DNA of 49,622 nt, taken from the IMG/VR virus record IMGVR_UViG_3300050015_001122, positions 1 through 49,622 of that record. One strand, 5' to 3'. The translations under genes were made by a program, and so were the position numbers. Positions within the stretch are counted from its first letter, which is position 1, and each line of letters opens with the position of its first letter. Shown here in pieces: positions 1 to 49,622 of the stretch. Source of the stretch: a virus. The notes under the pieces are model-generated. The model worked only from the letters and a program-made list of their open reading frames with translations. It searched no databases and was not told the DNA's origin.

Positions 1-1422
1 AGTGGGGGGGGGGCGTTTTTGGGGGGTCTGACCCTTGTGCCCCCGCGCCCGCCCTGCGTCTGGCTGGCGGCGCTGGCGGGCGTGGTGACGGGCCTGTGTT
101 TCTACGGATACCCCGCGATGCTGATCTTCCTGCCCCTGTTCCTGATCGCCCTGGTGGCTGGCACGTGGCGGCAGTGGTGGGGGTTGCTTCGTGGCGAGAG
201 AACTCTTACCGCAGGCGGGTCCGCTGCACCGGAAATGGGGGACACCACCCTATTTCCTGCTGGAAATAGGGTAGCGTCCCCCATTTCCCGCCGAGGGATC
301 GTCGCCGTCCTCGCCTTCGCGATTACGGCGGCAGCCATCTTCGCGCCCCTCGCCTGGATGCACGCCTTCCACGGTGACGAGATACGCAAGAGGACCGTGG
401 GCCAATGGGTCTGGGAGTTCGGCCGGCCGCCGGGGGAGGAGTACTCCCTGGGGACCAAGGTGGTGGCGGTCGCCGGCCGGTACCTCGACCATTTCGGCGC
501 GGACTTCCTCTTCGTCAGCGGCGACCATTCCTCCATCGAGTCCCCGCCGGGCATGGGCATGTTCCACTGGTACATGCTGCCGCTCTTCCTGCTGGGGGCG
601 GCCTGGTGCATCTGGAACTTCCGCACCTCGGCCGCGGCGCGGGTGGTGCTCGCGTGGGTGCTGCTCTACCCGGCGAGCGACAGCCTGGGATGGAGCTTCG
701 GCGACAAGAACGAGCTCTGCCTGCACTCGCTGCGGAGTTCGCCGGGCATCTGCGGACTGGTGCTGCTGGCGGCGGCCGGCGGGGCCTGGGCGGGCGGCTG
801 GCTGCTCCGTCGCAATCGCTCGAACTTCTGGGCGGCGGCGTGCGTTCTGGCGCTGACGGTTGCGGGCCTCAATGCCCGGTATTTGCCGACCTTCTTCGGC
901 GAGTACAACCGCCGGCCCTACATCTACCGCAGGTACCACGAGGACCTCGCGGAGGCCTGTCGCTGGCTCAAACACCGCCTGGACCAGGATCCTAACGTGT
1001 ACGACGCCGTCTTCTGCACCACGTTCGGGATGAAACAGCCTTACATCATCGCCCTGCACGAACTGGACTACGACCCCGCGCGATGGCAAGGGGACCCGAA
1101 AGTGATCGATACGGCCGGCATGTTCGACACCGTCCTCCAGTTCGGCAAGATGCACTTCCTGAACTACCAGATGACCAGCGCGGGGAAGATGAGCCCCGAC
1201 CCGCGGGTGGGCCTGGGCGAGTTCCTCGAAGGCGCCAAAGGCAAGAAGGCGCTTTTCATCCTCCGCCGGTTTCCCGCCATCGACGGCATGTCGCGAGGGG
1301 ATTTCGATGAGGAAGAGGTCCTCCGCAAGCACGTAGGGCTGGCCTCCTGGCACGTCATTGAGGAAATCCACCGCCCGGGCGATAACGAGGTCGTGCTCAA
1401 GCTCGTCGAGGCGACGCCGTAA
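1..1422 (+). CDS. Membrane glycosyltransferase-like protein, 5' end outside window
   Basis: The frame is open from base 1, so the true start lies left of the window; the TTG at 19 is only the first possible start inside it. Several hydrophobic segments fill the first two thirds (about residues 15-48, 92-112, 182-225 and 240-285 counted from base 19) and the last third is soluble. The early Phe-Tyr-Gly-Tyr-Pro-Ala stretch followed by a hydrophobic helix resembles family 39/ArnT-type glycosyltransferases, which transfer sugars from polyprenyl-phosphate carriers at the outer face of the membrane. That assignment is inference, because the catalytic N-terminal loop is not in the window. A 58-bp palindrome lies in frame at 231-288. 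Confidence 0.6.
   Translation, partial: SGGGAFLGGLTLVPPRPPCVWLAALAGVVTGLCFYGYPAMLIFLPLFLIALVAGTWRQWWGLLRGERTLTAGGSAAPEMGDTTLFPAGNRVASPISRRGIVAVLAFAITAAAIFAPLAWMHAFHGDEIRKRTVGQWVWEFGRPPGEEYSLGTKVVAVAGRYLDHFGADFLFVSGDHSSIESPPGMGMFHWYMLPLFLLGAAWCIWNFRTSAAARVVLAWVLLYPASDSLGWSFGDKNELCLHSLRSSPGICGLVLLAAAGGAWAGGWLLRRNRSNFWAAACVLALTVAGLNARYLPTFFGEYNRRPYIYRRYHEDLAEACRWLKHRLDQDPNVYDAVFCTTFGMKQPYIIALHELDYDPARWQGDPKVIDTAGMFDTVLQFGKMHFLNYQMTSAGKMSPDPRVGLGEFLEGAKGKKALFILRRFPAIDGMSRGDFDEEEVLRKHVGLASWHVIEEIHRPGDNEVVLKLVEATP
231..288. repeat. Nested 58-bp palindrome inside a coding frame
   Basis: The outer arms GGAAATGGGGGAC (231-243) and GTCCCCCATTTCC (276-288) are perfect inverted copies. The inner arms ACCCTATTTCC (247-257) and GGAAATAGGGT (262-272) are a second perfect pair. 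It looks like a REP/MITE-type palindrome. It keeps the reading frame of the surrounding gene open and adds about 19 codons in a loop between hydrophobic segments. Confidence 0.8.
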
Positions 1423-1447
1423 GGATGTATCCGAATGACCTTTGTGG

Positions 1448-1505
1448 CATGCCCGCCCTCGGGCGTGCGAGGCCCGAAGAAGGCACAGCCGGGAGCGGCT
1501 GTGCC
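1448..1505. terminator. Bidirectional hairpins between converging genes
   Basis: A 10-bp perfect stem (GGCACAGCCG at 1482-1491, CGGCTGTGCC at 1496-1505) with a 4-nt loop lies between the end of the plus-strand membrane gene and the end of the minus-strand small gene. A second hairpin (GCATGCCCG / CGGGCGTGC, about 1448-1469) precedes it. No long T run follows, so termination is inferred from stem strength and position. Confidence 0.55.
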
Positions 1506-1524
1506 ACGAAAAGCACGGTGTCCG

Positions 1525-1767
1525 CTAGGATTTCCGGACCGGCTTCTTCTCGCTCGATGCGCGCCATTGCCGCGCAGGCGGTACCGCCTTTTCGCGCGAC
1601 GCGCGAGTACGTGACGGGGTCACGGGGAGGCCCAGGTCGGGGGCCCGCTTTCGGATATACCGGAAGTACTCCGCCCATGTGAGCCCGCGAGTCTCCTCCT
1701 CGACGGCCTGCTTCAGGGCCCAAACCTGCTCAAGCGTCGATAGGGGCTCATTCTTCATGCACCGCAT
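1525..1767 (-). CDS. Small hypothetical protein downstream of dnaE
   Basis: This encodes 80 residues and starts 5 nt after the dnaE stop; GGAGG lies 9 nt before the ATG at 1767, inside the end of dnaE, which suggests translational coupling. An alternative start is the ATG at 1758. The first 45 residues look like a folded helical segment (Leu-Glu-Gln-Val-Trp-Ala-Leu-Lys, then Trp-Ala-Glu-Tyr-Phe-Arg-Tyr-Ile-Arg). The rest is Arg/Ala-rich. I do not recognise a family and infer no function. Confidence 0.5.
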   Translation of the reverse strand: MRCMKNEPLSTLEQVWALKQAVEEETRGLTWAEYFRYIRKRAPDLGLPVTPSRTRASREKAVPPARQWRASSEKKPVRKS

Positions 1768-1772
1768 CCATC

Positions 1773-4700
1773 CTATCCTCCATCCGCCGACGCCGCGGCC
1801 GGGCGGGAGGATGCGTATCGCCCATTGCCGTTGCCATTGCGGTACTTGTTGCCGTAGCCGTTGCCGCTGGTCGGGGCGGGCGGGCGCGGGGAGAGGACGA
1901 TCCTGTCCTGGTCGCCCAGGAGTCTTTCGAGTTCCTCAATGAGCGCGCGGCTGGGCGTTACGTACCACTGGCGATCCGGGCGAATCGTCGCGCGGACATC
2001 CAGCCGGCTCGTCGGGCGGACCTGAATGTAGATCGGGCAGGCGCCCTTGTGGCGCGTGAGGATCTCCGAAAGCTGGTGGAGCGTCTCTTCCTGCGATCCG
2101 GGGGCGGCCACGCCCGGCAGGGCCGGGGCGGCCTGCACGCGTAGCAGCACCGAGCCGGTGAGCTTCTCCAGGGCGCTCTCCAGGGGCACCACCTCGCGGA
2201 TGATGATGCTGGGCCGGTCGCGCTGGCGGTCCACCGTGCCGGTGAGGAACACCAGGGCCTGGTCCGCCAACTCGCCGACGAACTGCTCGTACGTCTCGGC
2301 GAAGGCGACGGCGGAGCTCTTGCCCGTGAGGTCCTCGATGGTGAGCATGGCCATCTGCTTGCCTGCCGAGCGGCCGTTCTTGGTGACGAGCAGGCGGACG
2401 CCGGCGATCATGCAGCCGACGGTGACGGTCGTGCCGTGGGGCACCTCGCCCAGGCCGGCCAGGTTCGTGCCCTTGGGGCTGGAGAGGCTGGTCAGCTCGC
2501 GCCCGAAGCGGACCAGCGGGTGCGAGGAGATGAAGAACCCCAGCGACTCCTTCTCGGCGGCGAGGAGCTTGGCCTCGCTCCAGGGCTCCACGTCGGGGAA
2601 CTGGGGCTTGGGGGCCTCCGCGCCGACGGAGAGGCTCTCCAGCAGGTTCATCTGCCCGCTGCGGCGGGCGGCGGCGCTCGATTGCCCCAGTTCGATGGCG
2701 TGGTCGATGGCGGCCATCATCGCGCCGCGGTGCGCGCCGAGGGCGTCGAACGCCCCGCACTTGATGAGCGCCTCGAGCGTAGCGCGGTTGACCGCGCGAA
2801 GATCGACGTTCTGGCAGAAGTGGTAGAGGTCGGTGAAGCGCTTGGCGATCTTGCGGCCCTCGACGATGGCCTCCACCGCCCGCGCGCCCACGCCCTTCAC
2901 GGCGGCGAGGCCGTAGTGAACCGTCTTGCCTTCGGTGGCAAAGTCGGCCACGCACGTGTTGATATCGGGCCGCGAGATATCCACACCCAGCCGCTGCGCC
3001 TCGGAGAGGTACTGCACCACCTTGTCGGTGTCGTCGCTCTCGAACGTCAGAACGGCCGCCAGGAACTCGGCGGGATAGTGCACTTTGAAGTATGCCGTCT
3101 GGTAGGCGATGATCGCGTAGCGGGTGGAGTGGCTCTTGTTGAAGCCGTACCCGGCGAAGCGGAGGATCTGCTCGAAGAGATCGGCGGCCTCCTGCTCGCC
3201 CAGGCCGTTCTCCTTGGCTCCGGCGAGGAAGGTGGGGCGCCCGGCGGCGATGTCCTTTTCCTTCTTCTTGCTGATGGCCTTGATGAGCCCGTACGCGCGG
3301 CCCAGGGGCATCTTGCCCAGCCGGTTGAGCACCTGCATGACCTGTTCCTGGTAGGCCATGATGCCGTACGTCTCGGCCAGCAGGTCGTCCACCATGGGGT
3401 GGACGGGCGGCACGGGCTCGGTGCCGTTCTTGCGGGCGCAGTAGGCGGGGATGAGTTCCATCGGCCCGGGGCGGTACATGGCGTTGGCGGCGATGAGGTC
3501 CTCGATCTGCGTGGGCTTCATCTGCACCAGGATGTTCTTCATGCCGCCGGATTCGAACTGGAAGACGCCCTCGGTCTGTCCCTGGCGGAAGAGTTCGTAG
3601 ACGGCCGGGTCGTCCAGCGGCAGCGTCTCGGGGTCGATGTCCTCGCCCGTCCGTTCGCGGACGAGCAGCCTCGCCCGCTCCAGAATGGAGAGCGTGCTGA
3701 GGCCCAGGAAGTCCATCTTCATCAGGCCGACTTTGGGACAGGTGTTGCCGTCCCACTGGGTGATGGCGCCTTCGCTGTCGGCCTGGCGGCAGAGGGGGAC
3801 GATGTTCTCGAGCGGCTCCTCCGAGACGATGACCCCGGCGGCATGGACGCCCGCGTGGCGGGCGAGGCCCTCGAGCTTCTTGCCGTACTCGATGAGCTGG
3901 CGGACGCGGTCGTCCTTTTCGCACAGCTCGCGGAGACGGGGCTCGACCTCCAGGGCGCTTTCGAGCGTGGTGCCGAGGGTATCGGGCACCAGCTTGGCGA
4001 TGGCGTCCACTTCGCTCAGCGGCAGGTCCATCACGCGCCCCACGTCGCGGACCACCGCGCGGGCCTTCAGCGTCCCGAACGTGATGATCTGCGCCACGTG
4101 CCCGTACTTCTGGCGGACGTACTGGATCACGCGGTCGCGCCCGGTCTGGCACATGTCGATGTCCATGTCGGGCGCTTCGCTGCGGGCGGGATCGGTGAAC
4201 CGCTCGAAGAGCAGGCCGTAGCGGATCGGGTCCACGTTGGTGATGCCCAGCGCGTAGCCCAGCAAGGTGCCGACGCCGCTGCCGCGCGGCCCAGCCGGGA
4301 TGCCGTTGTCCCGCGCGTACTGCACGAAATCGTTGACGATGAGGAAGTACGAACTGTACCCCTTGCCCTCGATGACCTTCAGCTCGTTCTCCAGTCGGTC
4401 GCGGTAGTTCTCGGGCGCCGCGCCGGCGGGGAACCGCTTGGCCAGGCCGGCCGTCGCGAGGCGCCGCAATTCCTTCTCCGGCGGGCTGCCGTCGGGCACG
4501 TGGAACTGCGGCAGGTACTGGCGGGAGAGGTCGAGCTTGAGGTTGCACATCTCCGCAATGCGGAGCGTGGTGTCGGCCGCCCCGGGCATGGCCGCCAGAG
4601 CCGCCCGCATGGCGACGGCGTCCTTCAGGTACAGCTCGGGTGAGTACTGCATGCGGTCGGGGTTGGAGAGCGTCTTGCCCGTGGAGATGCACGTCAGCAC

Positions 4701-5360
4701 GCCGTGCGCGGCCCGGTCGTCGGCGCGGAGGAAGTGAACGTCGTTGGTGCCCACCACGCCGACGCCCAACTCGCGGGCGATCTGCAAGAGGTGCGGGTTG
4801 GACTGGTCCTGCTCGGGAAGCGAGGCGTTCTGCACCTCGATGAAGAAGCGGTCCTTGCCGAAGATGTCGAGGTATTCGCCCGCGATGCGGCGGGCCTGCG
4901 GCACGTGCCCGGCCAGGACCGCGGCAGCCACCTCGCCCTTGAGGCACGCCGTCGTGCAGATGAGCCCCTTGTTGAGCTCCGCAAGCAGCTCGCGGTCGAT
5001 GCGCGGGCGGTAGTAGAAGCCTTCCAGGTACGCCCGGCTGGAGAGCTTCATCAGGTTGCCCCAGCCCTCCTCGTTCATGGCCAGCAGGACCAGGTGATAG
5101 GCGGCCGTCTCGATGCGGCCCATCGACTTGTCCCGGCGGGTGGTGGGCGAGATGTACGCCTCCAGGCCGAGGATGGGCTTGATGCCCGCGACCTTGGCGG
5201 CCGAGTAAAACTCCATCGCGCCGAAGAGGTTCCCGTGGTCGGTGACGGCCAGCGCGGGCATGCCCATTTCGTGGGCGGCGGAGGCGAGGTCGTCGAGCTG
5301 CGCGCAGCCGTCGAGAAGCGAGTAGTGCGAGTGAACGTGAAGGTGGACAAATCCATCCAT
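1773..5360 (-). CDS. dnaE: DNA polymerase III alpha subunit (replicative polymerase)
   Basis: A 1195-residue DnaE-type enzyme, the normal length for the family, which copies the chromosome as the core of the polymerase III holoenzyme. The N-terminal PHP domain begins with His-Val-His-Ser-His-Tyr-Ser-Leu-Leu-Asp (residues 7-16). The finger/palm region has GPRGSGVGTLLGY (about 350) and the catalytic Asp pair in PDMDIDMCQTGRDR (about 395-408), which is Met-rich compared with the common DFDIDF form. VFQFESGGM and a C-terminal OB-fold follow, and no proofreading exonuclease domain is present, as expected for DnaE1. The C-terminus ends in an unusual Gly/Asn/Tyr-rich tail (about 1160-1185). The weak SD is GGAG upstream of the ATG at 5360. 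Confidence 0.95.
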   Translation of the reverse strand: MDGFVHLHVHSHYSLLDGCAQLDDLASAAHEMGMPALAVTDHGNLFGAMEFYSAAKVAGIKPILGLEAYISPTTRRDKSMGRIETAAYHLVLLAMNEEGWGNLMKLSSRAYLEGFYYRPRIDRELLAELNKGLICTTACLKGEVAAAVLAGHVPQARRIAGEYLDIFGKDRFFIEVQNASLPEQDQSNPHLLQIARELGVGVVGTNDVHFLRADDRAAHGVLTCISTGKTLSNPDRMQYSPELYLKDAVAMRAALAAMPGAADTTLRIAEMCNLKLDLSRQYLPQFHVPDGSPPEKELRRLATAGLAKRFPAGAAPENYRDRLENELKVIEGKGYSSYFLIVNDFVQYARDNGIPAGPRGSGVGTLLGYALGITNVDPIRYGLLFERFTDPARSEAPDMDIDMCQTGRDRVIQYVRQKYGHVAQIITFGTLKARAVVRDVGRVMDLPLSEVDAIAKLVPDTLGTTLESALEVEPRLRELCEKDDRVRQLIEYGKKLEGLARHAGVHAAGVIVSEEPLENIVPLCRQADSEGAITQWDGNTCPKVGLMKMDFLGLSTLSILERARLLVRERTGEDIDPETLPLDDPAVYELFRQGQTEGVFQFESGGMKNILVQMKPTQIEDLIAANAMYRPGPMELIPAYCARKNGTEPVPPVHPMVDDLLAETYGIMAYQEQVMQVLNRLGKMPLGRAYGLIKAISKKKEKDIAAGRPTFLAGAKENGLGEQEAADLFEQILRFAGYGFNKSHSTRYAIIAYQTAYFKVHYPAEFLAAVLTFESDDTDKVVQYLSEAQRLGVDISRPDINTCVADFATEGKTVHYGLAAVKGVGARAVEAIVEGRKIAKRFTDLYHFCQNVDLRAVNRATLEALIKCGAFDALGAHRGAMMAAIDHAIELGQSSAAARRSGQMNLLESLSVGAEAPKPQFPDVEPWSEAKLLAAEKESLGFFISSHPLVRFGRELTSLSSPKGTNLAGLGEVPHGTTVTVGCMIAGVRLLVTKNGRSAGKQMAMLTIEDLTGKSSAVAFAETYEQFVGELADQALVFLTGTVDRQRDRPSIIIREVVPLESALEKLTGSVLLRVQAAPALPGVAAPGSQEETLHQLSEILTRHKGACPIYIQVRPTSRLDVRATIRPDRQWYVTPSRALIEELERLLGDQDRIVLSPRPPAPTSGNGYGNKYRNGNGNGRYASSRPAAASADGG

Positions 5361-5438
5361 GACCGCTTCCGTCTCCGTTAAGGCAACGCCAATATACCAA
5401 GTGCGCCGAAGGCGAGAAAGGACATAGGCGCGTGGCGA

Positions 5439-5496
5439 GGGCAGCTTGCCCGTACGGGTCTCGCCCTTGCGTACCGTGGGCAGCTTGCCCGTACGG
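5439..5496. repeat. Intergenic 19-bp direct repeat (dispersed host repeat)
   Basis: GGGCAGCTTGCCCGTACGG occurs at 5439-5457 and again at 5478-5496 in the dnaE/phosphoesterase divergent gap. A related but degenerate copy lies near 8540-8557 in front of the tRNA. The rest of the 5361-5576 gap is pyrimidine-rich and holds the plus-strand promoter but no gene. Confidence 0.6.
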
Positions 5497-5539
5497 ATCC
5501 CGCCCGCGTTCTTCTTCTTTTTCTTTCATTCTTCCTTTT

Positions 5540-5568
5540 CTGAAAGAAATATCCCAATTCGCTACAAT
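5540..5568 (+). promoter_or_regulatory. Promoter of the metallophosphoesterase, probably leaderless mRNA
   Basis: A -10 box TACAAT (5563-5568) lies 17 bp from a -35-like CTGAAA (5540-5545). The predicted transcript start (about 5575) almost coincides with the ATG at 5577, and there is no Shine-Dalgarno sequence before that ATG. This points to a leaderless message. Confidence 0.55.
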
Positions 5569-5576
5569 CGCCGCCC

Positions 5577-6467
5577 ATGAGGACCGCTGTTGCGATCTTT
5601 GCGCTGGCCTCCCTCGCCGGGTGCGGCGGGGACCTGTCGGGGCTTTCGTCGGTCGAGCCGGCGCCGGCCGTGTCCGAGCGGGCGCTCGCCGGCGGGACGG
5701 ATGTCACCTTCCTCGTCGCCGCCGATTCGCACCTGGGGGTCGAAGGCATCGAGGCCCTCAACCGCGTCCAGATCGCGGCCATGAATGCCCTGCCGGGGAC
5801 GCCCTATCCGCCGCAGATCGGCGGCAGCGTGGGCAAGCCGCTGGGCGTGCTCTTCGCCGGCGACCTTACCGAACACGGCTCGGCCGCCGAGTGGCAACTG
5901 TTCGAGACGCTCTACGGCCTCTCCGGCAAGGAGGGCCTGCTCAAGTACCCCGTTTTCGAGTGCAGCGGCAACCACGACCGGCCCTTTCTGCACTTGGGGC
6001 AGGTGACCGAGAAAGTTCGCCAGAGGCACGGGGCCTTGACCTACTCGTGGGACTGGGGCGACCTGCACGTCGTCTGCCTCGACGTGTACCCCACCGCCGC
6101 CAATCTTCGCTGGCTGAGGGGCGACCTGGCGGCCGCAGGGAGGCGGGTGCCCGTCGTCATCTACTTCCACTACTCGATCCTGGGGCCGTTCTCCGACTGG
6201 TGGAGCGAGGCGGAGAAGGAGGCCTTTGCCAAGGCCATCGAAGGGTACAACGTCGTGGGCATCTTCCACGGCCACTTCCACGGTTCGTACCACTACCAGT
6301 GGAAGGGCCTGGACGTGTTCAACATCGGCTCGCCGAAATGGATCTATCACAGGTTCCTGGCGGTGCACGTGACTGACTCGGCCTTCACGGTGGCCGCCTG
6401 GGACTGGGATCGCGGGCGATGGGACTGGAGCGTCGTCAAGGCGATCAACGAAAGAAAGACCCCATGA
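5577..6467 (+). CDS. Lipoprotein metallophosphoesterase (calcineurin-like)
   Basis: A 296-residue protein with an N-terminal signal peptide ending in a lipobox (Leu-Ala-Gly-Cys, Cys17), so it should be anchored to a membrane facing the periplasm. The metal-binding motifs of the calcineurin-like fold appear in order: ADSHLG (about 44-49), GDLTEHG (about 96), CSGNHDRP (about 125), YFHYS (about 196) and the closing GHFHG (about 231). The substrate (phosphodiester or phosphomonoester) cannot be read from the sequence. It stands alone, divergent from dnaE, and is followed by a strong hairpin. Confidence 0.88.
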   Translation: MRTAVAIFALASLAGCGGDLSGLSSVEPAPAVSERALAGGTDVTFLVAADSHLGVEGIEALNRVQIAAMNALPGTPYPPQIGGSVGKPLGVLFAGDLTEHGSAAEWQLFETLYGLSGKEGLLKYPVFECSGNHDRPFLHLGQVTEKVRQRHGALTYSWDWGDLHVVCLDVYPTAANLRWLRGDLAAAGRRVPVVIYFHYSILGPFSDWWSEAEKEAFAKAIEGYNVVGIFHGHFHGSYHYQWKGLDVFNIGSPKWIYHRFLAVHVTDSAFTVAAWDWDRGRWDWSVVKAINERKTP

Positions 6468-6509
6468 GCCGGCCGGCGTTCCTCACGGGAACCCAGCGCC
6501 GCTAAAACA

Positions 6510-6537
6510 AACGCGCCCGGGTCGGCCCGGGCGCGTT
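6510..6537. terminator. Strong 12-bp hairpin between converging genes
   Basis: AACGCGCCCGGG and CCCGGGCGCGTT form a perfect 12-bp stem around a TCGG loop, 42 nt after the phosphoesterase stop and 91 nt beyond the stop of the minus-strand gene at 6629. It probably ends both transcripts. The T tract is poor on both sides. Confidence 0.7.
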
Positions 6538-6628
6538 CGTCACAAAAGATCGATAAGAGCGAGCAGAGGTCCTCGCAAGTCGATCACTCGCGGGGTGGCC
6601 GTATTATAACACGAGAAAGTCCCTTTCA

Positions 6629-8257
6629 CTACGGAATCGTTACCGCGTATTCGCGATAGCCGTCGGCGACGGTCCACCTCATGCGGTAGTCGCCCTTGGG
6701 CAGCTTGGCCTTGGTGGCGGGGTCGGCGCCGTCCCACGTCAGGATGAAGATGCCCACCAGCCCATCCGTGCCGCCCTCGATCTTGCCCTTGTGCAGGACG
6801 AACTTCTTGTCCTTGCCGTCGGCGGAGTAGACGGCCACCTCAAGCTCGTTGTCGATGCGGCTCTTGCACAAGACGATCGACGGCTTGTCGGCCGCCAGGA
6901 TGTGCGGCATGACGGTCGCCACCGTGAGGCTGAGGCAATTGTTCACGGGCAACTGCTCGACCTTCGCGTCCTTGGCGAACTTGCGGTCCATGCCCGGCGG
7001 GGTCTTGAGCGTAACGTTCTCGAAATACGTCTTGCTGATCTGCGCCTCGCCGTCGCTGGAGGGCTTGGCGTAGCGAAGGGCCTCCAGGCCGCGGACGGTC
7101 TGGTTGAACTGGTCCAGGGCGGTCCAGAGCGTGCCGGCGCGGCCGTCGGCGGAATAGCGATTGGCGGCCTCCTCCGCCTTCCGCGCCTTGAGCTGCTCCT
7201 CGGTGAGCTTGGGCTCGGGCAGGAGGGCGTTGGAGTTGATCCACTTGGGGGCGGCCTCGTCGCCGGCCCACATCACCTTCAGGTTGGTGTTGATGATCCG
7301 CTCGATGTCCAGGGGCGTGAAGATGATGCCCGTGTTGTACGCCTCGACGATCTGGCCGATCTCGCCGGCCTGGTAGTTGCGGTACCCGTGGACGTTCATC
7401 CAGTGGCGGGTGGTCTTCTTCTCCAGGTTCACGTCCCAGGGGCCGAAGGGCTCCCAGTAGTTCCACACGTAGTAGTCCTTGTCGGCCACGTACTGGAAGC
7501 GGCTCCGCATGTGCGCGAAAATCTTCTTCGCCTTGTCGAGGTAGAGCTTCTCGCCGGTGATGCGGAAGAGCTTGAGGCACACCTGGCCCATGTCGTTTTG
7601 CTTGTTGAAGGGGAGGGTAAGGCCCTGCGATTCCGACTCGGCTTCGTTGGCCTCGATCCACTTGGTGAGCTGGCTGGGGGCGCAGTAGCGGTTGAACGTG
7701 GCGTACGCCCCGTACTCCCCGTCCTCGTGCCAGGTGCCGCGCTTGTCCCACTTCTCGATGAGGTCCTTCTTGGCGATGGCGACGTACTTGCTGGCCGCCT
7801 CGCCGTACTTGGCCTGCAAGACGGGATTCTTCTTAACCAGTTCGGAGAACTCGAGCATCCGGTCCATCATGACGGCGTCGCCGACGTGGACGTCGATCCA
7901 CAGGTTGGGGTGGTCTTCCATGGGGCCGACGAAGCCCTTGTAGCCGTCGGGGCCGGCGAGCATCTTGTCCACGCACCAATCGTAGAACTTCACGCCCATG
8001 TCCAGCCAGGCCGTGTCGTGCGAGGCCTCGTACGCCTCGACGAACTGGCCCATGCAGTACACGGCCCCCCAGCAGAAGTCCTCGCCGGTGCCGGCGCCGG
8101 GGCCTTTGTACTTGGCGTCCTTGACGGCCTCATCGTAGACGGCCTGGGGTTTCGGCAGGGTCAGGTTGGCCCCCTGGGCGAAGGCCTGCCTCGTTGTCCA
8201 CAGGAGGGCCGCCAGGCAAGCGGCAACGACGAGCAGCGAAATGGGAAGTGTCTTCAT
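6629..8257 (-). CDS. Secreted protein, probable (alpha/alpha) six-hairpin fold
   Basis: A 542-residue exported protein. A signal peptide (about residues 1-25, hydrophobic core LPISLLVVAACLAALLW, cleavage after Ala-Phe-Ala) is followed by a long helical region rich in Trp/Tyr pairs, such as FCWGAVYCMGQFVEAYE and DMGVKFYDWCVDKML. This pattern is typical of alpha/alpha toroid glycosidases, epimerases and polysaccharide lyases. The final 100 residues look beta-rich. No catalytic residue can be named, so an enzyme role is inference. I chose the ATG at 8257 because AGGAG lies 11 nt upstream; the ATG at 8266 is in frame but only 2 nt from that SD. The gene is bounded by the 6510 hairpin and a 386-bp gap. 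Confidence 0.7.
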   Translation of the reverse strand: MKTLPISLLVVAACLAALLWTTRQAFAQGANLTLPKPQAVYDEAVKDAKYKGPGAGTGEDFCWGAVYCMGQFVEAYEASHDTAWLDMGVKFYDWCVDKMLAGPDGYKGFVGPMEDHPNLWIDVHVGDAVMMDRMLEFSELVKKNPVLQAKYGEAASKYVAIAKKDLIEKWDKRGTWHEDGEYGAYATFNRYCAPSQLTKWIEANEAESESQGLTLPFNKQNDMGQVCLKLFRITGEKLYLDKAKKIFAHMRSRFQYVADKDYYVWNYWEPFGPWDVNLEKKTTRHWMNVHGYRNYQAGEIGQIVEAYNTGIIFTPLDIERIINTNLKVMWAGDEAAPKWINSNALLPEPKLTEEQLKARKAEEAANRYSADGRAGTLWTALDQFNQTVRGLEALRYAKPSSDGEAQISKTYFENVTLKTPPGMDRKFAKDAKVEQLPVNNCLSLTVATVMPHILAADKPSIVLCKSRIDNELEVAVYSADGKDKKFVLHKGKIEGGTDGLVGIFILTWDGADPATKAKLPKGDYRMRWTVADGYREYAVTIP

Positions 8258-8553
8258 GGTTCGCATGGCTCCTTTCTGAAGCTTTGCGGTCTGAACCTTT
8301 CCAGGCCGGCAGTCTACTCCACCCCGCAGGCGGCGTCGAGGGGCGAACGGGTGCCCCAGGTTTCCAACCCGCTTGGGGGCCCCAAGGGCCTGTGCGCCGG
8401 GCGCCATGCCCTTACCCGTCCGCGGGGAAGGGGCCCGGCGGGACCCTTCCGCCCCATAGGGGCAGGCTCCGGCGCGTAAGGACATGGCCCCTGCGGGCCA
8501 TCCGTAGGGATGGCACCCACGAACCTGGCCTTGCCATTCCGGCAGTTTGCCCG

Positions 8554-8582
8554 TTGGCATACCCGCCGTCGCGTGATAGACT
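8554..8582 (+). promoter_or_regulatory. Promoter of tRNA-Lys
   Basis: TTGGCA (8554-8559) and TAGACT (8577-8582) are separated by exactly 17 bp and point at the tRNA that begins at 8644. The rest of the 8258-8643 gap is GC-rich with short palindromes, for example CCATCC/GGATGG near 8497-8512, and holds no gene that I can support. Confidence 0.65.
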
Positions 8583-8643
8583 TTGCTACGGACATCAAGG
8601 CCCCCAGAATCCGATCAGCCCGCCCGCACCGGCAGGCTGCCGC

Positions 8644-8717
8644 GGGGGAGTAGCTCAGTAGGCTAGAGCAACGCACTTTTAATGCGTAGGTCGAGGGTTC
8701 GAGCCCCTCCTCCCTCA
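8644..8717 (+). tRNA. trnK: tRNA-Lys (anticodon TTT), integration target
   Basis: A full cloverleaf can be drawn: acceptor GGGGGAG/CTCCCTC (one G-U pair), D stem GCTC/GAGC, anticodon stem ACGCA/TGCGT with loop CTTTTAA, T stem GAGGG/CCCTC with loop TTCGAGC, and discriminator A at 8717. CCA is not encoded. From 8673 onwards the sequence is shared with the distal copy at 49127, so the 3' half was supplied by the element and the 5' half by the host. Confidence 0.97.
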
Positions 8718-10324
8718 GTCCGGCAAGAGCCCGCAGAACGCGGGCTTTTGCCTTGTTTGCAGGGGTATTCTTCGCGAGCGGAGGCCCCGGCGTCAAGCCC
8801 GGGTTCTTCGCGCCTGTTATCGCCCGGAAGCACCTGGAAGCCTGTGCGCGCTTGCTCCGGCGCTTGCTCGCCGAAGGTGCCCGTCGCCCTCATCCTCGCC
8901 CGTTCCACCGAAGGCTCGTCGGGCAACAGCTTGGGCAACCGCTCCAGCGCGGACCGCTCATCGCCGGCCCCCAGGAACGTGTAGTTGTCGATGGTCAGCA
9001 TGATGGTGCTGTGCCGCGCGAGTATCTTGGCGACGGCAGGGGCAACCCCGGACCGTGCCAGCCGCGTAATGAACGTGCCCCGCAGGGCGTGGAAGTCGAT
9101 CACGCGCCCCGATGAATCCAGGTCGCGGAGGAAGTCAGAGCCGAACCGCTCGTAACACTCTTCGGCGGAGGCCGACTCCCTCAGCCAGGAATCCCGTGCC
9201 TGCGCCAGGTCCGCCTTGAGCATGTCGGCGGTACGTTCCGGCATTGGGAAGAGCCGCTCCGTCGCCGGCTTGCCGTCGATGAACCTGGCGACGGCCTCAG
9301 CGGTATCTCGTCGCATCGGTACAAGGTCGTCGCGCCTGTGCTTGGAGTAGGCCGCCGCCACTTTAACGGAGGCCGTGTCCAGGTCCGCCAGTTCAAAGCT
9401 CGCGGGCGTCAAGCTCGCAATCTCCGAAGCCCTCAGTCCCGTCGCCGCCGCGACCAGGTAGACCGTCCCGCGATCAGGGCCGTTCAGTGAGAACGGCACA
9501 AGCCGGTAGTCGTCACCGGGCTTGCCGTTGCCTTCCTGCCAAGACCACGCTGGTGCCAGCTTCGCCGCCGCGATCAGCCGCGCGAATTCGTCATCGGATA
9601 AGGCCCGGCGCCGGTGCCTCTTGTCGGCCTTGGTGTTCAGTTTCGGCACCTGGGCCAGCGGGTCCGTTCGCATCCGTTCCGTGCGAAAAAGCCATCGCGC
9701 GAAGCCCTTGATTGCGGTTAGGGCGTTGTTGATTGCCTCCGGTCCGTGCCCCGCCCGCTTCCGCTCGCCGGCGTAGGCCGACAACTTCCCGGCGTCTAAG
9801 TCCGCGATCTTGGCGAATCCGCACGCCGTAAGGACCGCCTGAATATACCGCGTGGTCAACCCGACGTGCTTCTCCGTTACACCTTTCCCGCGCAGATGGG
9901 CCACGAAGTCGCCCAGGTGCCCCGCGATCCTGCCTTCGGCGTCCAGTTCCACCAGCGCCACCCGCGCCCGCTCGGCCAGTTTCTCAGCCTTCGGGTCGAT
10001 CAGGCCCCGCCTCTTCTGCCAAGCGTCATCCTGGAGCTTGTCCCGAAGGGCCTGGGTCGCGTGGAGGTTCACGCATCCCTTGACAACGCGCACCCGCCCC
10101 GGTCCAAGGGTAACGCCGATGTAATACTCGCGAGTCTGGCCGACGATGATCTTTCGGCCCGGCTTGTTGTCCCGCGTCTTGGAAACGGGCGCGGTCCGGA
10201 CCTTGCCTGCCGCGTCGATCCATCGGGCTTGAAAGCTCGGCTTTCCGTCATCGCCGGTGCTCACGATGATCTCCGCGCCTTCGGGGATGTCCGCGTACAC
10301 TGGCCGTCGGAAGATCGTCGCCAT
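8663..10324 (-). CDS. int: Tyrosine recombinase / phage integrase (integrated-state form)
   Basis: A 553-residue site-specific recombinase. The catalytic set is visible: Arg in ATGLRASEI (about 297), Lys in YSKHRRDD (about 329), HALR (about 414), LARHS (about 437) and the nucleophile Tyr in DNYTF (about 448). An SAM-like core-binding domain lies at about 130-225. The C-terminal extension (about 480-553) runs through the attL core, and its stop lies in the host half of the tRNA, so the last residues are not the element's own. On the excised circle the same frame continues into 49126-48886 and gives 630 residues (1893 nt, exactly 631 codons). The ATG at 10324 follows the stop of the small HTH gene by 1 nt; both probably use the promoter at 10573-10600. 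Confidence 0.95.
   Translation of the reverse strand: MATIFRRPVYADIPEGAEIIVSTGDDGKPSFQARWIDAAGKVRTAPVSKTRDNKPGRKIIVGQTREYYIGVTLGPGRVRVVKGCVNLHATQALRDKLQDDAWQKRRGLIDPKAEKLAERARVALVELDAEGRIAGHLGDFVAHLRGKGVTEKHVGLTTRYIQAVLTACGFAKIADLDAGKLSAYAGERKRAGHGPEAINNALTAIKGFARWLFRTERMRTDPLAQVPKLNTKADKRHRRRALSDDEFARLIAAAKLAPAWSWQEGNGKPGDDYRLVPFSLNGPDRGTVYLVAAATGLRASEIASLTPASFELADLDTASVKVAAAYSKHRRDDLVPMRRDTAEAVARFIDGKPATERLFPMPERTADMLKADLAQARDSWLRESASAEECYERFGSDFLRDLDSSGRVIDFHALRGTFITRLARSGVAPAVAKILARHSTIMLTIDNYTFLGAGDERSALERLPKLLPDEPSVERARMRATGTFGEQAPEQARTGFQVLPGDNRREEPGLDAGASAREEYPCKQGKSPRSAGSCRTEGGGARTLDLRIKSALL
8673..8720. repeat. attL core, 48-bp direct repeat
   Basis: Identical over 48 bp to 49127-49174. 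It covers the anticodon stem-loop to the 3' end of tRNA-Lys plus three bases beyond. The flanking bases differ (C before and C after here; A before and A after in the other copy), which sets the limits exactly. It also encodes the penultimate part of the integrase on the minus strand. Confidence 0.97.
8722..8752 (+). terminator. Element-borne replacement terminator for tRNA-Lys
   Basis: GGCAAGAGCCCGC and GCGGGCTTTTGCC pair with one mismatch around a 5-nt loop and include a T4 run. It starts 5 nt after the tRNA. It replaces the host terminator that integration displaced to 49177. On the opposite strand the same bases encode integrase residues just upstream of the att core. Confidence 0.7.
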
Positions 10325-10325
10325 G

Positions 10326-10538
10326 TTACGCCTTGCCCTTCCTCACGCCCTTGCTGGTCTTCCGCCGGGTCATGCGGGATTCGACACCGAAATGCCGGGC
10401 CAGCACGTCCGCATTGTCCAGCCGGAGGGTCTTCCCGTCCCGGAACGCCATCAAGGATTGCCGCAGCACGCCCGTGGCCGTTTCCACGGCCCGAAGCGAT
10501 CCGCACTCCGCCAGGGCTTGCCTCAGTAGTTCTGTCAT
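10326..10538 (-). CDS. Small Cro/CI-like helix-turn-helix protein
   Basis: A 70-residue protein: ELLRQALAECGSLRAVETAT, GVLRQSLMAFRDGKTLRLDN and ADVLARHFGVE fit the helix pattern of lambda-repressor-type HTH domains, with a Lys/Arg tail. I chose the ATG at 10538 because the next upstream ATG (10565) lies inside the predicted operator and at the transcription start. AAAGG lies about 11 nt before the chosen start. It sits directly before the integrase and probably represses the promoter they share by binding the palindrome at 10563-10582; that link is inference. Confidence 0.7.
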   Translation of the reverse strand: MTELLRQALAECGSLRAVETATGVLRQSLMAFRDGKTLRLDNADVLARHFGVESRMTRRKTSKGVRKGKA

Positions 10539-10936
10539 CGTCGGCGGTGCCTTTCTCGGCCGCATGTAACTATTTTTACATGGTTCGGGGGCCGTGTCAA
10601 ACCAAAACCCGGAAATTTTCGCCAGGCCCCGCCGGACAAGGCGGAGGCGGCCTTTTCGATGATACCAAGCTCGCTGAACCGCAACGTTGCGGGGGCAAGG
10701 TGGAAGGCGATTTTCAGGCCCCCGCCCTTGCCGTTGCGGCACTTCCCCGGCCAGACGTAGTAACCCACCGTGCACGGAGCCGTCCCGACGGCCGCAGAAA
10801 CCCGCACGTCCTTGGGCGCGTCCAGCTTCACCAGCCACAGGAGGGTGTGCGAAAACCGCGCGTAGCTCGCCCAGCCGCCCAGTTCGTCTAGGCCGACGGG
10901 TATCCAACCGCTCGCCAGGTTTCTTAGCAAATGCAA
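10535..10936 (-). CDS. Hypothetical protein after the polymerase-like gene
   Basis: A 133-residue frame that starts with a TTG overlapping the end of the polymerase-like gene by 13 nt; AAGGGA lies about 9 nt before it. The composition is protein-like (Trp-Ile-Pro-Val-Gly-Leu-Asp-Glu, Leu-Leu-Trp-Leu-Val-Lys, Tyr-Tyr-Val-Trp-Pro-Gly-Lys-Cys) with a basic end. The frame continues across the 10573-10600 promoter. No family was recognised, and the TTG start lowers certainty. Confidence 0.45.
   Translation of the reverse strand: MHLLRNLASGWIPVGLDELGGWASYARFSHTLLWLVKLDAPKDVRVSAAVGTAPCTVGYYVWPGKCRNGKGGGLKIAFHLAPATLRFSELGIIEKAASALSGGAWRKFPGFGLTRPPNHVKIVTCGRERHRRR
10563..10600 (-). promoter_or_regulatory. 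Promoter with overlapping palindromic operator for HTH-integrase
   Basis: On the minus strand TTGACA (10600-10595) and TAAAAA (10578-10573) are 16 bp apart. A perfect inverted repeat, CATGTAA-N6-TTACATG (10563-10582), covers the -10 box and the start region. A repressor bound there would block polymerase. The upstream hypothetical gene (10535-10936) reads through this promoter. Confidence 0.7.
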
Positions 10937-12330
10937 AGTGCAGGTTCCCTTCGGTCGTCCGTCAGAGTGGCTGGCCCCTCTTTAACTTTCACCTTCGCGC
11001 GGGCGCCAAACCGGCTTATCTCATCTTCCATGATCCGGCGCACGGCCTCCGTGGATTCTGCCACTAGCAGTACGCTGTCATGGATCGTCATGAACGAAAG
11101 TCCAGGAAGCTCCGCCAGTAGCCGGGGGCAAACGTGGTCAAGGATGATGGTGCTTTCGAGCCGCTGGAGGGCATGGGAAATGACCTTGTAGCCAAATCGC
11201 CGCTTTGCTTCGCGGATGGCCGCCAGCAGCGAGGGCCATCTCCTTCCGAAAGCGCGCGTCACCTTCCCGTTCACGTAGGGCTGTCCGAAGAGCACGTCCC
11301 GGAACATCGCCTTCTTCGCCTGGTCCCTGTTGATGCCTGCGTCGGCTGCGAGAACGTCGTAGAGCTGGCCCGCCTCGACTACCGCGAGGTAGTTGGCGAG
11401 TTCGTCGGGTTGGTACAACATATGAAGCGCTGGTACAACATATAGAGCGTTGGTACCACATAGTGGAAGGGCGACACCCCCTCCCTCCCCGCCTCCTCCC
11501 CGCCTCCCTCTCCTGGTGCTCCCTCCGCTCCCGTGCTCCTGCGCCAGAAAAAGGGCCGCCAGAAGGAGGGGCTGCGAGTTCGCCACGTCAACTTCAGCGA
11601 CTGGCTTGCCATCTAGCCGAAGCAATGGCCGAACGTGGGAAGAGGTCCGGGTTATGAGGGAGTGAACCCGCCGGCCGATGGGGTCCACGATGATGCTGTC
11701 ATAGTCCCGATTCAGAATGACCTGCCAGACGTAGGCAACGTGCTCTTTAAGGTTCTTTCGCTTGCGCTCTATCTCGGCATGGCTTAGGTTCCGATCCTTC
11801 CGCGAGCTCTCGTCCAAGCTGTGGAGGGCGGCCGCAACTGACTCCTCAAGCGGCGGCAGGGAAAGCAGGTACTGCGCGCTGCGCTGGTGGTCCAGCAGCG
11901 GCCGGCGCCGGGCGAGGACCACCCGAAGTTCCGGGTCTTCCTCTTCCACCCTGGGCGATTCCCTCCAATCCCCCAGCTTGCGGGCAAGGCGAGGATCTTC
12001 GATCATTTCGCGGCGTGGAGGGCCGTCGAAGGCGGGGGCGACGCGGAATCCCGTGGCGAAGTTCCCGACGGAGTAGGGCGCCGTTTCCAAGATACCCTCT
12101 TCTTCGACGAATCGACGGAGGGGGCCGAAGTTCCTGGGGTGAATCCACGTCCCCCTCAGAATCCGCGAGTCCAATCGCGTGAACCCGTTTTCGTCTACGT
12201 TTTTCATCCACCGATTCGTACAGACGAAGTGGAGGAAGACCCTCGCCTGGTCGAGACTCCAGCCGTGGCCACGAGCGAGGGCCGCGCGGAGCGCGGCACT
12301 GTCGGGGACGTAGACGCCGGCGCCGGTCAT
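10924..12330 (-). CDS. Family-A-polymerase-like phage protein
   Basis: A 468-residue protein with three blocks in the order of polymerase A motifs: AEVDVANSQPLLL (about 245-257, like motif A, Asp plus Ser-Gln), DQAKKAMFRDVLFGQP (about 333-348, like the Lys/Phe/Gly O-helix of motif B), and SFMTIHDSVLL (about 411-421, like motif C His-Asp). A role as the element's DNA or RNA polymerase or primase-like enzyme is inferred, because overall length and spacing differ from Pol I. Between motifs A and B lies a Gly/Arg-rich segment followed by residues encoded by a 20-bp tandem repeat (11411-11470), apparently an insertion. The gene overlaps the ParB-TOPRIM gene by 4 nt (ATGA), so the two are translationally coupled. 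Confidence 0.7.
   Translation of the reverse strand: MTGAGVYVPDSAALRAALARGHGWSLDQARVFLHFVCTNRWMKNVDENGFTRLDSRILRGTWIHPRNFGPLRRFVEEEGILETAPYSVGNFATGFRVAPAFDGPPRREMIEDPRLARKLGDWRESPRVEEEDPELRVVLARRRPLLDHQRSAQYLLSLPPLEESVAAALHSLDESSRKDRNLSHAEIERKRKNLKEHVAYVWQVILNRDYDSIIVDPIGRRVHSLITRTSSHVRPLLRLDGKPVAEVDVANSQPLLLAALFLAQEHGSGGSTRRGRRGGGGEGGGVALPLCGTNALYVVPALHMLYQPDELANYLAVVEAGQLYDVLAADAGINRDQAKKAMFRDVLFGQPYVNGKVTRAFGRRWPSLLAAIREAKRRFGYKVISHALQRLESTIILDHVCPRLLAELPGLSFMTIHDSVLLVAESTEAVRRIMEDEISRFGARAKVKVKEGPATLTDDRREPALCIC
11411..11470. repeat. Three 20-bp tandem repeats inside the polymerase-like gene
   Basis: Units at 11411-11430, 11431-11450 and 11451-11470 all begin TGGTAC(A/C)ACATA, and the third is diverged at its end. 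The unit length is not a multiple of three, so each copy is read in a different frame, yet the gene stays open. Confidence 0.85.
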
Positions 12331-13775
12331 TCCGTCGCCTCCCAGCCAAGCGCCTTGAACGCAACCCTCCTGCTGGCCTCCAACTGTGCCGCCTCTTCCC
12401 GCTCGCGGTCCAACTCCTGATTGAGCTTATCCCGGTCCATCACTCGCTCGATGGCGTCCTTGACGAGCCGCTCCAGGTCGCCCGGGGGCAGGGCCTCCAG
12501 CTCGAACACGTCATCGCCGTGGAGGTCTACGAAGCCCCTGTACCGGCTGCTGCGCTTCTTCGCCTTGTTCACCGGCGGCAGGTTGTATTCGCTCACCTGC
12601 TCGGCCGTCAGCGCCACCTTCGCGGCCTCTACATTTCCAATGCCGAAGTCGTCGCGCATCGACCGGGGGAACGAAATCGAAATATCCTCACCCTCGGGGT
12701 CAAAGTCGCTGGCCAGCAGGATCACCAGCTTGTCCTTGCCGCTGGCGCGGAAGCGCTCGGCCATTGCTGCCCTCGGTGCCAGGGAGCAATACCCGCGCCC
12801 CGTGGTTACAGGGATTCCGTAGGCTCCGGCCGCCCTCTTTAGGATGGCATCGACGGTGTTCTTCTCGCCGACGATCTCCACGTGCCAGGGCTGGCTCTGC
12901 TGCACGTTCCGGCGGTAGTCGCGGAGGAAGGACGACAGTTGCTCGCGGACGTACGGCCCCATATTGTTGAAAACGAACCACGTCGTCACCGGCCGAGTCG
13001 GGTCGTGGATCGCCTCCATCGGAATCTCGCTGGTCAGCCGGGCGCGGGTCAGCAGGTCCGTCAAGTCCTTGTAGCTGGGCGGATCGTTCTTGTAGCGCGA
13101 TCCCCGTTTGCGGGCATGGCGAAGTGGCGGGTCGTTCAACAACTGGTAGTGAATCGTCCGATCAGACACGGGCCAGTACTTGCGGATGTCCTCCAGGATT
13201 TCGAGAACCGCGCTCAACATCGGCCGCTTGGCTTCCGAAATCGCGTGCCGCTTACGCGCCTCGCCCAAGAGAATGCTGCCGGGCAGGAACTTGCTTGCCT
13301 GGGCGTCGCGGTGGCGTAGCAGGGCTTGGTACGCGTGGTCCTTGTTGACGAGCACCACGGCCTCGCGCATCTGCTGGTCGCTGCTCTTCACGCGCTGCTC
13401 GTTGCACTCGACCAACAGCTTCATAAATGCGTCATGGTTTTCGAGGCTCGATATACCCAGGACGATACAGGGAACTTCCTTTAACCCAGCAAGTCGTGCG
13501 GCCGCGTACCGCCGATGGCCGCTAACGATGTACCTGTCCTTCGTGACCAGCAGCGGTTCCTGCACGCCTTGCAGCTCGCGGATGCTGTCGGTGAGGAGCA
13601 CCACGTCGGGGTCATCGGCGTTCACTGGCCCATACACCTTCTCGTTTTCCGGGGAGGGGAAAATCTCGTAGATGCTGAGAACCCGGACATGTCCGGGTTT
13701 CGCCTCCAACTGGGGCAAATCCCCGTCGTCGTTCGCGGTGGCCGTGGTTGGCGCGGTGGTGGTCGTGGTCGTCAT
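12327..13775 (-). CDS. ParB-like / TOPRIM fusion protein
   Basis: A 482-residue protein. After a Thr/Ala-rich start, a ParB/Srx-type domain is seen (SIYEIFPSPENEKVYG, then the nucleotide-binding SGHRRYAAARLAGL at about 83-96). The C-terminal half has TOPRIM features: Glu in VGEKNTVDAIL (about 300) and LLASDFDPEGEDI (about 350-362) with the DxD pair. A combination of ParB CTPase/nuclease-like and TOPRIM domains suggests a DNA-processing or primase/topoisomerase-like role at replication start; that is inference. The ATG at 13775 overlaps the stop of the AlpA-like gene (ATGA), which decides the start over an upstream in-frame ATG at 13964. Confidence 0.75.
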   Translation of the reverse strand: MTTTTTTAPTTATANDDGDLPQLEAKPGHVRVLSIYEIFPSPENEKVYGPVNADDPDVVLLTDSIRELQGVQEPLLVTKDRYIVSGHRRYAAARLAGLKEVPCIVLGISSLENHDAFMKLLVECNEQRVKSSDQQMREAVVLVNKDHAYQALLRHRDAQASKFLPGSILLGEARKRHAISEAKRPMLSAVLEILEDIRKYWPVSDRTIHYQLLNDPPLRHARKRGSRYKNDPPSYKDLTDLLTRARLTSEIPMEAIHDPTRPVTTWFVFNNMGPYVREQLSSFLRDYRRNVQQSQPWHVEIVGEKNTVDAILKRAAGAYGIPVTTGRGYCSLAPRAAMAERFRASGKDKLVILLASDFDPEGEDISISFPRSMRDDFGIGNVEAAKVALTAEQVSEYNLPPVNKAKKRSSRYRGFVDLHGDDVFELEALPPGDLERLVKDAIERVMDRDKLNQELDREREEAAQLEASRRVAFKALGWEATE

Positions 13776-14011
13776 TGCCTCGGCTCCGTGCCCGCCAAGC
13801 CAGCGAGATACGCCTCCACGTCCCGAAGCCTCCACCGAACAGTCTTTGATGCCAAGCGAAGGGGGCGCGGGAAGCCCCCGCAAGGCATGCCCGCGTCGGC
13901 CTGTGCCGCCATACGCCAAATCGTGCCAGGATGGATTCTCAGCCGGGCCGATAGTTCCTTGCACGTCAAGAGGTCGATGTTTGTGACGGGGCCGGAGGCT
14001 TCACTTTGCAT
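13772..14011 (-). CDS. AlpA/excisionase-like winged HTH protein
   Basis: A 79-residue DNA-binding protein: DLLTCKELSARLRIHPGTIW is the MerR/AlpA-type helix-turn-helix, followed by the usual FPRPLRLASKTVRWRLRDVE wing and the final helix AYLAGL. AlpA-like proteins activate or act as excisionases for integrases of tRNA-integrated elements. It overlaps the genes on both sides by a few bases and belongs to the early operon that ends with the integrase. Confidence 0.85.
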   Translation of the reverse strand: MQSEASGPVTNIDLLTCKELSARLRIHPGTIWRMAAQADAGMPCGGFPRPLRLASKTVRWRLRDVEAYLAGLAGTEPRQ

Positions 14012-14219
14012 TTTGCACCTCTATGCGATCTTGGGGTGCAAGTTCCCAATCCCGATGAAGCAATGCCCATGAGGCCCGCTTCACGTCCATCGGCGTCCAT
14101 AGAAACTGGCCGCCAGGCCCACGTTGTGGAGCCGGACAACGGCCTTCCCATAGCGCCCGAGATAATGCCCCAACTCTCATTTCGAGAAATCCCGCCACTT
14201 GCCGTGTGCCATACAACAT
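14001..14219 (-). CDS. Small MerR-like DNA-binding protein
   Basis: A 72-residue protein: YGTRQVAGFLEMRVGALSRA has the spacing of an HTH of the excisionase/MerR type and is followed by a short wing (GQFLWTPMDVKRAS). GGGAG lies 7 nt before the ATG at 14219, which favours it over the ATG at 14225. It overlaps the AlpA-like gene by 11 nt and is probably the first gene of the early operon. It may pair with the AlpA-like protein in directing excision or early transcription. Confidence 0.65.
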   Translation of the reverse strand: MLYGTRQVAGFLEMRVGALSRALWEGRCPAPQRGPGGQFLWTPMDVKRASWALLHRDWELAPQDRIEVQNAK

Positions 14220-14327
14220 TGCCATTCTCCCGCAAACCGGTATTGCTGATTTGCCTGTGTCCAAAAAAAGGGGAGGTATTCGCCATTCGACTTCCACTGT
14301 TGTTTGTCTGCTTTGTACCGGGCCATT

Positions 14328-14346
14328 TAGTATTATTTTGATACTA
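14328..14346. promoter_or_regulatory. Palindromic operator candidate upstream of the early operon
   Basis: TAGTAT-N7-ATACTA is a perfect inverted repeat in a short AT-rich patch about 110 bp before the first early gene. I could not place a -35/-10 pair with confidence. Confidence 0.4.
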
Positions 14347-14414
14347 TTTGACCCAGCCTAAGTACTGGCGCAAAACGGTGTAGAGAAAATGCGCGGTCTC
14401 TGCCGCTTTGCTTC

Positions 14415-14509
14415 TCGAGTTCGAGTTCGAGTTCGAGTTCGAGTTCGAGTTCGAGTTCGAGTTCGAGTTCGAGTTCGGGTTTGAGTTCGGGTTTGAGTTC
14501 GGGTTTGAG
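14415..14509. repeat. Hexanucleotide GAGTTC tandem array
   Basis: About ten perfect GAGTTC hexamers (to about 14476) are followed by an alternation of GGGTTT and GAGTTC. The array lies in the longest gene-free stretch of the element, upstream of the replication genes. It has no spacer units, so it is not CRISPR. Confidence 0.9.
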
Positions 14510-14520
14510 TGAGGTAGGAA

Positions 14521-14736
14521 CTACCGCCTGCTACTGACTACTGATGGGCAGTTAACCCTTACTGACCTGGGCTTGTTCCTCTTCAAAGATTCTGCATTGT
14601 CAGCTGGGCGATCTCCGAAACCGCTATAACCTAAGGTTCTGTATCTGGCTTGATCCACTAACTTCCGCGGGGCCCGCAGGCAAAGTCTTTCGCGAGCCCG
14701 GAGCCACGGCTCATCGAACTCATCGAAAAAACTCAC
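14521..14736 (-). CDS. Doubtful small hypothetical protein
   Basis: A 71-residue frame with a GTG start at 14736 and GGAAG 4-5 nt before it. The N-terminus (Ser-Phe-Phe-Asp-Glu-Phe-Asp-Glu-Pro-Trp-Leu-Arg-Ala-Arg-Glu) looks protein-like and the end is basic. It lies in a stretch with lower GC than the neighbouring genes. No family was recognised. Confidence 0.25.
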   Translation of the reverse strand: MSFFDEFDEPWLRARERLCLRAPRKLVDQARYRTLGYSGFGDRPADNAESLKRNKPRSVRVNCPSVVSSRR

Positions 14737-14908
14737 ACGGCTTCCGCCGAGTTACCTCGCCAGCCACACCGAGGCGAACTACCCCAACACACGCCATCGG
14801 TCGCAGCCAGCCGCAGCGCTGCCGAACTCACACGAACTTCGCGGTCGGCGGCCAATGAGGTGAACAACCCAACAAACATCTCAGAAGCCCTTCAGCCTTG
14901 CACAATAC

Positions 14909-14976
14909 ATTATAGTAACACTACCTGTTGTGGCCGCAAACGAATTCTTGACAAAATGTTGCGCCTACCGTAAGTT
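14909..14976. promoter_or_regulatory. Back-to-back promoter pair in the gene-free region
   Basis: On the minus strand a perfect TATAAT (14914-14909) has TTGCGG 19 bp upstream (14939-14934). On the plus strand a perfect TTGACA (14948-14953) has TAAGTT 17 bp downstream (14971-14976). They diverge: leftward toward the early operon, rightward antisense into the defence operon. Apart from this pair, the hexamer array and the operator, the 14347-15263 stretch shows no convincing gene. Confidence 0.4.
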
Positions 14977-15228
14977 CATTGTTATCTTTCAGTTGGCACT
15001 TTCCCGCCCCTAAATCCAACAGCAGCAGATGCTAACACAAACCTAACACCTAAGCCTGTTCCGCGCACGGCCGGGGGACCAACGCGCCCACGCCGAAAAC
15101 AAGGCCAGCCCGCCCAGCGCAAGAGGTCAGCGCTCGACGTGGCTGAGGGTTTGGGCGAGGACCGCTCCGTGCTTCGGGAAGCCTTCTGGCGACGGTTCCG
15201 AGCGGCGTAGCGCCATCCCGCCGACGAG

Positions 15229-15251
15229 CCCCCTGAGGCGTGGTCAGGGGG
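15229..15251 (-). terminator. Hairpin after the defence operon
   Basis: CCCCCTGA and TCAGGGGG form an 8-bp stem 12 nt beyond the stop of the last defence gene at 15264. There is no T run, so termination is likely but not certain. Confidence 0.45.
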
Positions 15252-15263
15252 GCCTCGTGGGAA

Positions 15264-16403
15264 TCATCCCGCTTGAGAACGGCGCAGATGCTCCAAACCC
15301 TTTTCGGATACGACCCACACCCCACGTGAGGAATCGGACTTCAGCAAACCATTGCGAACCATGGAATAGCGAGCGAATTGCGACGTGTTCTCCCAACGAG
15401 GCTGCCCCGTGCTTGGCAGCGGCTCGCGATCATCCTGGGACAATACCCCGCCCATGATCTCCCCCACTCGTCGGACCACATCCGCAGTCCTGCCAGACCC
15501 TCCCAGTCCATCAAGAGCCTGGAGGATCGGCAGGTAGAAGGCCGTCTCGGGTGTGCGCAGTCCTCGCCTGAGCTTCCGTCTTCGCTCACCCGGTTCGTAA
15601 GTCTCCGCGACGGCTGGGGGCGGGACCTCCACGGGCACCGGCAAGCCGAGCGTATCGAATGCGGTCTTCGCATGGCTGTACGCCGCCGCCCGGTCGCCGC
15701 ACTCGCGTCCGTAGGCCCGGTACAGGTCGCGCCAGAGGGTCCGAAGGTAGACTTCGTAGCCTTTGACCGCCTTGAAGAGGTGGATCATCTCCTCCGGCAG
15801 GTCTAGCGCCCGAGCGCCTCGGGCGTGTGCGTGAACGATGAACATCCCTTCAGTCTCATTGCGCACGTCATGGCGGAAGCCGAAGTGAGATTCGACCACA
15901 TAACAGCCGTCGGCCAGTTGCCGAACGGCAATTTCCTCTTCCGGCAGTTCGACCGTGCGGACCGGTCCGATGTCGCCGTTGAGAAAGCCCTTCGGGAACG
16001 CCTGGGGACCGTCCGGCAAGACCGATGCGATGACCGGATCATCCACCTCGTCCGTCTGGCCCGTCAATGCCGCCCGGACGATCTGGAGAACCTTCTGCTT
16101 GGCGGCGATGGGCAAGTAGCCCCAAGCCTCGGACACGAAGGCCAGGTCCGGCGGCATCGTCTGCGGGACTTTCAACGCGGCTTCGGTGACAGCCGCGTAC
16201 ATCCCGTCCCCCAGGCGAACGAAGCGAGCGAGCTTGCCGCGGTGCATGATCTCCTGGTTGATGTCCCGGTTGATGGTGATCTCAGGCGTCTTGCCGTTGG
16301 TGAGCCAGAGCTTGGACTCAACAACTCGACGGGCGATCTCCATGTAATGCAGAGGTTCAGCCGCTTCCTGCAAGACCTTGTATGCCGCGTCAACGCAGTT
16401 CAT
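15264..16403 (-). CDS. HARE-HTH / shared domain / Mrr-N protein of the defence operon
   Basis: A 379-residue protein in three parts. Residues about 4-70 match the HARE-HTH domain (AAYKVLQEAAEPLHYMEIAR ... GKLARFVRLGDGMYA), a DNA-binding module often fused to restriction enzymes. Residues about 128-255 are the domain shared with the next two genes upstream (VLPDGPQAFPKGFLNG ... HFGFRHDVRN ... VKGYEVYLRTLW). Residues about 290-379 resemble the Mrr N-terminal winged helix (YLPILQALDGLGGSGRTADV ... GVWVVSEKGLEHL), but the Mrr nuclease core is absent. It is the last gene of the operon. I chose the ATG at 16403 (GGGGTGA 6 nt upstream) over the GTG at 16406. A role in DNA recognition is inferred. 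Confidence 0.75.
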   Translation of the reverse strand: MNCVDAAYKVLQEAAEPLHYMEIARRVVESKLWLTNGKTPEITINRDINQEIMHRGKLARFVRLGDGMYAAVTEAALKVPQTMPPDLAFVSEAWGYLPIAAKQKVLQIVRAALTGQTDEVDDPVIASVLPDGPQAFPKGFLNGDIGPVRTVELPEEEIAVRQLADGCYVVESHFGFRHDVRNETEGMFIVHAHARGARALDLPEEMIHLFKAVKGYEVYLRTLWRDLYRAYGRECGDRAAAYSHAKTAFDTLGLPVPVEVPPPAVAETYEPGERRRKLRRGLRTPETAFYLPILQALDGLGGSGRTADVVRRVGEIMGGVLSQDDREPLPSTGQPRWENTSQFARYSMVRNGLLKSDSSRGVWVVSEKGLEHLRRSQAG

Positions 16404-16421
16404 CACGTCTCACCCCGTAGC

Positions 16422-17372
16422 TCATTCCACCCAAGGTAGCCCATGGGATTTGAAGACCTCTTTGGTCTGGTGCTCAGCCATGGGTCGGTGACCACTCTTG
16501 CGCTCGTAGGCTTGCAGCAGCGCGTGTCGGAGGTCGCGAAGGTAGTTCTCATAAGCCTTCACCGCCCGGAAAATCTCGATCATCTCCGTTGGTATCGAAA
16601 CCGTCCGATGGCCGCGGAGGAAGGCGTAGTAAACGAAGTTCCCCTCCGCGGGATTTCGCACGTCGTGGCGGAAGCCGAAGTCCGACTGTACGGCGTGCCC
16701 GCCGCCGGGGATCGCCACGACGGAGACCGGCTCGGCTGGCAACTCTAGCTTCACCGCCTTCTTGCCGCCCAGGAACTCGCCAGGGAAGTCTTTCGGGCCT
16801 TCGGGTAACAACTCCTGGAGTACGGAATCTCCGCTTGGCTTCTTGTCCGTGCCGGCTTTCTCGGCCTGCTGGACCCAGCCTGGCCGGGCTTCGGGGAAAA
16901 GGACCGGCTGCGACTTCGCTGTCCCGCCCAACTGCCGAGCCTGCGTCTCCAAGATGCCGATGAACTCGGGCAACTTGTCCCAGGCGAAGCGGACGCCTTT
17001 CTTCGTCGGGCCGGTGTAGTTCTCGGCGTCCACGTACTCACGAACGTCCACGCTAGGCAGGGACTTGAGGTCGTCAGGTGGAATCACGCTGACAATGATG
17101 TCGGTATCGCCGCCCTTGTGGACCTTGGCGAACTGCTTGTTCTCCGCGCCCGGCACTTCCGCCCTGAGGCGGGTGAGAACTTCGATGACCGACATCAGCA
17201 CGTCGCCGCCCATGACCAAGCCGGCCTTTGTCGGCCCTTCGTACTTCGCACCAGAGACGAACTTGCGAACGTGGGCAAGCATCCGTCCCTTCCACGGCCG
17301 AACCGAGAAGACCAAGCTCGTGGAACGAGTCAGTTGAATCGACCCGACTACGTTGTCTGCTTCATCAGCCAT
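16422..17372 (-). CDS. Double-PC4 protein with the shared defence domain
   Basis: A 316-residue protein. Two PC4-like single-strand-DNA-binding repeats are visible: SLVFSVRPWKGRMLAHVRKF ... YEGPTKAGLVMGGDVL (about 18-62), and SVDVREYVDAENYTGPTKKG ... FAWDKLPEFI (about 108-140). After a linker, residues about 188-316 are the shared domain (LLPEGPKDFPGEFLGG ... DFGFRHDVRNPAEGNFVYYA ... VKAYENYLRDLRHALLQAYE). PC4 proteins bind ssDNA, so this subunit may sense or hold unwound DNA for the methyltransferase-HerA complex; that is inference. It is 13 nt from the HEPN-ATPase stop and 18 nt before the next start, so it is in the operon. Confidence 0.75.
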   Translation of the reverse strand: MADEADNVVGSIQLTRSTSLVFSVRPWKGRMLAHVRKFVSGAKYEGPTKAGLVMGGDVLMSVIEVLTRLRAEVPGAENKQFAKVHKGGDTDIIVSVIPPDDLKSLPSVDVREYVDAENYTGPTKKGVRFAWDKLPEFIGILETQARQLGGTAKSQPVLFPEARPGWVQQAEKAGTDKKPSGDSVLQELLPEGPKDFPGEFLGGKKAVKLELPAEPVSVVAIPGGGHAVQSDFGFRHDVRNPAEGNFVYYAFLRGHRTVSIPTEMIEIFRAVKAYENYLRDLRHALLQAYERKSGHRPMAEHQTKEVFKSHGLPWVE

Positions 17373-17385
17373 AATGCTCGCCCCG

Positions 17386-18978
17386 TCACTCCTTGCCCAA
17401 ATCTATGGGTCCTGCTGCGCCCGCAGGGGCATCGCGACCATCACGCCGGCCGCCATAGATGATGACATCGGTGCGCATTCGCTCTAGCGTTCGCGTCAGG
17501 TCTTCCATGTCCTGAAACCCGACGTTCCGCAGATGCGCTACCTGATTCCGCAATCGTCGTACCCTCGCTACGCCTTCCCGCCAGTTGTCGATCAAGTCTT
17601 GTGGCTCTGACGCGGATCTGAATCGCGGTTCCTTTCTTTGCTTCTTGGCGGAGTCGTCATTAAGTCGCGGGAATACGTCATCCTTCAGCCAGAGGACGAG
17701 TTGACCAAGCTGGTCAACGGTCAGGTAGTCGATGCACTGGATGTGCGGCGAGCCGTCGCCAGAAACGCCGTCCTGCCGCATCATGTGCATTGCCGTCTCC
17801 CACACGGAGTGGGCCTTCTTAAACACATCGCGCTGCTCGGATATGATCTTGACAAGATTCTGCCGGGCTTCCTCAGTACAGCTCTCTCGTGACCATTTCA
17901 TAATTGCCCGATTCAGGTCTTCGTCAATTACCTCGCCCGGTTGCTGCATCGTCTCAAGGCGTGTTTTCGCAACATCCGCGCCGATCCGCGCGAACACGGA
18001 CGCGAGCACCTGCCGCAGCATCGTCTCGGTGTCCTGGAGCAGCGCCGCGGCGCGCTCGTTCGCGGCGCGGCGGAAGAGCAACTCGGGCTGGACCGACTCG
18101 TCGAGCAGGAATCGCACGACCAGGTTGCGAAGCTGGTAGAAGCCGGGAAGCAGGTTGGGGATGATGAAACCGTCGAGGCAGAGCCTGCGCAGGCCGTCAT
18201 CGACCTCCTCGATCAACTCGGCTCGCAGGCATTGCGGCTTGCCGCCAAAGCGGATCAGCGCAAGGGTTGTCTCGCAACTCGACGGCAAGGCGCTCAGGCG
18301 AGTGCGGTAGGCGTCAACCGTATCGTCGTCCTTGAGCCATTCCTGTACGCGGTCCCACACGCTTTCGTCGTAGAGCCGGTCGCTCCAGTCGCCGTGCAGG
18401 TAGTCGGTAGCGCTCTTGGCCAGCGCAAGGTCCGTTCCGCACAGGTCGAGCATGAGGTACAGCACCGCATCACCCCAACGGCAACCTCGTTCGCCGGCGA
18501 TGGCGACGTAAACGGCCAACAGATCGTCCCGAGTCAACATCGGGAACGAAACGTGAGCGCTCGGCACTGAGCAGAGCTTCACGCCGAGTTGCCGGTCGGC
18601 ACTCCGAACGTCCAAGTTGCCGCACCAGAGGCATAGGTCCCCGGTCGTGGTTACGCTCTCTGTTGTCGATGCCAGGAGCCTCCGGTAGTCCTCGGGGGCG
18701 AGCCGGCCGGTATGGTCCAGGACGACCACCTGTCGGGCAGTGCCAACGGTTCGCGCCGCGGCGAGTTCGCGCGACAATTCCGTCATGCCCTTGGTCTGGG
18801 CATCAAAGCGGTGGATCGCGAAGCCGCCGCCGACGAGCTTGGCTACCAGGTCAGCCACGAACGTCGTCATGCCGCAACCGGGGCTGCCGACCAGCGCCGT
18901 GTGATGGCCCTGCCGGAGGTGATCGAGCACCCGCTCACTGACGCGATCGAGGGATGAGATGTGAACAGCGGTGCCCAT
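17386..18978 (-). CDS. P-loop ATPase with C-terminal HEPN/Swt1-like domain
   Basis: A 530-residue protein. The N-terminus has an AAA-type P-loop at residues 31-39, GSPGCGMTT, in which the Walker-A lysine is replaced by Met37. QVVVLDHTG (about 88-96) is the Walker-B-like strand. The C-terminal 130 residues are helical and contain RNQVAH at about 477-482, the R-x4-H signature of HEPN ribonucleases, preceded by a basic run, as in Swt1-like HEPN domains. In other defence systems HEPN domains cut RNA when a sensor ATPase is triggered, so an abortive-infection effector is a reasonable inference. Its ATG follows the methyltransferase stop with no gap. Confidence 0.75.
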   Translation of the reverse strand: MGTAVHISSLDRVSERVLDHLRQGHHTALVGSPGCGMTTFVADLVAKLVGGGFAIHRFDAQTKGMTELSRELAAARTVGTARQVVVLDHTGRLAPEDYRRLLASTTESVTTTGDLCLWCGNLDVRSADRQLGVKLCSVPSAHVSFPMLTRDDLLAVYVAIAGERGCRWGDAVLYLMLDLCGTDLALAKSATDYLHGDWSDRLYDESVWDRVQEWLKDDDTVDAYRTRLSALPSSCETTLALIRFGGKPQCLRAELIEEVDDGLRRLCLDGFIIPNLLPGFYQLRNLVVRFLLDESVQPELLFRRAANERAAALLQDTETMLRQVLASVFARIGADVAKTRLETMQQPGEVIDEDLNRAIMKWSRESCTEEARQNLVKIISEQRDVFKKAHSVWETAMHMMRQDGVSGDGSPHIQCIDYLTVDQLGQLVLWLKDDVFPRLNDDSAKKQRKEPRFRSASEPQDLIDNWREGVARVRRLRNQVAHLRNVGFQDMEDLTRTLERMRTDVIIYGGRRDGRDAPAGAAGPIDLGKE

Positions 18979-21900
18979 TCATCCCTCCACGGTGGTTAGG
19001 TGGAAACGGTCGAAAGCCGATTGGGTGAGCCGCGCCGCGGTGCGTGTGTCCAGCGTTCGGCGGTAGTAGGCGTCGTAGAGCTGCTTGCGGAGTTCGCGCA
19101 GGTAGTTCTCGTAGTTGGCGACGGTTCGGGTGATTTCGACGGTCTGGTTGGGAAGCTCGGCCGTGCGATGGCCGTTCCGCTGGGCGTAGAGTAAGAACTT
19201 GCCCTCAGCGGGGGTTTTCACGTTGCGGCTGTACGTCCCGTCGGCGGTGTGAACGCCGAGTAACAGCGGGCTGTTGTCGAAACTCAACGGCGCTTCGGGC
19301 AGGTCGATGGCCGTCTTGTTTCCGCCGGCGGCGGCGCCTGAGAAGAAGTCATCGGGAAAGCGCCGGGGACCGTCGGGCAGAATCTCGTCAAGGACTTCCT
19401 CGGCCGCCTTCTTCTCGGCCTTCCCGCCCCGCGTCTTGGTCTTTCGGGCCTTGCTCCGCATCTGGCCCAACTGAACCCTCTCGCGGACCAACTCGCACAG
19501 GCCCTCGTAGACCGCCTTCAGGTACTTCTTCGGGTCTAGGCCAACGGCTTTCAGGACTGCCGTATCCAGTGCCACGCGATCCGCTTTGGCGATCTCATGG
19601 CCCACAGATTCAATCGGCCGGGCAACCAGTTTATGAAAGGCATCCAGGACTCGCTTCGCGTCCGCATTCGAGAACTTGCGGACATCTGGGACCACGAGGT
19701 GGTCACGAAGATCATCGTAATCGACCTCCAGCACGCCGTCACCTTTGACTGTGCGCCCGACCAGTTCTGCCGACGCTGCAACGAAGGAACTGTTCAGCAC
19801 TGCGATCAGCAGCTTCCAAGGAACGCCTTTCTTGGGTAGGACGACATGGAGGCGCTTGTCTGCAATGACAGGCGTTTCCGAGTATTTATGCAAATGCCGG
19901 TCCCCCAGCGCGTTCGTAAGGAAGATCCTGGCCTCAGGACTCTCGTTTTCTGGAAGTGCATACCAGCCCGGCTTTCTGTCACGCACCCAGCGCCACTCCG
20001 GGTACAGTATTCCATGCTTCCTCTGCGTCTTGCCCCATGCAATGTAGGACAGCGCACCGACCTTCCCTGACTTTCGCAGCGCGTCCTCCGTTTCGCGGCA
20101 GACGAAGACCCACAGCGGCAATTCCTTCGGTGATATGCGAATCGTCTTGGTGTCGCCGGGCGACTTCAAGACTGGACGAAGGAACTCTGGCTCAATCCCA
20201 AAGCGTTCCGCGTCCTGATGCGATACATGATAGAAGTCATTGAGGTGGGTCTTGCTCCCACGCTTGAAGGTTGCTTGATGGGCCAAGCCGATTGAGACAT
20301 TCGTTGCTTGCTCGAATGCTCGACGCAAAGGCTCGGGGATGCGCAGGTTTCTGCCCCACTTGACAGTTTTGCCTTCACCCTGCACCTCAGCCAGCATATC
20401 GCTCTGGCGCAGGATGCGGATGCGGAAGTCGTCGTTCTCCTCCGTGACCATGCCCAAAGGGTGCGTCTTGGAGTCTTTCCGCCCGGCCTGCTCCACGCGC
20501 GTCACCAGAGCGCGCATTCGCTCCCATCTTGGCGCGGCGTCCACAACCGGATCGCCTGGGATCAGTTCCGTCAACGGCCGCTTGACCTTGACGAACTTGG
20601 CCAGGTGCTCGTCCCGCTCTTTGGCGTCGTCGCAACGCTCCAGGATCGTCACCACGGTGTTGACCGACGCCTCCGTGAACCAGGGTTCGCAGCGGCTCTC
20701 CAGCACGGCCACAATCTTGAAGTGCCGCAGGAAGAACTTCTGGAGTTCATGCCCGTAGTTCACGTCCAGCCAGGCGTTCGATGTTACGATCCCCATTCGC
20801 CCGCCAGGTTTGAGGAAACGTGCCGCGTGGAAAAACAGGTGAATGTAGAGGTCAGCGGAGCCGGAAACTCGGTGTTGCACATCCGCCTTATCACATCCTC
20901 CGTGTTTACCCTTGGCGATCAGCGTCTGGAAATGCTCCTGCTCCTTGCGGCCCTTGTAGTAGAAGAGCTGTGGGTAGGCGTCAAACCATCCGTCGATGAG
21001 TCTCTGCCGCAGGAACTCCAGGTAGCCCGCCTCGTGCTTCTCGATCTGGTCGGCGCTGATGTAGGGGAAGTTCCCCACAATGGCGTCGAACATCGGGATG
21101 GCTTCTTCAATCGTCTCCGGGCGCTCCATGTCCATCTTCGGCGGCGGGAACGGGAATCGGTCGCCCGGGTTGATCCTGAAGAAGTCCTTGCAGATGATCC
21201 GGGGGAAGTTCCCATGTTCGGCGATCCGCTGCCGGAACAGGTTGATGGTGGCCAGCTCCGCCGGAAACGGAGCAATATCCACGCCCCAGAGCTGCGACAG
21301 CAGCGTAGTGTGATCTGTCTGTCCCAGCCATCGCAGCCGGTCGTAGCCACGAATCAACAATGTCCCTGTGCCGCACGTGAAGTCAGCCACCTTGTCGGCC
21401 GGCGACCGGACGCAGAAGGCCGTAGTCAGGTCGCACAAGTTCTCCTCGGTGAAATACTGCCCCAGATCATGTCGCTCTTCCGGCGGGATCAGCCGCTCGA
21501 ACACGATGCCCACAACGTCCTGGGGCAAGGCGGCGAAGTCGCGGGTGCTGAAGTCCTGAATTAGGTCCGCCAGCGTATGGGACGCCTCGGCCGGCCATTG
21601 GATGCGGTCGGGCAGTGCCTCATCGAAGACGGCGTGGTAGTCGATCTTGCGGGCTTCGGCGAAAGCGGCGCGGAGCTTCGGCAGAACTTGGGCGGTATCG
21701 ACGCCCGCGAAGTCGAGCTTGGGAAGGTGCCGGGCCGAGCGGCGCAGGCTCTGATAGAAGAGCATCTTGCCCAGCAGGCGGTAGATGATCTGCCGGGCGA
21801 TGGACTGGGCGAACTCCGGGTCGGCGGGGTCGCCGGCGATTGCCTGCTTGACGGCCCAGGCGGTGAGTTCATCGCGGAAGATCACGTCGCCGCCGAGCCG

Positions 21901-22479
21901 GTCATGCAGGGAGCGTGCGACCATCGGCAGCAAGTGCTGCACGGCGTCGAGCAGCCGGTTGACGAAGTAGGTCGCGTCGATCTCGACGAGTTCCAGGGCC
22001 TCGTCCTTCAGCAGTCGCTCCAGGTCGTGGAGGATTTCGTCGCCGCGAGCGAGGACCTTGAGTTGCGTCAGCTCGTCGAGGGGGCCTTGCTCGGCTTTGC
22101 CGATTTCGTAGAGGTCCGGGTAGTTGCGGAGCTTCTCCAGCGAGTCGCGTGCGGCTGGCGTGCCGGGCTTGGGCGTGCGCCAGAGGATGGCGTCGCGCAG
22201 CGTCCAAGTGACGAAGTAAGGGGCCTTGTGCGCCCGAGCGCGGCGGGCGACGAATTCCAGGAGGGCCGTGTCGTCGGCTGCGTGGGACGGGGCGGTCATC
22301 AGGACGACGGCGAGCGGCTCGTCCGATCCGTCGTGCCGGCCGCAAATCAGAACCGTGTACCAAGGCGCGGCCGAAGCTTCGTCGGCGGGCTGGACCTTCT
22401 CGGCGCGAAGCGTTGCGTTCGGGTCGGCCGGCAGCTTTTCGACGAACCTTCGGAATAGCTTGGCAACGGTTTCTTGCAC
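18979..22479 (-). CDS. Large N6-adenine DNA methyltransferase with shared C-terminal domain
   Basis: A 1166-residue protein, GTG start at 22479, 2 nt after the preceding stop. Residues about 1-330 resemble the N-terminal region of type I/IIG restriction-modification proteins. The methyltransferase core has GQYFTEENL (about 343), the AdoMet motif ADFTCGTGTLL (about 365-375) and motif IV as GNFPY (about 468-472), where NPPY is usual. A TRD-like region follows (LLIAVLNSSFVAASAELVG, about 880-900). The last 130 residues are the shared domain (EILPDGPRRFPDDFFSG ... VANYENYLRELRKQLYDAYY). It lacks a recognised PD-(D/E)xK motif. It probably marks self DNA for the operon. AdoMet-dependent N6-adenine methylation is known for the family; the target sequence is unknown. 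Confidence 0.88.
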   Translation of the reverse strand: MQETVAKLFRRFVEKLPADPNATLRAEKVQPADEASAAPWYTVLICGRHDGSDEPLAVVLMTAPSHAADDTALLEFVARRARAHKAPYFVTWTLRDAILWRTPKPGTPAARDSLEKLRNYPDLYEIGKAEQGPLDELTQLKVLARGDEILHDLERLLKDEALELVEIDATYFVNRLLDAVQHLLPMVARSLHDRLGGDVIFRDELTAWAVKQAIAGDPADPEFAQSIARQIIYRLLGKMLFYQSLRRSARHLPKLDFAGVDTAQVLPKLRAAFAEARKIDYHAVFDEALPDRIQWPAEASHTLADLIQDFSTRDFAALPQDVVGIVFERLIPPEERHDLGQYFTEENLCDLTTAFCVRSPADKVADFTCGTGTLLIRGYDRLRWLGQTDHTTLLSQLWGVDIAPFPAELATINLFRQRIAEHGNFPRIICKDFFRINPGDRFPFPPPKMDMERPETIEEAIPMFDAIVGNFPYISADQIEKHEAGYLEFLRQRLIDGWFDAYPQLFYYKGRKEQEHFQTLIAKGKHGGCDKADVQHRVSGSADLYIHLFFHAARFLKPGGRMGIVTSNAWLDVNYGHELQKFFLRHFKIVAVLESRCEPWFTEASVNTVVTILERCDDAKERDEHLAKFVKVKRPLTELIPGDPVVDAAPRWERMRALVTRVEQAGRKDSKTHPLGMVTEENDDFRIRILRQSDMLAEVQGEGKTVKWGRNLRIPEPLRRAFEQATNVSIGLAHQATFKRGSKTHLNDFYHVSHQDAERFGIEPEFLRPVLKSPGDTKTIRISPKELPLWVFVCRETEDALRKSGKVGALSYIAWGKTQRKHGILYPEWRWVRDRKPGWYALPENESPEARIFLTNALGDRHLHKYSETPVIADKRLHVVLPKKGVPWKLLIAVLNSSFVAASAELVGRTVKGDGVLEVDYDDLRDHLVVPDVRKFSNADAKRVLDAFHKLVARPIESVGHEIAKADRVALDTAVLKAVGLDPKKYLKAVYEGLCELVRERVQLGQMRSKARKTKTRGGKAEKKAAEEVLDEILPDGPRRFPDDFFSGAAAGGNKTAIDLPEAPLSFDNSPLLLGVHTADGTYSRNVKTPAEGKFLLYAQRNGHRTAELPNQTVEITRTVANYENYLRELRKQLYDAYYRRTLDTRTAARLTQSAFDRFHLTTVEG

Positions 22480-22481
22480 GG

Positions 22482-23720
22482 TTACACCCCAGGCGCGCGC
22501 TTGAGGAACTTCACGTAGGCCAGCGTCCCCATGCGGTCCACCGTGAAGCGAACAAAGTTCGGGTCCTGCTTCTGAAGCTCTTGGAGCCACTTCAGAGTGC
22601 GGCTCAGTTCGAGGATGCGCTTCTGCTCGGTGAGCAGGCGGGCGCCGGCCAACAGGCCGACATCGGTTATGGGCGTGTAGCCGAGGGAACTCTTGAGGGC
22701 CTCGCCGGCTCGGGCTAGAGCCTCAGTCGCTTCGCTTTCGCTGGCGAGCTGGGCATCGATGCCGCGACAGGCGGCAAACGCGGTGAAGAAGCCTTCCTGG
22801 AGTAACTTGTCGCTATCGGCGAACTTACCGCTATGCTCGACCAGGGCGTGCGCGGCCTTAGTTGTCTGGTAGGCGTATTTCTCCCTGGATGGCTTGGAGA
22901 GCAGGCCGAGGTCGCAGTACGGCTCCAGACGCACGCGGATCGCTTCCTCGCGCGCGCCGCTGCCGGTGTAGGGCTTGCCTTTCCACTTGGCTACGTTGAC
23001 AGCGATCTTTCCGAGCATGGAAAGCCGTTCCCTTTCCGCCGCGGGCAAGCTTCTCTTACCATGAGTGGCCACGACCTCGCGAAGAATGTCGGGCAAGAAG
23101 TCGCCAGCGAACCGCTCATCGAAGGTTTTCTCGGCCTGCTTGACGAGCGACCGCAGCAGCGGCAAGGACACCTCTGCGTCGTTGTCCAACAGGCAGTAGA
23201 GCAGCACGGCGGCTTGGTTGTCGTTGATCTTCAGCGGATTGTGTCCCCGATCTCGTTCGCCAAAGGCTGCGATCTCCTCCTTCGGCGTAACCGCAAGGAG
23301 CACCAGACTCCGCGTCAGGGCCGAATACGTGCCCTTCTTGACGATTTCCAGGGACGTGCCGAGGTAAGGATATTTCCTCCAGTCGTCTTGGACGAGCTTG
23401 CCGGTGCTGGACGGCAAGGACCTGTCGGAGAGATAAACATCCTGGAGTTCCACGCCGGCAGGCCCGGCGTTATCCATGATGGTCTTGCGGAGTTCCCTGT
23501 ACGCGCCATCTGTGAGGCGCGTCTTGGCGTACTCCTTGAGGTCTTCATCGAAAGGCGGGGAGAGTCGGACGCGCTGCGTGAGTCGCGTAATCAATCGCTT
23601 GCCGAGAGTTTCGAGATTGCTGGTCTCATTCTCATTGACGATCGCAGCGAGGGCCTTGAGATAGCCCAATCGCTGCATCGTGCGGTTGGCGGAGTCTAGA
23701 ACCCTGATTCGGCCGGCCAT
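22482..23720 (-). CDS. Unknown protein of the defence operon
   Basis: A 412-residue, mostly helical protein with no motif that I recognise. The start is the ATG at 23720, which overlaps the stop of the HerA-like gene by one base (TGATG); an in-frame TTG lies at 23723. Its stop is 2 nt before the methyltransferase GTG. Features: a basic N-terminus (GRIRVLDSANRTMQRLGYLK), a conserved-looking segment HNPLKINDNQAAVLLYCLLD (about 165-185), and a final helix ending FTVDRMGTLAYVKFLKRAPG. Its fixed place between an ATPase and a methyltransferase suggests a structural or specificity subunit; no enzymatic role can be given. Confidence 0.7.
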   Translation of the reverse strand: MAGRIRVLDSANRTMQRLGYLKALAAIVNENETSNLETLGKRLITRLTQRVRLSPPFDEDLKEYAKTRLTDGAYRELRKTIMDNAGPAGVELQDVYLSDRSLPSSTGKLVQDDWRKYPYLGTSLEIVKKGTYSALTRSLVLLAVTPKEEIAAFGERDRGHNPLKINDNQAAVLLYCLLDNDAEVSLPLLRSLVKQAEKTFDERFAGDFLPDILREVVATHGKRSLPAAERERLSMLGKIAVNVAKWKGKPYTGSGAREEAIRVRLEPYCDLGLLSKPSREKYAYQTTKAAHALVEHSGKFADSDKLLQEGFFTAFAACRGIDAQLASESEATEALARAGEALKSSLGYTPITDVGLLAGARLLTEQKRILELSRTLKWLQELQKQDPNFVRFTVDRMGTLAYVKFLKRAPGV

Positions 23721-25099
23721 CAAAAGCCTCCATGCACGCTGATCCGTGGCCTGACATCCATGATGAAGGCCCGGTCGGTTTCCGTGTTGGACACGAGGGC
23801 CTGCCCCACGTCGAGGCTGCGGATAATCTGGTCAAAGCTCAGCGTCGAATTGCCGTAAGTGACTTCGTCGGGGAGGTTCGACTTGATGTTCTTTCGGATG
23901 TAGTCGATGTCACCCTGGACGGTGAGCTTGTGAACGAGCAGCGTGTCCACCTGTGCCAGGATCCGAGGGTCGATGGCGGTGGGTTGCTGGGTGGCAACCA
24001 CAAACGATAGGCCGTAGTTGCGGCCTTCGCGGACGTACTTGACGATTACATCCGTGGCCGACGTTCGCCGCTCGGATGGCAAGATGTTCTGGGCTTCGTC
24101 GATGGCCACCCATGTCTGCGGCGCGGCCGTGGCCGAGACCTGCTCCAGCGCCTGCCTCTCCTGCGGCGAGAGCTTCTCTATGATCTTGAGGTGTTTTTCG
24201 GCCTCGGACGCCTGGATACGAGACGCAATCAGCCGTCGCATCAGCGCGGAGACAACGATCAGCCGGAGTTCATCGGACATCTTGTTCATCACGATGACGC
24301 TCATCCGTCCCGGCTTAAGGAAATCCCGAAGCGCGGTGCCCTTGTCCTCAAAGAGCGGGTTGCGATGGTATGTGGTCAACTGTTGAAGGACCGCCCGACG
24401 GGTCTCATCGTGATATGTGTCCAATAGCTCTAGGTCACTCTTGACGCAAGCGATCAAGTCGTTGATCGAATACTGGACGCTGGGTTGGTGTCGCCTCTGG
24501 CTGTCACTCCATCCCTCCTGCGTAACCTTGATGTACGCATCGTTGAGAAGCTGGCCCATCCGGTCCTGATAGATGTCCAGGCCGAAGAGGTAGCCCCAGT
24601 CCTCTGCGGCAAAGTCGGAGCAGTTGATTGTGAACTCCTGATGGTCCGCCGGCGTTCCGGCCGTTCGTGTTCCTTTCGGAATCCAGACGGCCACGTCGAG
24701 CGGCTCGGCCTTGATGGACCAGCCGCGACGCACCGCGAACTGCTCTTTGAGAAGCGCCTTCTTGGCATCCTCATGGAGCAGGATGCTCATCCACTGAAAC
24801 ACGCCGAGCGTGTCGAACAGCAGGATCGCGGAGTTGCCAGGGTTTGCGGCGATGCTGGAGTCGGCCTTGGACGTGCATAGCCCTTCCAAGAGCGTGCCCA
24901 GGGTGTAGGACTTCCCCGACCCTCGCTTCCCGAACAGAGCTACCACATGAGCCATATCAGTGTCGAACCGCACATCCGTAAGCGGGCCTGCCTCCCCCAG
25001 CCGGCCTAGGTAGACCCACGCCTTGCTCTCATAGTTGTGTGTGCCGGCATATCCGGGATTCGACCGGAAGACCCGCGGCTTCGTGGTGAACTTCTTCAT
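23720..25099 (-). CDS. HerA/FtsK-type ATPase of the defence operon
   Basis: A 459-residue pumping ATPase of the HerA/DUF87 kind. It has Walker A at about 57-64 (GKRGSGKS), Walker B in TWVAIDEAQNILPSE (about 330-345), then the sensor strand SFVVATQQPTAIDPRIL and the HerA-like Arg-containing helix. HerA proteins form hexamers that translocate DNA and often work with a nuclease; here the partner could be the PLD protein two genes upstream. GGAG lies 7 nt before the ATG at 25099. It overlaps the next gene by one base, so equal expression is expected. Confidence 0.85.
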   Translation of the reverse strand: MKKFTTKPRVFRSNPGYAGTHNYESKAWVYLGRLGEAGPLTDVRFDTDMAHVVALFGKRGSGKSYTLGTLLEGLCTSKADSSIAANPGNSAILLFDTLGVFQWMSILLHEDAKKALLKEQFAVRRGWSIKAEPLDVAVWIPKGTRTAGTPADHQEFTINCSDFAAEDWGYLFGLDIYQDRMGQLLNDAYIKVTQEGWSDSQRRHQPSVQYSINDLIACVKSDLELLDTYHDETRRAVLQQLTTYHRNPLFEDKGTALRDFLKPGRMSVIVMNKMSDELRLIVVSALMRRLIASRIQASEAEKHLKIIEKLSPQERQALEQVSATAAPQTWVAIDEAQNILPSERRTSATDVIVKYVREGRNYGLSFVVATQQPTAIDPRILAQVDTLLVHKLTVQGDIDYIRKNIKSNLPDEVTYGNSTLSFDQIIRSLDVGQALVSNTETDRAFIMDVRPRISVHGGF

Positions 25100-25115
25100 G
25101 GTCGTTCTCCAGGCG

Positions 25116-26273
25116 TCAGCCGAAGATAATCGGCGCTATCGCGTTGACGATCTCGTCGTCGATCACCTTCTTCTCCGAATCCCAAGCAGCGATCGCGCAC
25201 TCGTTGATTGTGCGGATGATGTTGCGTGGCGTGGACTTGATTACGTCTTGACACGCATAGTCGCACATCAAGTCGAAGGCGGCCGCCGTGAACGGGTAGG
25301 TGTCCTTGGTGGATGGCAACGTATCCGCCTGAATTCGCCTTTCGGCTTCTTCCTGGATGACCAAGTGGCTGAGCATCTCTCGGACGAACTGTTGGACGTT
25401 CGCGGGCGCGGCCAGCGTCTCAAGCTCGATCAGGTTGTGCGCACTTATCCGCGAGATGACATCTTGCCTGACAAGAACACGAGGTGCGTCATCTCGCGTG
25501 TCCGCTTTGAAACCAATGACGAAGCCGATTGATGAGTTGGCGTTATCCGCGAGCTTACGGATGTACTGATGCCACGATTCGGCAGCGTCGCCCTCGCGGA
25601 CGTTCTGAAGCTCTTCCATCTCATCAATAAAGAAGATTAGGCGAACGCCGACAGATATGGCCAAGTTGCCGCACGCTTGAAGAGCATTGACTAGATCGCC
25701 GACACCCACCTCTCCCAAACTGCGAGTGACCTTGATCTGCTGTAGTTCTTTTGAGGCGAGCTTCTGACCGCTTAGCCATCTCCATGCGGCAAATGCCTCA
25801 TCACCGCCACCTCGCAGAAATCCAAAAGCCTGAATCACATTGGGGTCGTCGGTAAGCTGGGACAGAGCCTTCGGAAAATCCTGAGACTTGCTGAAGAGCG
25901 AATCTACCCATTGCTGAACCACCTTCATACCAAGCGCTTCCATGTTCTGAAGATGCCACTGCGCAGCGATGGACTTGCTCTGCATCTCGATGTCCAAATG
26001 GACCGTGTGCGGTTTTCCCTTACAGGACTGAGGGGGCGTGTGGCTCAGCCAGTACGCAAGGTAGTGGAGCGTCTGGGTCTTACCGCAGCCATACGGTCCA
26101 TAGACCATCATTTTGGGCACCTGTGGGTCGATGAATGCCCGCTTGATCTGACTTCTCATGCGATCATCAAGCTGGGCGCGGCCGAAGTAGAACCGTGCAT
26201 CGGACGGGTTGATCTTCGGGTCAATCGTGAAGCTCTCGCGATCCCTCAGACAGAACCAGTTCTTGAATTCCAT
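25116..26273 (-). CDS. AAA+ ATPase of the defence operon
   Basis: A 385-residue AAA+ protein. Walker A is at 59-66 (GPYGCGKT) and Walker B in LIFFIDEMEEL (about 216-226), and a C-terminal helical region resembles ORC/Cdc6 or Tn7 TnsC-type switches (TPRNIIRTINECAI). AGGA lies 7 nt before the ATG at 26273, which is why that start is preferred over the in-frame ATG six bases upstream. The start lies 28 nt inside the PLD gene. ATPases of this kind in defence loci act as DNA-bound sensors or loaders; the specific role is inferred. Confidence 0.8.
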   Translation of the reverse strand: MEFKNWFCLRDRESFTIDPKINPSDARFYFGRAQLDDRMRSQIKRAFIDPQVPKMMVYGPYGCGKTQTLHYLAYWLSHTPPQSCKGKPHTVHLDIEMQSKSIAAQWHLQNMEALGMKVVQQWVDSLFSKSQDFPKALSQLTDDPNVIQAFGFLRGGGDEAFAAWRWLSGQKLASKELQQIKVTRSLGEVGVGDLVNALQACGNLAISVGVRLIFFIDEMEELQNVREGDAAESWHQYIRKLADNANSSIGFVIGFKADTRDDAPRVLVRQDVISRISAHNLIELETLAAPANVQQFVREMLSHLVIQEEAERRIQADTLPSTKDTYPFTAAAFDLMCDYACQDVIKSTPRNIIRTINECAIAAWDSEKKVIDDEIVNAIAPIIFG

Positions 26274-26803
26274 GACCATTTCCTTTCCGCTGTGATGCGT
26301 TGAACGAGTTTGCTTTCCTGGAGAGTCCGAAGCTGCCCATTGGCCCAATAGCTAAGCTCGTGCAAGAGTGTTCGCCCGATCCCTTCGCCGTATAGCATCA
26401 TCGCCACTTCAATGTTGGCTTGGAACGATGCCGCCGTCAGGTTTCCAGAGCCGAAAAGGGCGAAGGAGTCGGCTTCCCGGCTCGCCATGGCAACGTACAC
26501 CTTGGCGTGGATCGAAGCGTTGTAACGGACTTCGATCCAGGGGGAGCCAAGAAGAACGGTCATCGCCTCCGCCTGGTACTCCTCGGTCGGTTGGCGCGTC
26601 GTGACGTAAGTGCAGATGCGCTCTCGCTCCACCTTGCGCCGCAGGTCCGTTAGCGTGAAGCGGCATCCCGCAAGCGAGGAGATGAAGGGGGATACGATGG
26701 AGAGTGACCGCAGGTCCGCGTCGCGAAGGAAAAGGCGCAGCAAAAACTGCTCGACCGGGCGGTCGGTCATCAGCCGGATATGCCGCGTGCTTTCCTGGCC
26801 CAT
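26246..26803 (-). CDS. Phospholipase-D-like nuclease-family protein
   Basis: A 185-residue protein with one HKD motif: SIHAKVYVA (His99, Lys101) followed by LFGSGNLT (Gly118-Asn121). Single-motif PLD proteins form dimers that make one active site, and include bacterial nucleases such as Nuc and the DrmC subunit of DISARM. It is the first enzyme gene of the defence operon, 60 nt after a small HTH gene. The start at 26803 is uncertain by two codons (the ATG at 26809 is also in frame); the Shine-Dalgarno sequence is weak in both cases. A DNA-cutting role in the system is a family-based inference. Confidence 0.82.
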   Translation of the reverse strand: MGQESTRHIRLMTDRPVEQFLLRLFLRDADLRSLSIVSPFISSLAGCRFTLTDLRRKVERERICTYVTTRQPTEEYQAEAMTVLLGSPWIEVRYNASIHAKVYVAMASREADSFALFGSGNLTAASFQANIEVAMMLYGEGIGRTLLHELSYWANGQLRTLQESKLVQRITAERKWSWNSRTGSV

Positions 26804-26862
26804 CACCATTTCCAGAACGTGCCTCGGTTACTGTGTTGGTTTCCGTGAGCACCGCGAACAAG

Positions 26863-27051
26863 TCAGCGACTCGGTTCGACTCTCCTTTTCAGCCACTCGT
26901 CCACTGCCTCGCGGTGGAACCGCCAGTGCCGGCCGACTTTCTGAGCCGGGAGCCTGCCTTCCTGGGCCAGCTTGTAGAGCGTGGACTTGGAGACCCTCAG
27001 ATAACCCGACAGCTCAGTGATGGTCATCACGCTGTCTCTCTTCGCGGCCAT
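26863..27051 (-). CDS. Excisionase-type HTH regulator of the defence operon
   Basis: A 62-residue HTH_17-type protein: TITELSGYLRVSKSTLYKLA, QEGRLPAQKVGRHWRF and HREAVDEWLKRR are the complete winged HTH. GAGGAG lies 5 nt before the ATG at 27051. It is the first gene behind the promoter at 27113-27141 and is co-directional with the eight defence genes, so it is likely their autoregulator rather than a true excisionase. The AlpA-like proteins at 13772 and 14001 are better excisionase candidates. Confidence 0.85.
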   Translation of the reverse strand: MAAKRDSVMTITELSGYLRVSKSTLYKLAQEGRLPAQKVGRHWRFHREAVDEWLKRRVEPSR

Positions 27052-27112
27052 GACTGCTCCTCGTGGCCCCCGGGGCCTGACAGCTTAGTCCGTCTCTGCG
27101 GTAGCCGGAGGC

Positions 27113-27141
27113 ATTTAACAGTTATTCCGCGGTGGTGTCAA
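27113..27141 (-). promoter_or_regulatory. Promoter of the HTH-defence operon
   Basis: On the minus strand a perfect TTGACA (27141-27136) is followed after 17 bp by TTAAAT (27118-27113). The predicted transcript start lies about 55 bp before the HTH gene. This is one of the best-formed promoters in the element. Confidence 0.7.
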
Positions 27142-27157
27142 TAATTCCTAGTCAACC

Positions 27158-27172
27158 GCGCCAAACTGGCGC
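27158..27172. promoter_or_regulatory. Palindrome upstream of the defence promoter
   Basis: GCGCCA-AAC-TGGCGC is a perfect inverted repeat 16 bp upstream of the -35 box. It may be an operator for the HTH regulator or the end of the tail-module transcript. Nothing else was recognised between 27173 and 27287. Confidence 0.4.
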
Positions 27173-27287
27173 CCACGGTTTACGGCAGGGGGCCGCCGTG
27201 CTAGATTGCTGCGAGGCGGGCGGTTTCCCCACGAGGCCCGCAGCCAGGCTCGGAACGCCAGCAGCCGAAGGACGAAGGATTGTCGGG

Positions 27288-27497
27288 TCAGTATGCCGCC
27301 GCCAGGGGGCACTGGCGGGCATGGGGGTGGGGGCACTCTCGGCCGTCCACCTTGCACGTCTTGGGCTTGTGACAGCCGCACCATTTCACCATCGGGCAGA
27401 GGGGCACGAGGACCGGGGCGGGCCTTCCCAGCTTCGCCGCCTTGGCGGCCATGATCTCATCGTGAACGGCCTGTAACGGGTTTTCGGCCATGCTCAT
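27288..27497 (-). CDS. Small Cys-rich protein at the end of the tail module
   Basis: A 69-residue protein whose ATG overlaps the upstream stop (ATGA), so it is translationally coupled. The C-terminal half has six Cys and two to three His in a tight cluster (CPMVKWCGCHKPKTCKVDG, then CPHPHARQCP). This suggests a metal-binding knuckle or disulfide-stabilised virion protein. No family was recognised. Confidence 0.6.
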   Translation of the reverse strand: MSMAENPLQAVHDEIMAAKAAKLGRPAPVLVPLCPMVKWCGCHKPKTCKVDGRECPHPHARQCPLAAAY

Positions 27498-28051
27498 GCA
27501 CACCCCAGCAGCGAGACCGTGAGCGTGGAGAAGTGGTCCACCGGCGGATCGACGGTGGTATCGTGCCGGCGGTACTGCACGGTGAAGGTGATCGGGAACG
27601 TGCAGGGGTCGAACCCGGCGCGGCCGAATGGGCAGCCGCCTCCAGAGTTGGTGGTGAACATCATCCCGCTGCTGTCGCCGTTCCAGGCGCCCGTCCACCA
27701 GATCGGGACATCGACCGTCCCCGTGTTGATGATGCCGGGGAAGCCGGCGGCGAACTCCAGGCCGCAGGCGCCCGCGTCATTGATGGTGAGGCCGATGGAG
27801 TAGACGTACACGGCGGGCAGGCAGGGCCAGGGGCTGGCCATAAGCCACTCGCAGTCGTTTGCGCCTAGCCTCTGCGACTGGGCGATCACGAACGTCCGAG
27901 ACAGGGCGGCAAGGTCGCCGTCGAAAGAATACTGCATACGGACGTTGGCACAGTTGCACCCGATGCACGTACAGCAGCACGCCGGGTCCATTGCGATGAC
28001 GCCCGACGCGGCGAAGAGAATCACGCCGGAAGACTGGAACATGACGGGCAT
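27494..28051 (-). CDS. Probable virion protein with Cys-rich N-terminus
   Basis: A 185-residue protein. The ATG at 28051 shares one base with the upstream stop (TGATG), which fixes the start. Residues about 20-35 are strikingly Cys-rich (PACCCTCIGCNCANV). The rest is beta-rich with many Gly/Thr (FPGIINTGTVDVPIWWTGAW), as in phage tail or tip proteins. No family was recognised. Confidence 0.6.
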   Translation of the reverse strand: MPVMFQSSGVILFAASGVIAMDPACCCTCIGCNCANVRMQYSFDGDLAALSRTFVIAQSQRLGANDCEWLMASPWPCLPAVYVYSIGLTINDAGACGLEFAAGFPGIINTGTVDVPIWWTGAWNGDSSGMMFTTNSGGGCPFGRAGFDPCTFPITFTVQYRRHDTTVDPPVDHFSTLTVSLLGCA

Positions 28052-29283
28052 CAACTGCCTCCCGAGCCGCAGATCGTGCCGGTGGTCCACGAGAACCACG
28101 CCGAGACATCGCCGATGGAGGTAATCAGGCCGTTGACGACCGTGATCTCCTGGTTTTGAGCTTGGATATCCGTGCCATTCACCCGAAGGCCGACAACCGG
28201 ATAGAAGGTGCCGGACACCCCGCCCGCGCCGGCCAGGATTGCGGCCAGGCTGTTCCACACCAGGCTGGTGCCCGACGTTTGGAGCAAATCCTTGTCGTTT
28301 CCCCGGGGCTTGCGGTCCCACTGCGGAGTCCCGTTGCCGTAGACCAGATCGCCCGCGACAGGCGCGACGGCCGCCGTGTCGCTGTGGACCGTCCCGTCCA
28401 GCAGCGGGTTGGGCTGGGCCGGCCCACGGTCGCTGAACACGTAGGCCGTGCCCGCACTCCACCCGTGGATCGTCGGCGCACCCTCCCGCAAAGCCATCTC
28501 GGTCACGAGTACAAACGTACCGGGTTTGAGGTGGTGCGTGCCGGTGGGAAGCTCCGCGAGGTTCGTCGCCAGTCCCCAGTAGTAGTCGGCGGTGTTTTCG
28601 TAGAACTGGTACTCGTGCAAGGGGATTGTGGTGTCGCCGATGGTCTGTGCGCGGACCCAGTATCGCTGGTCGGTGGTGTCCGCTTCTCCATTGGGGCCGG
28701 TCGCGTGAATCATGGCGACGAAGGTCCGCAGCCGCGTGGTCGTCAGTCGGACCACTCCCCACATGGGGCCGGCGCCGGCCTGCCGCCAGAGAATCTGCGC
28801 CGAGCCGGTGGGGCCGGTCTGGAGGCATGAGGTGAGGCCGTCCGAGACTTCCGCCCACTCGTCGCCGGGGCTTATCACGTTCAGGCGGACGGGCACCACG
28901 CCGGAGACGGCCGCCGTGCCGATGGCCCCGTCGCCGAGGGGCTCCAACAGGATGCCGTAGTAGCCCTCATAGCCGGCGAGGGTCGGCACCACGGCATGGA
29001 AGCCGACGAAGGACTGGAACGCGGCCAGGGCGTCGTCCCCCAGCGTCGGATCGAAGATCGGCGCGTCCAGGCCGACCACAGAGAACCGGGGGAGCGATCC
29101 GCCCGTCATGTTCTTGACGGAGACCACCGCCAGGTCGCTGTACGCCGATCGTTCCTGGAGGTCCGGCTGGAGGGCGCCCGTTCGGTGCTCGCGGGCCACT
29201 TCGATGATCGCGCCGGCCAGCTCCGCCGGCATTCGCCAGTTGTCGCCGGAGTGGGGCTTGCTGGTATTGAATGGGCCGGGCAT
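28051..29283 (-). CDS. Probable tail-tip or appendage protein
   Basis: A 410-residue, Gly/Thr/Val-rich protein with short beta strands and no catalytic motif. The C-terminal segment (VVGLRVNGTDIQAQNQEITV) resembles repeats seen at the ends of receptor-binding or decoration proteins. It is the second-to-last large gene of the tail module, where lambda-like phages place tip and host-recognition proteins, so a structural role is inferred from position. The ATG at 29283 is 2 nt after the preceding stop. Confidence 0.6.
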   Translation of the reverse strand: MPGPFNTSKPHSGDNWRMPAELAGAIIEVAREHRTGALQPDLQERSAYSDLAVVSVKNMTGGSLPRFSVVGLDAPIFDPTLGDDALAAFQSFVGFHAVVPTLAGYEGYYGILLEPLGDGAIGTAAVSGVVPVRLNVISPGDEWAEVSDGLTSCLQTGPTGSAQILWRQAGAGPMWGVVRLTTTRLRTFVAMIHATGPNGEADTTDQRYWVRAQTIGDTTIPLHEYQFYENTADYYWGLATNLAELPTGTHHLKPGTFVLVTEMALREGAPTIHGWSAGTAYVFSDRGPAQPNPLLDGTVHSDTAAVAPVAGDLVYGNGTPQWDRKPRGNDKDLLQTSGTSLVWNSLAAILAGAGGVSGTFYPVVGLRVNGTDIQAQNQEITVVNGLITSIGDVSAWFSWTTGTICGSGGS

Positions 29284-29285
29284 GG

Positions 29286-30233
29286 CTACTGGACTCCCAG
29301 GGAGGTGAGGGGGCCAAAGTCGATCAGGTCAACTACTCGCTCCACGTTCGCCTGGATCGGCACCACGGTCATCGTGGTGGAGGTCTCCTTCTCCTGGTAG
29401 GACACCCACAGCAGCTCGAAGCCCCCGATCCGGGGAACGCTGATCTGATTGGCGCCGGTGCCGATCTTCACGTCGAACAGCGTCTTGTTGTCCTCGAACT
29501 TGAATACGACATCGGTGCGGTCCAGCCCCTCGACCGCCTTGCCGGTGGCGCCCATGAAGCGAAGCTCGCCCATCTGATAGGTGTCCGCCTGGCCGTTCAA
29601 CGTGATCGTGAAGGGGTTCAAATTGGCCAGGCTCACCATCGCCTTGAGTTGCGCGCGCATCCCCGGGGTAATCAGGCTCGTGGGCACCGTCTTGGACAGA
29701 GAGAACGATTCGTGGGACACCACGATATCGGTCCCCTCGACCGACAGGTGCTGGCCGTTCTTCTTGACACGGATGGCCCCGCCGAAGTCGATGGGCTGCT
29801 TGCCGGCCGGCACGCACTGGTACTCGGTGAAGAGACTCTGCGTGATATGCCGCCGCTCGCCGCTGATGTCGAAGTCGATGGCCTGGAGCTTCGCCTGTGT
29901 GGCCGGGTCCACCATTGCCGGCGGGGTGAAGGCCCGGCGGGAGTACGTCGCCGTCACGACCCATCGGCCGAAGTCGGGGCCGCTGTCAGGGTCGGCGTTG
30001 ATGTAATCCGGCTTGAGCGCGACCGCCACAAGGGGCTTGCCGTCGAAGCTGAGCACGTCCCATTCCACCAGGGCGGCCTCGGCGTTGCTGCGGGCCAGCG
30101 ATTCGTCGGAGGTGCCCTCCAGGATGAAGTGCAGTTCTGCCGACTCGCCGCCCACGGGGCGGGACGTGCGGACCTCATACGCCCAGATTCCCTGGCGCGG
30201 GGTGCCGTACTCCAGTTGGTTCGTGTTCAGCAT
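29286..30233 (-). CDS. Probable distal tail protein
   Basis: A 315-residue protein beginning NTNQLEYGTPRQGIWAYEVR. AGGTG lies 7 nt before the ATG at 30233, which decides against the in-frame start at 30269. The middle part is beta-rich and the C-terminus contains LLWVSYQEKETSTTMTVVPI. It comes directly after the tape-measure candidate, the position of distal tail (Dit-like) proteins. Similarity to Dit could not be shown by eye. Confidence 0.6.
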   Translation of the reverse strand: MLNTNQLEYGTPRQGIWAYEVRTSRPVGGESAELHFILEGTSDESLARSNAEAALVEWDVLSFDGKPLVAVALKPDYINADPDSGPDFGRWVVTATYSRRAFTPPAMVDPATQAKLQAIDFDISGERRHITQSLFTEYQCVPAGKQPIDFGGAIRVKKNGQHLSVEGTDIVVSHESFSLSKTVPTSLITPGMRAQLKAMVSLANLNPFTITLNGQADTYQMGELRFMGATGKAVEGLDRTDVVFKFEDNKTLFDVKIGTGANQISVPRIGGFELLWVSYQEKETSTTMTVVPIQANVERVVDLIDFGPLTSLGVQ

Positions 30234-30250
30234 AAACACACCTAACAGAA

Positions 30251-30348
30251 GGCACTTGGTTCTAGGCACTTGTCATTAGGCGAAAGAGGCAAGAATGGCC
30301 GCCTTCCTGCTGTTTCTGCCTAGTGCCTATTGCCAAGTGCCAAGTGCC
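30251..30348. repeat. Intergenic stem-loop built of tandem octamers
   Basis: GGCACTTG occurs at 30251-30258 and 30265-30272; its reverse complement CAAGTGCC occurs at 30334-30341 and 30341-30348. The two halves can fold over the intervening 60 bases. It fills the gap between two late genes. A structurally similar but sequence-unrelated element lies at 32609-32695. Confidence 0.75.
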
Positions 30349-30354
30349 TTTCTC

Positions 30355-31275
30355 CTACGGCAGCCCGCCTCGCGTGTTGGCCTCGATCTGGCCCAGCAGC
30401 GAAACCGTGATCGAATACCCGTTCATGTACTGGGCGCCTTGCCCGCCGAGGTGGGCTTCGCCGGGGACAAGCTCCATCGAGCCGGCCTCCCGTTCCTTGC
30501 GGGCGATCTCGCCCCACTTGTTCATGTTGGTCCGCAGGTCGGCAAGATCGGCCATTTCCTTCTTGCTGGGCGTATCCCAATCCCAACTGTTGTTGGCCTG
30601 GACTTCGGCGCTCCGCTTGTCCAGCTCCGCGCGGGCCTCGCGGTACTTGTCCTCGGCCAGCTTCGCACGAGCTTCCCCGTGCTCGGTGCTGCGGTACTCC
30701 CTCATGCTCTTGCCGAGCTGGTCGCTGGCGGTGCTCAGCTCGATCATCTTCCTGGAGGCTTCCGCGACCATTTCCTTGTGATGGGAATAGGCGTAGGTGA
30801 CGGCCGCCAGGCCAATCGCCAGGCCCCCGGCCGCGACACCGCCGGCCACGCCCGACAGACCTAACCCGTGCATGAGGTGCTCGGCGCCCATCGCCGCGCT
30901 GCCGACGTGGCCGATGATGGGGATATGCTCACCGCCAAGGGCCGCCATGTGGGAGAGGCCCCGGAGCCCACGCCCGGCTCCCCGAAGGGTAATGCCCTCT
31001 TCTTCCGTGCGGCCGCTGGCCATGTTCACGAACGTCCGCCGGACCTCCCGCTGGCGGGCCTTCAAGCCGTCGATCATTAACTTGGCGCCGGTAGCCTCCT
31101 CGACGTTGCCCGCCTTGGACGCCGATCGCATCTGGTCCTGGGCGGTCTTGATGGCCTTGGCCAGGGAGAGGATCTCCGCCTTGGCCCGCTCGACCCCCGC
31201 CTGGAGCTGCGCATCATTGATGCCCAGTTCGACCTGGGCGCCGGAGGCTTGGATACTGGCTACGTCGCCGCTCAT
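30355..31275 (-). CDS. Short tape-measure-like tail protein
   Basis: A 306-residue protein with a long N-terminal coiled coil (about 20-90, AKAEILSLAKAIKTAQDQMR), a Gly/Ala hydrophobic segment (about 140-160, GVAGGVAAGGLAIGLAAVTY) and a second coiled coil (about 165-250). This is the layout of tape-measure proteins, and it directly follows the G/GT-type pair as gene H does in lambda. It is far shorter than usual (more than 600 residues). If the known rule of about 1.5 angstrom per residue holds, the tail would be only about 45 nm. The ATG overlaps the upstream stop (ATGA). Confidence 0.6.
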   Translation of the reverse strand: MSGDVASIQASGAQVELGINDAQLQAGVERAKAEILSLAKAIKTAQDQMRSASKAGNVEEATGAKLMIDGLKARQREVRRTFVNMASGRTEEEGITLRGAGRGLRGLSHMAALGGEHIPIIGHVGSAAMGAEHLMHGLGLSGVAGGVAAGGLAIGLAAVTYAYSHHKEMVAEASRKMIELSTASDQLGKSMREYRSTEHGEARAKLAEDKYREARAELDKRSAEVQANNSWDWDTPSKKEMADLADLRTNMNKWGEIARKEREAGSMELVPGEAHLGGQGAQYMNGYSITVSLLGQIEANTRGGLP

Positions 31276-31658
31276 TGTGCCCGTCTCTTCCTGCCGGTCA
31301 TCGCCTCGATCAAACGCGGGAGCGTGTGGCTGTTGATCGGCATTCCCTCCCGCTGCCGCCGGCCGTCCCGAGCCGCGTAGGGGTCCAGGTCCGCCCCCCG
31401 CAGCCAGCGGACCCGCTCGTCAGAACGGTTCACGTTCAAGACCGTGGCCAGGACTTCGGCCGTGAACTTCCAACCGGCCCGGTCCCGCCCCTCCGCCATC
31501 AGAACCAGCTCGCGGTAGGTCAGGGGGCCGGGGGCGATGCCGACAACGCCGGCGAGCCGGTAGATTCGCTCCCAGAACCGGACCCGGGGGCGCTGAGGTT
31601 GATCTTGCTTTGGACTTCCAGGGCCAGCGCGATCAGCCCGCCCACTGAGGGCAGGCAA
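31272..31658 (-). CDS. Tail assembly chaperone, frameshift (T) part
   Basis: This frame overlaps the upstream chaperone gene by 139 bp in the -1 frame and has no good start of its own. Protein-like sequence begins around WERIYRLAGVVGIAPGPLTY. In lambda and most long-tailed phages the second frame is made only as a fusion (gpGT) through a programmed -1 slip, and the pattern here fits. A C-run at 31586-31590 is the best slip site. The useful part runs from about 31590 to 31272. Confidence 0.65.
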   Translation of the reverse strand: MPALSGRADRAGPGSPKQDQPQRPRVRFWERIYRLAGVVGIAPGPLTYRELVLMAEGRDRAGWKFTAEVLATVLNVNRSDERVRWLRGADLDPYAARDGRRQREGMPINSHTLPRLIEAMTGRKRRAQ

Positions 31659-31954
31659 GGCCGGAAAAAATCGTCAAGCTCCGGCCAGAACGCAGCGGCG
31701 GCCCTTGCCATAGCCGGGCCGTCCAGTGCGTCCAGGAAGGCGTCCTCAGTCACCTTGTTCGCGTCCGCCTGGGGCTTCACGATGGCGAAGAGGATGCTGC
31801 CCAGCGTGGCCATGTCGTCGAGCTTCTTGGCCAGGGCGGAATCCTCGATGAGCTGGCCAAGGTCCAGCTTCGTCACGTCACGGATGCGCTTGAGCGTCGA
31901 GACGGTGATCGCCACGTCCCACTGCTTGTCGAATCGGTCCTTAAAACTCCGCAT
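31520..31954 (-). CDS. Tail assembly chaperone (gpG-like)
   Basis: A 144-residue protein beginning MRSFKDRFDKQWDVAITVST, with helical content (LIEDSALAKKLDDMATLGSI) and a Ser/Gly/Pro-rich end (SAPGSGSGSESTG). The disordered tail is what is left when translation does not slip. It lies between the tail-tube-type genes and the tape-measure candidate, the standard place for G. GGAG lies 8 nt before the ATG. Confidence 0.65.
   Translation of the reverse strand: MRSFKDRFDKQWDVAITVSTLKRIRDVTKLDLGQLIEDSALAKKLDDMATLGSILFAIVKPQADANKVTEDAFLDALDGPAMARAAAAFWPELDDFFRPCLPSVGGLIALALEVQSKINLSAPGSGSGSESTGSPALSASPPAP
31586..31590 (-). promoter_or_regulatory. Candidate -1 frameshift site (C run)
   Basis: Read on the minus strand in the upstream frame as GCC-CCC-GGG. 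A peptidyl-tRNA on CCC can slip one base back and still pair with CCC, which moves ribosomes into the frame of the T part. It is not a classic XXXYYYZ heptamer, so the exact site is uncertain. Confidence 0.4.
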
Positions 31955-31970
31955 GTCACTTCTCCAGGAG

Positions 31971-32591
31971 CTACGCCGCGTCGTACAGGGCGGCCAGGTT
32001 GAACGTACCGGACTCGGCCTCGCCGTTGCCCACCGACACCGTGGCGACGATGTGGCCCGCCAGCGGGTTGGTCACTCCGCTGTTCTTCACCCAAAACCAC
32101 GGCTCGCCCTGCGGGGTGCCGCCGGCGAGCTTGAGCCGCAGGAGCAGCGTCGGCGTCGCATCGTAGAAGCCGATGGCTGCGTCGTTCGTGCAGACGGCGC
32201 CCATCATCTCCACCAGGTCGCCGTTGAAGGGGGCGACCACGGTGAGGAGGAGGCTGGCGACCACGGCGGCATTGAGGGCCGGGAGCACGTCGCCGATGGC
32301 GCTGTTGAACGTGACGGCGTTGCCGGAGACGCCCGTGACGGTCGCGGTGAGGACCGAGCCATTCGCCCAAACGATGCTGAACTTGTTGCCGTTCACCAGC
32401 GTCGGCGCGCTCGCCAGCGTGATGATCCCGGCGGTGTCGCTGGTCCGCGTGGTGAGCGTGCCGGCGGCGCCGGCCACGAGCTTGTCGGGGGTGAGCTGGT
32501 CGGAAAGCTGGCCTACGGCCGTTCGCAGGAACGTGCCGTTGACCTGGATTCCGCCCAGAGACAGGAACAGTTGCGCAGTTGCTTGCGGCAT
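31971..32591 (-). CDS. Probable virion protein of the tail module
   Basis: A 206-residue, Val/Thr/Ala-rich beta protein (SVGNGEAESGTFNLAALYDA at the C-terminus). AGGAG lies 6 nt before the ATG at 32591. It lies between the tail-tube candidate and the chaperone pair, with an intergenic hairpin in front. It could be a second tube or decoration protein. No family was recognised. Confidence 0.6.
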   Translation of the reverse strand: MPQATAQLFLSLGGIQVNGTFLRTAVGQLSDQLTPDKLVAGAAGTLTTRTSDTAGIITLASAPTLVNGNKFSIVWANGSVLTATVTGVSGNAVTFNSAIGDVLPALNAAVVASLLLTVVAPFNGDLVEMMGAVCTNDAAIGFYDATPTLLLRLKLAGGTPQGEPWFWVKNSGVTNPLAGHIVATVSVGNGEAESGTFNLAALYDAA

Positions 32592-32608
32592 GGTCTTCTC
32601 CTAATTTC

Positions 32609-32695
32609 AGGCAACCGGCAACGGGCAACAGGCAACAGGTTCCGCACACTGCGTCTGGGCCTCTTCTGTTGCCTGTTGCCTGTTCCCTGTTGCCT
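32609..32695. repeat. Intergenic stem-loop built of tandem GGCAACA units
   Basis: Four related GGCAAC(A/C/G) units at 32609-32639 face four CTGTTGCC-type units at 32666-32695 in inverted orientation, with a 26-bp loop. The stem is long enough to act as an attenuator or transcript end. It has the same design as the element at 30251-30348. Confidence 0.8.
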
Positions 32696-32702
32696 TTCTT
32701 CG

Positions 32703-33146
32703 TTACAGTTCGGTCGGGACGCGGCCGTATTCGTCGGTCGGGATCAGGGTGATCGTGGCGACCACCAGGTCGGCCAGCTCTTGCTTGGTCGGGCGGGACT
32801 CCACGAGGAAGTCGCCGATGATTCCGTACTTGTTCGCGGCGTCGGTGATCTTCAGCGCGATCGGCTCGTTGTTGTCGTAAGCATCGCAGAAGGCATTCAG
32901 GTCCGCGCTGACGGTCCCGTCCTGCGCGCGGAGCCAGGGAATCTCGAACTCGATGCTCACGTCGCGGAGGCCCGTGCGATAGACCTTCATGCCGTTGCTG
33001 GAACGCCGGGTGGACTCCTTCTTGTCGCGGGCGTCCGGCATTCGGAGGTTCATCACGTTCGTCACCTCAGCGGCGGGCATGGTGCCGGGGGCGCCCTGGT
33101 ACAGATGGCATTCGTAGCCGAGGTCAATCCAGTTCTGCGTCGTCAT
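32703..33146 (-). CDS. Major tail (tube) protein candidate
   Basis: A 147-residue protein with GAGGAG 8 nt before the ATG at 33146. The pattern of a tail-tube fold is suggested by VYRTGLRDVSIEFEIPWL, an acidic loop and the closing DLVVATITLIPTDEYGRV. It lies directly after the connector genes and before the chaperones, where lambda gpV-type proteins are found. Position carries most of the argument. Confidence 0.6.
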   Translation of the reverse strand: MTTQNWIDLGYECHLYQGAPGTMPAAEVTNVMNLRMPDARDKKESTRRSSNGMKVYRTGLRDVSIEFEIPWLRAQDGTVSADLNAFCDAYDNNEPIALKITDAANKYGIIGDFLVESRPTKQELADLVVATITLIPTDEYGRVPTEL

Positions 33147-33159
33147 AGCTGTTGCTCCT

Positions 33160-33669
33160 CTACCTTCCGGTTGCGGCTCGTTCCCAGATGTCCGGCATCT
33201 GGTTGGGGTACACGTCCTCAAAGGCCGGCATCATGTAGGGCCTGGGGGCGATTCGTACGATCTTGTCGCCGCGGCGCTCCCGGGGGCCGCCCTTGACCCT
33301 CTCATAGACCTGGACCGTCGTGGTCCCGCCGTGCTCCAGAATGCTGGGCACGTCGTCCTGCTTGCCGTTGAGCTTGGCCGGACCGACCACCACGCCGCCC
33401 AGTCCGCCCCCGATCTGGGGGCTGAACGCGAAGAAGATGAACTCCCGGAGCATCCCGGTCTGGTTGGTCGGGCCTTCGCCCGGCTGGGAGGTCTGGCGGT
33501 CCCGGTCCACGATCCGCCCCTGCGCCCCGCGGCGGACGCGGACGCCGAAGATGGCCAGCGCCCGAGCCGCCAGCGGCCCCAGCGCCCGCTTGACCCAGGC
33601 GCGATCCATGAAACCGCCCTTGAACTGGGGCACCTTGATGCTGTAGGAGATTGGGGTCTGCTGGGGCAC
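33160..33669 (-). CDS. Head-tail connector, HK97 gp10-like
   Basis: A 169-residue basic protein with a GTG start at 33669 and GAGGT 5 nt upstream. The features RAWVKRALGPLAARALAIFG, then VPSILEHGGTT and IAPRPYMMPAFEDV near the C-terminus, are typical of the gp10/virion-morphogenesis family: a hydrophobic loop, then Arg-Pro-(Phe/Tyr)-Met ... Pro-Ala. It precedes the tail-tube candidate and follows the terminator-type gene. Confidence 0.6.
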   Translation of the reverse strand: MPQQTPISYSIKVPQFKGGFMDRAWVKRALGPLAARALAIFGVRVRRGAQGRIVDRDRQTSQPGEGPTNQTGMLREFIFFAFSPQIGGGLGGVVVGPAKLNGKQDDVPSILEHGGTTTVQVYERVKGGPRERRGDKIVRIAPRPYMMPAFEDVYPNQMPDIWERAATGR

Positions 33670-33672
33670 AGG

Positions 33673-34110
33673 TTACCTCACCGTCCTGAACGTCAGCACC
33701 AGCACCACGGCGACGATCTTCGCCTCGCGGAACAGGTTGGCCCGGTACGCCTCGCCGTTCCGCCAGGCGGAGCCGACGTGTGCGGCCGGCTGGTAGCCTG
33801 CGAGCCGCTTGCGGGCGAAGAGGGCCTCCACCTCCTGCGAGAGCGACAGGTAGGCGTCGAACTCGGCATTCGCGTCCGTGACGACCGGCGCGAACAGGCC
33901 CACGTGTACGTCGTTGTCATACTCCGACAGGTTCCGCGTGAGAGGCTTGGAGCGGACAGACACCGGCACCACCAGGCACCGGGGCGCGACCAATGCCTCC
34001 ACGGCGGATTCGGGGTTCTGTGTGCGCACGGCCGTGAGGGGCTGCGAGAGCCCTGCCGCGTTGATGGCGAGGAGCACCGCGTCGGCGATCTGGGATAGTT
34101 CCGGGGTCAC
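33673..34110 (-). CDS. Tail terminator / completion-type protein
   Basis: A 145-residue protein. The GTG start at 34110 overlaps the stop of the lipoprotein gene and has GAGG 5 nt upstream. Alternating strands and helices, including LSLSQEVEALFARKRLAGYQ, and a final beta strand (IVAVVLVLTFRTVR) fit the gpU/minor tail completion group. The assignment rests on size, order and this pattern. Confidence 0.55.
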   Translation of the reverse strand: MTPELSQIADAVLLAINAAGLSQPLTAVRTQNPESAVEALVAPRCLVVPVSVRSKPLTRNLSEYDNDVHVGLFAPVVTDANAEFDAYLSLSQEVEALFARKRLAGYQPAAHVGSAWRNGEAYRANLFREAKIVAVVLVLTFRTVR

Positions 34111-34358
34111 TGGCTCCTCGCCTTCTCCGCGCCGGCCCCAAGGAAGCACACCTGGACGGCCGGCAGCGCCGTTTCCCTGTCAGGGCCCACCACCGGCAGC
34201 CCGATACTCGGGTCCGCCGGGCGAGTCGCCGGTTCCGGCCCGAATCGGTAGATGGTGCAGTCGCTCCGATGCTCGACGGAGCACCCGACCAGAAGGCCCA
34301 CGATTGAAAGGGCGGCCAGTGCCGTTGCCCACGCCATGATGTTGTGCCCTGTCGTCAT
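34107..34358 (-). CDS. Phage-encoded lipoprotein
   Basis: An 83-residue protein with a clear lipoprotein signal: a hydrophobic core (AWATALAALSIVGLLVG) ending in Leu-Val-Gly-Cys (Cys26). The mature part is short and Pro-rich. It overlaps the genes on both sides (ATGA and GTGA junctions), so it is a true member of the head-tail operon. Small Pro-rich lipoproteins in phages are often outer-membrane spanins (Rz1-like) or superinfection-exclusion proteins. No partner Rz gene was found, so the function is open. Confidence 0.7.
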   Translation of the reverse strand: MTTGHNIMAWATALAALSIVGLLVGCSVEHRSDCTIYRFGPEPATRPADPSIGLPVVGPDRETALPAVQVCFLGAGAEKARSQ

Positions 34359-35074
34359 ACTGTCACCATGCCTCCGGCGGATGCCCTCGCCTTCACCACC
34401 TCGTAGCCGGCCGCGCTGTCAATCAGCGTTACCGCGTTGACGGGGGGAACCCAGAGCGACTCGCCGGAATGCGCGAATTGCCCTGTGAGGCTGAACGCCG
34501 GCATGGCGTGAACGTCGATGGTGTAGCCGCCCGCCGCCATGCTCAGCGTGATGTTGCGGTAGACTTCGGCCTGCGCGGCGTTGGGCGCGTAGAGGTAGAT
34601 GCCGAGGCCGGCGCCGGTAATGCTGATGTTTCCGCCGGCGTTGCCGCTGTTGACCTTCCAGCCGGGGGTGATCGAACAGATGTAGAACCCGACGACGCTC
34701 ACGTCCCCCAGCCAGGTCGCGCGATTGTCCAGGCACATGGCCGTGGTGTCGCCCATGAGGGTAGTGCCGGCCGCGATCACGCAGCCCGTGTCGAGGTAGA
34801 GGGTGTGCGAACCCGATAGATCGACCGTGCCCCCGATGATGGTCATATTCGACCAGTGGTAGTCGGCGCTGACGCCCGCCGGCCCCTGGTCCCAGTACAC
34901 CGTGTCGCCTGTGGCGGGCAGGCCCCCGGCCGTGGCGTAATGAGTGGCCGTCCGGACGCCGGACCCGTTGTCGGTAAACCAGAACGAGTAGTGGGTGCCG
35001 TCCGCGCCGTTGTGGCCGGCGTCCGTCCAATCGGCCCGCGAGGAGGGGTTGTAGAAGTGCCAGACGTTACCCAT
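34355..35074 (-). CDS. Beta-rich virion protein
   Basis: A 239-residue protein rich in Gly, Thr and aromatic residues. Repeated short strands (MTIIGGTVDLSGSHTLYLDT, VSVVGFYICSITPGWKVNSG, ISITGAGLGIYLYAP) suggest a right-handed beta-helix or trimeric appendage. The ATG at 35074 lies 8 nt inside the end of the upstream gene. It lies among connector genes, so it may be a decoration or fibre protein. No catalytic residues are evident. Confidence 0.6.
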   Translation of the reverse strand: MGNVWHFYNPSSRADWTDAGHNGADGTHYSFWFTDNGSGVRTATHYATAGGLPATGDTVYWDQGPAGVSADYHWSNMTIIGGTVDLSGSHTLYLDTGCVIAAGTTLMGDTTAMCLDNRATWLGDVSVVGFYICSITPGWKVNSGNAGGNISITGAGLGIYLYAPNAAQAEVYRNITLSMAAGGYTIDVHAMPAFSLTGQFAHSGESLWVPPVNAVTLIDSAAGYEVVKARASAGGMVTV

Positions 35075-35303
35075 TAGGCACCGCCTTGACCGCCGCGATC
35101 AGGTTCCCGATAGCCGCCTGATCCGCCTCCGAAAGCTGATCGAGGATGTTTGCGTTCGCCAGGCTCGCCAGCAGGGACGGGGCGAACGTGGCGGCCAGCT
35201 TGGCGACCAGGAACGTCGCCTTGTCGGCCGGCGAGGTCAGTCCCTCGTAGGCCGCCTGGTCCGCGTCCGTGAGCCTGATTGCTGCCTGCACTTGCATGGC
35301 CAT
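35067..35303 (-). CDS. Small Ala-rich helical protein of the connector module
   Basis: A 78-residue, mainly helical protein (LTDADQAAYEGLTSPADKAT, LASLANANILDQLSEADQAA). AAGGTG lies 5 nt before the ATG. It overlaps the next gene by 8 nt. The function is unknown; its size and place suggest a structural or assembly role. Confidence 0.6.
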   Translation of the reverse strand: MAMQVQAAIRLTDADQAAYEGLTSPADKATFLVAKLAATFAPSLLASLANANILDQLSEADQAAIGNLIAAVKAVPNG

Positions 35304-35319
35304 ATCGCACCTTCCTCCA

Positions 35320-35715
35320 TCAGCCGTCGAATGCGGCCCAGTTGATCCCGTCGCCCGTGTGGAGGGTCTTCACGAAGAGTTGGGTCAGGTCCGAGATGTA
35401 GAGCACGAGCTTCCCGTCCGTCGGCAGGATCGGGATGCCGGCCGCCGTGTTGCTGGCATTCTCGCGGAGGTAGACGACCTGCGTGTTGAACGGGGTTCCG
35501 TCCGCGTTGACCAACGGGCTGATGACCACCTTCTTGACGCCCGTAACGGCCGACATCGCCACGGCGGCGCCTGCGGCAGGAGTCTGCTGGCCGGTAGCCA
35601 GCAAGTCGGTGGAGACGCCCGGCAGGTTGGCCGCCTCCACCAGCGCGGCCCCGGTTGCGGTATTGAGGAGGATGTCCGCCGCCCCGGCGGGTGTCTTGTT
35701 GTACGTTGCGGTCAT
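35320..35715 (-). CDS. Hypothetical connector-module protein
   Basis: A 131-residue, Ala/Val/Thr-rich protein with beta strands near the C-terminus (KLVLYISDLTQLFVKTLHTG). The ATG overlaps the upstream stop (ATGA). It is co-expressed with the connector genes. No family was recognised. Confidence 0.6.
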   Translation of the reverse strand: MTATYNKTPAGAADILLNTATGAALVEAANLPGVSTDLLATGQQTPAAGAAVAMSAVTGVKKVVISPLVNADGTPFNTQVVYLRENASNTAAGIPILPTDGKLVLYISDLTQLFVKTLHTGDGINWAAFDG

Positions 35716-36101
35716 GCCGGCACCTTCTTCGTGTGAATCTGGTAGGTCTTCCCGAAGTCGTCACCCCATCGCCAGACCTGCTGGCCGGCGGGCGCCAGCA
35801 CTTCGTAAATGAGGCTCTGTCCTGCGATGGTCTCCGTGATCTTGTCGCCCCGCTGGGGGACGATCTGCCCAGCGGTGGGCAGCACCAGGTCGGCGACCTG
35901 GATGATGTAGTCCCGGCTGGTCTCCTGGACGACCATCCCGGCGCCCGAGTCCACGCCCCAGTCGGTTCCGTCGATGACCGCCCGCACGTTGACCGCATCG
36001 GACCCGCGGGCGTAGAGGATCGGGCTGGAGTTATGGGCCTTCTGCTGGTCCATCAACCAGTCCGATCCCCACTGCCCGAGGTTTTGCGGGGCCATGGCCA
36101 T
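35712..36101 (-). CDS. Head-tail joining-type protein
   Basis: A 129-residue protein with AGGAAACC before the ATG at 36101. The sequence runs from a helical start (NLGQWGSDWLMDQQKAHNSS) to strands with conserved-looking turns (DGTDWGVDSGAGMVVQETSR and VWRWGDDFGKTYQIHTKKV). The length, beta-barrel pattern and position after the decoration proteins fit head-tail joining proteins. This is inference from context. Confidence 0.55.
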   Translation of the reverse strand: MAMAPQNLGQWGSDWLMDQQKAHNSSPILYARGSDAVNVRAVIDGTDWGVDSGAGMVVQETSRDYIIQVADLVLPTAGQIVPQRGDKITETIAGQSLIYEVLAPAGQQVWRWGDDFGKTYQIHTKKVPA

Positions 36102-36110
36102 GGTTTCCTG

Positions 36111-36794
36111 TCAAACCGTGCTGAGGGCGGCGCCGTCGGCGCTGACCACGCTCCACCGGATGTTGCTGCCGGTGGCCACGGCCTGGAGGCGGACCGCCTG
36201 CTGCACCGCGGAGAATGTGATCGTGTTGTTGCCCGTCACGTTGACCGTGGTCGTCACGGTGATGACGCAGTTGCCCACCTTGGTCTTGAAGCTGATGAGA
36301 AGCTCCTGGCCGAGGAAGGTGGGGGCCGCGATCGTGCGGGTTTCGGCGCCGGCCGTCACAAGCTCGACGTGCCCGCTGTTGGTGACCGGAATCGCGCCGG
36401 AGGCGCCGGGGTCCGCGATGCCGCTACTGAGCGGGCTGAAAGACACCGTGCCCCACGGTTCCAGAACGACGCGGACCGTAGTGTCGGCGTCCGCACAGAC
36501 CAGCTCGCTCTTGCCCAAGAGCTTGTTGCCGCTGGCGCTGGTCGTGGCGACGTGGTTGGTCGCATCCCAGTAGAACGTGGTGCCGGCAACCTGGCCGCTG
36601 CCGCCAGAGGTGCTCTTGGCGATGTCATAGATGCCGCACAGGTGAAGCTGGCCTGTCCCGCCGACCGCGATGTCGAGACGGGCGACGGCGACCAAATCGC
36701 CGATGACCAGCACGTCGCCGGCGCTGACCGCGACCGAGGGGGGGCTGTAGTCGATGACCTGCGCCAGTTCGCCTTTGATGAATCGTGCCATCAT
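36111..36794 (-). CDS. Capsid decoration protein (DUF2190-like) with extra C-terminal domain
   Basis: A 227-residue protein. Residues about 1-115 follow the DUF2190 pattern: GDVLVIGDLVAVARLDIAVG, then a GTTFYWDATNHVATT strand pair and LGKSELVCADADTTVRVVL. The closely related protein just upstream stops there. Residues 116-227 form an extra beta domain (TFLGQELLISFKTKVGNCVI). GGAG lies 8 nt before the ATG at 36794. Such proteins cement the capsid surface. Confidence 0.7.
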   Translation of the reverse strand: MMARFIKGELAQVIDYSPPSVAVSAGDVLVIGDLVAVARLDIAVGGTGQLHLCGIYDIAKSTSGGSGQVAGTTFYWDATNHVATTSASGNKLLGKSELVCADADTTVRVVLEPWGTVSFSPLSSGIADPGASGAIPVTNSGHVELVTAGAETRTIAAPTFLGQELLISFKTKVGNCVITVTTTVNVTGNNTITFSAVQQAVRLQAVATGSNIRWSVVSADGAALSTV

Positions 36795-36832
36795 GTGTGT
36801 TTCTCCTTGCCGGGGCGTAGCCCGGCGGCCTG

Positions 36833-37183
36833 TTACAGGGGGTGGAAGCGGACGCGGACCGTGGCGTCACCGTCCTGCGCGCCCGCGAAAACTGCCTTGC
36901 CGATGTACTTGTTCGCCCCTCCGCCGTCGGAGGCCGTGGCGACCACGTTGGTCGCATCCCAATAGAGCTTCGCCCCGCCGGCGATCCCGGTGCCCGGGCC
37001 GATGGCCTTGGCGAAGTCCACGAGGCCCTCGACGCATAGACCGTCCATGCGCCCGGCCGAAATAGGCTCGACGGCGACGCCGACCAACTCGCCAACGACA
37101 ATCACGTCCCCGGCCGCCACGTCGGCGGGGGCGACGTAATCGAGGTATCTGCCGTCGCTGATGTACCGTGCCGTGAAGCCCAC
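36833..37183 (-). CDS. Capsid decoration protein (DUF2190-like)
   Basis: A 116-residue protein, GTG start at 37183 with AGGAG 7-8 nt upstream. It shares its layout with the next gene: a RYISDGRYLDYVAPADVAAG start, GDVIVVGELVGVAVEPISAG, AKLYWDATNVVATAS, and a closing GKAVFAGAQDGDATVRVRF. The two are probably tandem duplicates. Directly following the capsid gene, it is best explained as a cement protein. Confidence 0.75.
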   Translation of the reverse strand: MGFTARYISDGRYLDYVAPADVAAGDVIVVGELVGVAVEPISAGRMDGLCVEGLVDFAKAIGPGTGIAGGAKLYWDATNVVATASDGGGANKYIGKAVFAGAQDGDATVRVRFHPL

Positions 37184-37253
37184 GAACGTGCTCCTAAATC
37201 AGCAAGGGGGACGGTCGCCGCGGCGACCGCCCGTTCCCTTGCGTTTGTCCTTA

Positions 37254-39392
37254 TCAGGCGGCGCCCTTGCTCATCTGCGCCGCACGGGGCTCGCCCAAGG
37301 CGATGCCGAAGTCGATCCAGCCGCGAAATTGAATGCCGAGTTCATCGAAGTTGGCCTCCGCCCGCTCGACAGTCGGCATCTCCTGGCCATTGAGGAACGC
37401 GGCCTCAATGGTGTGGAGGGCCGTCGGGTCGGCCAGCAGATACCAGGCCGTGGTGCTGTACCCGGTGTAGGTGGGGTTTTGCAGGTACGGCGTCGAGACG
37501 ACCGTCCACATGTCCCGGAAGATGTTCTGCTGCGGCAGGCTGGACGGGGCGCCGCTGGTGCTGACCAGGGCGGGGATAAGCTGCTGGCTCTGCATCAACT
37601 GCATGGCCGTCGGCTTGAGGTTCGAGGGAACCAGCAGGATCTTCGGCTCGATACCCAGCGGGTTGTTGAACGGGTCGGTCTGCGCCAGGAAGTTGGTGTA
37701 GAGCTGCCCCAAGGCCGCGAAGCACAGATTGGTCGTTGCCCCGCTGATGTAGTTGTTGTTGCCGGCGGCGAAGAAGGTCCCGGCCGTGCCGTCCGTCTTC
37801 GTGTAGGCGTTGGCCAGCCAGGTGGTCCAGAACTTCTTGTTCACGGCCAGGCCCGCGCCACGGCCGAACCGGCGGGGAAGGTCCGCGAAGGCGCTCAGGT
37901 CGTCATTGACGATCTGCTGGCGGCTGAGGCCGAACATCTTCGCGTAGGTGTCCACCTGGATGACGTACTTCTGCTCACCGAGCTGCCCGTGCTTGATCTC
38001 GCCATCCGGCCCCAGCGGCTCGAAGGTGAAGTCCTCGGTGAGGCGCAGGCGGTTTTGCGGCTTGAAGTCGTTCGCGGGGCCGCGCTTGGCGATCAGGCTC
38101 CACGCGCGATCGACGTTCATGTACCCCTCAAGCAGGAACTTGTTCATCAAGTTCGACAGGATGTTCGGGACGGAGATCGTCGAGAACGCGGCCTTCAACC
38201 ATTCCCTGCTGATGTCCTTGCCCCACGGAAGGGCGACCCCTTCCATCTGGCAGGCCAGTTCGATCATGCTCCGGGGGCCAATCCCGCGGAAGCGGGTGCT
38301 GGCGTCGATGACCTGCTCGGGGAACTTCATCTGGAGCAGCCGGTCCCCGCTGTAGCCCCCGGTCTGAAGCGCGGCCGCCTCAATCACCTGGGCGCTCAAC
38401 GTGCAGCCGTGGACGTGGACGGCCGGGGCGCCGGCGATCGGGCGGGAAGCCTGGAGCACCTCCAGCTTGGTCTTGTCCTCGCCCCAGCCTTCCTTGACCG
38501 CCTGGGCGGCGATCTTCGGATGGTCCTTGGCGAGGGCCTGGACCGTCGCGATCCGGTCCATCTCCGTGCCGGTCTTGGCGCGGAGTTCCGCCACGGGATC
38601 GGGCGGGGCCGCGGCGGAGGCGGCAACCGGGGGTGTGGTCGCCTCCGTCTTGGCCGGCGGCGCGGCGGGCGGCTTCTTCGATGCCTCGTACTTGGCGGTG
38701 AACTTGGCCGTCTGGTCCGTGTCCAGGTCGGCTGCCGCAAGGTTGTACTCGGCCTGTAGCCACTTCTCGAACTCGTTCATGGGAGTCTTCTCCTGTGCGG
38801 CTTTCGCCGCGATTCGTGCGGACGTGGAGGTATCCGCCCCCAGCGCTACGAAACTGATTTCGCCGAGGGTCGATTTGCGTGCGATGGTGACAGGGCCGGC
38901 CACGCTCTGGCCGTTGACCAGGCATGTCTTCCCGGCCCCGATGAACTCCGTCTGATCGACTGTCGCCCCAATGGAGGCTTGCCACTCAAAGCCGTTTGCG
39001 GCGTGGTCCAGCACCGCCTGGCACGTCGGCGAGCGGCCGGTAACGTCCCCCTCCGCGGCCAGCTTCCCCTGCATGATCGTGACTGTGCTGGTCTGCCCCA
39101 GCAGCGAGTCGATGTCCTCCGTGTCGTGGTTGGCGTAGACGGGCAGTTTCGTCGCCGCGACCGACAGGCCCTGCATGTCAACGACGACAGGGTGAGTCCA
39201 GCCGTTCAAGCGCATCGGCCCGCCGTTGTACGCCGACAGCGCGAACCGGGGATTCTTCGGCTTCTCGCCGGCCGCCGTCGCCGCGGCTGCCTGGATAGTG
39301 AACTGGCCGGGCAGCATCGCCAAGGGCTTTGCGTTTGCAGCCGCCTGCGGCGAGCCTGTCGAACCCGCGCGTAGCTTCCTGCCGTGGCTCAT
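37254..39392 (-). CDS. Prohead protease / scaffold / major capsid fusion
   Basis: A 712-residue protein. Residues about 1-190 look like a caudoviral prohead serine protease (LPVYANHDTEDIDSLLGQTS with His near 87, FEWQASIG near 138, and LGEISFVALGADTSTSARIA near 172-190). Residues about 205-300 are an Ala/Pro/Lys-rich helical linker like a scaffold. Residues about 330-712 match GpT-type (Mu-like) major capsid proteins (DYSAF-type core here as QQIVNDDLSAFADLPRRFGR). An internal ATG at 38780 with AGGAG 9 nt upstream would give a separate 508-residue scaffold-capsid. The ATG at 39392 is preferred; a GTG at 39398 overlaps the portal stop. Confidence 0.85.
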   Translation of the reverse strand: MSHGRKLRAGSTGSPQAAANAKPLAMLPGQFTIQAAAATAAGEKPKNPRFALSAYNGGPMRLNGWTHPVVVDMQGLSVAATKLPVYANHDTEDIDSLLGQTSTVTIMQGKLAAEGDVTGRSPTCQAVLDHAANGFEWQASIGATVDQTEFIGAGKTCLVNGQSVAGPVTIARKSTLGEISFVALGADTSTSARIAAKAAQEKTPMNEFEKWLQAEYNLAAADLDTDQTAKFTAKYEASKKPPAAPPAKTEATTPPVAASAAAPPDPVAELRAKTGTEMDRIATVQALAKDHPKIAAQAVKEGWGEDKTKLEVLQASRPIAGAPAVHVHGCTLSAQVIEAAALQTGGYSGDRLLQMKFPEQVIDASTRFRGIGPRSMIELACQMEGVALPWGKDISREWLKAAFSTISVPNILSNLMNKFLLEGYMNVDRAWSLIAKRGPANDFKPQNRLRLTEDFTFEPLGPDGEIKHGQLGEQKYVIQVDTYAKMFGLSRQQIVNDDLSAFADLPRRFGRGAGLAVNKKFWTTWLANAYTKTDGTAGTFFAAGNNNYISGATTNLCFAALGQLYTNFLAQTDPFNNPLGIEPKILLVPSNLKPTAMQLMQSQQLIPALVSTSGAPSSLPQQNIFRDMWTVVSTPYLQNPTYTGYSTTAWYLLADPTALHTIEAAFLNGQEMPTVERAEANFDELGIQFRGWIDFGIALGEPRAAQMSKGAA
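38780..38794 (-). promoter_or_regulatory. Internal ribosome binding site for separate capsid synthesis
   Basis: AGGAG (38794-38790) lies 9 nt before an in-frame ATG (38780) exactly at the protease/scaffold boundary, followed by a plausible N-terminus (Met-Asn-Glu-Phe-Glu-Lys). It resembles the nested C/Nu3 arrangement of lambda, here extended to the capsid. Confidence 0.65.
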
Positions 39393-39394
39393 GG

Positions 39395-41224
39395 TCACAA
39401 GTCCTCCGTGTCGTCTGCGCTCGGGTCTTCGTCGGGTGCGACCTTTTTGCCAGTGGGCTTGCCGGCGGGCTGCATCGTCGGGTCCGGCGCCTCTTCGTCG
39501 TCTTCCTCGACGGCCACGGGCGCCGCGGGCTGGGCCTGCGCGAGAGAAAGCCCCAGTTCCTTCATCAAGGCGATTTCCTTGGCCCGCTGGCGAAGCTGCT
39601 TCTCCCAGTCCTGCCCGTTCCGCGCATACTCCGTGGCGAGCGTGGTCGTGTTGGCCGCCAGGCGGACGGCTTGGGCATTGGCCTCCTTGAGCGGGTCAAC
39701 ATGCTCGTGCCCGTCCCAATGCCACTGGTGCGGCACTTCCCGCAGTGTGCGGGCCTTGAGGGGGAGATAGTCCGAGACGAGAATCGCCTCGTCGAACCAA
39801 GCCCGGAAGACCGGATCGAGGACCTTGATTTCGCAATGGGAGCGTTCGACCCGGATGCTCTTGAAGTAGGTCTGGTGGTCCAGCCGGCCGGAAGCGTAGT
39901 TGTACCCCGACGAGTTGCCCAGGGCGACGTTCAGGGGCATGTTCAAGCAGCGGGCGATCTCGCAGATGTAGGTGCGGACGACCATATCGAAGGTCGTGGT
40001 CGGCTGCTCCGGCTTGATCTGGCCGATATCGTAACCTTCCGGGAGGAACGTCATCATCCGGCGCTCAAGCGCAAGGACATCGAACGGCTCCCCGATGTTC
40101 ACATCGACATTCGCCCCCGCCTGCGTCTTGGCGACGATGGCGTGGTCGGCCGCCGCCTCCGCTGCATCGAGCACCGCCAGAGTGTACCGGCGAAGCTGGG
40201 CGAAGAGCGGAAGGGCCGCCAGAAGCTCCGGCAGGCCGCGGTGCTGGCCCGGCCGATCTGCGCGGAACCAGTGGACCACGTTCGCGGCCGGAACCACGTC
40301 ATACTCCCACGGCATACCGATAAAGCCCGTGGCGTAGGCCCAGTAGCCCGGATGCACCCGCAGGATGTGGTAGTTGACCGGGTTGCCCCAGTCGTCGTAC
40401 TGGATGCCGTCCACCGAGGGCACCAGCAGCAGCGAGATGTCCACGAAACGAACCTGATCGGCCTCCGGCAGCTTGAGGTCCATCTTGACGGGGCTGTCCA
40501 GGCCCTTGTTGGTGATGAACACGGCGAACGCCTCGCCGTCCTGGGTCTTCGCCTTCTTGAGCGTGCGGAGCTTCTCGGCGAAGCTCGTCGCCCTGCACCA
40601 CTGGGCAAAGCCGGTCTCGATGGCGTTATTCAGCTCTTCGTCGTCCGTCTGGATTTGGAGCCGTGGGCCTGTGCCGATCACGTCGTTTGCCAGCGTCTCG
40701 ACCATGCCCCGCGCATACGAGTTGTTGTGGACCTCATACCGGGCTCGGTTGCGGAGGATGTACCGGATATTGGGGTTGGCCGCGGCGTCGGCCGCCAGGC
40801 CGTCGGCCATCATCCAGTGCCGGCGGTTGTCCTCGGTGGTGAGGGCGGTATCGAAGCGGGCCGAGATGCGCCCACCGCCCCCGAAGCGCGGCCCCTGGCT
40901 GAACAGCGTTCTTTCCACGCCCGCTTGCGGTGAGCCTGCCGAACCGCCCGCCACGGCGTTCATGGCCATTTCAAGCTCGGCGTCACCGGCCATGAGGCGC
41001 TCGCGCTCGGGGCTCCGCCGAACGCGGGCGAGCGGGGCCGTCTTGCCCTCGATGTCGGAGTCCGGCCGGCGCGCCGGGGGGTGCTTCTTCACACCAAGGA
41101 GGAGCCGGCCCAGGAAGCCCCTGACACCGCCGCGCTCCAGGCTTGCCGCGGCGGAGGGCGGCGACTTGTCCGGCGAAGCCTTGGCCAAGCCGGAAGCCGG
41201 ACGGATTGTCTCGCGGTTCGCCAT
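39395..41224 (-). CDS. Portal protein, lambda gpB family
   Basis: A 609-residue portal, the ring through which DNA enters the head. Family landmarks: NSYARGMVETLANDVIGTGP (about 165-185), DGEAFAVFITNKG, then FIGMPWEYDVVPAANVVHWF (about 310-330), DRPGQHRGLPELLAALPLFA, and YNYASGRLDHQTYFKSIRVE (about 450-470). The acidic, Pro-rich tail (EEDDEEAPDPTMQPAGKPTG) is common in this family. The ATG at 41224 shares a base with the stop of the gpW-like gene (TGATG). The protease gene follows at once. Confidence 0.92.
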   Translation of the reverse strand: MANRETIRPASGLAKASPDKSPPSAAASLERGGVRGFLGRLLLGVKKHPPARRPDSDIEGKTAPLARVRRSPERERLMAGDAELEMAMNAVAGGSAGSPQAGVERTLFSQGPRFGGGGRISARFDTALTTEDNRRHWMMADGLAADAAANPNIRYILRNRARYEVHNNSYARGMVETLANDVIGTGPRLQIQTDDEELNNAIETGFAQWCRATSFAEKLRTLKKAKTQDGEAFAVFITNKGLDSPVKMDLKLPEADQVRFVDISLLLVPSVDGIQYDDWGNPVNYHILRVHPGYWAYATGFIGMPWEYDVVPAANVVHWFRADRPGQHRGLPELLAALPLFAQLRRYTLAVLDAAEAAADHAIVAKTQAGANVDVNIGEPFDVLALERRMMTFLPEGYDIGQIKPEQPTTTFDMVVRTYICEIARCLNMPLNVALGNSSGYNYASGRLDHQTYFKSIRVERSHCEIKVLDPVFRAWFDEAILVSDYLPLKARTLREVPHQWHWDGHEHVDPLKEANAQAVRLAANTTTLATEYARNGQDWEKQLRQRAKEIALMKELGLSLAQAQPAAPVAVEEDDEEAPDPTMQPAGKPTGKKVAPDEDPSADDTEDL

Positions 41225-41424
41225 CAGTAGACGGTCCCCGGCGCCTGGAGCTTCGCGCTGCGAATGCCGGCGCGCTTCTTCGGGAAAGCCTGATTCGCGG
41301 CCAGGTACTTGTCGCTCTCGACCTGCTCGCCCAGCGGGTGCTGGTGGACCTCGCCCGAACGGCCGCGGGCCATGCTGGGGCCTTGTGCGTTCTGCTGGAT
41401 CGCGCTCTGTACGTCGTCGGGCAT
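41224..41424 (-). CDS. gpW-like head-tail joining protein
   Basis: A 66-residue protein between the terminase region and the portal, where lambda has W. The sequence (DVQSAIQQNAQGPSMARGRS, then GEVHQHPLGEQVESDKYLAA and a basic ending APGTVY) is the typical short pattern of this small family: helix, beta hairpin, helix. GAGG lies 6 nt before the ATG. It is the first gene after the terminator at 41451-41490. Confidence 0.75.
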   Translation of the reverse strand: MPDDVQSAIQQNAQGPSMARGRSGEVHQHPLGEQVESDKYLAANQAFPKKRAGIRSAKLQAPGTVY

Positions 41425-41450
41425 TTGCGCCTCGCGTCAGACCCAAAGAA

Positions 41451-41490
41451 AAAGCCCCACCTCCACACCGTACGGTGAAGGTGGGGCTTT
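41451..41490 (-). terminator. Strong intrinsic terminator in the late leader
   Basis: AAAGCCCCACCT and AGGTGGGGCTTT form a perfect 12-bp stem, extended by a CAC/GTG pairing. On the minus strand it is followed by a T-rich run (TTTTTCTTT), so it ends minus-strand transcription. It lies 27 nt before the gpW-like gene, between that gene and the promoter at 41578-41605. Confidence 0.85.
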
Positions 41491-41577
41491 AGCTCGTCTC
41501 CGAGGCTCGCGGCCGGCCGGCCGTGTTCCTTGGGCAGTCTTCAGTTTTTTCGGAGCTGGGCTCCGATCTGGCTGTCT

Positions 41578-41605
41578 ATTCTACATCGACACCAAGCCCA
41601 GTCAA
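41578..41605 (-). promoter_or_regulatory. Late promoter with attenuated leader
   Basis: On the minus strand TTGACT (41605-41600) and TAGAAT (41583-41578) are 16 bp apart. The predicted leader runs from about 41571 to 41425 with a small hairpin (CGGAGC-CCA-GCTCCG, 41551-41565) and then the terminator. No gene lies between 41491 and 41832 on either strand. Confidence 0.7.
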
Positions 41606-41832
41606 GAAACAATCTGGCAAAAGAAGGCCGTGAAGTACGCTAATGGTACTTCTTGCGGTTTTGGGGTGTTTTTGCGGCCGGGAGGGCGAGTTGATGTGAT
41701 TCCGCAGTCTAGTGGCCCCCTCAGAAGACCGAGAAGGACTCACGCGGAATCGTCAGGCGATTGAGGCGGGGGCCATCCTGCGGCGTCACGTCTCCGGGCT
41801 CCAGGCCGACTGGTGGGGCTTAAGAAGCCGCC

Positions 41833-43185
41833 TCACTTGACCCAACGGGCCTTGGGCGTCCCGGTCCCCCCGAGAACAATCGAATCGATGCCGCTGGTGA
41901 TCCGGAGGTCCTCATGAATGGCCGTGCCGGATGTCAGTGAAAGGCTCTGCGCAACGAGCGCCCCGCACAGTTGGAAGCCCGTCGTCACGTTGATGGGGGC
42001 GTTGGGTGAGATCACCACTCCGTACAGGCTGCCTCCGCCCATAAGTGTGACGGGCGTCGTTCCCACGTTGTAGAGGGTCAGGCGGTCCAGGTTCTGCCCG
42101 TCCACGACGTTGGCGGCCCCCGTGTTGATGGTGATACCGCCCTGGCAGTACACCTTGAGCGAGGAATTGGGTAGGACCTCCAGGTTGGCGCCCGTGTTGA
42201 CCGTGAAAGCACCATCCGTCACCACGACCACGTTTCCGCTGATCTTGAGCTTGCCGCCGGTGCCTACGCTGAGGCTGGCCACGTGAAGGCTCTGGCTGAG
42301 GGTGTTGGTACTGCCGGTCGCATAGGACACCGCCGCTTGGGTCGCGCCCAGGTTGGGAACGGTAATGGTCGGCATGGGCACAGTCGCCGACATGGTCGTC
42401 GTGGTACCGGTGTAGGTGCCGCCCATGCTGATACTCACGGTTTTGGTGACGTCCGTGCCGGGGCCTGCGGCCACCAAACCGTTGAGGTAGGACCACGTTC
42501 CGATGGAAACCGCCCCGGCCTGGGTTGAATCCGTCACCACATGCGCATTGGAGCCGGAGTTGCCCGATCCATAGGGGCCCAGGGTGGAATCAAAGGAATC
42601 GATCGTGGCCCCGGGGCTCATAGAACTCGGCCTGGGCTCCATGCTGATTGATACGGCGGTGGCCACGATGACCCCGGAACTGATCGTTGAGCCCGAGGGC
42701 GTCACGACCGCCTGGGACGCCCAGTTGGCTTCCTTGAAAGTGCCGACGGCCGTCAGCGTCAGCGACTGGGTCGGGTCGGCCGTGAAGCTGCCGTTGCCCA
42801 CGACGATGCCGCTTCCATTGGGGTCCTGCCCCGCCTGGCCGATGACGGTGAAGACCCCGCCACCGAAGGAGACGTTCTGGCCCCAGGTGCCGGGCGTCTT
42901 GGCCGTCTTCCAGTTGGCGTCCGAGCCCACATACGCCAGGGCCATCTCCAGCCCCGACTCGGCGATCATCCGGGCCTGCGTGCGGTTGGAAAGGTTTCGA
43001 GCCAACTGAACCGAGACCGCTTGCTGGGCCATGTACCCGCCGCTGAGGACGAACACCATGGCCACGACGGCCAGCACCAGTACCAGGGCGATGCCGCGAC
43101 GGTTGCTTGCCATGCGCATGTTGGCGGGAACCCAGGGCTTTCGGCACATGTGTCTTCTCGTTTTCTGTCTGAGTTCATCGGTCAT
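41833..43185 (-). CDS. PilX-like pilin / polymer-forming accessory protein
   Basis: A 450-residue protein. Residues about 25-55 form a pilin-like N-terminal helix after a short basic leader (RRGIALVLVLAVVAMVFVLS), and LARNLSNRTQARMIAESGLE follows, as in PilX/type IV minor pilins. The C-terminal half is a regular beta pattern (about 300-445; LKISGNVVVVTDGAFTVNTG, LYGVVISPNAPINVTTGF), like the DUF7305 polymer-like domain of such proteins. This is a cell-surface gene type, not a virion protein. It lies alone between the zinc-ribbon gene and the late promoter, so it looks like a moron (accessory cargo). AGGA lies 6 nt before the ATG at 43185. Confidence 0.75.
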   Translation of the reverse strand: MTDELRQKTRRHMCRKPWVPANMRMASNRRGIALVLVLAVVAMVFVLSGGYMAQQAVSVQLARNLSNRTQARMIAESGLEMALAYVGSDANWKTAKTPGTWGQNVSFGGGVFTVIGQAGQDPNGSGIVVGNGSFTADPTQSLTLTAVGTFKEANWASQAVVTPSGSTISSGVIVATAVSISMEPRPSSMSPGATIDSFDSTLGPYGSGNSGSNAHVVTDSTQAGAVSIGTWSYLNGLVAAGPGTDVTKTVSISMGGTYTGTTTTMSATVPMPTITVPNLGATQAAVSYATGSTNTLSQSLHVASLSVGTGGKLKISGNVVVVTDGAFTVNTGANLEVLPNSSLKVYCQGGITINTGAANVVDGQNLDRLTLYNVGTTPVTLMGGGSLYGVVISPNAPINVTTGFQLCGALVAQSLSLTSGTAIHEDLRITSGIDSIVLGGTGTPKARWVK

Positions 43186-43331
43186 TCAGTCCTGTCACTT
43201 GACGAACGGCTCCCGGTGGTGCGCCACCGCTTGGCGTGAAGAAAGAATAGAGACGGGCGGGGGTATTCCCCTTGGGCGGATCGTACTGGAGACAGCGAAG
43301 GACCCGCTCATCGGCGAAGCCTTAATGGCCT

Positions 43332-43580
43332 TCATCCCTGTGCTGGCTGCTCGAACGTTACCAGCCGGTGCCCGCAGTTCCGGCAGGCACGCAGGCGCCG
43401 AATGCCTCTCATGCGGTCTCGCGTGTAGACGACCCGCCAGTCCCGGCACCCGCACTTGCGGCAGTGCAGCCCGCGCTCGTCCCGGTTCATTTTGTCGCTG
43501 AACCGCGTGCGATGAACGCCGTCCTGGGGCGCAGGCGATTCCTCTCGGCCATCATCCTTGCTGAACTTGGTCATGGTCAT
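43332..43580 (-). CDS. Zinc-ribbon protein after the terminase
   Basis: An 82-residue protein with C-x2-C (40, 43) and C-x2-C (66, 69) spaced by a basic stretch (RDWRVVYTRDRMRGIRRLRA), a zinc-ribbon that resembles the NrdR N-terminal domain or the Ogr-type late activators. The ATG at 43580 overlaps the terminase stop (ATGA), and GGAG lies just upstream. A role as activator of the late promoter at 41578 is possible but unproven. Confidence 0.7.
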   Translation of the reverse strand: MTMTKFSKDDGREESPAPQDGVHRTRFSDKMNRDERGLHCRKCGCRDWRVVYTRDRMRGIRRLRACRNCGHRLVTFEQPAQG

Positions 43581-45811
43581 CTTTCTCCTATAAGTTCCGA
43601 GAACCGTGTCCGCTTCACTTCCCGTTTCGGCCTCACCGACATCTCAGCCGTCACACAGCCCTGCATCGACGCCGCCACGGCGCAGCCGACCAGGCAGTCC
43701 AGGAAATGGTTGTCCGTCTTGGACGGCCTGGCTTTCCACTCGTGAACCGTGCGCCCCTGGCCTTCAGTGATGACGTAGTATTCCGACTCGGCCACGTGCT
43801 CGGCAAATAGGGCGTGGTGCTCCGGGTTCTTGCCGAAGAGAGTCATCGCGCCCCGGTCGCCTGCGGCCGTCGCCAACCGGGCATGTACGAATGTCTTCCA
43901 CGAGTTCGCGTCAAAGGCGACGTGCCGGAACTCGCTCGACCGCGATACGTTGGGGATGTACCAGTTCGCGCCATGGCGCTCGCCGGGGTGCCGGGTGTAG
44001 GCCGCCATCGGCTTGTTGCCTGCCTTGAGGCCCATGCCCTTGGACAGGAGCGCGGCCGGACCGATCTTGATGGCAACAGCGTTGCACACTCCCGGCAGAT
44101 AGCCCATGTCGATGAGCAGCCGCTCGACGCGCAGGGCGGCGCCGTCGGTCCTCGCCCACGGCCGGGCCAGAAGCTCCGACGCCAGCTTCTCCAGGCCCGA
44201 CTGGACAGCGCCCTCGACACCGGCCCCACGGAACAGGTCGGCCAGCGTATGGCTGGCGTCCCGCTGGGTGAAGTACAGCCGCTTCTGGTCGGGGAAGGTC
44301 CCGTAGTCGATGACGTATCCCGTGAAGTCCTCCTCCCACGCGCAGACGCAGTAGAACAGCAGCTTGTCATGTACGTCGATGAAGGCGGTAATGCGAGTCG
44401 CCGCCAGGGGCACCTCACCCCGCGGCCGGCCTGTGATCTTCCCGGCCACTTCGTCGGCGGTGATCCGTCTGTCCTCGTACTGCTCCACGATCGGCTCATT
44501 CTGGTACTCGGCGGAGAACATCTCCTCCCCAACCTTCAGCTTCCAGTTTATGGCGTGCTGGATGGCCGATATCTCGGTCTTCTCGAACCGCTCCGGCCAG
44601 GCGACAACGGCCCCGGCGTCCATCGCCTCGCGGTGGGCGGCATAGAACTCCGTGGCGGGCACCAGGCCCTTACCCGTTCGCAGCCCCTCGGCCCAGATGC
44701 GGGCGTACTCGTCCCAGAGCTTCTCCGCCGTGGGAAAGGCATAGACGAGCTTCGTACATTCGCCCTGCCACTCGGGATGCTTCTGTCGGTCCAGGAGTTG
44801 GTCGGCCAGGTCGCCGGCATAGGTCTTGGTGCAGGTGAGCAGCGCAGACATGGACTCGCCCGGCCCGGCCATCGGCAGCACGTCGCCGAGCAGGAGTTGG
44901 AGCCTGTCTCGGGTCTGCTTTGCCGACCGGGCGGACTCCCGAGTCTGGGGGTCATCCAGCAGGACCAGAGACGGGCGGATGATGGAGCCGCCGACGCGGG
45001 CGTGCTGCTGGCCCTTGATGTTGGCGTCCAGGCTGGTCGCAGTGATGATTGATCCCGAAGACTCGGAACCCTCGACTGTGGGGAACACCAGCTTGTCGGC
45101 GCCCCAGATGCAGTAGGTGGGCTTGTTGTCGATGTGCTGGCCAATCTGTCTGCGGGCGTTGTTCTCCAATCTTCGCAGCGGATAGACCGCCTTGGGGAAG
45201 TCGGCCTCAAGCAGCGAGTTGTCCATGATGGCCTTGCGTACGGGCGCCAGCAGCTCTATCGCCCGTGCCCGCGAGCCGCCGATAAGACACACAAAGGGGC
45301 GATACCCGCCCAGGACGGCCCACAACGCCGCCAGCCTCGCCAGCGTCGTCTTGCCGCTGCCGCGCGGCATGGCGAACGCAAACAGGCCGCCTTCCTTCAC
45401 CGCCCGCTCGATCTTCTCAATAACGCGGAGGTGATCCTCCGACCAGTGCCGGTAGAGCGCGGGGGCGAAGTAGGTTTCACAGAAGAAGCGGAAGCTTGCC
45501 ACAGCCTTCTGCCGGCGGGCAGGGTCGGCCACTTCCGGGACCGGGGCGATATTCTGCGCCCGCCGATAGGCTTCGATTTTCCGCGCCAGCGTGGTGTCGT
45601 AACTCCTCCGCCTCTTGGCCGGCCCCTCTACCTCCTTCACCAGCCAGCGGATGTAGTCCAAGAGGCGGATGTACCGGCCGTCATGCCATCGCCGACCGGC
45701 CCGGTTCATCTGGGATGTAAGCCGACCGCGAGTGAGGCACTCGCCCAGGCTGGTCGAGTTGAGCAGTTGGACAAGCTCGTCCCGACTGAGCTTTTTCGGG
45801 TCAAGAGCCAT
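43577..45811 (-). CDS. Terminase large subunit, GpA type
   Basis: A 744-residue DNA-packaging motor of the lambda GpA family. The ATPase half has Walker A PRGSGKTT (about 147-154), Walker B SLVLLDDPQT (about 278-287) and the coupling LLTCTKTYAGD. The nuclease half has ITAFIDVHDKLLFY (about 470) and DNHFLDCLVGCAVAAS near the C-terminus. The start overlaps the small HTH gene by 11 nt. GpA-type terminases cut at cos or pac sites; the cut site was not found. Confidence 0.93.
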   Translation of the reverse strand: MALDPKKLSRDELVQLLNSTSLGECLTRGRLTSQMNRAGRRWHDGRYIRLLDYIRWLVKEVEGPAKRRRSYDTTLARKIEAYRRAQNIAPVPEVADPARRQKAVASFRFFCETYFAPALYRHWSEDHLRVIEKIERAVKEGGLFAFAMPRGSGKTTLARLAALWAVLGGYRPFVCLIGGSRARAIELLAPVRKAIMDNSLLEADFPKAVYPLRRLENNARRQIGQHIDNKPTYCIWGADKLVFPTVEGSESSGSIITATSLDANIKGQQHARVGGSIIRPSLVLLDDPQTRESARSAKQTRDRLQLLLGDVLPMAGPGESMSALLTCTKTYAGDLADQLLDRQKHPEWQGECTKLVYAFPTAEKLWDEYARIWAEGLRTGKGLVPATEFYAAHREAMDAGAVVAWPERFEKTEISAIQHAINWKLKVGEEMFSAEYQNEPIVEQYEDRRITADEVAGKITGRPRGEVPLAATRITAFIDVHDKLLFYCVCAWEEDFTGYVIDYGTFPDQKRLYFTQRDASHTLADLFRGAGVEGAVQSGLEKLASELLARPWARTDGAALRVERLLIDMGYLPGVCNAVAIKIGPAALLSKGMGLKAGNKPMAAYTRHPGERHGANWYIPNVSRSSEFRHVAFDANSWKTFVHARLATAAGDRGAMTLFGKNPEHHALFAEHVAESEYYVITEGQGRTVHEWKARPSKTDNHFLDCLVGCAVAASMQGCVTAEMSVRPKREVKRTRFSELIGER

Positions 45812-45989
45812 TGGCCTTCGCCTTCTCTTCCTGCTGATTCAGCCAAGCACCGTAGACGATCAAGTCGATCCGCTTGCCCACGCGCGGCAGGCCGCGGCGG
45901 ATGTGCGCGCGGACGGTCTTGGGGTGTACCTTCAGGAACTTCGCCGCGGCCGCGATCGACAGGGACCGGATATTCAGTTCCTCGCTCAT
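45801..45989 (-). CDS. Terminase small-subunit-like HTH protein
   Basis: A 62-residue protein with a winged HTH (SIAAAAKFLKVHPKTVRAHI, RRGLPRVGKRIDLIVYGAWL) like the DNA-binding head of lambda gpNu1. It lies directly before the large subunit, with which it overlaps. It is shorter than gpNu1 (181 residues), which suggests the assembly domain is missing or in another protein. The ATG overlaps the radical-SAM stop (ATGA). Confidence 0.7.
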   Translation of the reverse strand: MSEELNIRSLSIAAAAKFLKVHPKTVRAHIRRGLPRVGKRIDLIVYGAWLNQQEEKAKANGS

Positions 45990-47383
45990 ATGCCCTCACT
46001 TCCCGGCCAGGGCTTGCCGGCCCGCTGGCGGGCTACGGTGTCCATGTTCATCAGCTTGTCGGTCGGGGTGTACGAAGTGAGATACCGCGTCGGCAACGTG
46101 TCCCAGGTGTAGGCCCCAAAGAGGCGGGCAACATCGACGTGGCGTTCCAAGATGGCCGTCCTGTGCGCCATCGACGCGCCGCGGAACTTGGCGGAGGAAG
46201 CAAGGCGAGCCACGACCTCGGAGTCGTCCTCGGTGCCCCGCAGCACCAGCGAGTCGAGGATGACGGTGGGTAGGCTCTCCGTGCCCCGGCTCTCGGCCGC
46301 CCAGAACCGAGTGCCGCGGTAGAAGATGCCGTGGTACTGGCCGTGCTGCCCTTGGCGCAGGATCTTCACGATCCGGCCGCGATAATTGACAGGGGACATC
46401 GGCCAGCAGGCGCAGGGCGTCGCCGGCATGGGCCGGAACGGGGTGGAGTGGACCTCGATACCCCACTGGGCCTCAACCTTTGTGAAGTCCTTGTCCGCGG
46501 CGGCCAGGTCTTCCAGGAACTCAAACCAGTCGGCCTCCGTCTCGGTCGGGTAGCCCACGATGTTGTATATCTTCATATGGTTTGGCGCCACGGTGGACGA
46601 AGCCATGCCCCGGAAGAAGCCCCGCAACATGTCTCGCGTAATGGGCTTGTTGACCATCCGCCGCAGGCGCTCGGAGAAGCCGTCCAGCCCCACGATCCGC
46701 AGTTTGGGCAGGCCCCACGTCTCAGGCTTCTCCAGGTCAAGCTCAAAGATCGTCTTCTCTGCCGACCCGCCCCAAAGGACATCGCCGGCACCGGCCTCGT
46801 TCTGTAAGCCCCCGACGTGCCGCCTGTGCCACGTGTACCCGCAGAACATGCACTTCCGCTGGCACCCATAAGCCGATTCCTTCCAGGTCTTGCCGTTGGC
46901 CAGGGGGACCGGATGCGGATAGAGCGCCGTCCCGGCATCGAGGATGTACGTCTTGTCCATGCTGAAGTCGGCCGCATGGATGACAGAGGGGTGCTCGTGC
47001 CGCTCGCCGGCCAGCGCCGCCCGGACGACGGGCACGACGTACTCCTCCGCCCGGCCCAGGCAGAAGGTATCGCACCACCGCAGGAACGGCCGGACGTTGA
47101 GGAGCCCAGCGCCGCCGGCGATGACGGTGGGCCGGGCGGTCTTCGGCCAGCCCAGCCGCTCGCCGATGAAGCTGTACCAGTCGCAGCCGGACGTGATGGA
47201 TACCAGCACGACCTTGTACCGGCCGGCCGTGGCGGAGGAGCAGTAGTCCACCTCGATCCCCGCTTGCCGTAGGGCGTGGCAGATCATTTCCAGGCCCGGC
47301 CATGCGCGGACGTTGTAGCTCTCGACCGCGTAGGCGGGCTTGGCGTACTTACCTTGGACGTAGACGGCGACTTCTGCGCTCAT
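45986..47383 (-). CDS. B12-binding/radical-SAM-like enzyme in the packaging operon
   Basis: A 465-residue protein. The N-terminal part is a Rossmann-like cobalamin-binding type domain (about 1-150: YNVRAWPGLEMICHALRQAG, VVLVSITSGCDWYSFIGER). Then comes the cluster motif CQRKCMFC (about 173-180), the C-x3-C-x2-C of radical-SAM enzymes, and a TIM-barrel pattern (KLRIVGLDGFSERLRRMVN, KIYNIVGYPTETEADWFEFL). The substrate is unknown. AGGAGG lies 7 nt before the ATG at 47383, so the upstream in-frame start at 47458 is rejected. Its stop overlaps the next start. Confidence 0.85.
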   Translation of the reverse strand: MSAEVAVYVQGKYAKPAYAVESYNVRAWPGLEMICHALRQAGIEVDYCSSATAGRYKVVLVSITSGCDWYSFIGERLGWPKTARPTVIAGGAGLLNVRPFLRWCDTFCLGRAEEYVVPVVRAALAGERHEHPSVIHAADFSMDKTYILDAGTALYPHPVPLANGKTWKESAYGCQRKCMFCGYTWHRRHVGGLQNEAGAGDVLWGGSAEKTIFELDLEKPETWGLPKLRIVGLDGFSERLRRMVNKPITRDMLRGFFRGMASSTVAPNHMKIYNIVGYPTETEADWFEFLEDLAAADKDFTKVEAQWGIEVHSTPFRPMPATPCACWPMSPVNYRGRIVKILRQGQHGQYHGIFYRGTRFWAAESRGTESLPTVILDSLVLRGTEDDSEVVARLASSAKFRGASMAHRTAILERHVDVARLFGAYTWDTLPTRYLTSYTPTDKLMNMDTVARQRAGKPWPGSEGI

Positions 47384-47439
47384 GAGACACCTCCTGTCCG
47401 GCCCGGTGTACAAGTGTTGCATCCGCTGCGAGAGGGGAT

Positions 47440-47778
47440 ATGATTCGTCCCATGGCAAGGGTGGATCACGACCGAATGAAGAAGCAGTATGGCAACCTGT
47501 ACTCCCAGGTAGCAGCCATCCTCTTTGAGGCTGATCCTGTCGGGATCAACGTCGGGTTCAACACAGACGAGTACGAGCCCGAGGTATCCACTATCCTGCC
47601 CCGCCTGCGGGAATGCTCTTCGGCAGCGGATGTGCAGAGAGTTCTGCTTGAGGAGTTCACGCGTTGGTTCAGTGCAGAGGTGGTGAAGCCGGAGGTCTCG
47701 CGGGACCAGTATGCCGGGCCTGCTGCCAAGATATGGGAGCTTTGGCAACAGAGCCCGCTGTCCGGACCCGCCATGTAG
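47440..47778 (+). CDS. Lone plus-strand hypothetical protein
   Basis: A 112-residue protein, the only confident gene of the element on this strand. GAGAGG lies 4 nt before the ATG at 47440. The sequence is well folded in appearance: YGNLYSQVAAILFEADPVGI, NVGFNTDEYEPEVSTILPRL, ADVQRVLLEEFTRWFS. I recall similar stand-alone proteins in many bacteria but cannot name a function; some resemble immunity proteins. It lies between converging minus-strand genes with 25 nt to the ParB-like stop, and is a moron candidate. Confidence 0.75.
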   Translation: MIRPMARVDHDRMKKQYGNLYSQVAAILFEADPVGINVGFNTDEYEPEVSTILPRLRECSSAADVQRVLLEEFTRWFSAEVVKPEVSRDQYAGPAAKIWELWQQSPLSGPAM

Positions 47779-47802
47779 GATTCTCTCGTCTTTCTGCATG
47801 AT

Positions 47803-48291
47803 TCACCCGATCGGGAACTGGTGCCCGCACTTGGGGCAACGGATGGTTTCGGCGGCATCCCCTGCGTCGGCCGCGCCGTCTTCCAGGCCCGTATCGAACT
47901 CGCGCAGGTACTCAGCCAGTTCCTTGTCAATGAAGCCCAGCAGCTTCAGGTCCGCGCCGCCCTCCCGCAGTTCGCCCAACTCGATGGGCAGGAGGTCGAT
48001 GTCCCACTCGGAGTTTTCCGCGACTCTGTTGTCGGCGATGCGGTAGGCCCGTGCCTGCTCGGGCGTCAGGTCCGCGGCGACGTGGACGGGCACGGTCTTG
48101 AGCTTCAGAAGGAGCGCCGCCTTGTACCTGGTGTGGCCGACGACGATCACGCCGTCCTTGTCCACCACGATGGGCTGCCGGAAGCCGAACTCCTGGATGG
48201 ACTTCGCCACGGCCTCCACGGCCTTGTCATTCCGGCGGGGGTTTCCGGGGTAGGGCTTCACCCGCTCGATGTCCCATTCTTCAATTTTCAT
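47803..48291 (-). CDS. ParB-like protein with C-terminal zinc knuckle
   Basis: A 162-residue protein with a ParB/Srx domain: VKPYPGNPRRNDKAVEAVAK, FGFRQPIVVDKDGVIVVGHT, RYKAALLL, AYRIADNRVAENSEWD. It ends with CPKCGHQF. Phages often carry such ParB-like proteins beside the terminase, sometimes joined to methyltransferases; no methyltransferase is joined here. The ATG at 48291 overlaps the upstream stop (ATGA). Confidence 0.85.
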   Translation of the reverse strand: MKIEEWDIERVKPYPGNPRRNDKAVEAVAKSIQEFGFRQPIVVDKDGVIVVGHTRYKAALLLKLKTVPVHVAADLTPEQARAYRIADNRVAENSEWDIDLLPIELGELREGGADLKLLGFIDKELAEYLREFDTGLEDGAADAGDAAETIRCPKCGHQFPIG

Positions 48292-48578
48292 GCTTGGCCT
48301 CCCGGTGTGCTCGCGGACGTATCTGTGATCTTCACCCACTCAAGCCGCACCTGGCCGCGGACAGGCGGACGACGCTTGCCTGGATTCTCCTCGCACCAGC
48401 GACACATCCCGGGCGTCACCTCGCGGCCGAAACCCTTGGCCACGATGGCGCACTCGCTGTAGCCTGGACACCACCGTTTGGCACGCTTGGCCTTGCCGCC
48501 GGCCAGGGGCAGGCCGACGATCTTGGTCCCGGCGGGCAGGTAGTACCGACCTGGCCGATCTAATCGTGGTAACTTCAT
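48288..48578 (-). CDS. Small Cys-containing hypothetical protein
   Basis: A 96-residue basic protein with four Cys in two groups (WCPGYSEC ... MCRWC), possibly a zinc site. AAGG lies about 10 nt before the ATG. It overlaps both neighbours by ATGA junctions, so it belongs to the packaging operon. No family was recognised. Confidence 0.6.
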   Translation of the reverse strand: MKLPRLDRPGRYYLPAGTKIVGLPLAGGKAKRAKRWCPGYSECAIVAKGFGREVTPGMCRWCEENPGKRRPPVRGQVRLEWVKITDTSASTPGGQA

Positions 48579-48889
48579 AGTTCACTTGCCTTTATGCCCC
48601 CGCGCGTGCGCTGGGGGAGAAAAAAACCCTTTCGGCCCCCGTTCCCGCCACGGCCGCCGTCGCCGGACCGGCCGGTAGGACCCGCGGACGGCCAAGCCGC
48701 CTCGCCGCGGTCGATGCCATGGCCCTCACGCCTCGTGGACCGTCGGAGGCGTCCGCGTCGAACCGCGGGCCGCGCAGAAGGCCGGCGGGGGTGCGTGGCG
48801 CGTGGTCGCATGGAGTGATCCCCCCTCCGCTCATGGCCGTTGCTCGGCGTCCGGCGACTGGTCCTGAGGATTGTGACGGCGCCGTTCAT
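48575..48889 (-). CDS. Possible Arg/Gly-rich protein coupled to the integrase tail
   Basis: A 104-residue frame with ATGA overlaps at both ends: with the integrase C-terminal extension (stop at 48886) and with the next gene (start at 48578). The protein is Arg/Gly-rich with no fold signature, and another frame (48592-48834) is also open, so the overlaps are the main support. Confidence 0.35.
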   Translation of the reverse strand: MNGAVTILRTSRRTPSNGHERRGDHSMRPRATHPRRPSARPAVRRGRLRRSTRREGHGIDRGEAAWPSAGPTGRSGDGGRGGNGGRKGFFLPQRTRGGIKASEL

Positions 48890-49126
48890 CGGCCACCCTC
48901 CGCTTGGCCGCTGGCCGCCTTGACCATCGCCACGATTCCGGCCCGTAGCGCTTCCGGCAGGATCGTCCACAAGGCGATCACGTCGGCAAGGCGGGGGTCG
49001 GCGGAGGGGGCCGAAGCCCCGCGATTCTGCCCCTGGAGGGTTTTGCGCGCTTGCACCGGCGCTTGCTTGGATGCGTCGGCTTGCGGCAAGTCTTGAGAGC
49101 TGCACCCTTTGCGATTTCCCGGCAGA
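48886..49126 (-). other. int: Displaced 3' end of the integrase gene (78 codons)
   Basis: In the frame that enters from the att core (KSAL), this stretch encodes 78 further residues and a stop at 48886. The last half is protein-like: LADVIALWTILPEALRAGIV and AMVKAASGQ resemble the helical end of phage integrases from related bacteria, as I recall them. In the integrated state it has no start and is separated from the rest of the integrase by 40 kb. On the circle it joins in frame. Confidence 0.85.
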
Positions 49127-49174
49127 GCACTTTTAATGCGTAGGTCGAGGGTTCGAGCCCCTCCTCCCTCAGTC
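49127..49174. repeat. attR core, 48-bp direct repeat
   Basis: Identical to 8673-8720. Only the 3' half of the tRNA sequence is present and the bases to its left do not rebuild a tRNA, so this is the displaced host copy and not a second tRNA gene. Confidence 0.97.
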
Positions 49175-49176
49175 AA

Positions 49177-49203
49177 GGAAAGCCGCCTCAACGGCGGCTT
49201 TCC
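49177..49203 (+). terminator. Original host terminator of tRNA-Lys
   Basis: GGAAAGCCGCC and GGCGGCTTTCC form a perfect 11-bp stem right after attR. Before integration this followed the tRNA. The 49204-49407 stretch behind it has no gene that I can support. Confidence 0.75.
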
Positions 49204-49407
49204 CCTGGTTCGCGAAGGCCCGCGCGGCCCATTTCCCCATCCGAGCGCCCATCCCAGCCCGGATGGCGGCCGTCCGGGTGGCCGTCCTGTCGTGGTTCCC
49301 CAAGACGAGCCTTGGCCCCACCCGCGCCCGCGACACGGCCGGTGCACTCGCTTTTGGGTACGACCTTTCGGAGTACCGCGATCTGCCCGAGAGCGGCGAG
49401 CCGCGAG

Positions 49408-49622
49408 ATCGTTTCATCCTGGCCGGGGTCAATCGGATGCGGCCCATCGCGATGACCACGCTGGCGGCTATCCTCGCGCTGATGCCCCTGGCACTGGGAT
49501 GGGGACAGGGTTCGTCCAGGGAGCGCCCGCTGGCCATCGCCATCATCGCCGGCCTGGCGGCACAATTGCCCCTGGCCCTGGTGGTGCTGCCGGCGCTGCT
49601 CCGCATCTTGCGGGTCAAGTAG
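49408..49622 (+). pseudogene. C-terminal fragment of an RND efflux transporter
   Basis: The last 70 codons match the end of RND permeases: FILAGVNRMRPIAMTTLAAI, LALMPLALGWGQGSSRERPL, AIAIIAGLAAQLPLALVVLP, then a stop at the window edge. The frame is open from 49263, but residues before 49408 do not look like the transporter, so about 95 percent of the gene is missing. It was probably cut by an old rearrangement at this tRNA hot spot. A correctly framed short protein is unlikely to be made. Confidence 0.7.

Follow-up and report, generated by a model that had tools for sequence, protein, structure and literature searches.

The locus analysed here raises the question of how the structural genes of a phage are expressed when a strong transcription terminator lies between an apparent late promoter and the first of those genes. 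The window, by which we mean the whole stretch of DNA analysed, is one complete IMG/VR record of 49,622 bases and carries the feature under study on its minus strand. The answer proposed here, and held with rather more confidence than doubt, is that the feature serves a planctomycete phage as its only late (head/structural) promoter, and that it would be controlled in two layers, by zinc-ribbon protein activation and by a leader that is read through.

The terminase large subunit served to gather relatives, namely 42 viral contigs together with 80 contigs drawn from Planctomycetota and from a small number of other bins, among them isolates such as Rhodopirellula rubra. The gene order in these relatives runs from terminase through a small zinc-ribbon protein (hereafter ZnR), variable cargo and the leader to a gene for a 66-residue protein, portal and capsid, so that the late-promoter cassette is, as far as sequence comparison can tell, conserved across planctomycete phages and prophages. 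The distance from the ZnR gene to the 66-residue gene ranges from 58 to 4320 nt. In the window the intervening cargo, between ZnR and the late promoter, is a DUF7305 gene with a prepilin-like start (PF23981; positions 41833-43185, minus strand), which is dispensable for the cassette. Its product combines a type IV prepilin-like N-terminus with a location in the phage late region, where relatives hold other cargo of up to ~4 kb. When models of the leader element were run against Planctomycetota genomes under stricter filters, matches were sparse, occurring in 5 and 1 of 246 genomes. Two genes ahead of the terminase show good conservation in close relatives, one for a radical-SAM-like protein (45986-47458, minus strand) and one for a ParB_N protein bearing a zinc ribbon at its C-terminus (47803-48339, minus strand). 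Directly before the terminase large subunit is a gene for a 62-residue helix-turn-helix protein (45801-45989, minus strand), kept in 10 of 11 leader-bearing contigs, which is perhaps the small terminase or another regulator.

The first gene of the structural operon (41424-41224, minus strand; 66 aa) is conserved in most relatives and is followed by portal, capsid/protease, cement and head-tail joining genes. The portal gene (PF05136, E 1e-54; phrog_21) is contained in a longest open reading frame at 39395-41446 on the minus strand, its true start lying inside, and the capsid/head maturation protease gene (PF25209; phrog_4523) occupies 37254-39398 on the same strand. The operon had initially been described as gpW-portal-capsid: its portal and capsid/protease assignments stand, whereas the 66-residue protein has no match in Pfam or PHROGs and its gpW name rests on size and on its occupying the lambda gpW position. 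Between the leader and the 66-residue gene, about half of the relatives that have a leader also contain a gene for tRNA-Met(CAU) (for example L029:14204-14277, L014:5123-5194 and L016:6090-6162). This leader-adjacent tRNA sometimes ends 1-3 nt ahead of the start codon, and its anticodon is CAU in every intact case.

The promoter, as the sequence-only reading correctly had it, comprises a -35 hexamer TTGACT (41605-41600) and a -10 hexamer TAGAAT (41583-41578) on the minus strand, separated by a 16-nt spacer. Together the hexamers match the promoter consensus at 10 of 12 positions. Promoter-like sites are nonetheless as frequent as chance predicts, a 15.6 kb scan finding 2 compared to 2.0 expected, and taken on its score alone the window promoter is at chance level. 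Its significance derives instead from the relatives, in which both the spacing and the distance to an upstream palindrome are conserved; 16 nt is the commonest spacer, being found in 21 of 46 leader-bearing copies. Transcription is predicted to start at 41571, 7 nt past the -10 hexamer, and in type I relatives (see below) beginning GACAAC the RNA element likewise starts 7 nt past the -10. No promoter was seen between the terminator and the structural operon, nor any other promoter for the operon, so that every productive transcript must cross the terminator.

The palindrome (GAAGTAC-N7-GTACTTC; 41632-41652) is centred on 41642, some 71 bp upstream of the predicted start (~-71), and is the proposed operator of ZnR. 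Its sequence, GAAGTACCATTAGCGTACTTC, is present once in the window even when up to 3 mismatches are allowed. Among phages the palindrome sequences vary (TTTCCATATATGGAAA, TCTACCGGTGTAAC, TGACATATATGGCA, TTCGATCTATCGAA and GTTTCTACTAATAGAAAC are examples), and most of the contigs scanned contain one palindrome each, with tandem arrangements in G001 and G002. Measured from the palindrome centre to where the leader RNA begins, 34 copies fall into two groups, 25 at 67-71 bp and 8 at 78-83 bp; the interval 72-77 bp is empty, and a single outlier stands at 92 bp. These two distances differ by one helical turn with nothing in between, the pattern expected of a protein that contacts RNA polymerase from a fixed face, and in 33 of the 34 copies the operator is well upstream of the -35 and helically phased, the geometry of a class I-type activator site. 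From the position of the palindrome upstream of the -35 we infer activation rather than repression.

The protein proposed to bind there, ZnR, is an 82-residue NrdR-type zinc ribbon encoded directly after the large terminase gene (43332-43580, minus strand). It matches Pfam family PF22811 (Zn_ribbon_NrdR) above cut-off with an E-value of 2e-7, while a profile comparison with solved NrdR structures gave 1e-4. The ATP-cone domain found no match within its 82 residues. In NrdR itself, one zinc ribbon engages each half of a 16-bp palindrome (PMC12051234). The link between ZnR and the palindrome was assessed quantitatively by sorting palindromes into classes by eye from the DNA, before the ZnR sequences were extracted and with the assignments of L031, L035, L040 and L044 being loose ones; ZnR identity, corrected for terminase identity, was higher within than between these classes by 0.147 (permutation sd 0.011), giving a z of 13.7, a value reached in none of 1000 permutations. 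For comparison, control proteins flanking the same DNA yielded z values of 1.4 (66-residue protein), 2.5 (capsid) and 0.1 (terminase C-terminus). Some co-inheritance of ZnR and palindrome through proximity is possible, although these controls argue against it. We take the comparison to mean that ZnR recognises the palindrome.

Relatives that have no terminator RNA (L019-L022, L035, L042, L045 and others) retain both ZnR and the palindrome, and several of them have a -10-like site at a similar distance from it. The presence of ZnR is therefore not due to the terminator. Since ZnR co-varies with a DNA palindrome and is kept in phages without the RNA, it is probably an activator of initiation at the late promoter, as judged from comparative sequence evidence, and an antiterminator role is not favoured. 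The suggestion that the zinc ribbon is a candidate regulator of the switch is accordingly sustained as regards regulation, through its tie to the palindrome, while the antiterminator role is not.

Downstream of the promoter, the terminator arm P4 (41490-41451, minus strand) is a predicted intrinsic terminator, a hairpin of 16 pairs, AAAGCCCCACCTTCACCGTACGGTGTGGAGGTGGGGCTTT followed by TTCTTTGGG, with a predicted energy of -29.7 kcal/mol. The G+C-rich stem leads at once into the U-tract, which together with the 3' strand of helix P1 (UUCUUUGGGU) occupies 41450-41441 on the minus strand. Hairpin and tail together read TTTTTCTTT (41490-41441), with TTCTTTGGG trailing the hairpin 26-27 nt before the 66-residue open reading frame. 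Both strands of the window contain 2 sites with at least 13 pairs and a strong T-run, where shuffled sequences gave 0.2; the sole other hairpin of such quality is at about 6509 on the minus strand. Terminator arms in the relatives have energies of about -17 to -31 kcal/mol, and U-tracts are present in nearly all copies of both leader subtypes. As originally described, the terminator carries a T-run and lies 27 nt before the operon, and to this extent the description holds. Its tail, on the other hand, is not free, pairing with GCCCAAGGAA upstream. A terminator belonging to the cargo gene was rejected, the element occurring in relatives that lack cargo.

The whole leader (41571-41425; 147 nt, in agreement with the length of about 145 nt first given) folds with an energy of -72.5 kcal/mol, a z of -4.5 relative to shuffles. 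The small hairpin previously noticed in it is indeed present, as CGGAGCCCAGCUCCG, at the 5' end (about 41566-41550, minus strand) and outside the conserved core. Comparison divides the leaders into two subtypes: type I, with ~40 copies, and type II, consisting of the window and about 9 relatives. The type II late-leader RNA, as delimited by covariance model R2, spans 41434-41545 on the minus strand and consists of a closing helix P1, a hairpin P2, a hairpin P3 with a GNRA loop and the terminator arm P4. P1 is formed by GCCCAAGGAA with UUCUUUGGGC, and its 5' strand (GCCCAAGGAAC; 41525-41535, minus strand) pairs with the U-tract and the GGG beyond. For this strand 98.9% of alignment cells are paired, and the stability of P1 in the window was equalled in 2 of 500 shuffles. 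P3 (GCCUCGGAGACGAGC; 41492-41507, minus strand), with its GAGA loop, is nearly invariant among type II copies, L016 having AGU/ACU in place of AGC/GCU. In type I, an outer helix joins the first nucleotides of the RNA to a strand beyond the U-tract; besides this helix there are a hairpin whose loop reads CUGAUC, a P1 in which the U-tract region is paired, and a terminator arm.

Covariation was used to test these structures. Of the 37 type I pairs, 33 differ in both partners in at least one copy, and cells with such two-sided changes number 229, compared to 72 +/- 6 in shuffled controls and 28-40 with slid partners, in an alignment that was fitted to the model and is shared by the controls. On an unfitted MAFFT alignment the figures are 31 and 12 cells, and for type II they are 11 and 3.5. 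In a test independent of any alignment, run on 25 held-out type I copies, the first 22 nt paired with sequence past the U-tract more strongly than shuffles did in 20. The window scores 111.8 bits against type II model R2, of whose training set it is a member, while the one held-out type II copy, L080, was recovered with an E-value of 4e-22. The type I model, built on viral contigs, finds held-out prophage copies with E-values down to 1e-27, most of them directly upstream of the 66-residue gene. At gathering score Rfam contains no family matching the leader of the window or its relatives, only chance matches being obtained at E <= 5, and a blastn search of the leader against phage records gave no match. 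The tRNA beside a terminator brings T-box elements to mind, and there was no match to the Rfam T-box. Attenuation by a leader peptide was rejected for the window: its leader has only four GTG/TTG codons, all late, none of them a plausible leader peptide start.

Related elements were seen in other settings. In L066 a type II leader (623-735, minus strand) precedes a gene other than that of the 66-residue protein, which shows the module to be capable of moving to different operons. A larger relative of the element, here 'type 0', lies between genes of other phages (L053, L056, L057 and L060), preceding tail-tube or portal-like genes in L053, L056 and L057. At least in L053 and L057 it comes immediately behind a stop codon. 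It shares with the leader element the CUGAUCCCC hairpin and the UUUUCUUUUGG strand, and has an apparent co-varying pseudoknot (CAGGC/GCCUG and GUAAC/GUUAC). A search for additional type 0 copies returned the known ones. The planctomycete genome region L098 contains the same terminator arm three times, at 9293, 13282 and 21660, one of them before the 66-residue gene and one before a tail-tube-like gene.

The strands beyond the terminator are of particular relevance to the question posed at the outset. Neither P1 nor the outer helix can form until polymerase is beyond the terminator, and their conservation in the comparison means that selection has acted on read-through RNA. Of the original expectation that transcripts stop unless antiterminated, this much is supported: a strong terminator structure does lie in the path of transcripts from the late promoter and of any arriving from further upstream. 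The comparative evidence favours an RNA that is read through. In type I, furthermore, the terminator 5' strand, X, is the exact complement of a segment X' lying directly after a GRGC loop, forming a 5-bp competitor hairpin in 37 of 40 copies and with 12 different sequences; shuffled X' retains the match in 0.9 of 30 distinct apical sequences. X also stays paired with the terminator 3' strand, at a mean of 4.66 of 5 positions compared to 3.57 when strands are swapped between copies. A strand that retains two mutually exclusive partners usually points to a termination/antitermination switch, and regulated antitermination at the leader is likely on these comparisons. In the type II copy of the window the competitor is limited to 4 bp and does not disturb the base of the terminator; for the window itself a switch is accordingly inferred from its relatives. 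No protein present only where the RNA is present was found among 16 contigs, and this comparison yielded no antiterminator candidate.

In relatives lacking the RNA (L019-L022, L035, L042 and L045 among them), late transcription appears to rely on the same promoter. Since ZnR and the palindrome are kept there, the RNA is, on this evidence, a dispensable second layer added to a common activated promoter. In the first layer of the proposed scheme, a ZnR dimer would sit on the palindrome at about -71 and contact RNA polymerase as class I activators do, firing TTGACT-16-TAGAAT. In the second, an intrinsic terminator would form the end of the structured leader, 26-27 nt short of the first structural gene, and uninduced or leaky transcripts would stop at about nt 125. 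A factor or fold of lytic growth would then let polymerase past the terminator, after which the read-through RNA would close P1 over the U-tract. A bolder version, which we put forward tentatively and at somewhat below even chances, holds the leader to be a new class of RNA switch gating the structural operon, with the GRGC-loop hairpin as competitor, alongside a new NrdR-derived family of single-operator activators; after passage of polymerase, the RNA would lock the spent U-tract into the closed fold.

Of the other explanations, one we consider unlikely is that the leader is a post-transcriptional 5' element whose arm is merely stable and protects or processes the late mRNA, with little termination taking place and with the leader acting together with the tRNA in about half of the relatives. 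It would account for the conservation of strands beyond the U-tract, by which most of the selected RNA must be read through, for a type I fold that begins at about +1 and is paired to the far end as in 5'-end stabilisers, and for the frequent tRNA-Met(CAU) between leader and gene. Weighing against it, almost every copy of either subtype retains the arm and T-run, with energies of terminator grade, and the competing X:X' hairpin of type I befits a switch rather than a stabiliser.

A Q switch of the lambda type, in which a DNA-binding antiterminator loads onto a polymerase paused near the start and carries it past the terminator, has the identical order of a single late promoter, short leader, terminator and structural genes and the same requirement for read-through. 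It also has, in ZnR, a DNA-binding regulator whose gene is close by and which is linked to a site not far from the promoter. We nevertheless regard it as improbable. The Q families PF03589 and PF06530 were absent from the record, which may be incomplete, in searches with working controls (that for PF06323, the third family, was run without a positive control), and ZnR is retained in close relatives in which the terminator is missing. The palindrome, moreover, lies distally at -71 and not at or just upstream of the promoter elements, and what is conserved is pairs in a co-varying structured RNA rather than a DNA Q site. The resemblance to pR'-tR' that had been pointed out is therefore one of layout and does not extend to membership.

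That promoter and terminator constitute the gene of a small regulatory RNA of about 125 nt, with late transcription a side product of leakage, is a reading suggested by the presence of promoter, compact fold and terminator within 125 nt and by conserved loop sequences. We think it quite improbable, given that the closing strands sit downstream of the terminator and co-vary and that in nearly every case the element immediately precedes the structural operon, for which no other promoter was seen. Finally, the notion that the terminator ends an upstream cargo/terminase transcript and insulates the operon, the promoter being fortuitous, fits the DUF7305 gene upstream and the chance-level promoter score of the window, and is very improbable in view of the many relatives having the element without cargo (L005, L006, L012, L014, L023 and L038) and of a promoter and palindrome that keep a fixed, helically phased spacing upstream of the terminator.

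The two-layer arrangement that we favour has partial counterparts among known systems. The Ogr/Delta proteins of P2 are similarly small phage zinc proteins acting at a palindrome upstream of a late promoter, their operator being at about -55. The present system differs in its NrdR zinc-ribbon fold, in having apparently one target site per phage and in an operator at about -70 or -81; correspondingly, Ogr_Delta (PF04606) had no match in the window in a search with a working control. With NrdR, ZnR shares a zinc ribbon of the same Pfam family, palindromic sites of 14-21 bp and the importance of helical phasing. It differs in being an 82-residue protein without the ATP cone, in its diversified specificities and in a site upstream of the -35, which is not that of a simple blocking repressor. 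The put RNA of HK022, about 70 nt and two stem-loops long, acts on later terminators (PMC9378689). It is likewise a structured nascent phage RNA right after a promoter and linked to read-through, whereas here the terminator sits inside the leader element. Attenuators and riboswitch platforms resemble type I in having a short hairpin and a terminator that are mutually exclusive through one shared strand; the leader is unlike them in having no Rfam match, no plausible leader peptide in the window and no known ligand.

As far as sequence comparison goes, the activator and the RNA structure are well supported, and a switch is plausible, albeit of another make than that first envisaged: NrdR-like control of initiation together with a structured leader to be read through. 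Our search of the literature turned up no account of how planctomycete phages control their late genes, and the present analysis names a concrete candidate regulator, operator and single promoter. The naturally co-varying protein-operator pairs could reveal the recognition code of NrdR-type zinc ribbons. The leader, for its part, makes it possible to ask directly how a phage compels or allows polymerase to pass a terminator heading its structural operon, and bears on whether RNA alone suffices for read-through, as with put.

Follow-up and report, generated by a model that had tools for sequence, protein, structure and literature searches.

An attachment site inside the integrase gene of a prophage, and a conserved C-terminal tail left at the far end of the element

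The window, that is the whole stretch of 49,622 nucleotides analysed (IMG/VR virus record IMGVR_UViG_3300050015_001122), carries a prophage bounded by an exact 48-bp repeat at 8673-8720 and 49127-49174, which represents the 3' part of a tRNA-Lys gene. The repeat had been claimed by the first-pass annotation of this DNA and is exact at both ends; the position 49126 given in that annotation is one base off from the true start at 49127. With an intact tRNA at one end, a tRNA fragment at the other and an integrase gene between them, the prophage has the organization of an integrative element that targets tDNA. The features are as follows.

8644..8717, plus strand: tRNA-Lys(TTT), the attachment target, intact and reconstituted at attL; int runs antisense through its 3' part
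8663..10324, minus strand: int, integrated (attL) form, a tyrosine recombinase of 553 residues; stop codon within the tRNA-Lys gene
8673..8720, no strand: attL core, 48 bp, starting at the anticodon stem-loop and reaching slightly beyond the tRNA 3' end
8722..8752, plus strand: terminator-like hairpin, phage-borne, directly downstream of the restored tRNA-Lys; the opposite strand codes for int
8845..8868, minus strand: putative arm-type tandem repeat AGCAAGCGCCGGAGCAAGCGCGCA, body side, within the int coding sequence; match reached by 0/100 shuffles
8981..9433, minus strand: codons of the Int catalytic residues R298, K328, H412, R415, H438 and Y448, all upstream of the crossover
48886..49126, minus strand: int tail, 78 residues and a stop, continuous with int only in the circular state (attP)
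48898..48996, minus strand: conserved two-helix hairpin of the tail, RLADVIALWTILPEALRAGIVAMVKAASG; AlphaFold pLDDT about 90, profile match in nine phages or elements
49044..49067, minus strand: matching putative arm-type tandem repeat AGCAAGCGCCGGTGCAAGCGCGCA, tail side, within the tail coding sequence
49127..49174, no strand: attR core, the identical 48 bp, a 3' fragment of tRNA-Lys

Exact scans of viral and genome contigs with the att core gave no match. At the far end of the prophage, a host hairpin at 49179-49202 has apparently been displaced by the phage hairpin at 8722-8752, and a similar arrangement was observed in another element (L067). Judging from similar integrases, the host group may be Planctomycetota.

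Every phage gene with a family match between 8721 and 49126 lies on the minus strand, so that int precedes the terminase-side genes on the circle and is parted from them by integration. Two proteins with a ParB_N domain are encoded at opposite prophage ends (12327-13964 and 47803-48339). The region 15264-26348 (minus strand) encodes an Mrr_N/HARE-HTH protein, a PC4-like protein, a 1203-aa N6-methyltransferase (PADLOC type IIG, mad2 matches), a HerA-like ATPase (mad8 match) and a BrxC/D-like ATPase; this set resembles pieces of MADS or BREX and is probably a phage-borne defence cluster.

Joining of 10324-8673 to 49126-48886, as in the circular form, gives 1893 nt, corresponding to 630 residues and a stop, compared with 553 residues in the integrated form. 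The two proteins have 552 residues in common, followed by 78 residues of its own in the longer form and a single one in the shorter. These values, including the confinement of the difference to the last 78 residues, had been given by the first-pass annotation and were reproduced upon recomputation. The catalytic domain was recognized at residues 289-449 (PF00589, E=3.5e-10, above the cutoff), identifying the protein as a tyrosine recombinase; the six catalytic residues are unchanged in the alignment with the integrase of a related contig (L033), and four of them, H412, R415, H438 and Y448, form invariant columns across six integrases. Since all the catalytic residues are located upstream of the crossover, both the 553- and the 630-residue forms should, as far as their sequences tell, be catalytically complete. 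The attachment site is thus within int and the C-terminus is replaced downstream of the catalytic tyrosine, the layout known from Myxococcus xanthus phage Mx8 (see below). An integrase broken in the manner of the archaeal SSV type was rejected, because the whole catalytic domain remains on the attL side. The linker flanking the att core is predicted by AlphaFold to be disordered, which fits a DNA segment selected as a recombination site.

No relatives were found when the int protein alone was used as the query against viral and genome contigs. With the phage terminase as the query, a total of 42 related contigs were obtained. One of these, L033, carries a single uninterrupted int ORF that matches residues 64-630 of the joined Int (38% identity, E about 1e-102) and stops at nearly the same place, ending W..LP.AL.AGIVAMVKAS...EGG. 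This ORF holds, in antisense, a segment that looks like the 3' part of a tRNA-Arg(TCT); the anticodons of this and the other tRNA fragments were assigned by eye, and the Rfam tRNA match is below the threshold, as expected for a fragment. Ends of the attR type, with the tail following a tRNA fragment, were identified in L063 and in L013 (terminase 79% identical over the matched part), the latter having at its right end a tRNA-Leu-like 3' fragment in the same frame and then the tail. An uninterrupted int with a tail is present in L067, of which the integrase body shows only marginal similarity to the others.

Two further contigs are decisive, one with both ends of an integrated prophage and one that is probably circular. 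In G005, a second integrated prophage with both ends present, the core is 23 bp long (121-143 and 42642-42664) and its left copy forms the terminus of a gene recognized as tmRNA (Rfam RF00023, 64.8 bits); the integrase has 469 residues in the integrated form, the last ones encoded by tmRNA, and 515 when the tail is joined, the frame being kept across the core. The 9200-bp contig G007 (the same as L064 below) has a 99-bp direct terminal repeat (1-99 and 9102-9200), the usual mark of a circular molecule, and hence is probably circular; its int frame runs through the repeat and over the contig ends into the tail, a total of 580 codons from stop to stop. Within the repeat is a tRNA-like stretch, which scores 26.4 bits with Rfam and falls short of the gathering score. 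In this attP, unlike in the other sites, it is apparently the 5' part of a tRNA that is present, in the sense orientation. The claim of the first-pass annotation that attP lies inside int and that integration replaces the C-terminus is thus borne out by the frames in the window, G005, G007, L033 and L067.

The tail follows the consensus LAxVxxxWxxLPxxIRAxI, the conserved tryptophan being W604 of the 630-residue Int. In the AlphaFold model two helices, with confidence near 90, are formed within the last 36 residues of the 630-residue Int, and a similar terminal hairpin with lower confidence was predicted for the L033 enzyme. Foldseek comparison of the tail with PDB gave no match, and the tail ORFs belong to no family of Pfam or PHROGs. 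For the search of additional tails, a degenerate DNA pattern was made from the tail alone, without tRNA information, and was checked beforehand on known loci; this pattern uncovered tails in L059, L060, L062, L063, L064 and L067. Matches in L049, L058, L061, L066 and L068 were dropped as due to chance once the frames were read (L049 looks like a tape measure protein). A profile of nine tail sequences, searched against 12,718 ORFs, matched its members with E-values of 1e-16 to 1e-19, optimistic because the same nine sequences built the profile, and the next matches were near 1e-3. A tRNA or tmRNA fragment is located upstream of the tail in eight of these nine cases, although the integrase bodies diverge strongly. 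The one exception is L059, where no fragment was detected; L060 has 417 nt between fragment and tail, and a stop interrupts the frame of the tail there. The ratio dN/dS of tail plus linker, calculated for L059 against L063, was only 0.58, which weighs against the switch proposed below. The predicted hairpin and its presence at the C-termini of related integrases agree with the helical, conserved extension described in the first-pass annotation. That annotation had staked its reading on a circular junction that keeps the frame and on homologues of the extension: no frame-breaking junction was encountered, and homologues were found. The integrases of L051, L052 and L045 end soon after the catalytic domain without a tail, indicating that recombination does not generally require one.

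Some other observations were made on the tail sequences. In L060 (13172-13700), the first frame after the tmRNA-like fragment reads RRRESNPRP...NPLAALARKWDRFSPEVQAALQALAAVL, similar to a variant tail, and a standard second tail follows downstream; the double tail possibly represents tandem attachment sites or remnants. L059 (1228-1812) and L063 (235-633) are related phage ends, of which the DNA is 86% identical from L059 1580 and L063 401 onward, and the DNA upstream of the shared end is unrelated; L059, without a clear tRNA, may be an off-target integration. Residues about 85-114 of the HARE-HTH/Mrr_N protein in the window (15264-16406), MPPDLAFVSEAWGYLPIAAKQKVLQIVRAA, match the tail profile weakly (E=6e-4), and the tail hairpin may, judging from this resemblance, be a general module of DNA-binding proteins.

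The core in the window is flanked by the repeat AGCAAGCGCCGG[A/T]GCAAGCGCGCA, present in the body linker (8845-8868) and in the tail linker (49044-49067), the AGCAAGCGC repeats being candidate arm sites. Different tandem repeats in the same layout were detected on both sides of the core in G005 (GTCAGCAYATTGTCAGCA, match reached by 1/100 shuffles), G007 (TTAGCATCGCATTTAGCACC, 0/100) and L067 (CGGTGCAGAATCCGGTGCAG, 0/100); the flanking repeats of L033 were not significant by the simple shuffle test (10/100 reach the match). Since tandem repeats thus flank the core in four of the five attP sites, nearly the whole attP is located inside the int coding sequence. These repeats are interpreted as putative arm-type sites for the integrase.

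The principle of an att site inside int, with exchange of the C-terminus, has been known since 1996 from the Int of phage Mx8 (Tojo 1996; Magrini 1999; PMC6070905, PMC4701971, PMC4383910). Integration of Mx8 reportedly exchanges 112 C-terminal residues for 13 and thereby yields an enzyme of lower activity (PMC4701971; PMC6070905). Mx8 and the phage in the window have in common that attP lies within the coding sequence of a tyrosine integrase and that the C-terminus is swapped on integration, leaving an active enzyme in Mx8 and one with its catalytic residues in the window; moreover, by our own reading of the Mx8 protein, both reading frames seem to cross an antisense tRNA segment. Nevertheless, Mx8 Int showed no similarity to the family described here, either in the body or in the tail (best BLASTP score 16 bits; no match by the family and tail profiles). 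Homology to Mx8 Int beyond the general recombinase fold was thus not detected, so that the activity reported for Mx8 is transferred by analogy. Different from Mx8, the tail in the window is a module common to several integrase bodies and several targets, and the coding sequence visibly contains matching repeats of the putative arm type. The suggestion of the first-pass annotation that directionality needs no other regulator is unsupported, as an excisionase is annotated in the precedent Mx8.

Integrases extending across attP are also known for SSV (PMC4383910) and for the streptococcal ICEs in rumA, in which att is inside the integrase gene and the excised element encodes a different C-terminus (PMC4701971); the latter differ from the window in using a serine integrase and a protein gene as the target. 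In the archaeal 'suicidal' integrases of the SSV type, att is likewise inside the gene, but there the split leaves the N-terminal part and the catalytic domain on different pieces, so that the enzyme is broken (PMC8371274), whereas the catalytic domain in the window stays whole. Integrases that disrupt their own gene have been called exclusive to archaea (PMC8371274). In the integration-dependent immunity of mycobacteriophage BPs, integration alters the product of the gene holding attP (PMC4557955); that gene encodes the repressor, while in the window it is the integrase that is altered. A conserved tail module across different integrase bodies and targets, with arm repeats in the coding sequence, was not found in the literature consulted. 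The new elements are therefore the conserved modular tail and the embedded arm repeats, the C-terminal swap itself being already known.

Taken together, the split of int, the continuous frame, the conservation of the tail, the repeats on both sides, the intact catalytic residues and the recurrence in related elements make it rather likely that a switch of the Mx8 type operates here, in which the circle encodes the 630-residue enzyme and the lysogen a tail-less, catalytically complete 553-residue form with presumably altered activity. The attP of this temperate phage would consist of the tRNA-Lys core and at least one pair of arm-type repeats on each side, in the 3' part of int. In the circle-encoded enzyme, the N-terminal domain and the catalytic domain would be followed by a long linker, disordered and with attP as its DNA, and then by the C-terminal hairpin tail. 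Recombination with the host tRNA-Lys would move the tail to the far prophage end (attR), leaving the 553-residue enzyme at attL. The 630-residue form is presumably proficient in integration and, by analogy with Mx8, loss of the tail would lower or change the activity of Int in the lysogen; integration would then limit its own reversal until prophage induction and stabilize lysogeny, as reported for Mx8. The tail probably acts via protein-protein contacts, by which integrase subunits bind each other or an accessory protein.

Alternatively, int and attP might be packed into a compact cassette simply because they are inherited together, the tail being tolerated and the two forms of Int being alike. 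For archaeal integrases, compact int-att modules have indeed been proposed to favour exchange (PMC8371274), and both the tail-less homologues and the wholeness of the catalytic residues in either form agree with such packing. The hairpin is, however, kept across bodies that are barely similar (L067 against the others), across different tRNA targets and across different frames through the tRNA, and during such divergence a tail without function would be expected to disappear or to acquire frameshifts; we consider this explanation unlikely. It is less probable still that the swap affects stability, the tail stabilizing Int or its tRNA-encoded replacement destabilizing it, so that the Int of the lysogen is short-lived with unaltered catalysis. 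Stability signals are often located at a C-terminus, and one to a few dozen non-native residues do replace the tail in the 553-residue form and in the integrated form of G005, but inspection by eye revealed no ssrA-like or other known degron in any tail (ends EGGR, GGQQ, EAKR, GSDA, DTDG, EAAK and EGNR) or replacement C-terminus, and an ssrA-like degron was accordingly rejected. A chance open frame in GC-rich DNA, with a tail that is no protein, is hardly credible: when the adjoining DNA was simulated with an order-1 Markov model, 77 codons in a fixed frame remained free of stops in 24% of cases, making the open frame by itself weak evidence, and the codon-position GC of the tail is only weakly gene-like, but the 38% identity with an uninterrupted homologue, extending to the final residues, and the profile common to nine phages or elements contradict chance, and by these homologues, from which the significance comes, the tail is judged to be genuine protein-coding sequence.

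Returning to the Mx8-type switch, a wider generalization is possible and is put forward tentatively. The W-LP hairpin tail beyond attP might be a modular and systematic feature of a wide range of phages and small elements, serving as a built-in directionality device in which the tailed enzyme integrates and the tail-less enzyme re-excises poorly, and might be exchanged independently of the target and the catalytic body.

When tyrosine integrases commit to integration, this is usually attributed to excisionases, which are proteins of their own. If the switch is true, recombination would physically take away a conserved tail and thereby limit itself in a simple manner. It would also explain integrase ORFs that end in tRNA-derived residues and small orphan ORFs at prophage ends, and such split int ORFs would affect the annotation of mobile-element boundaries.
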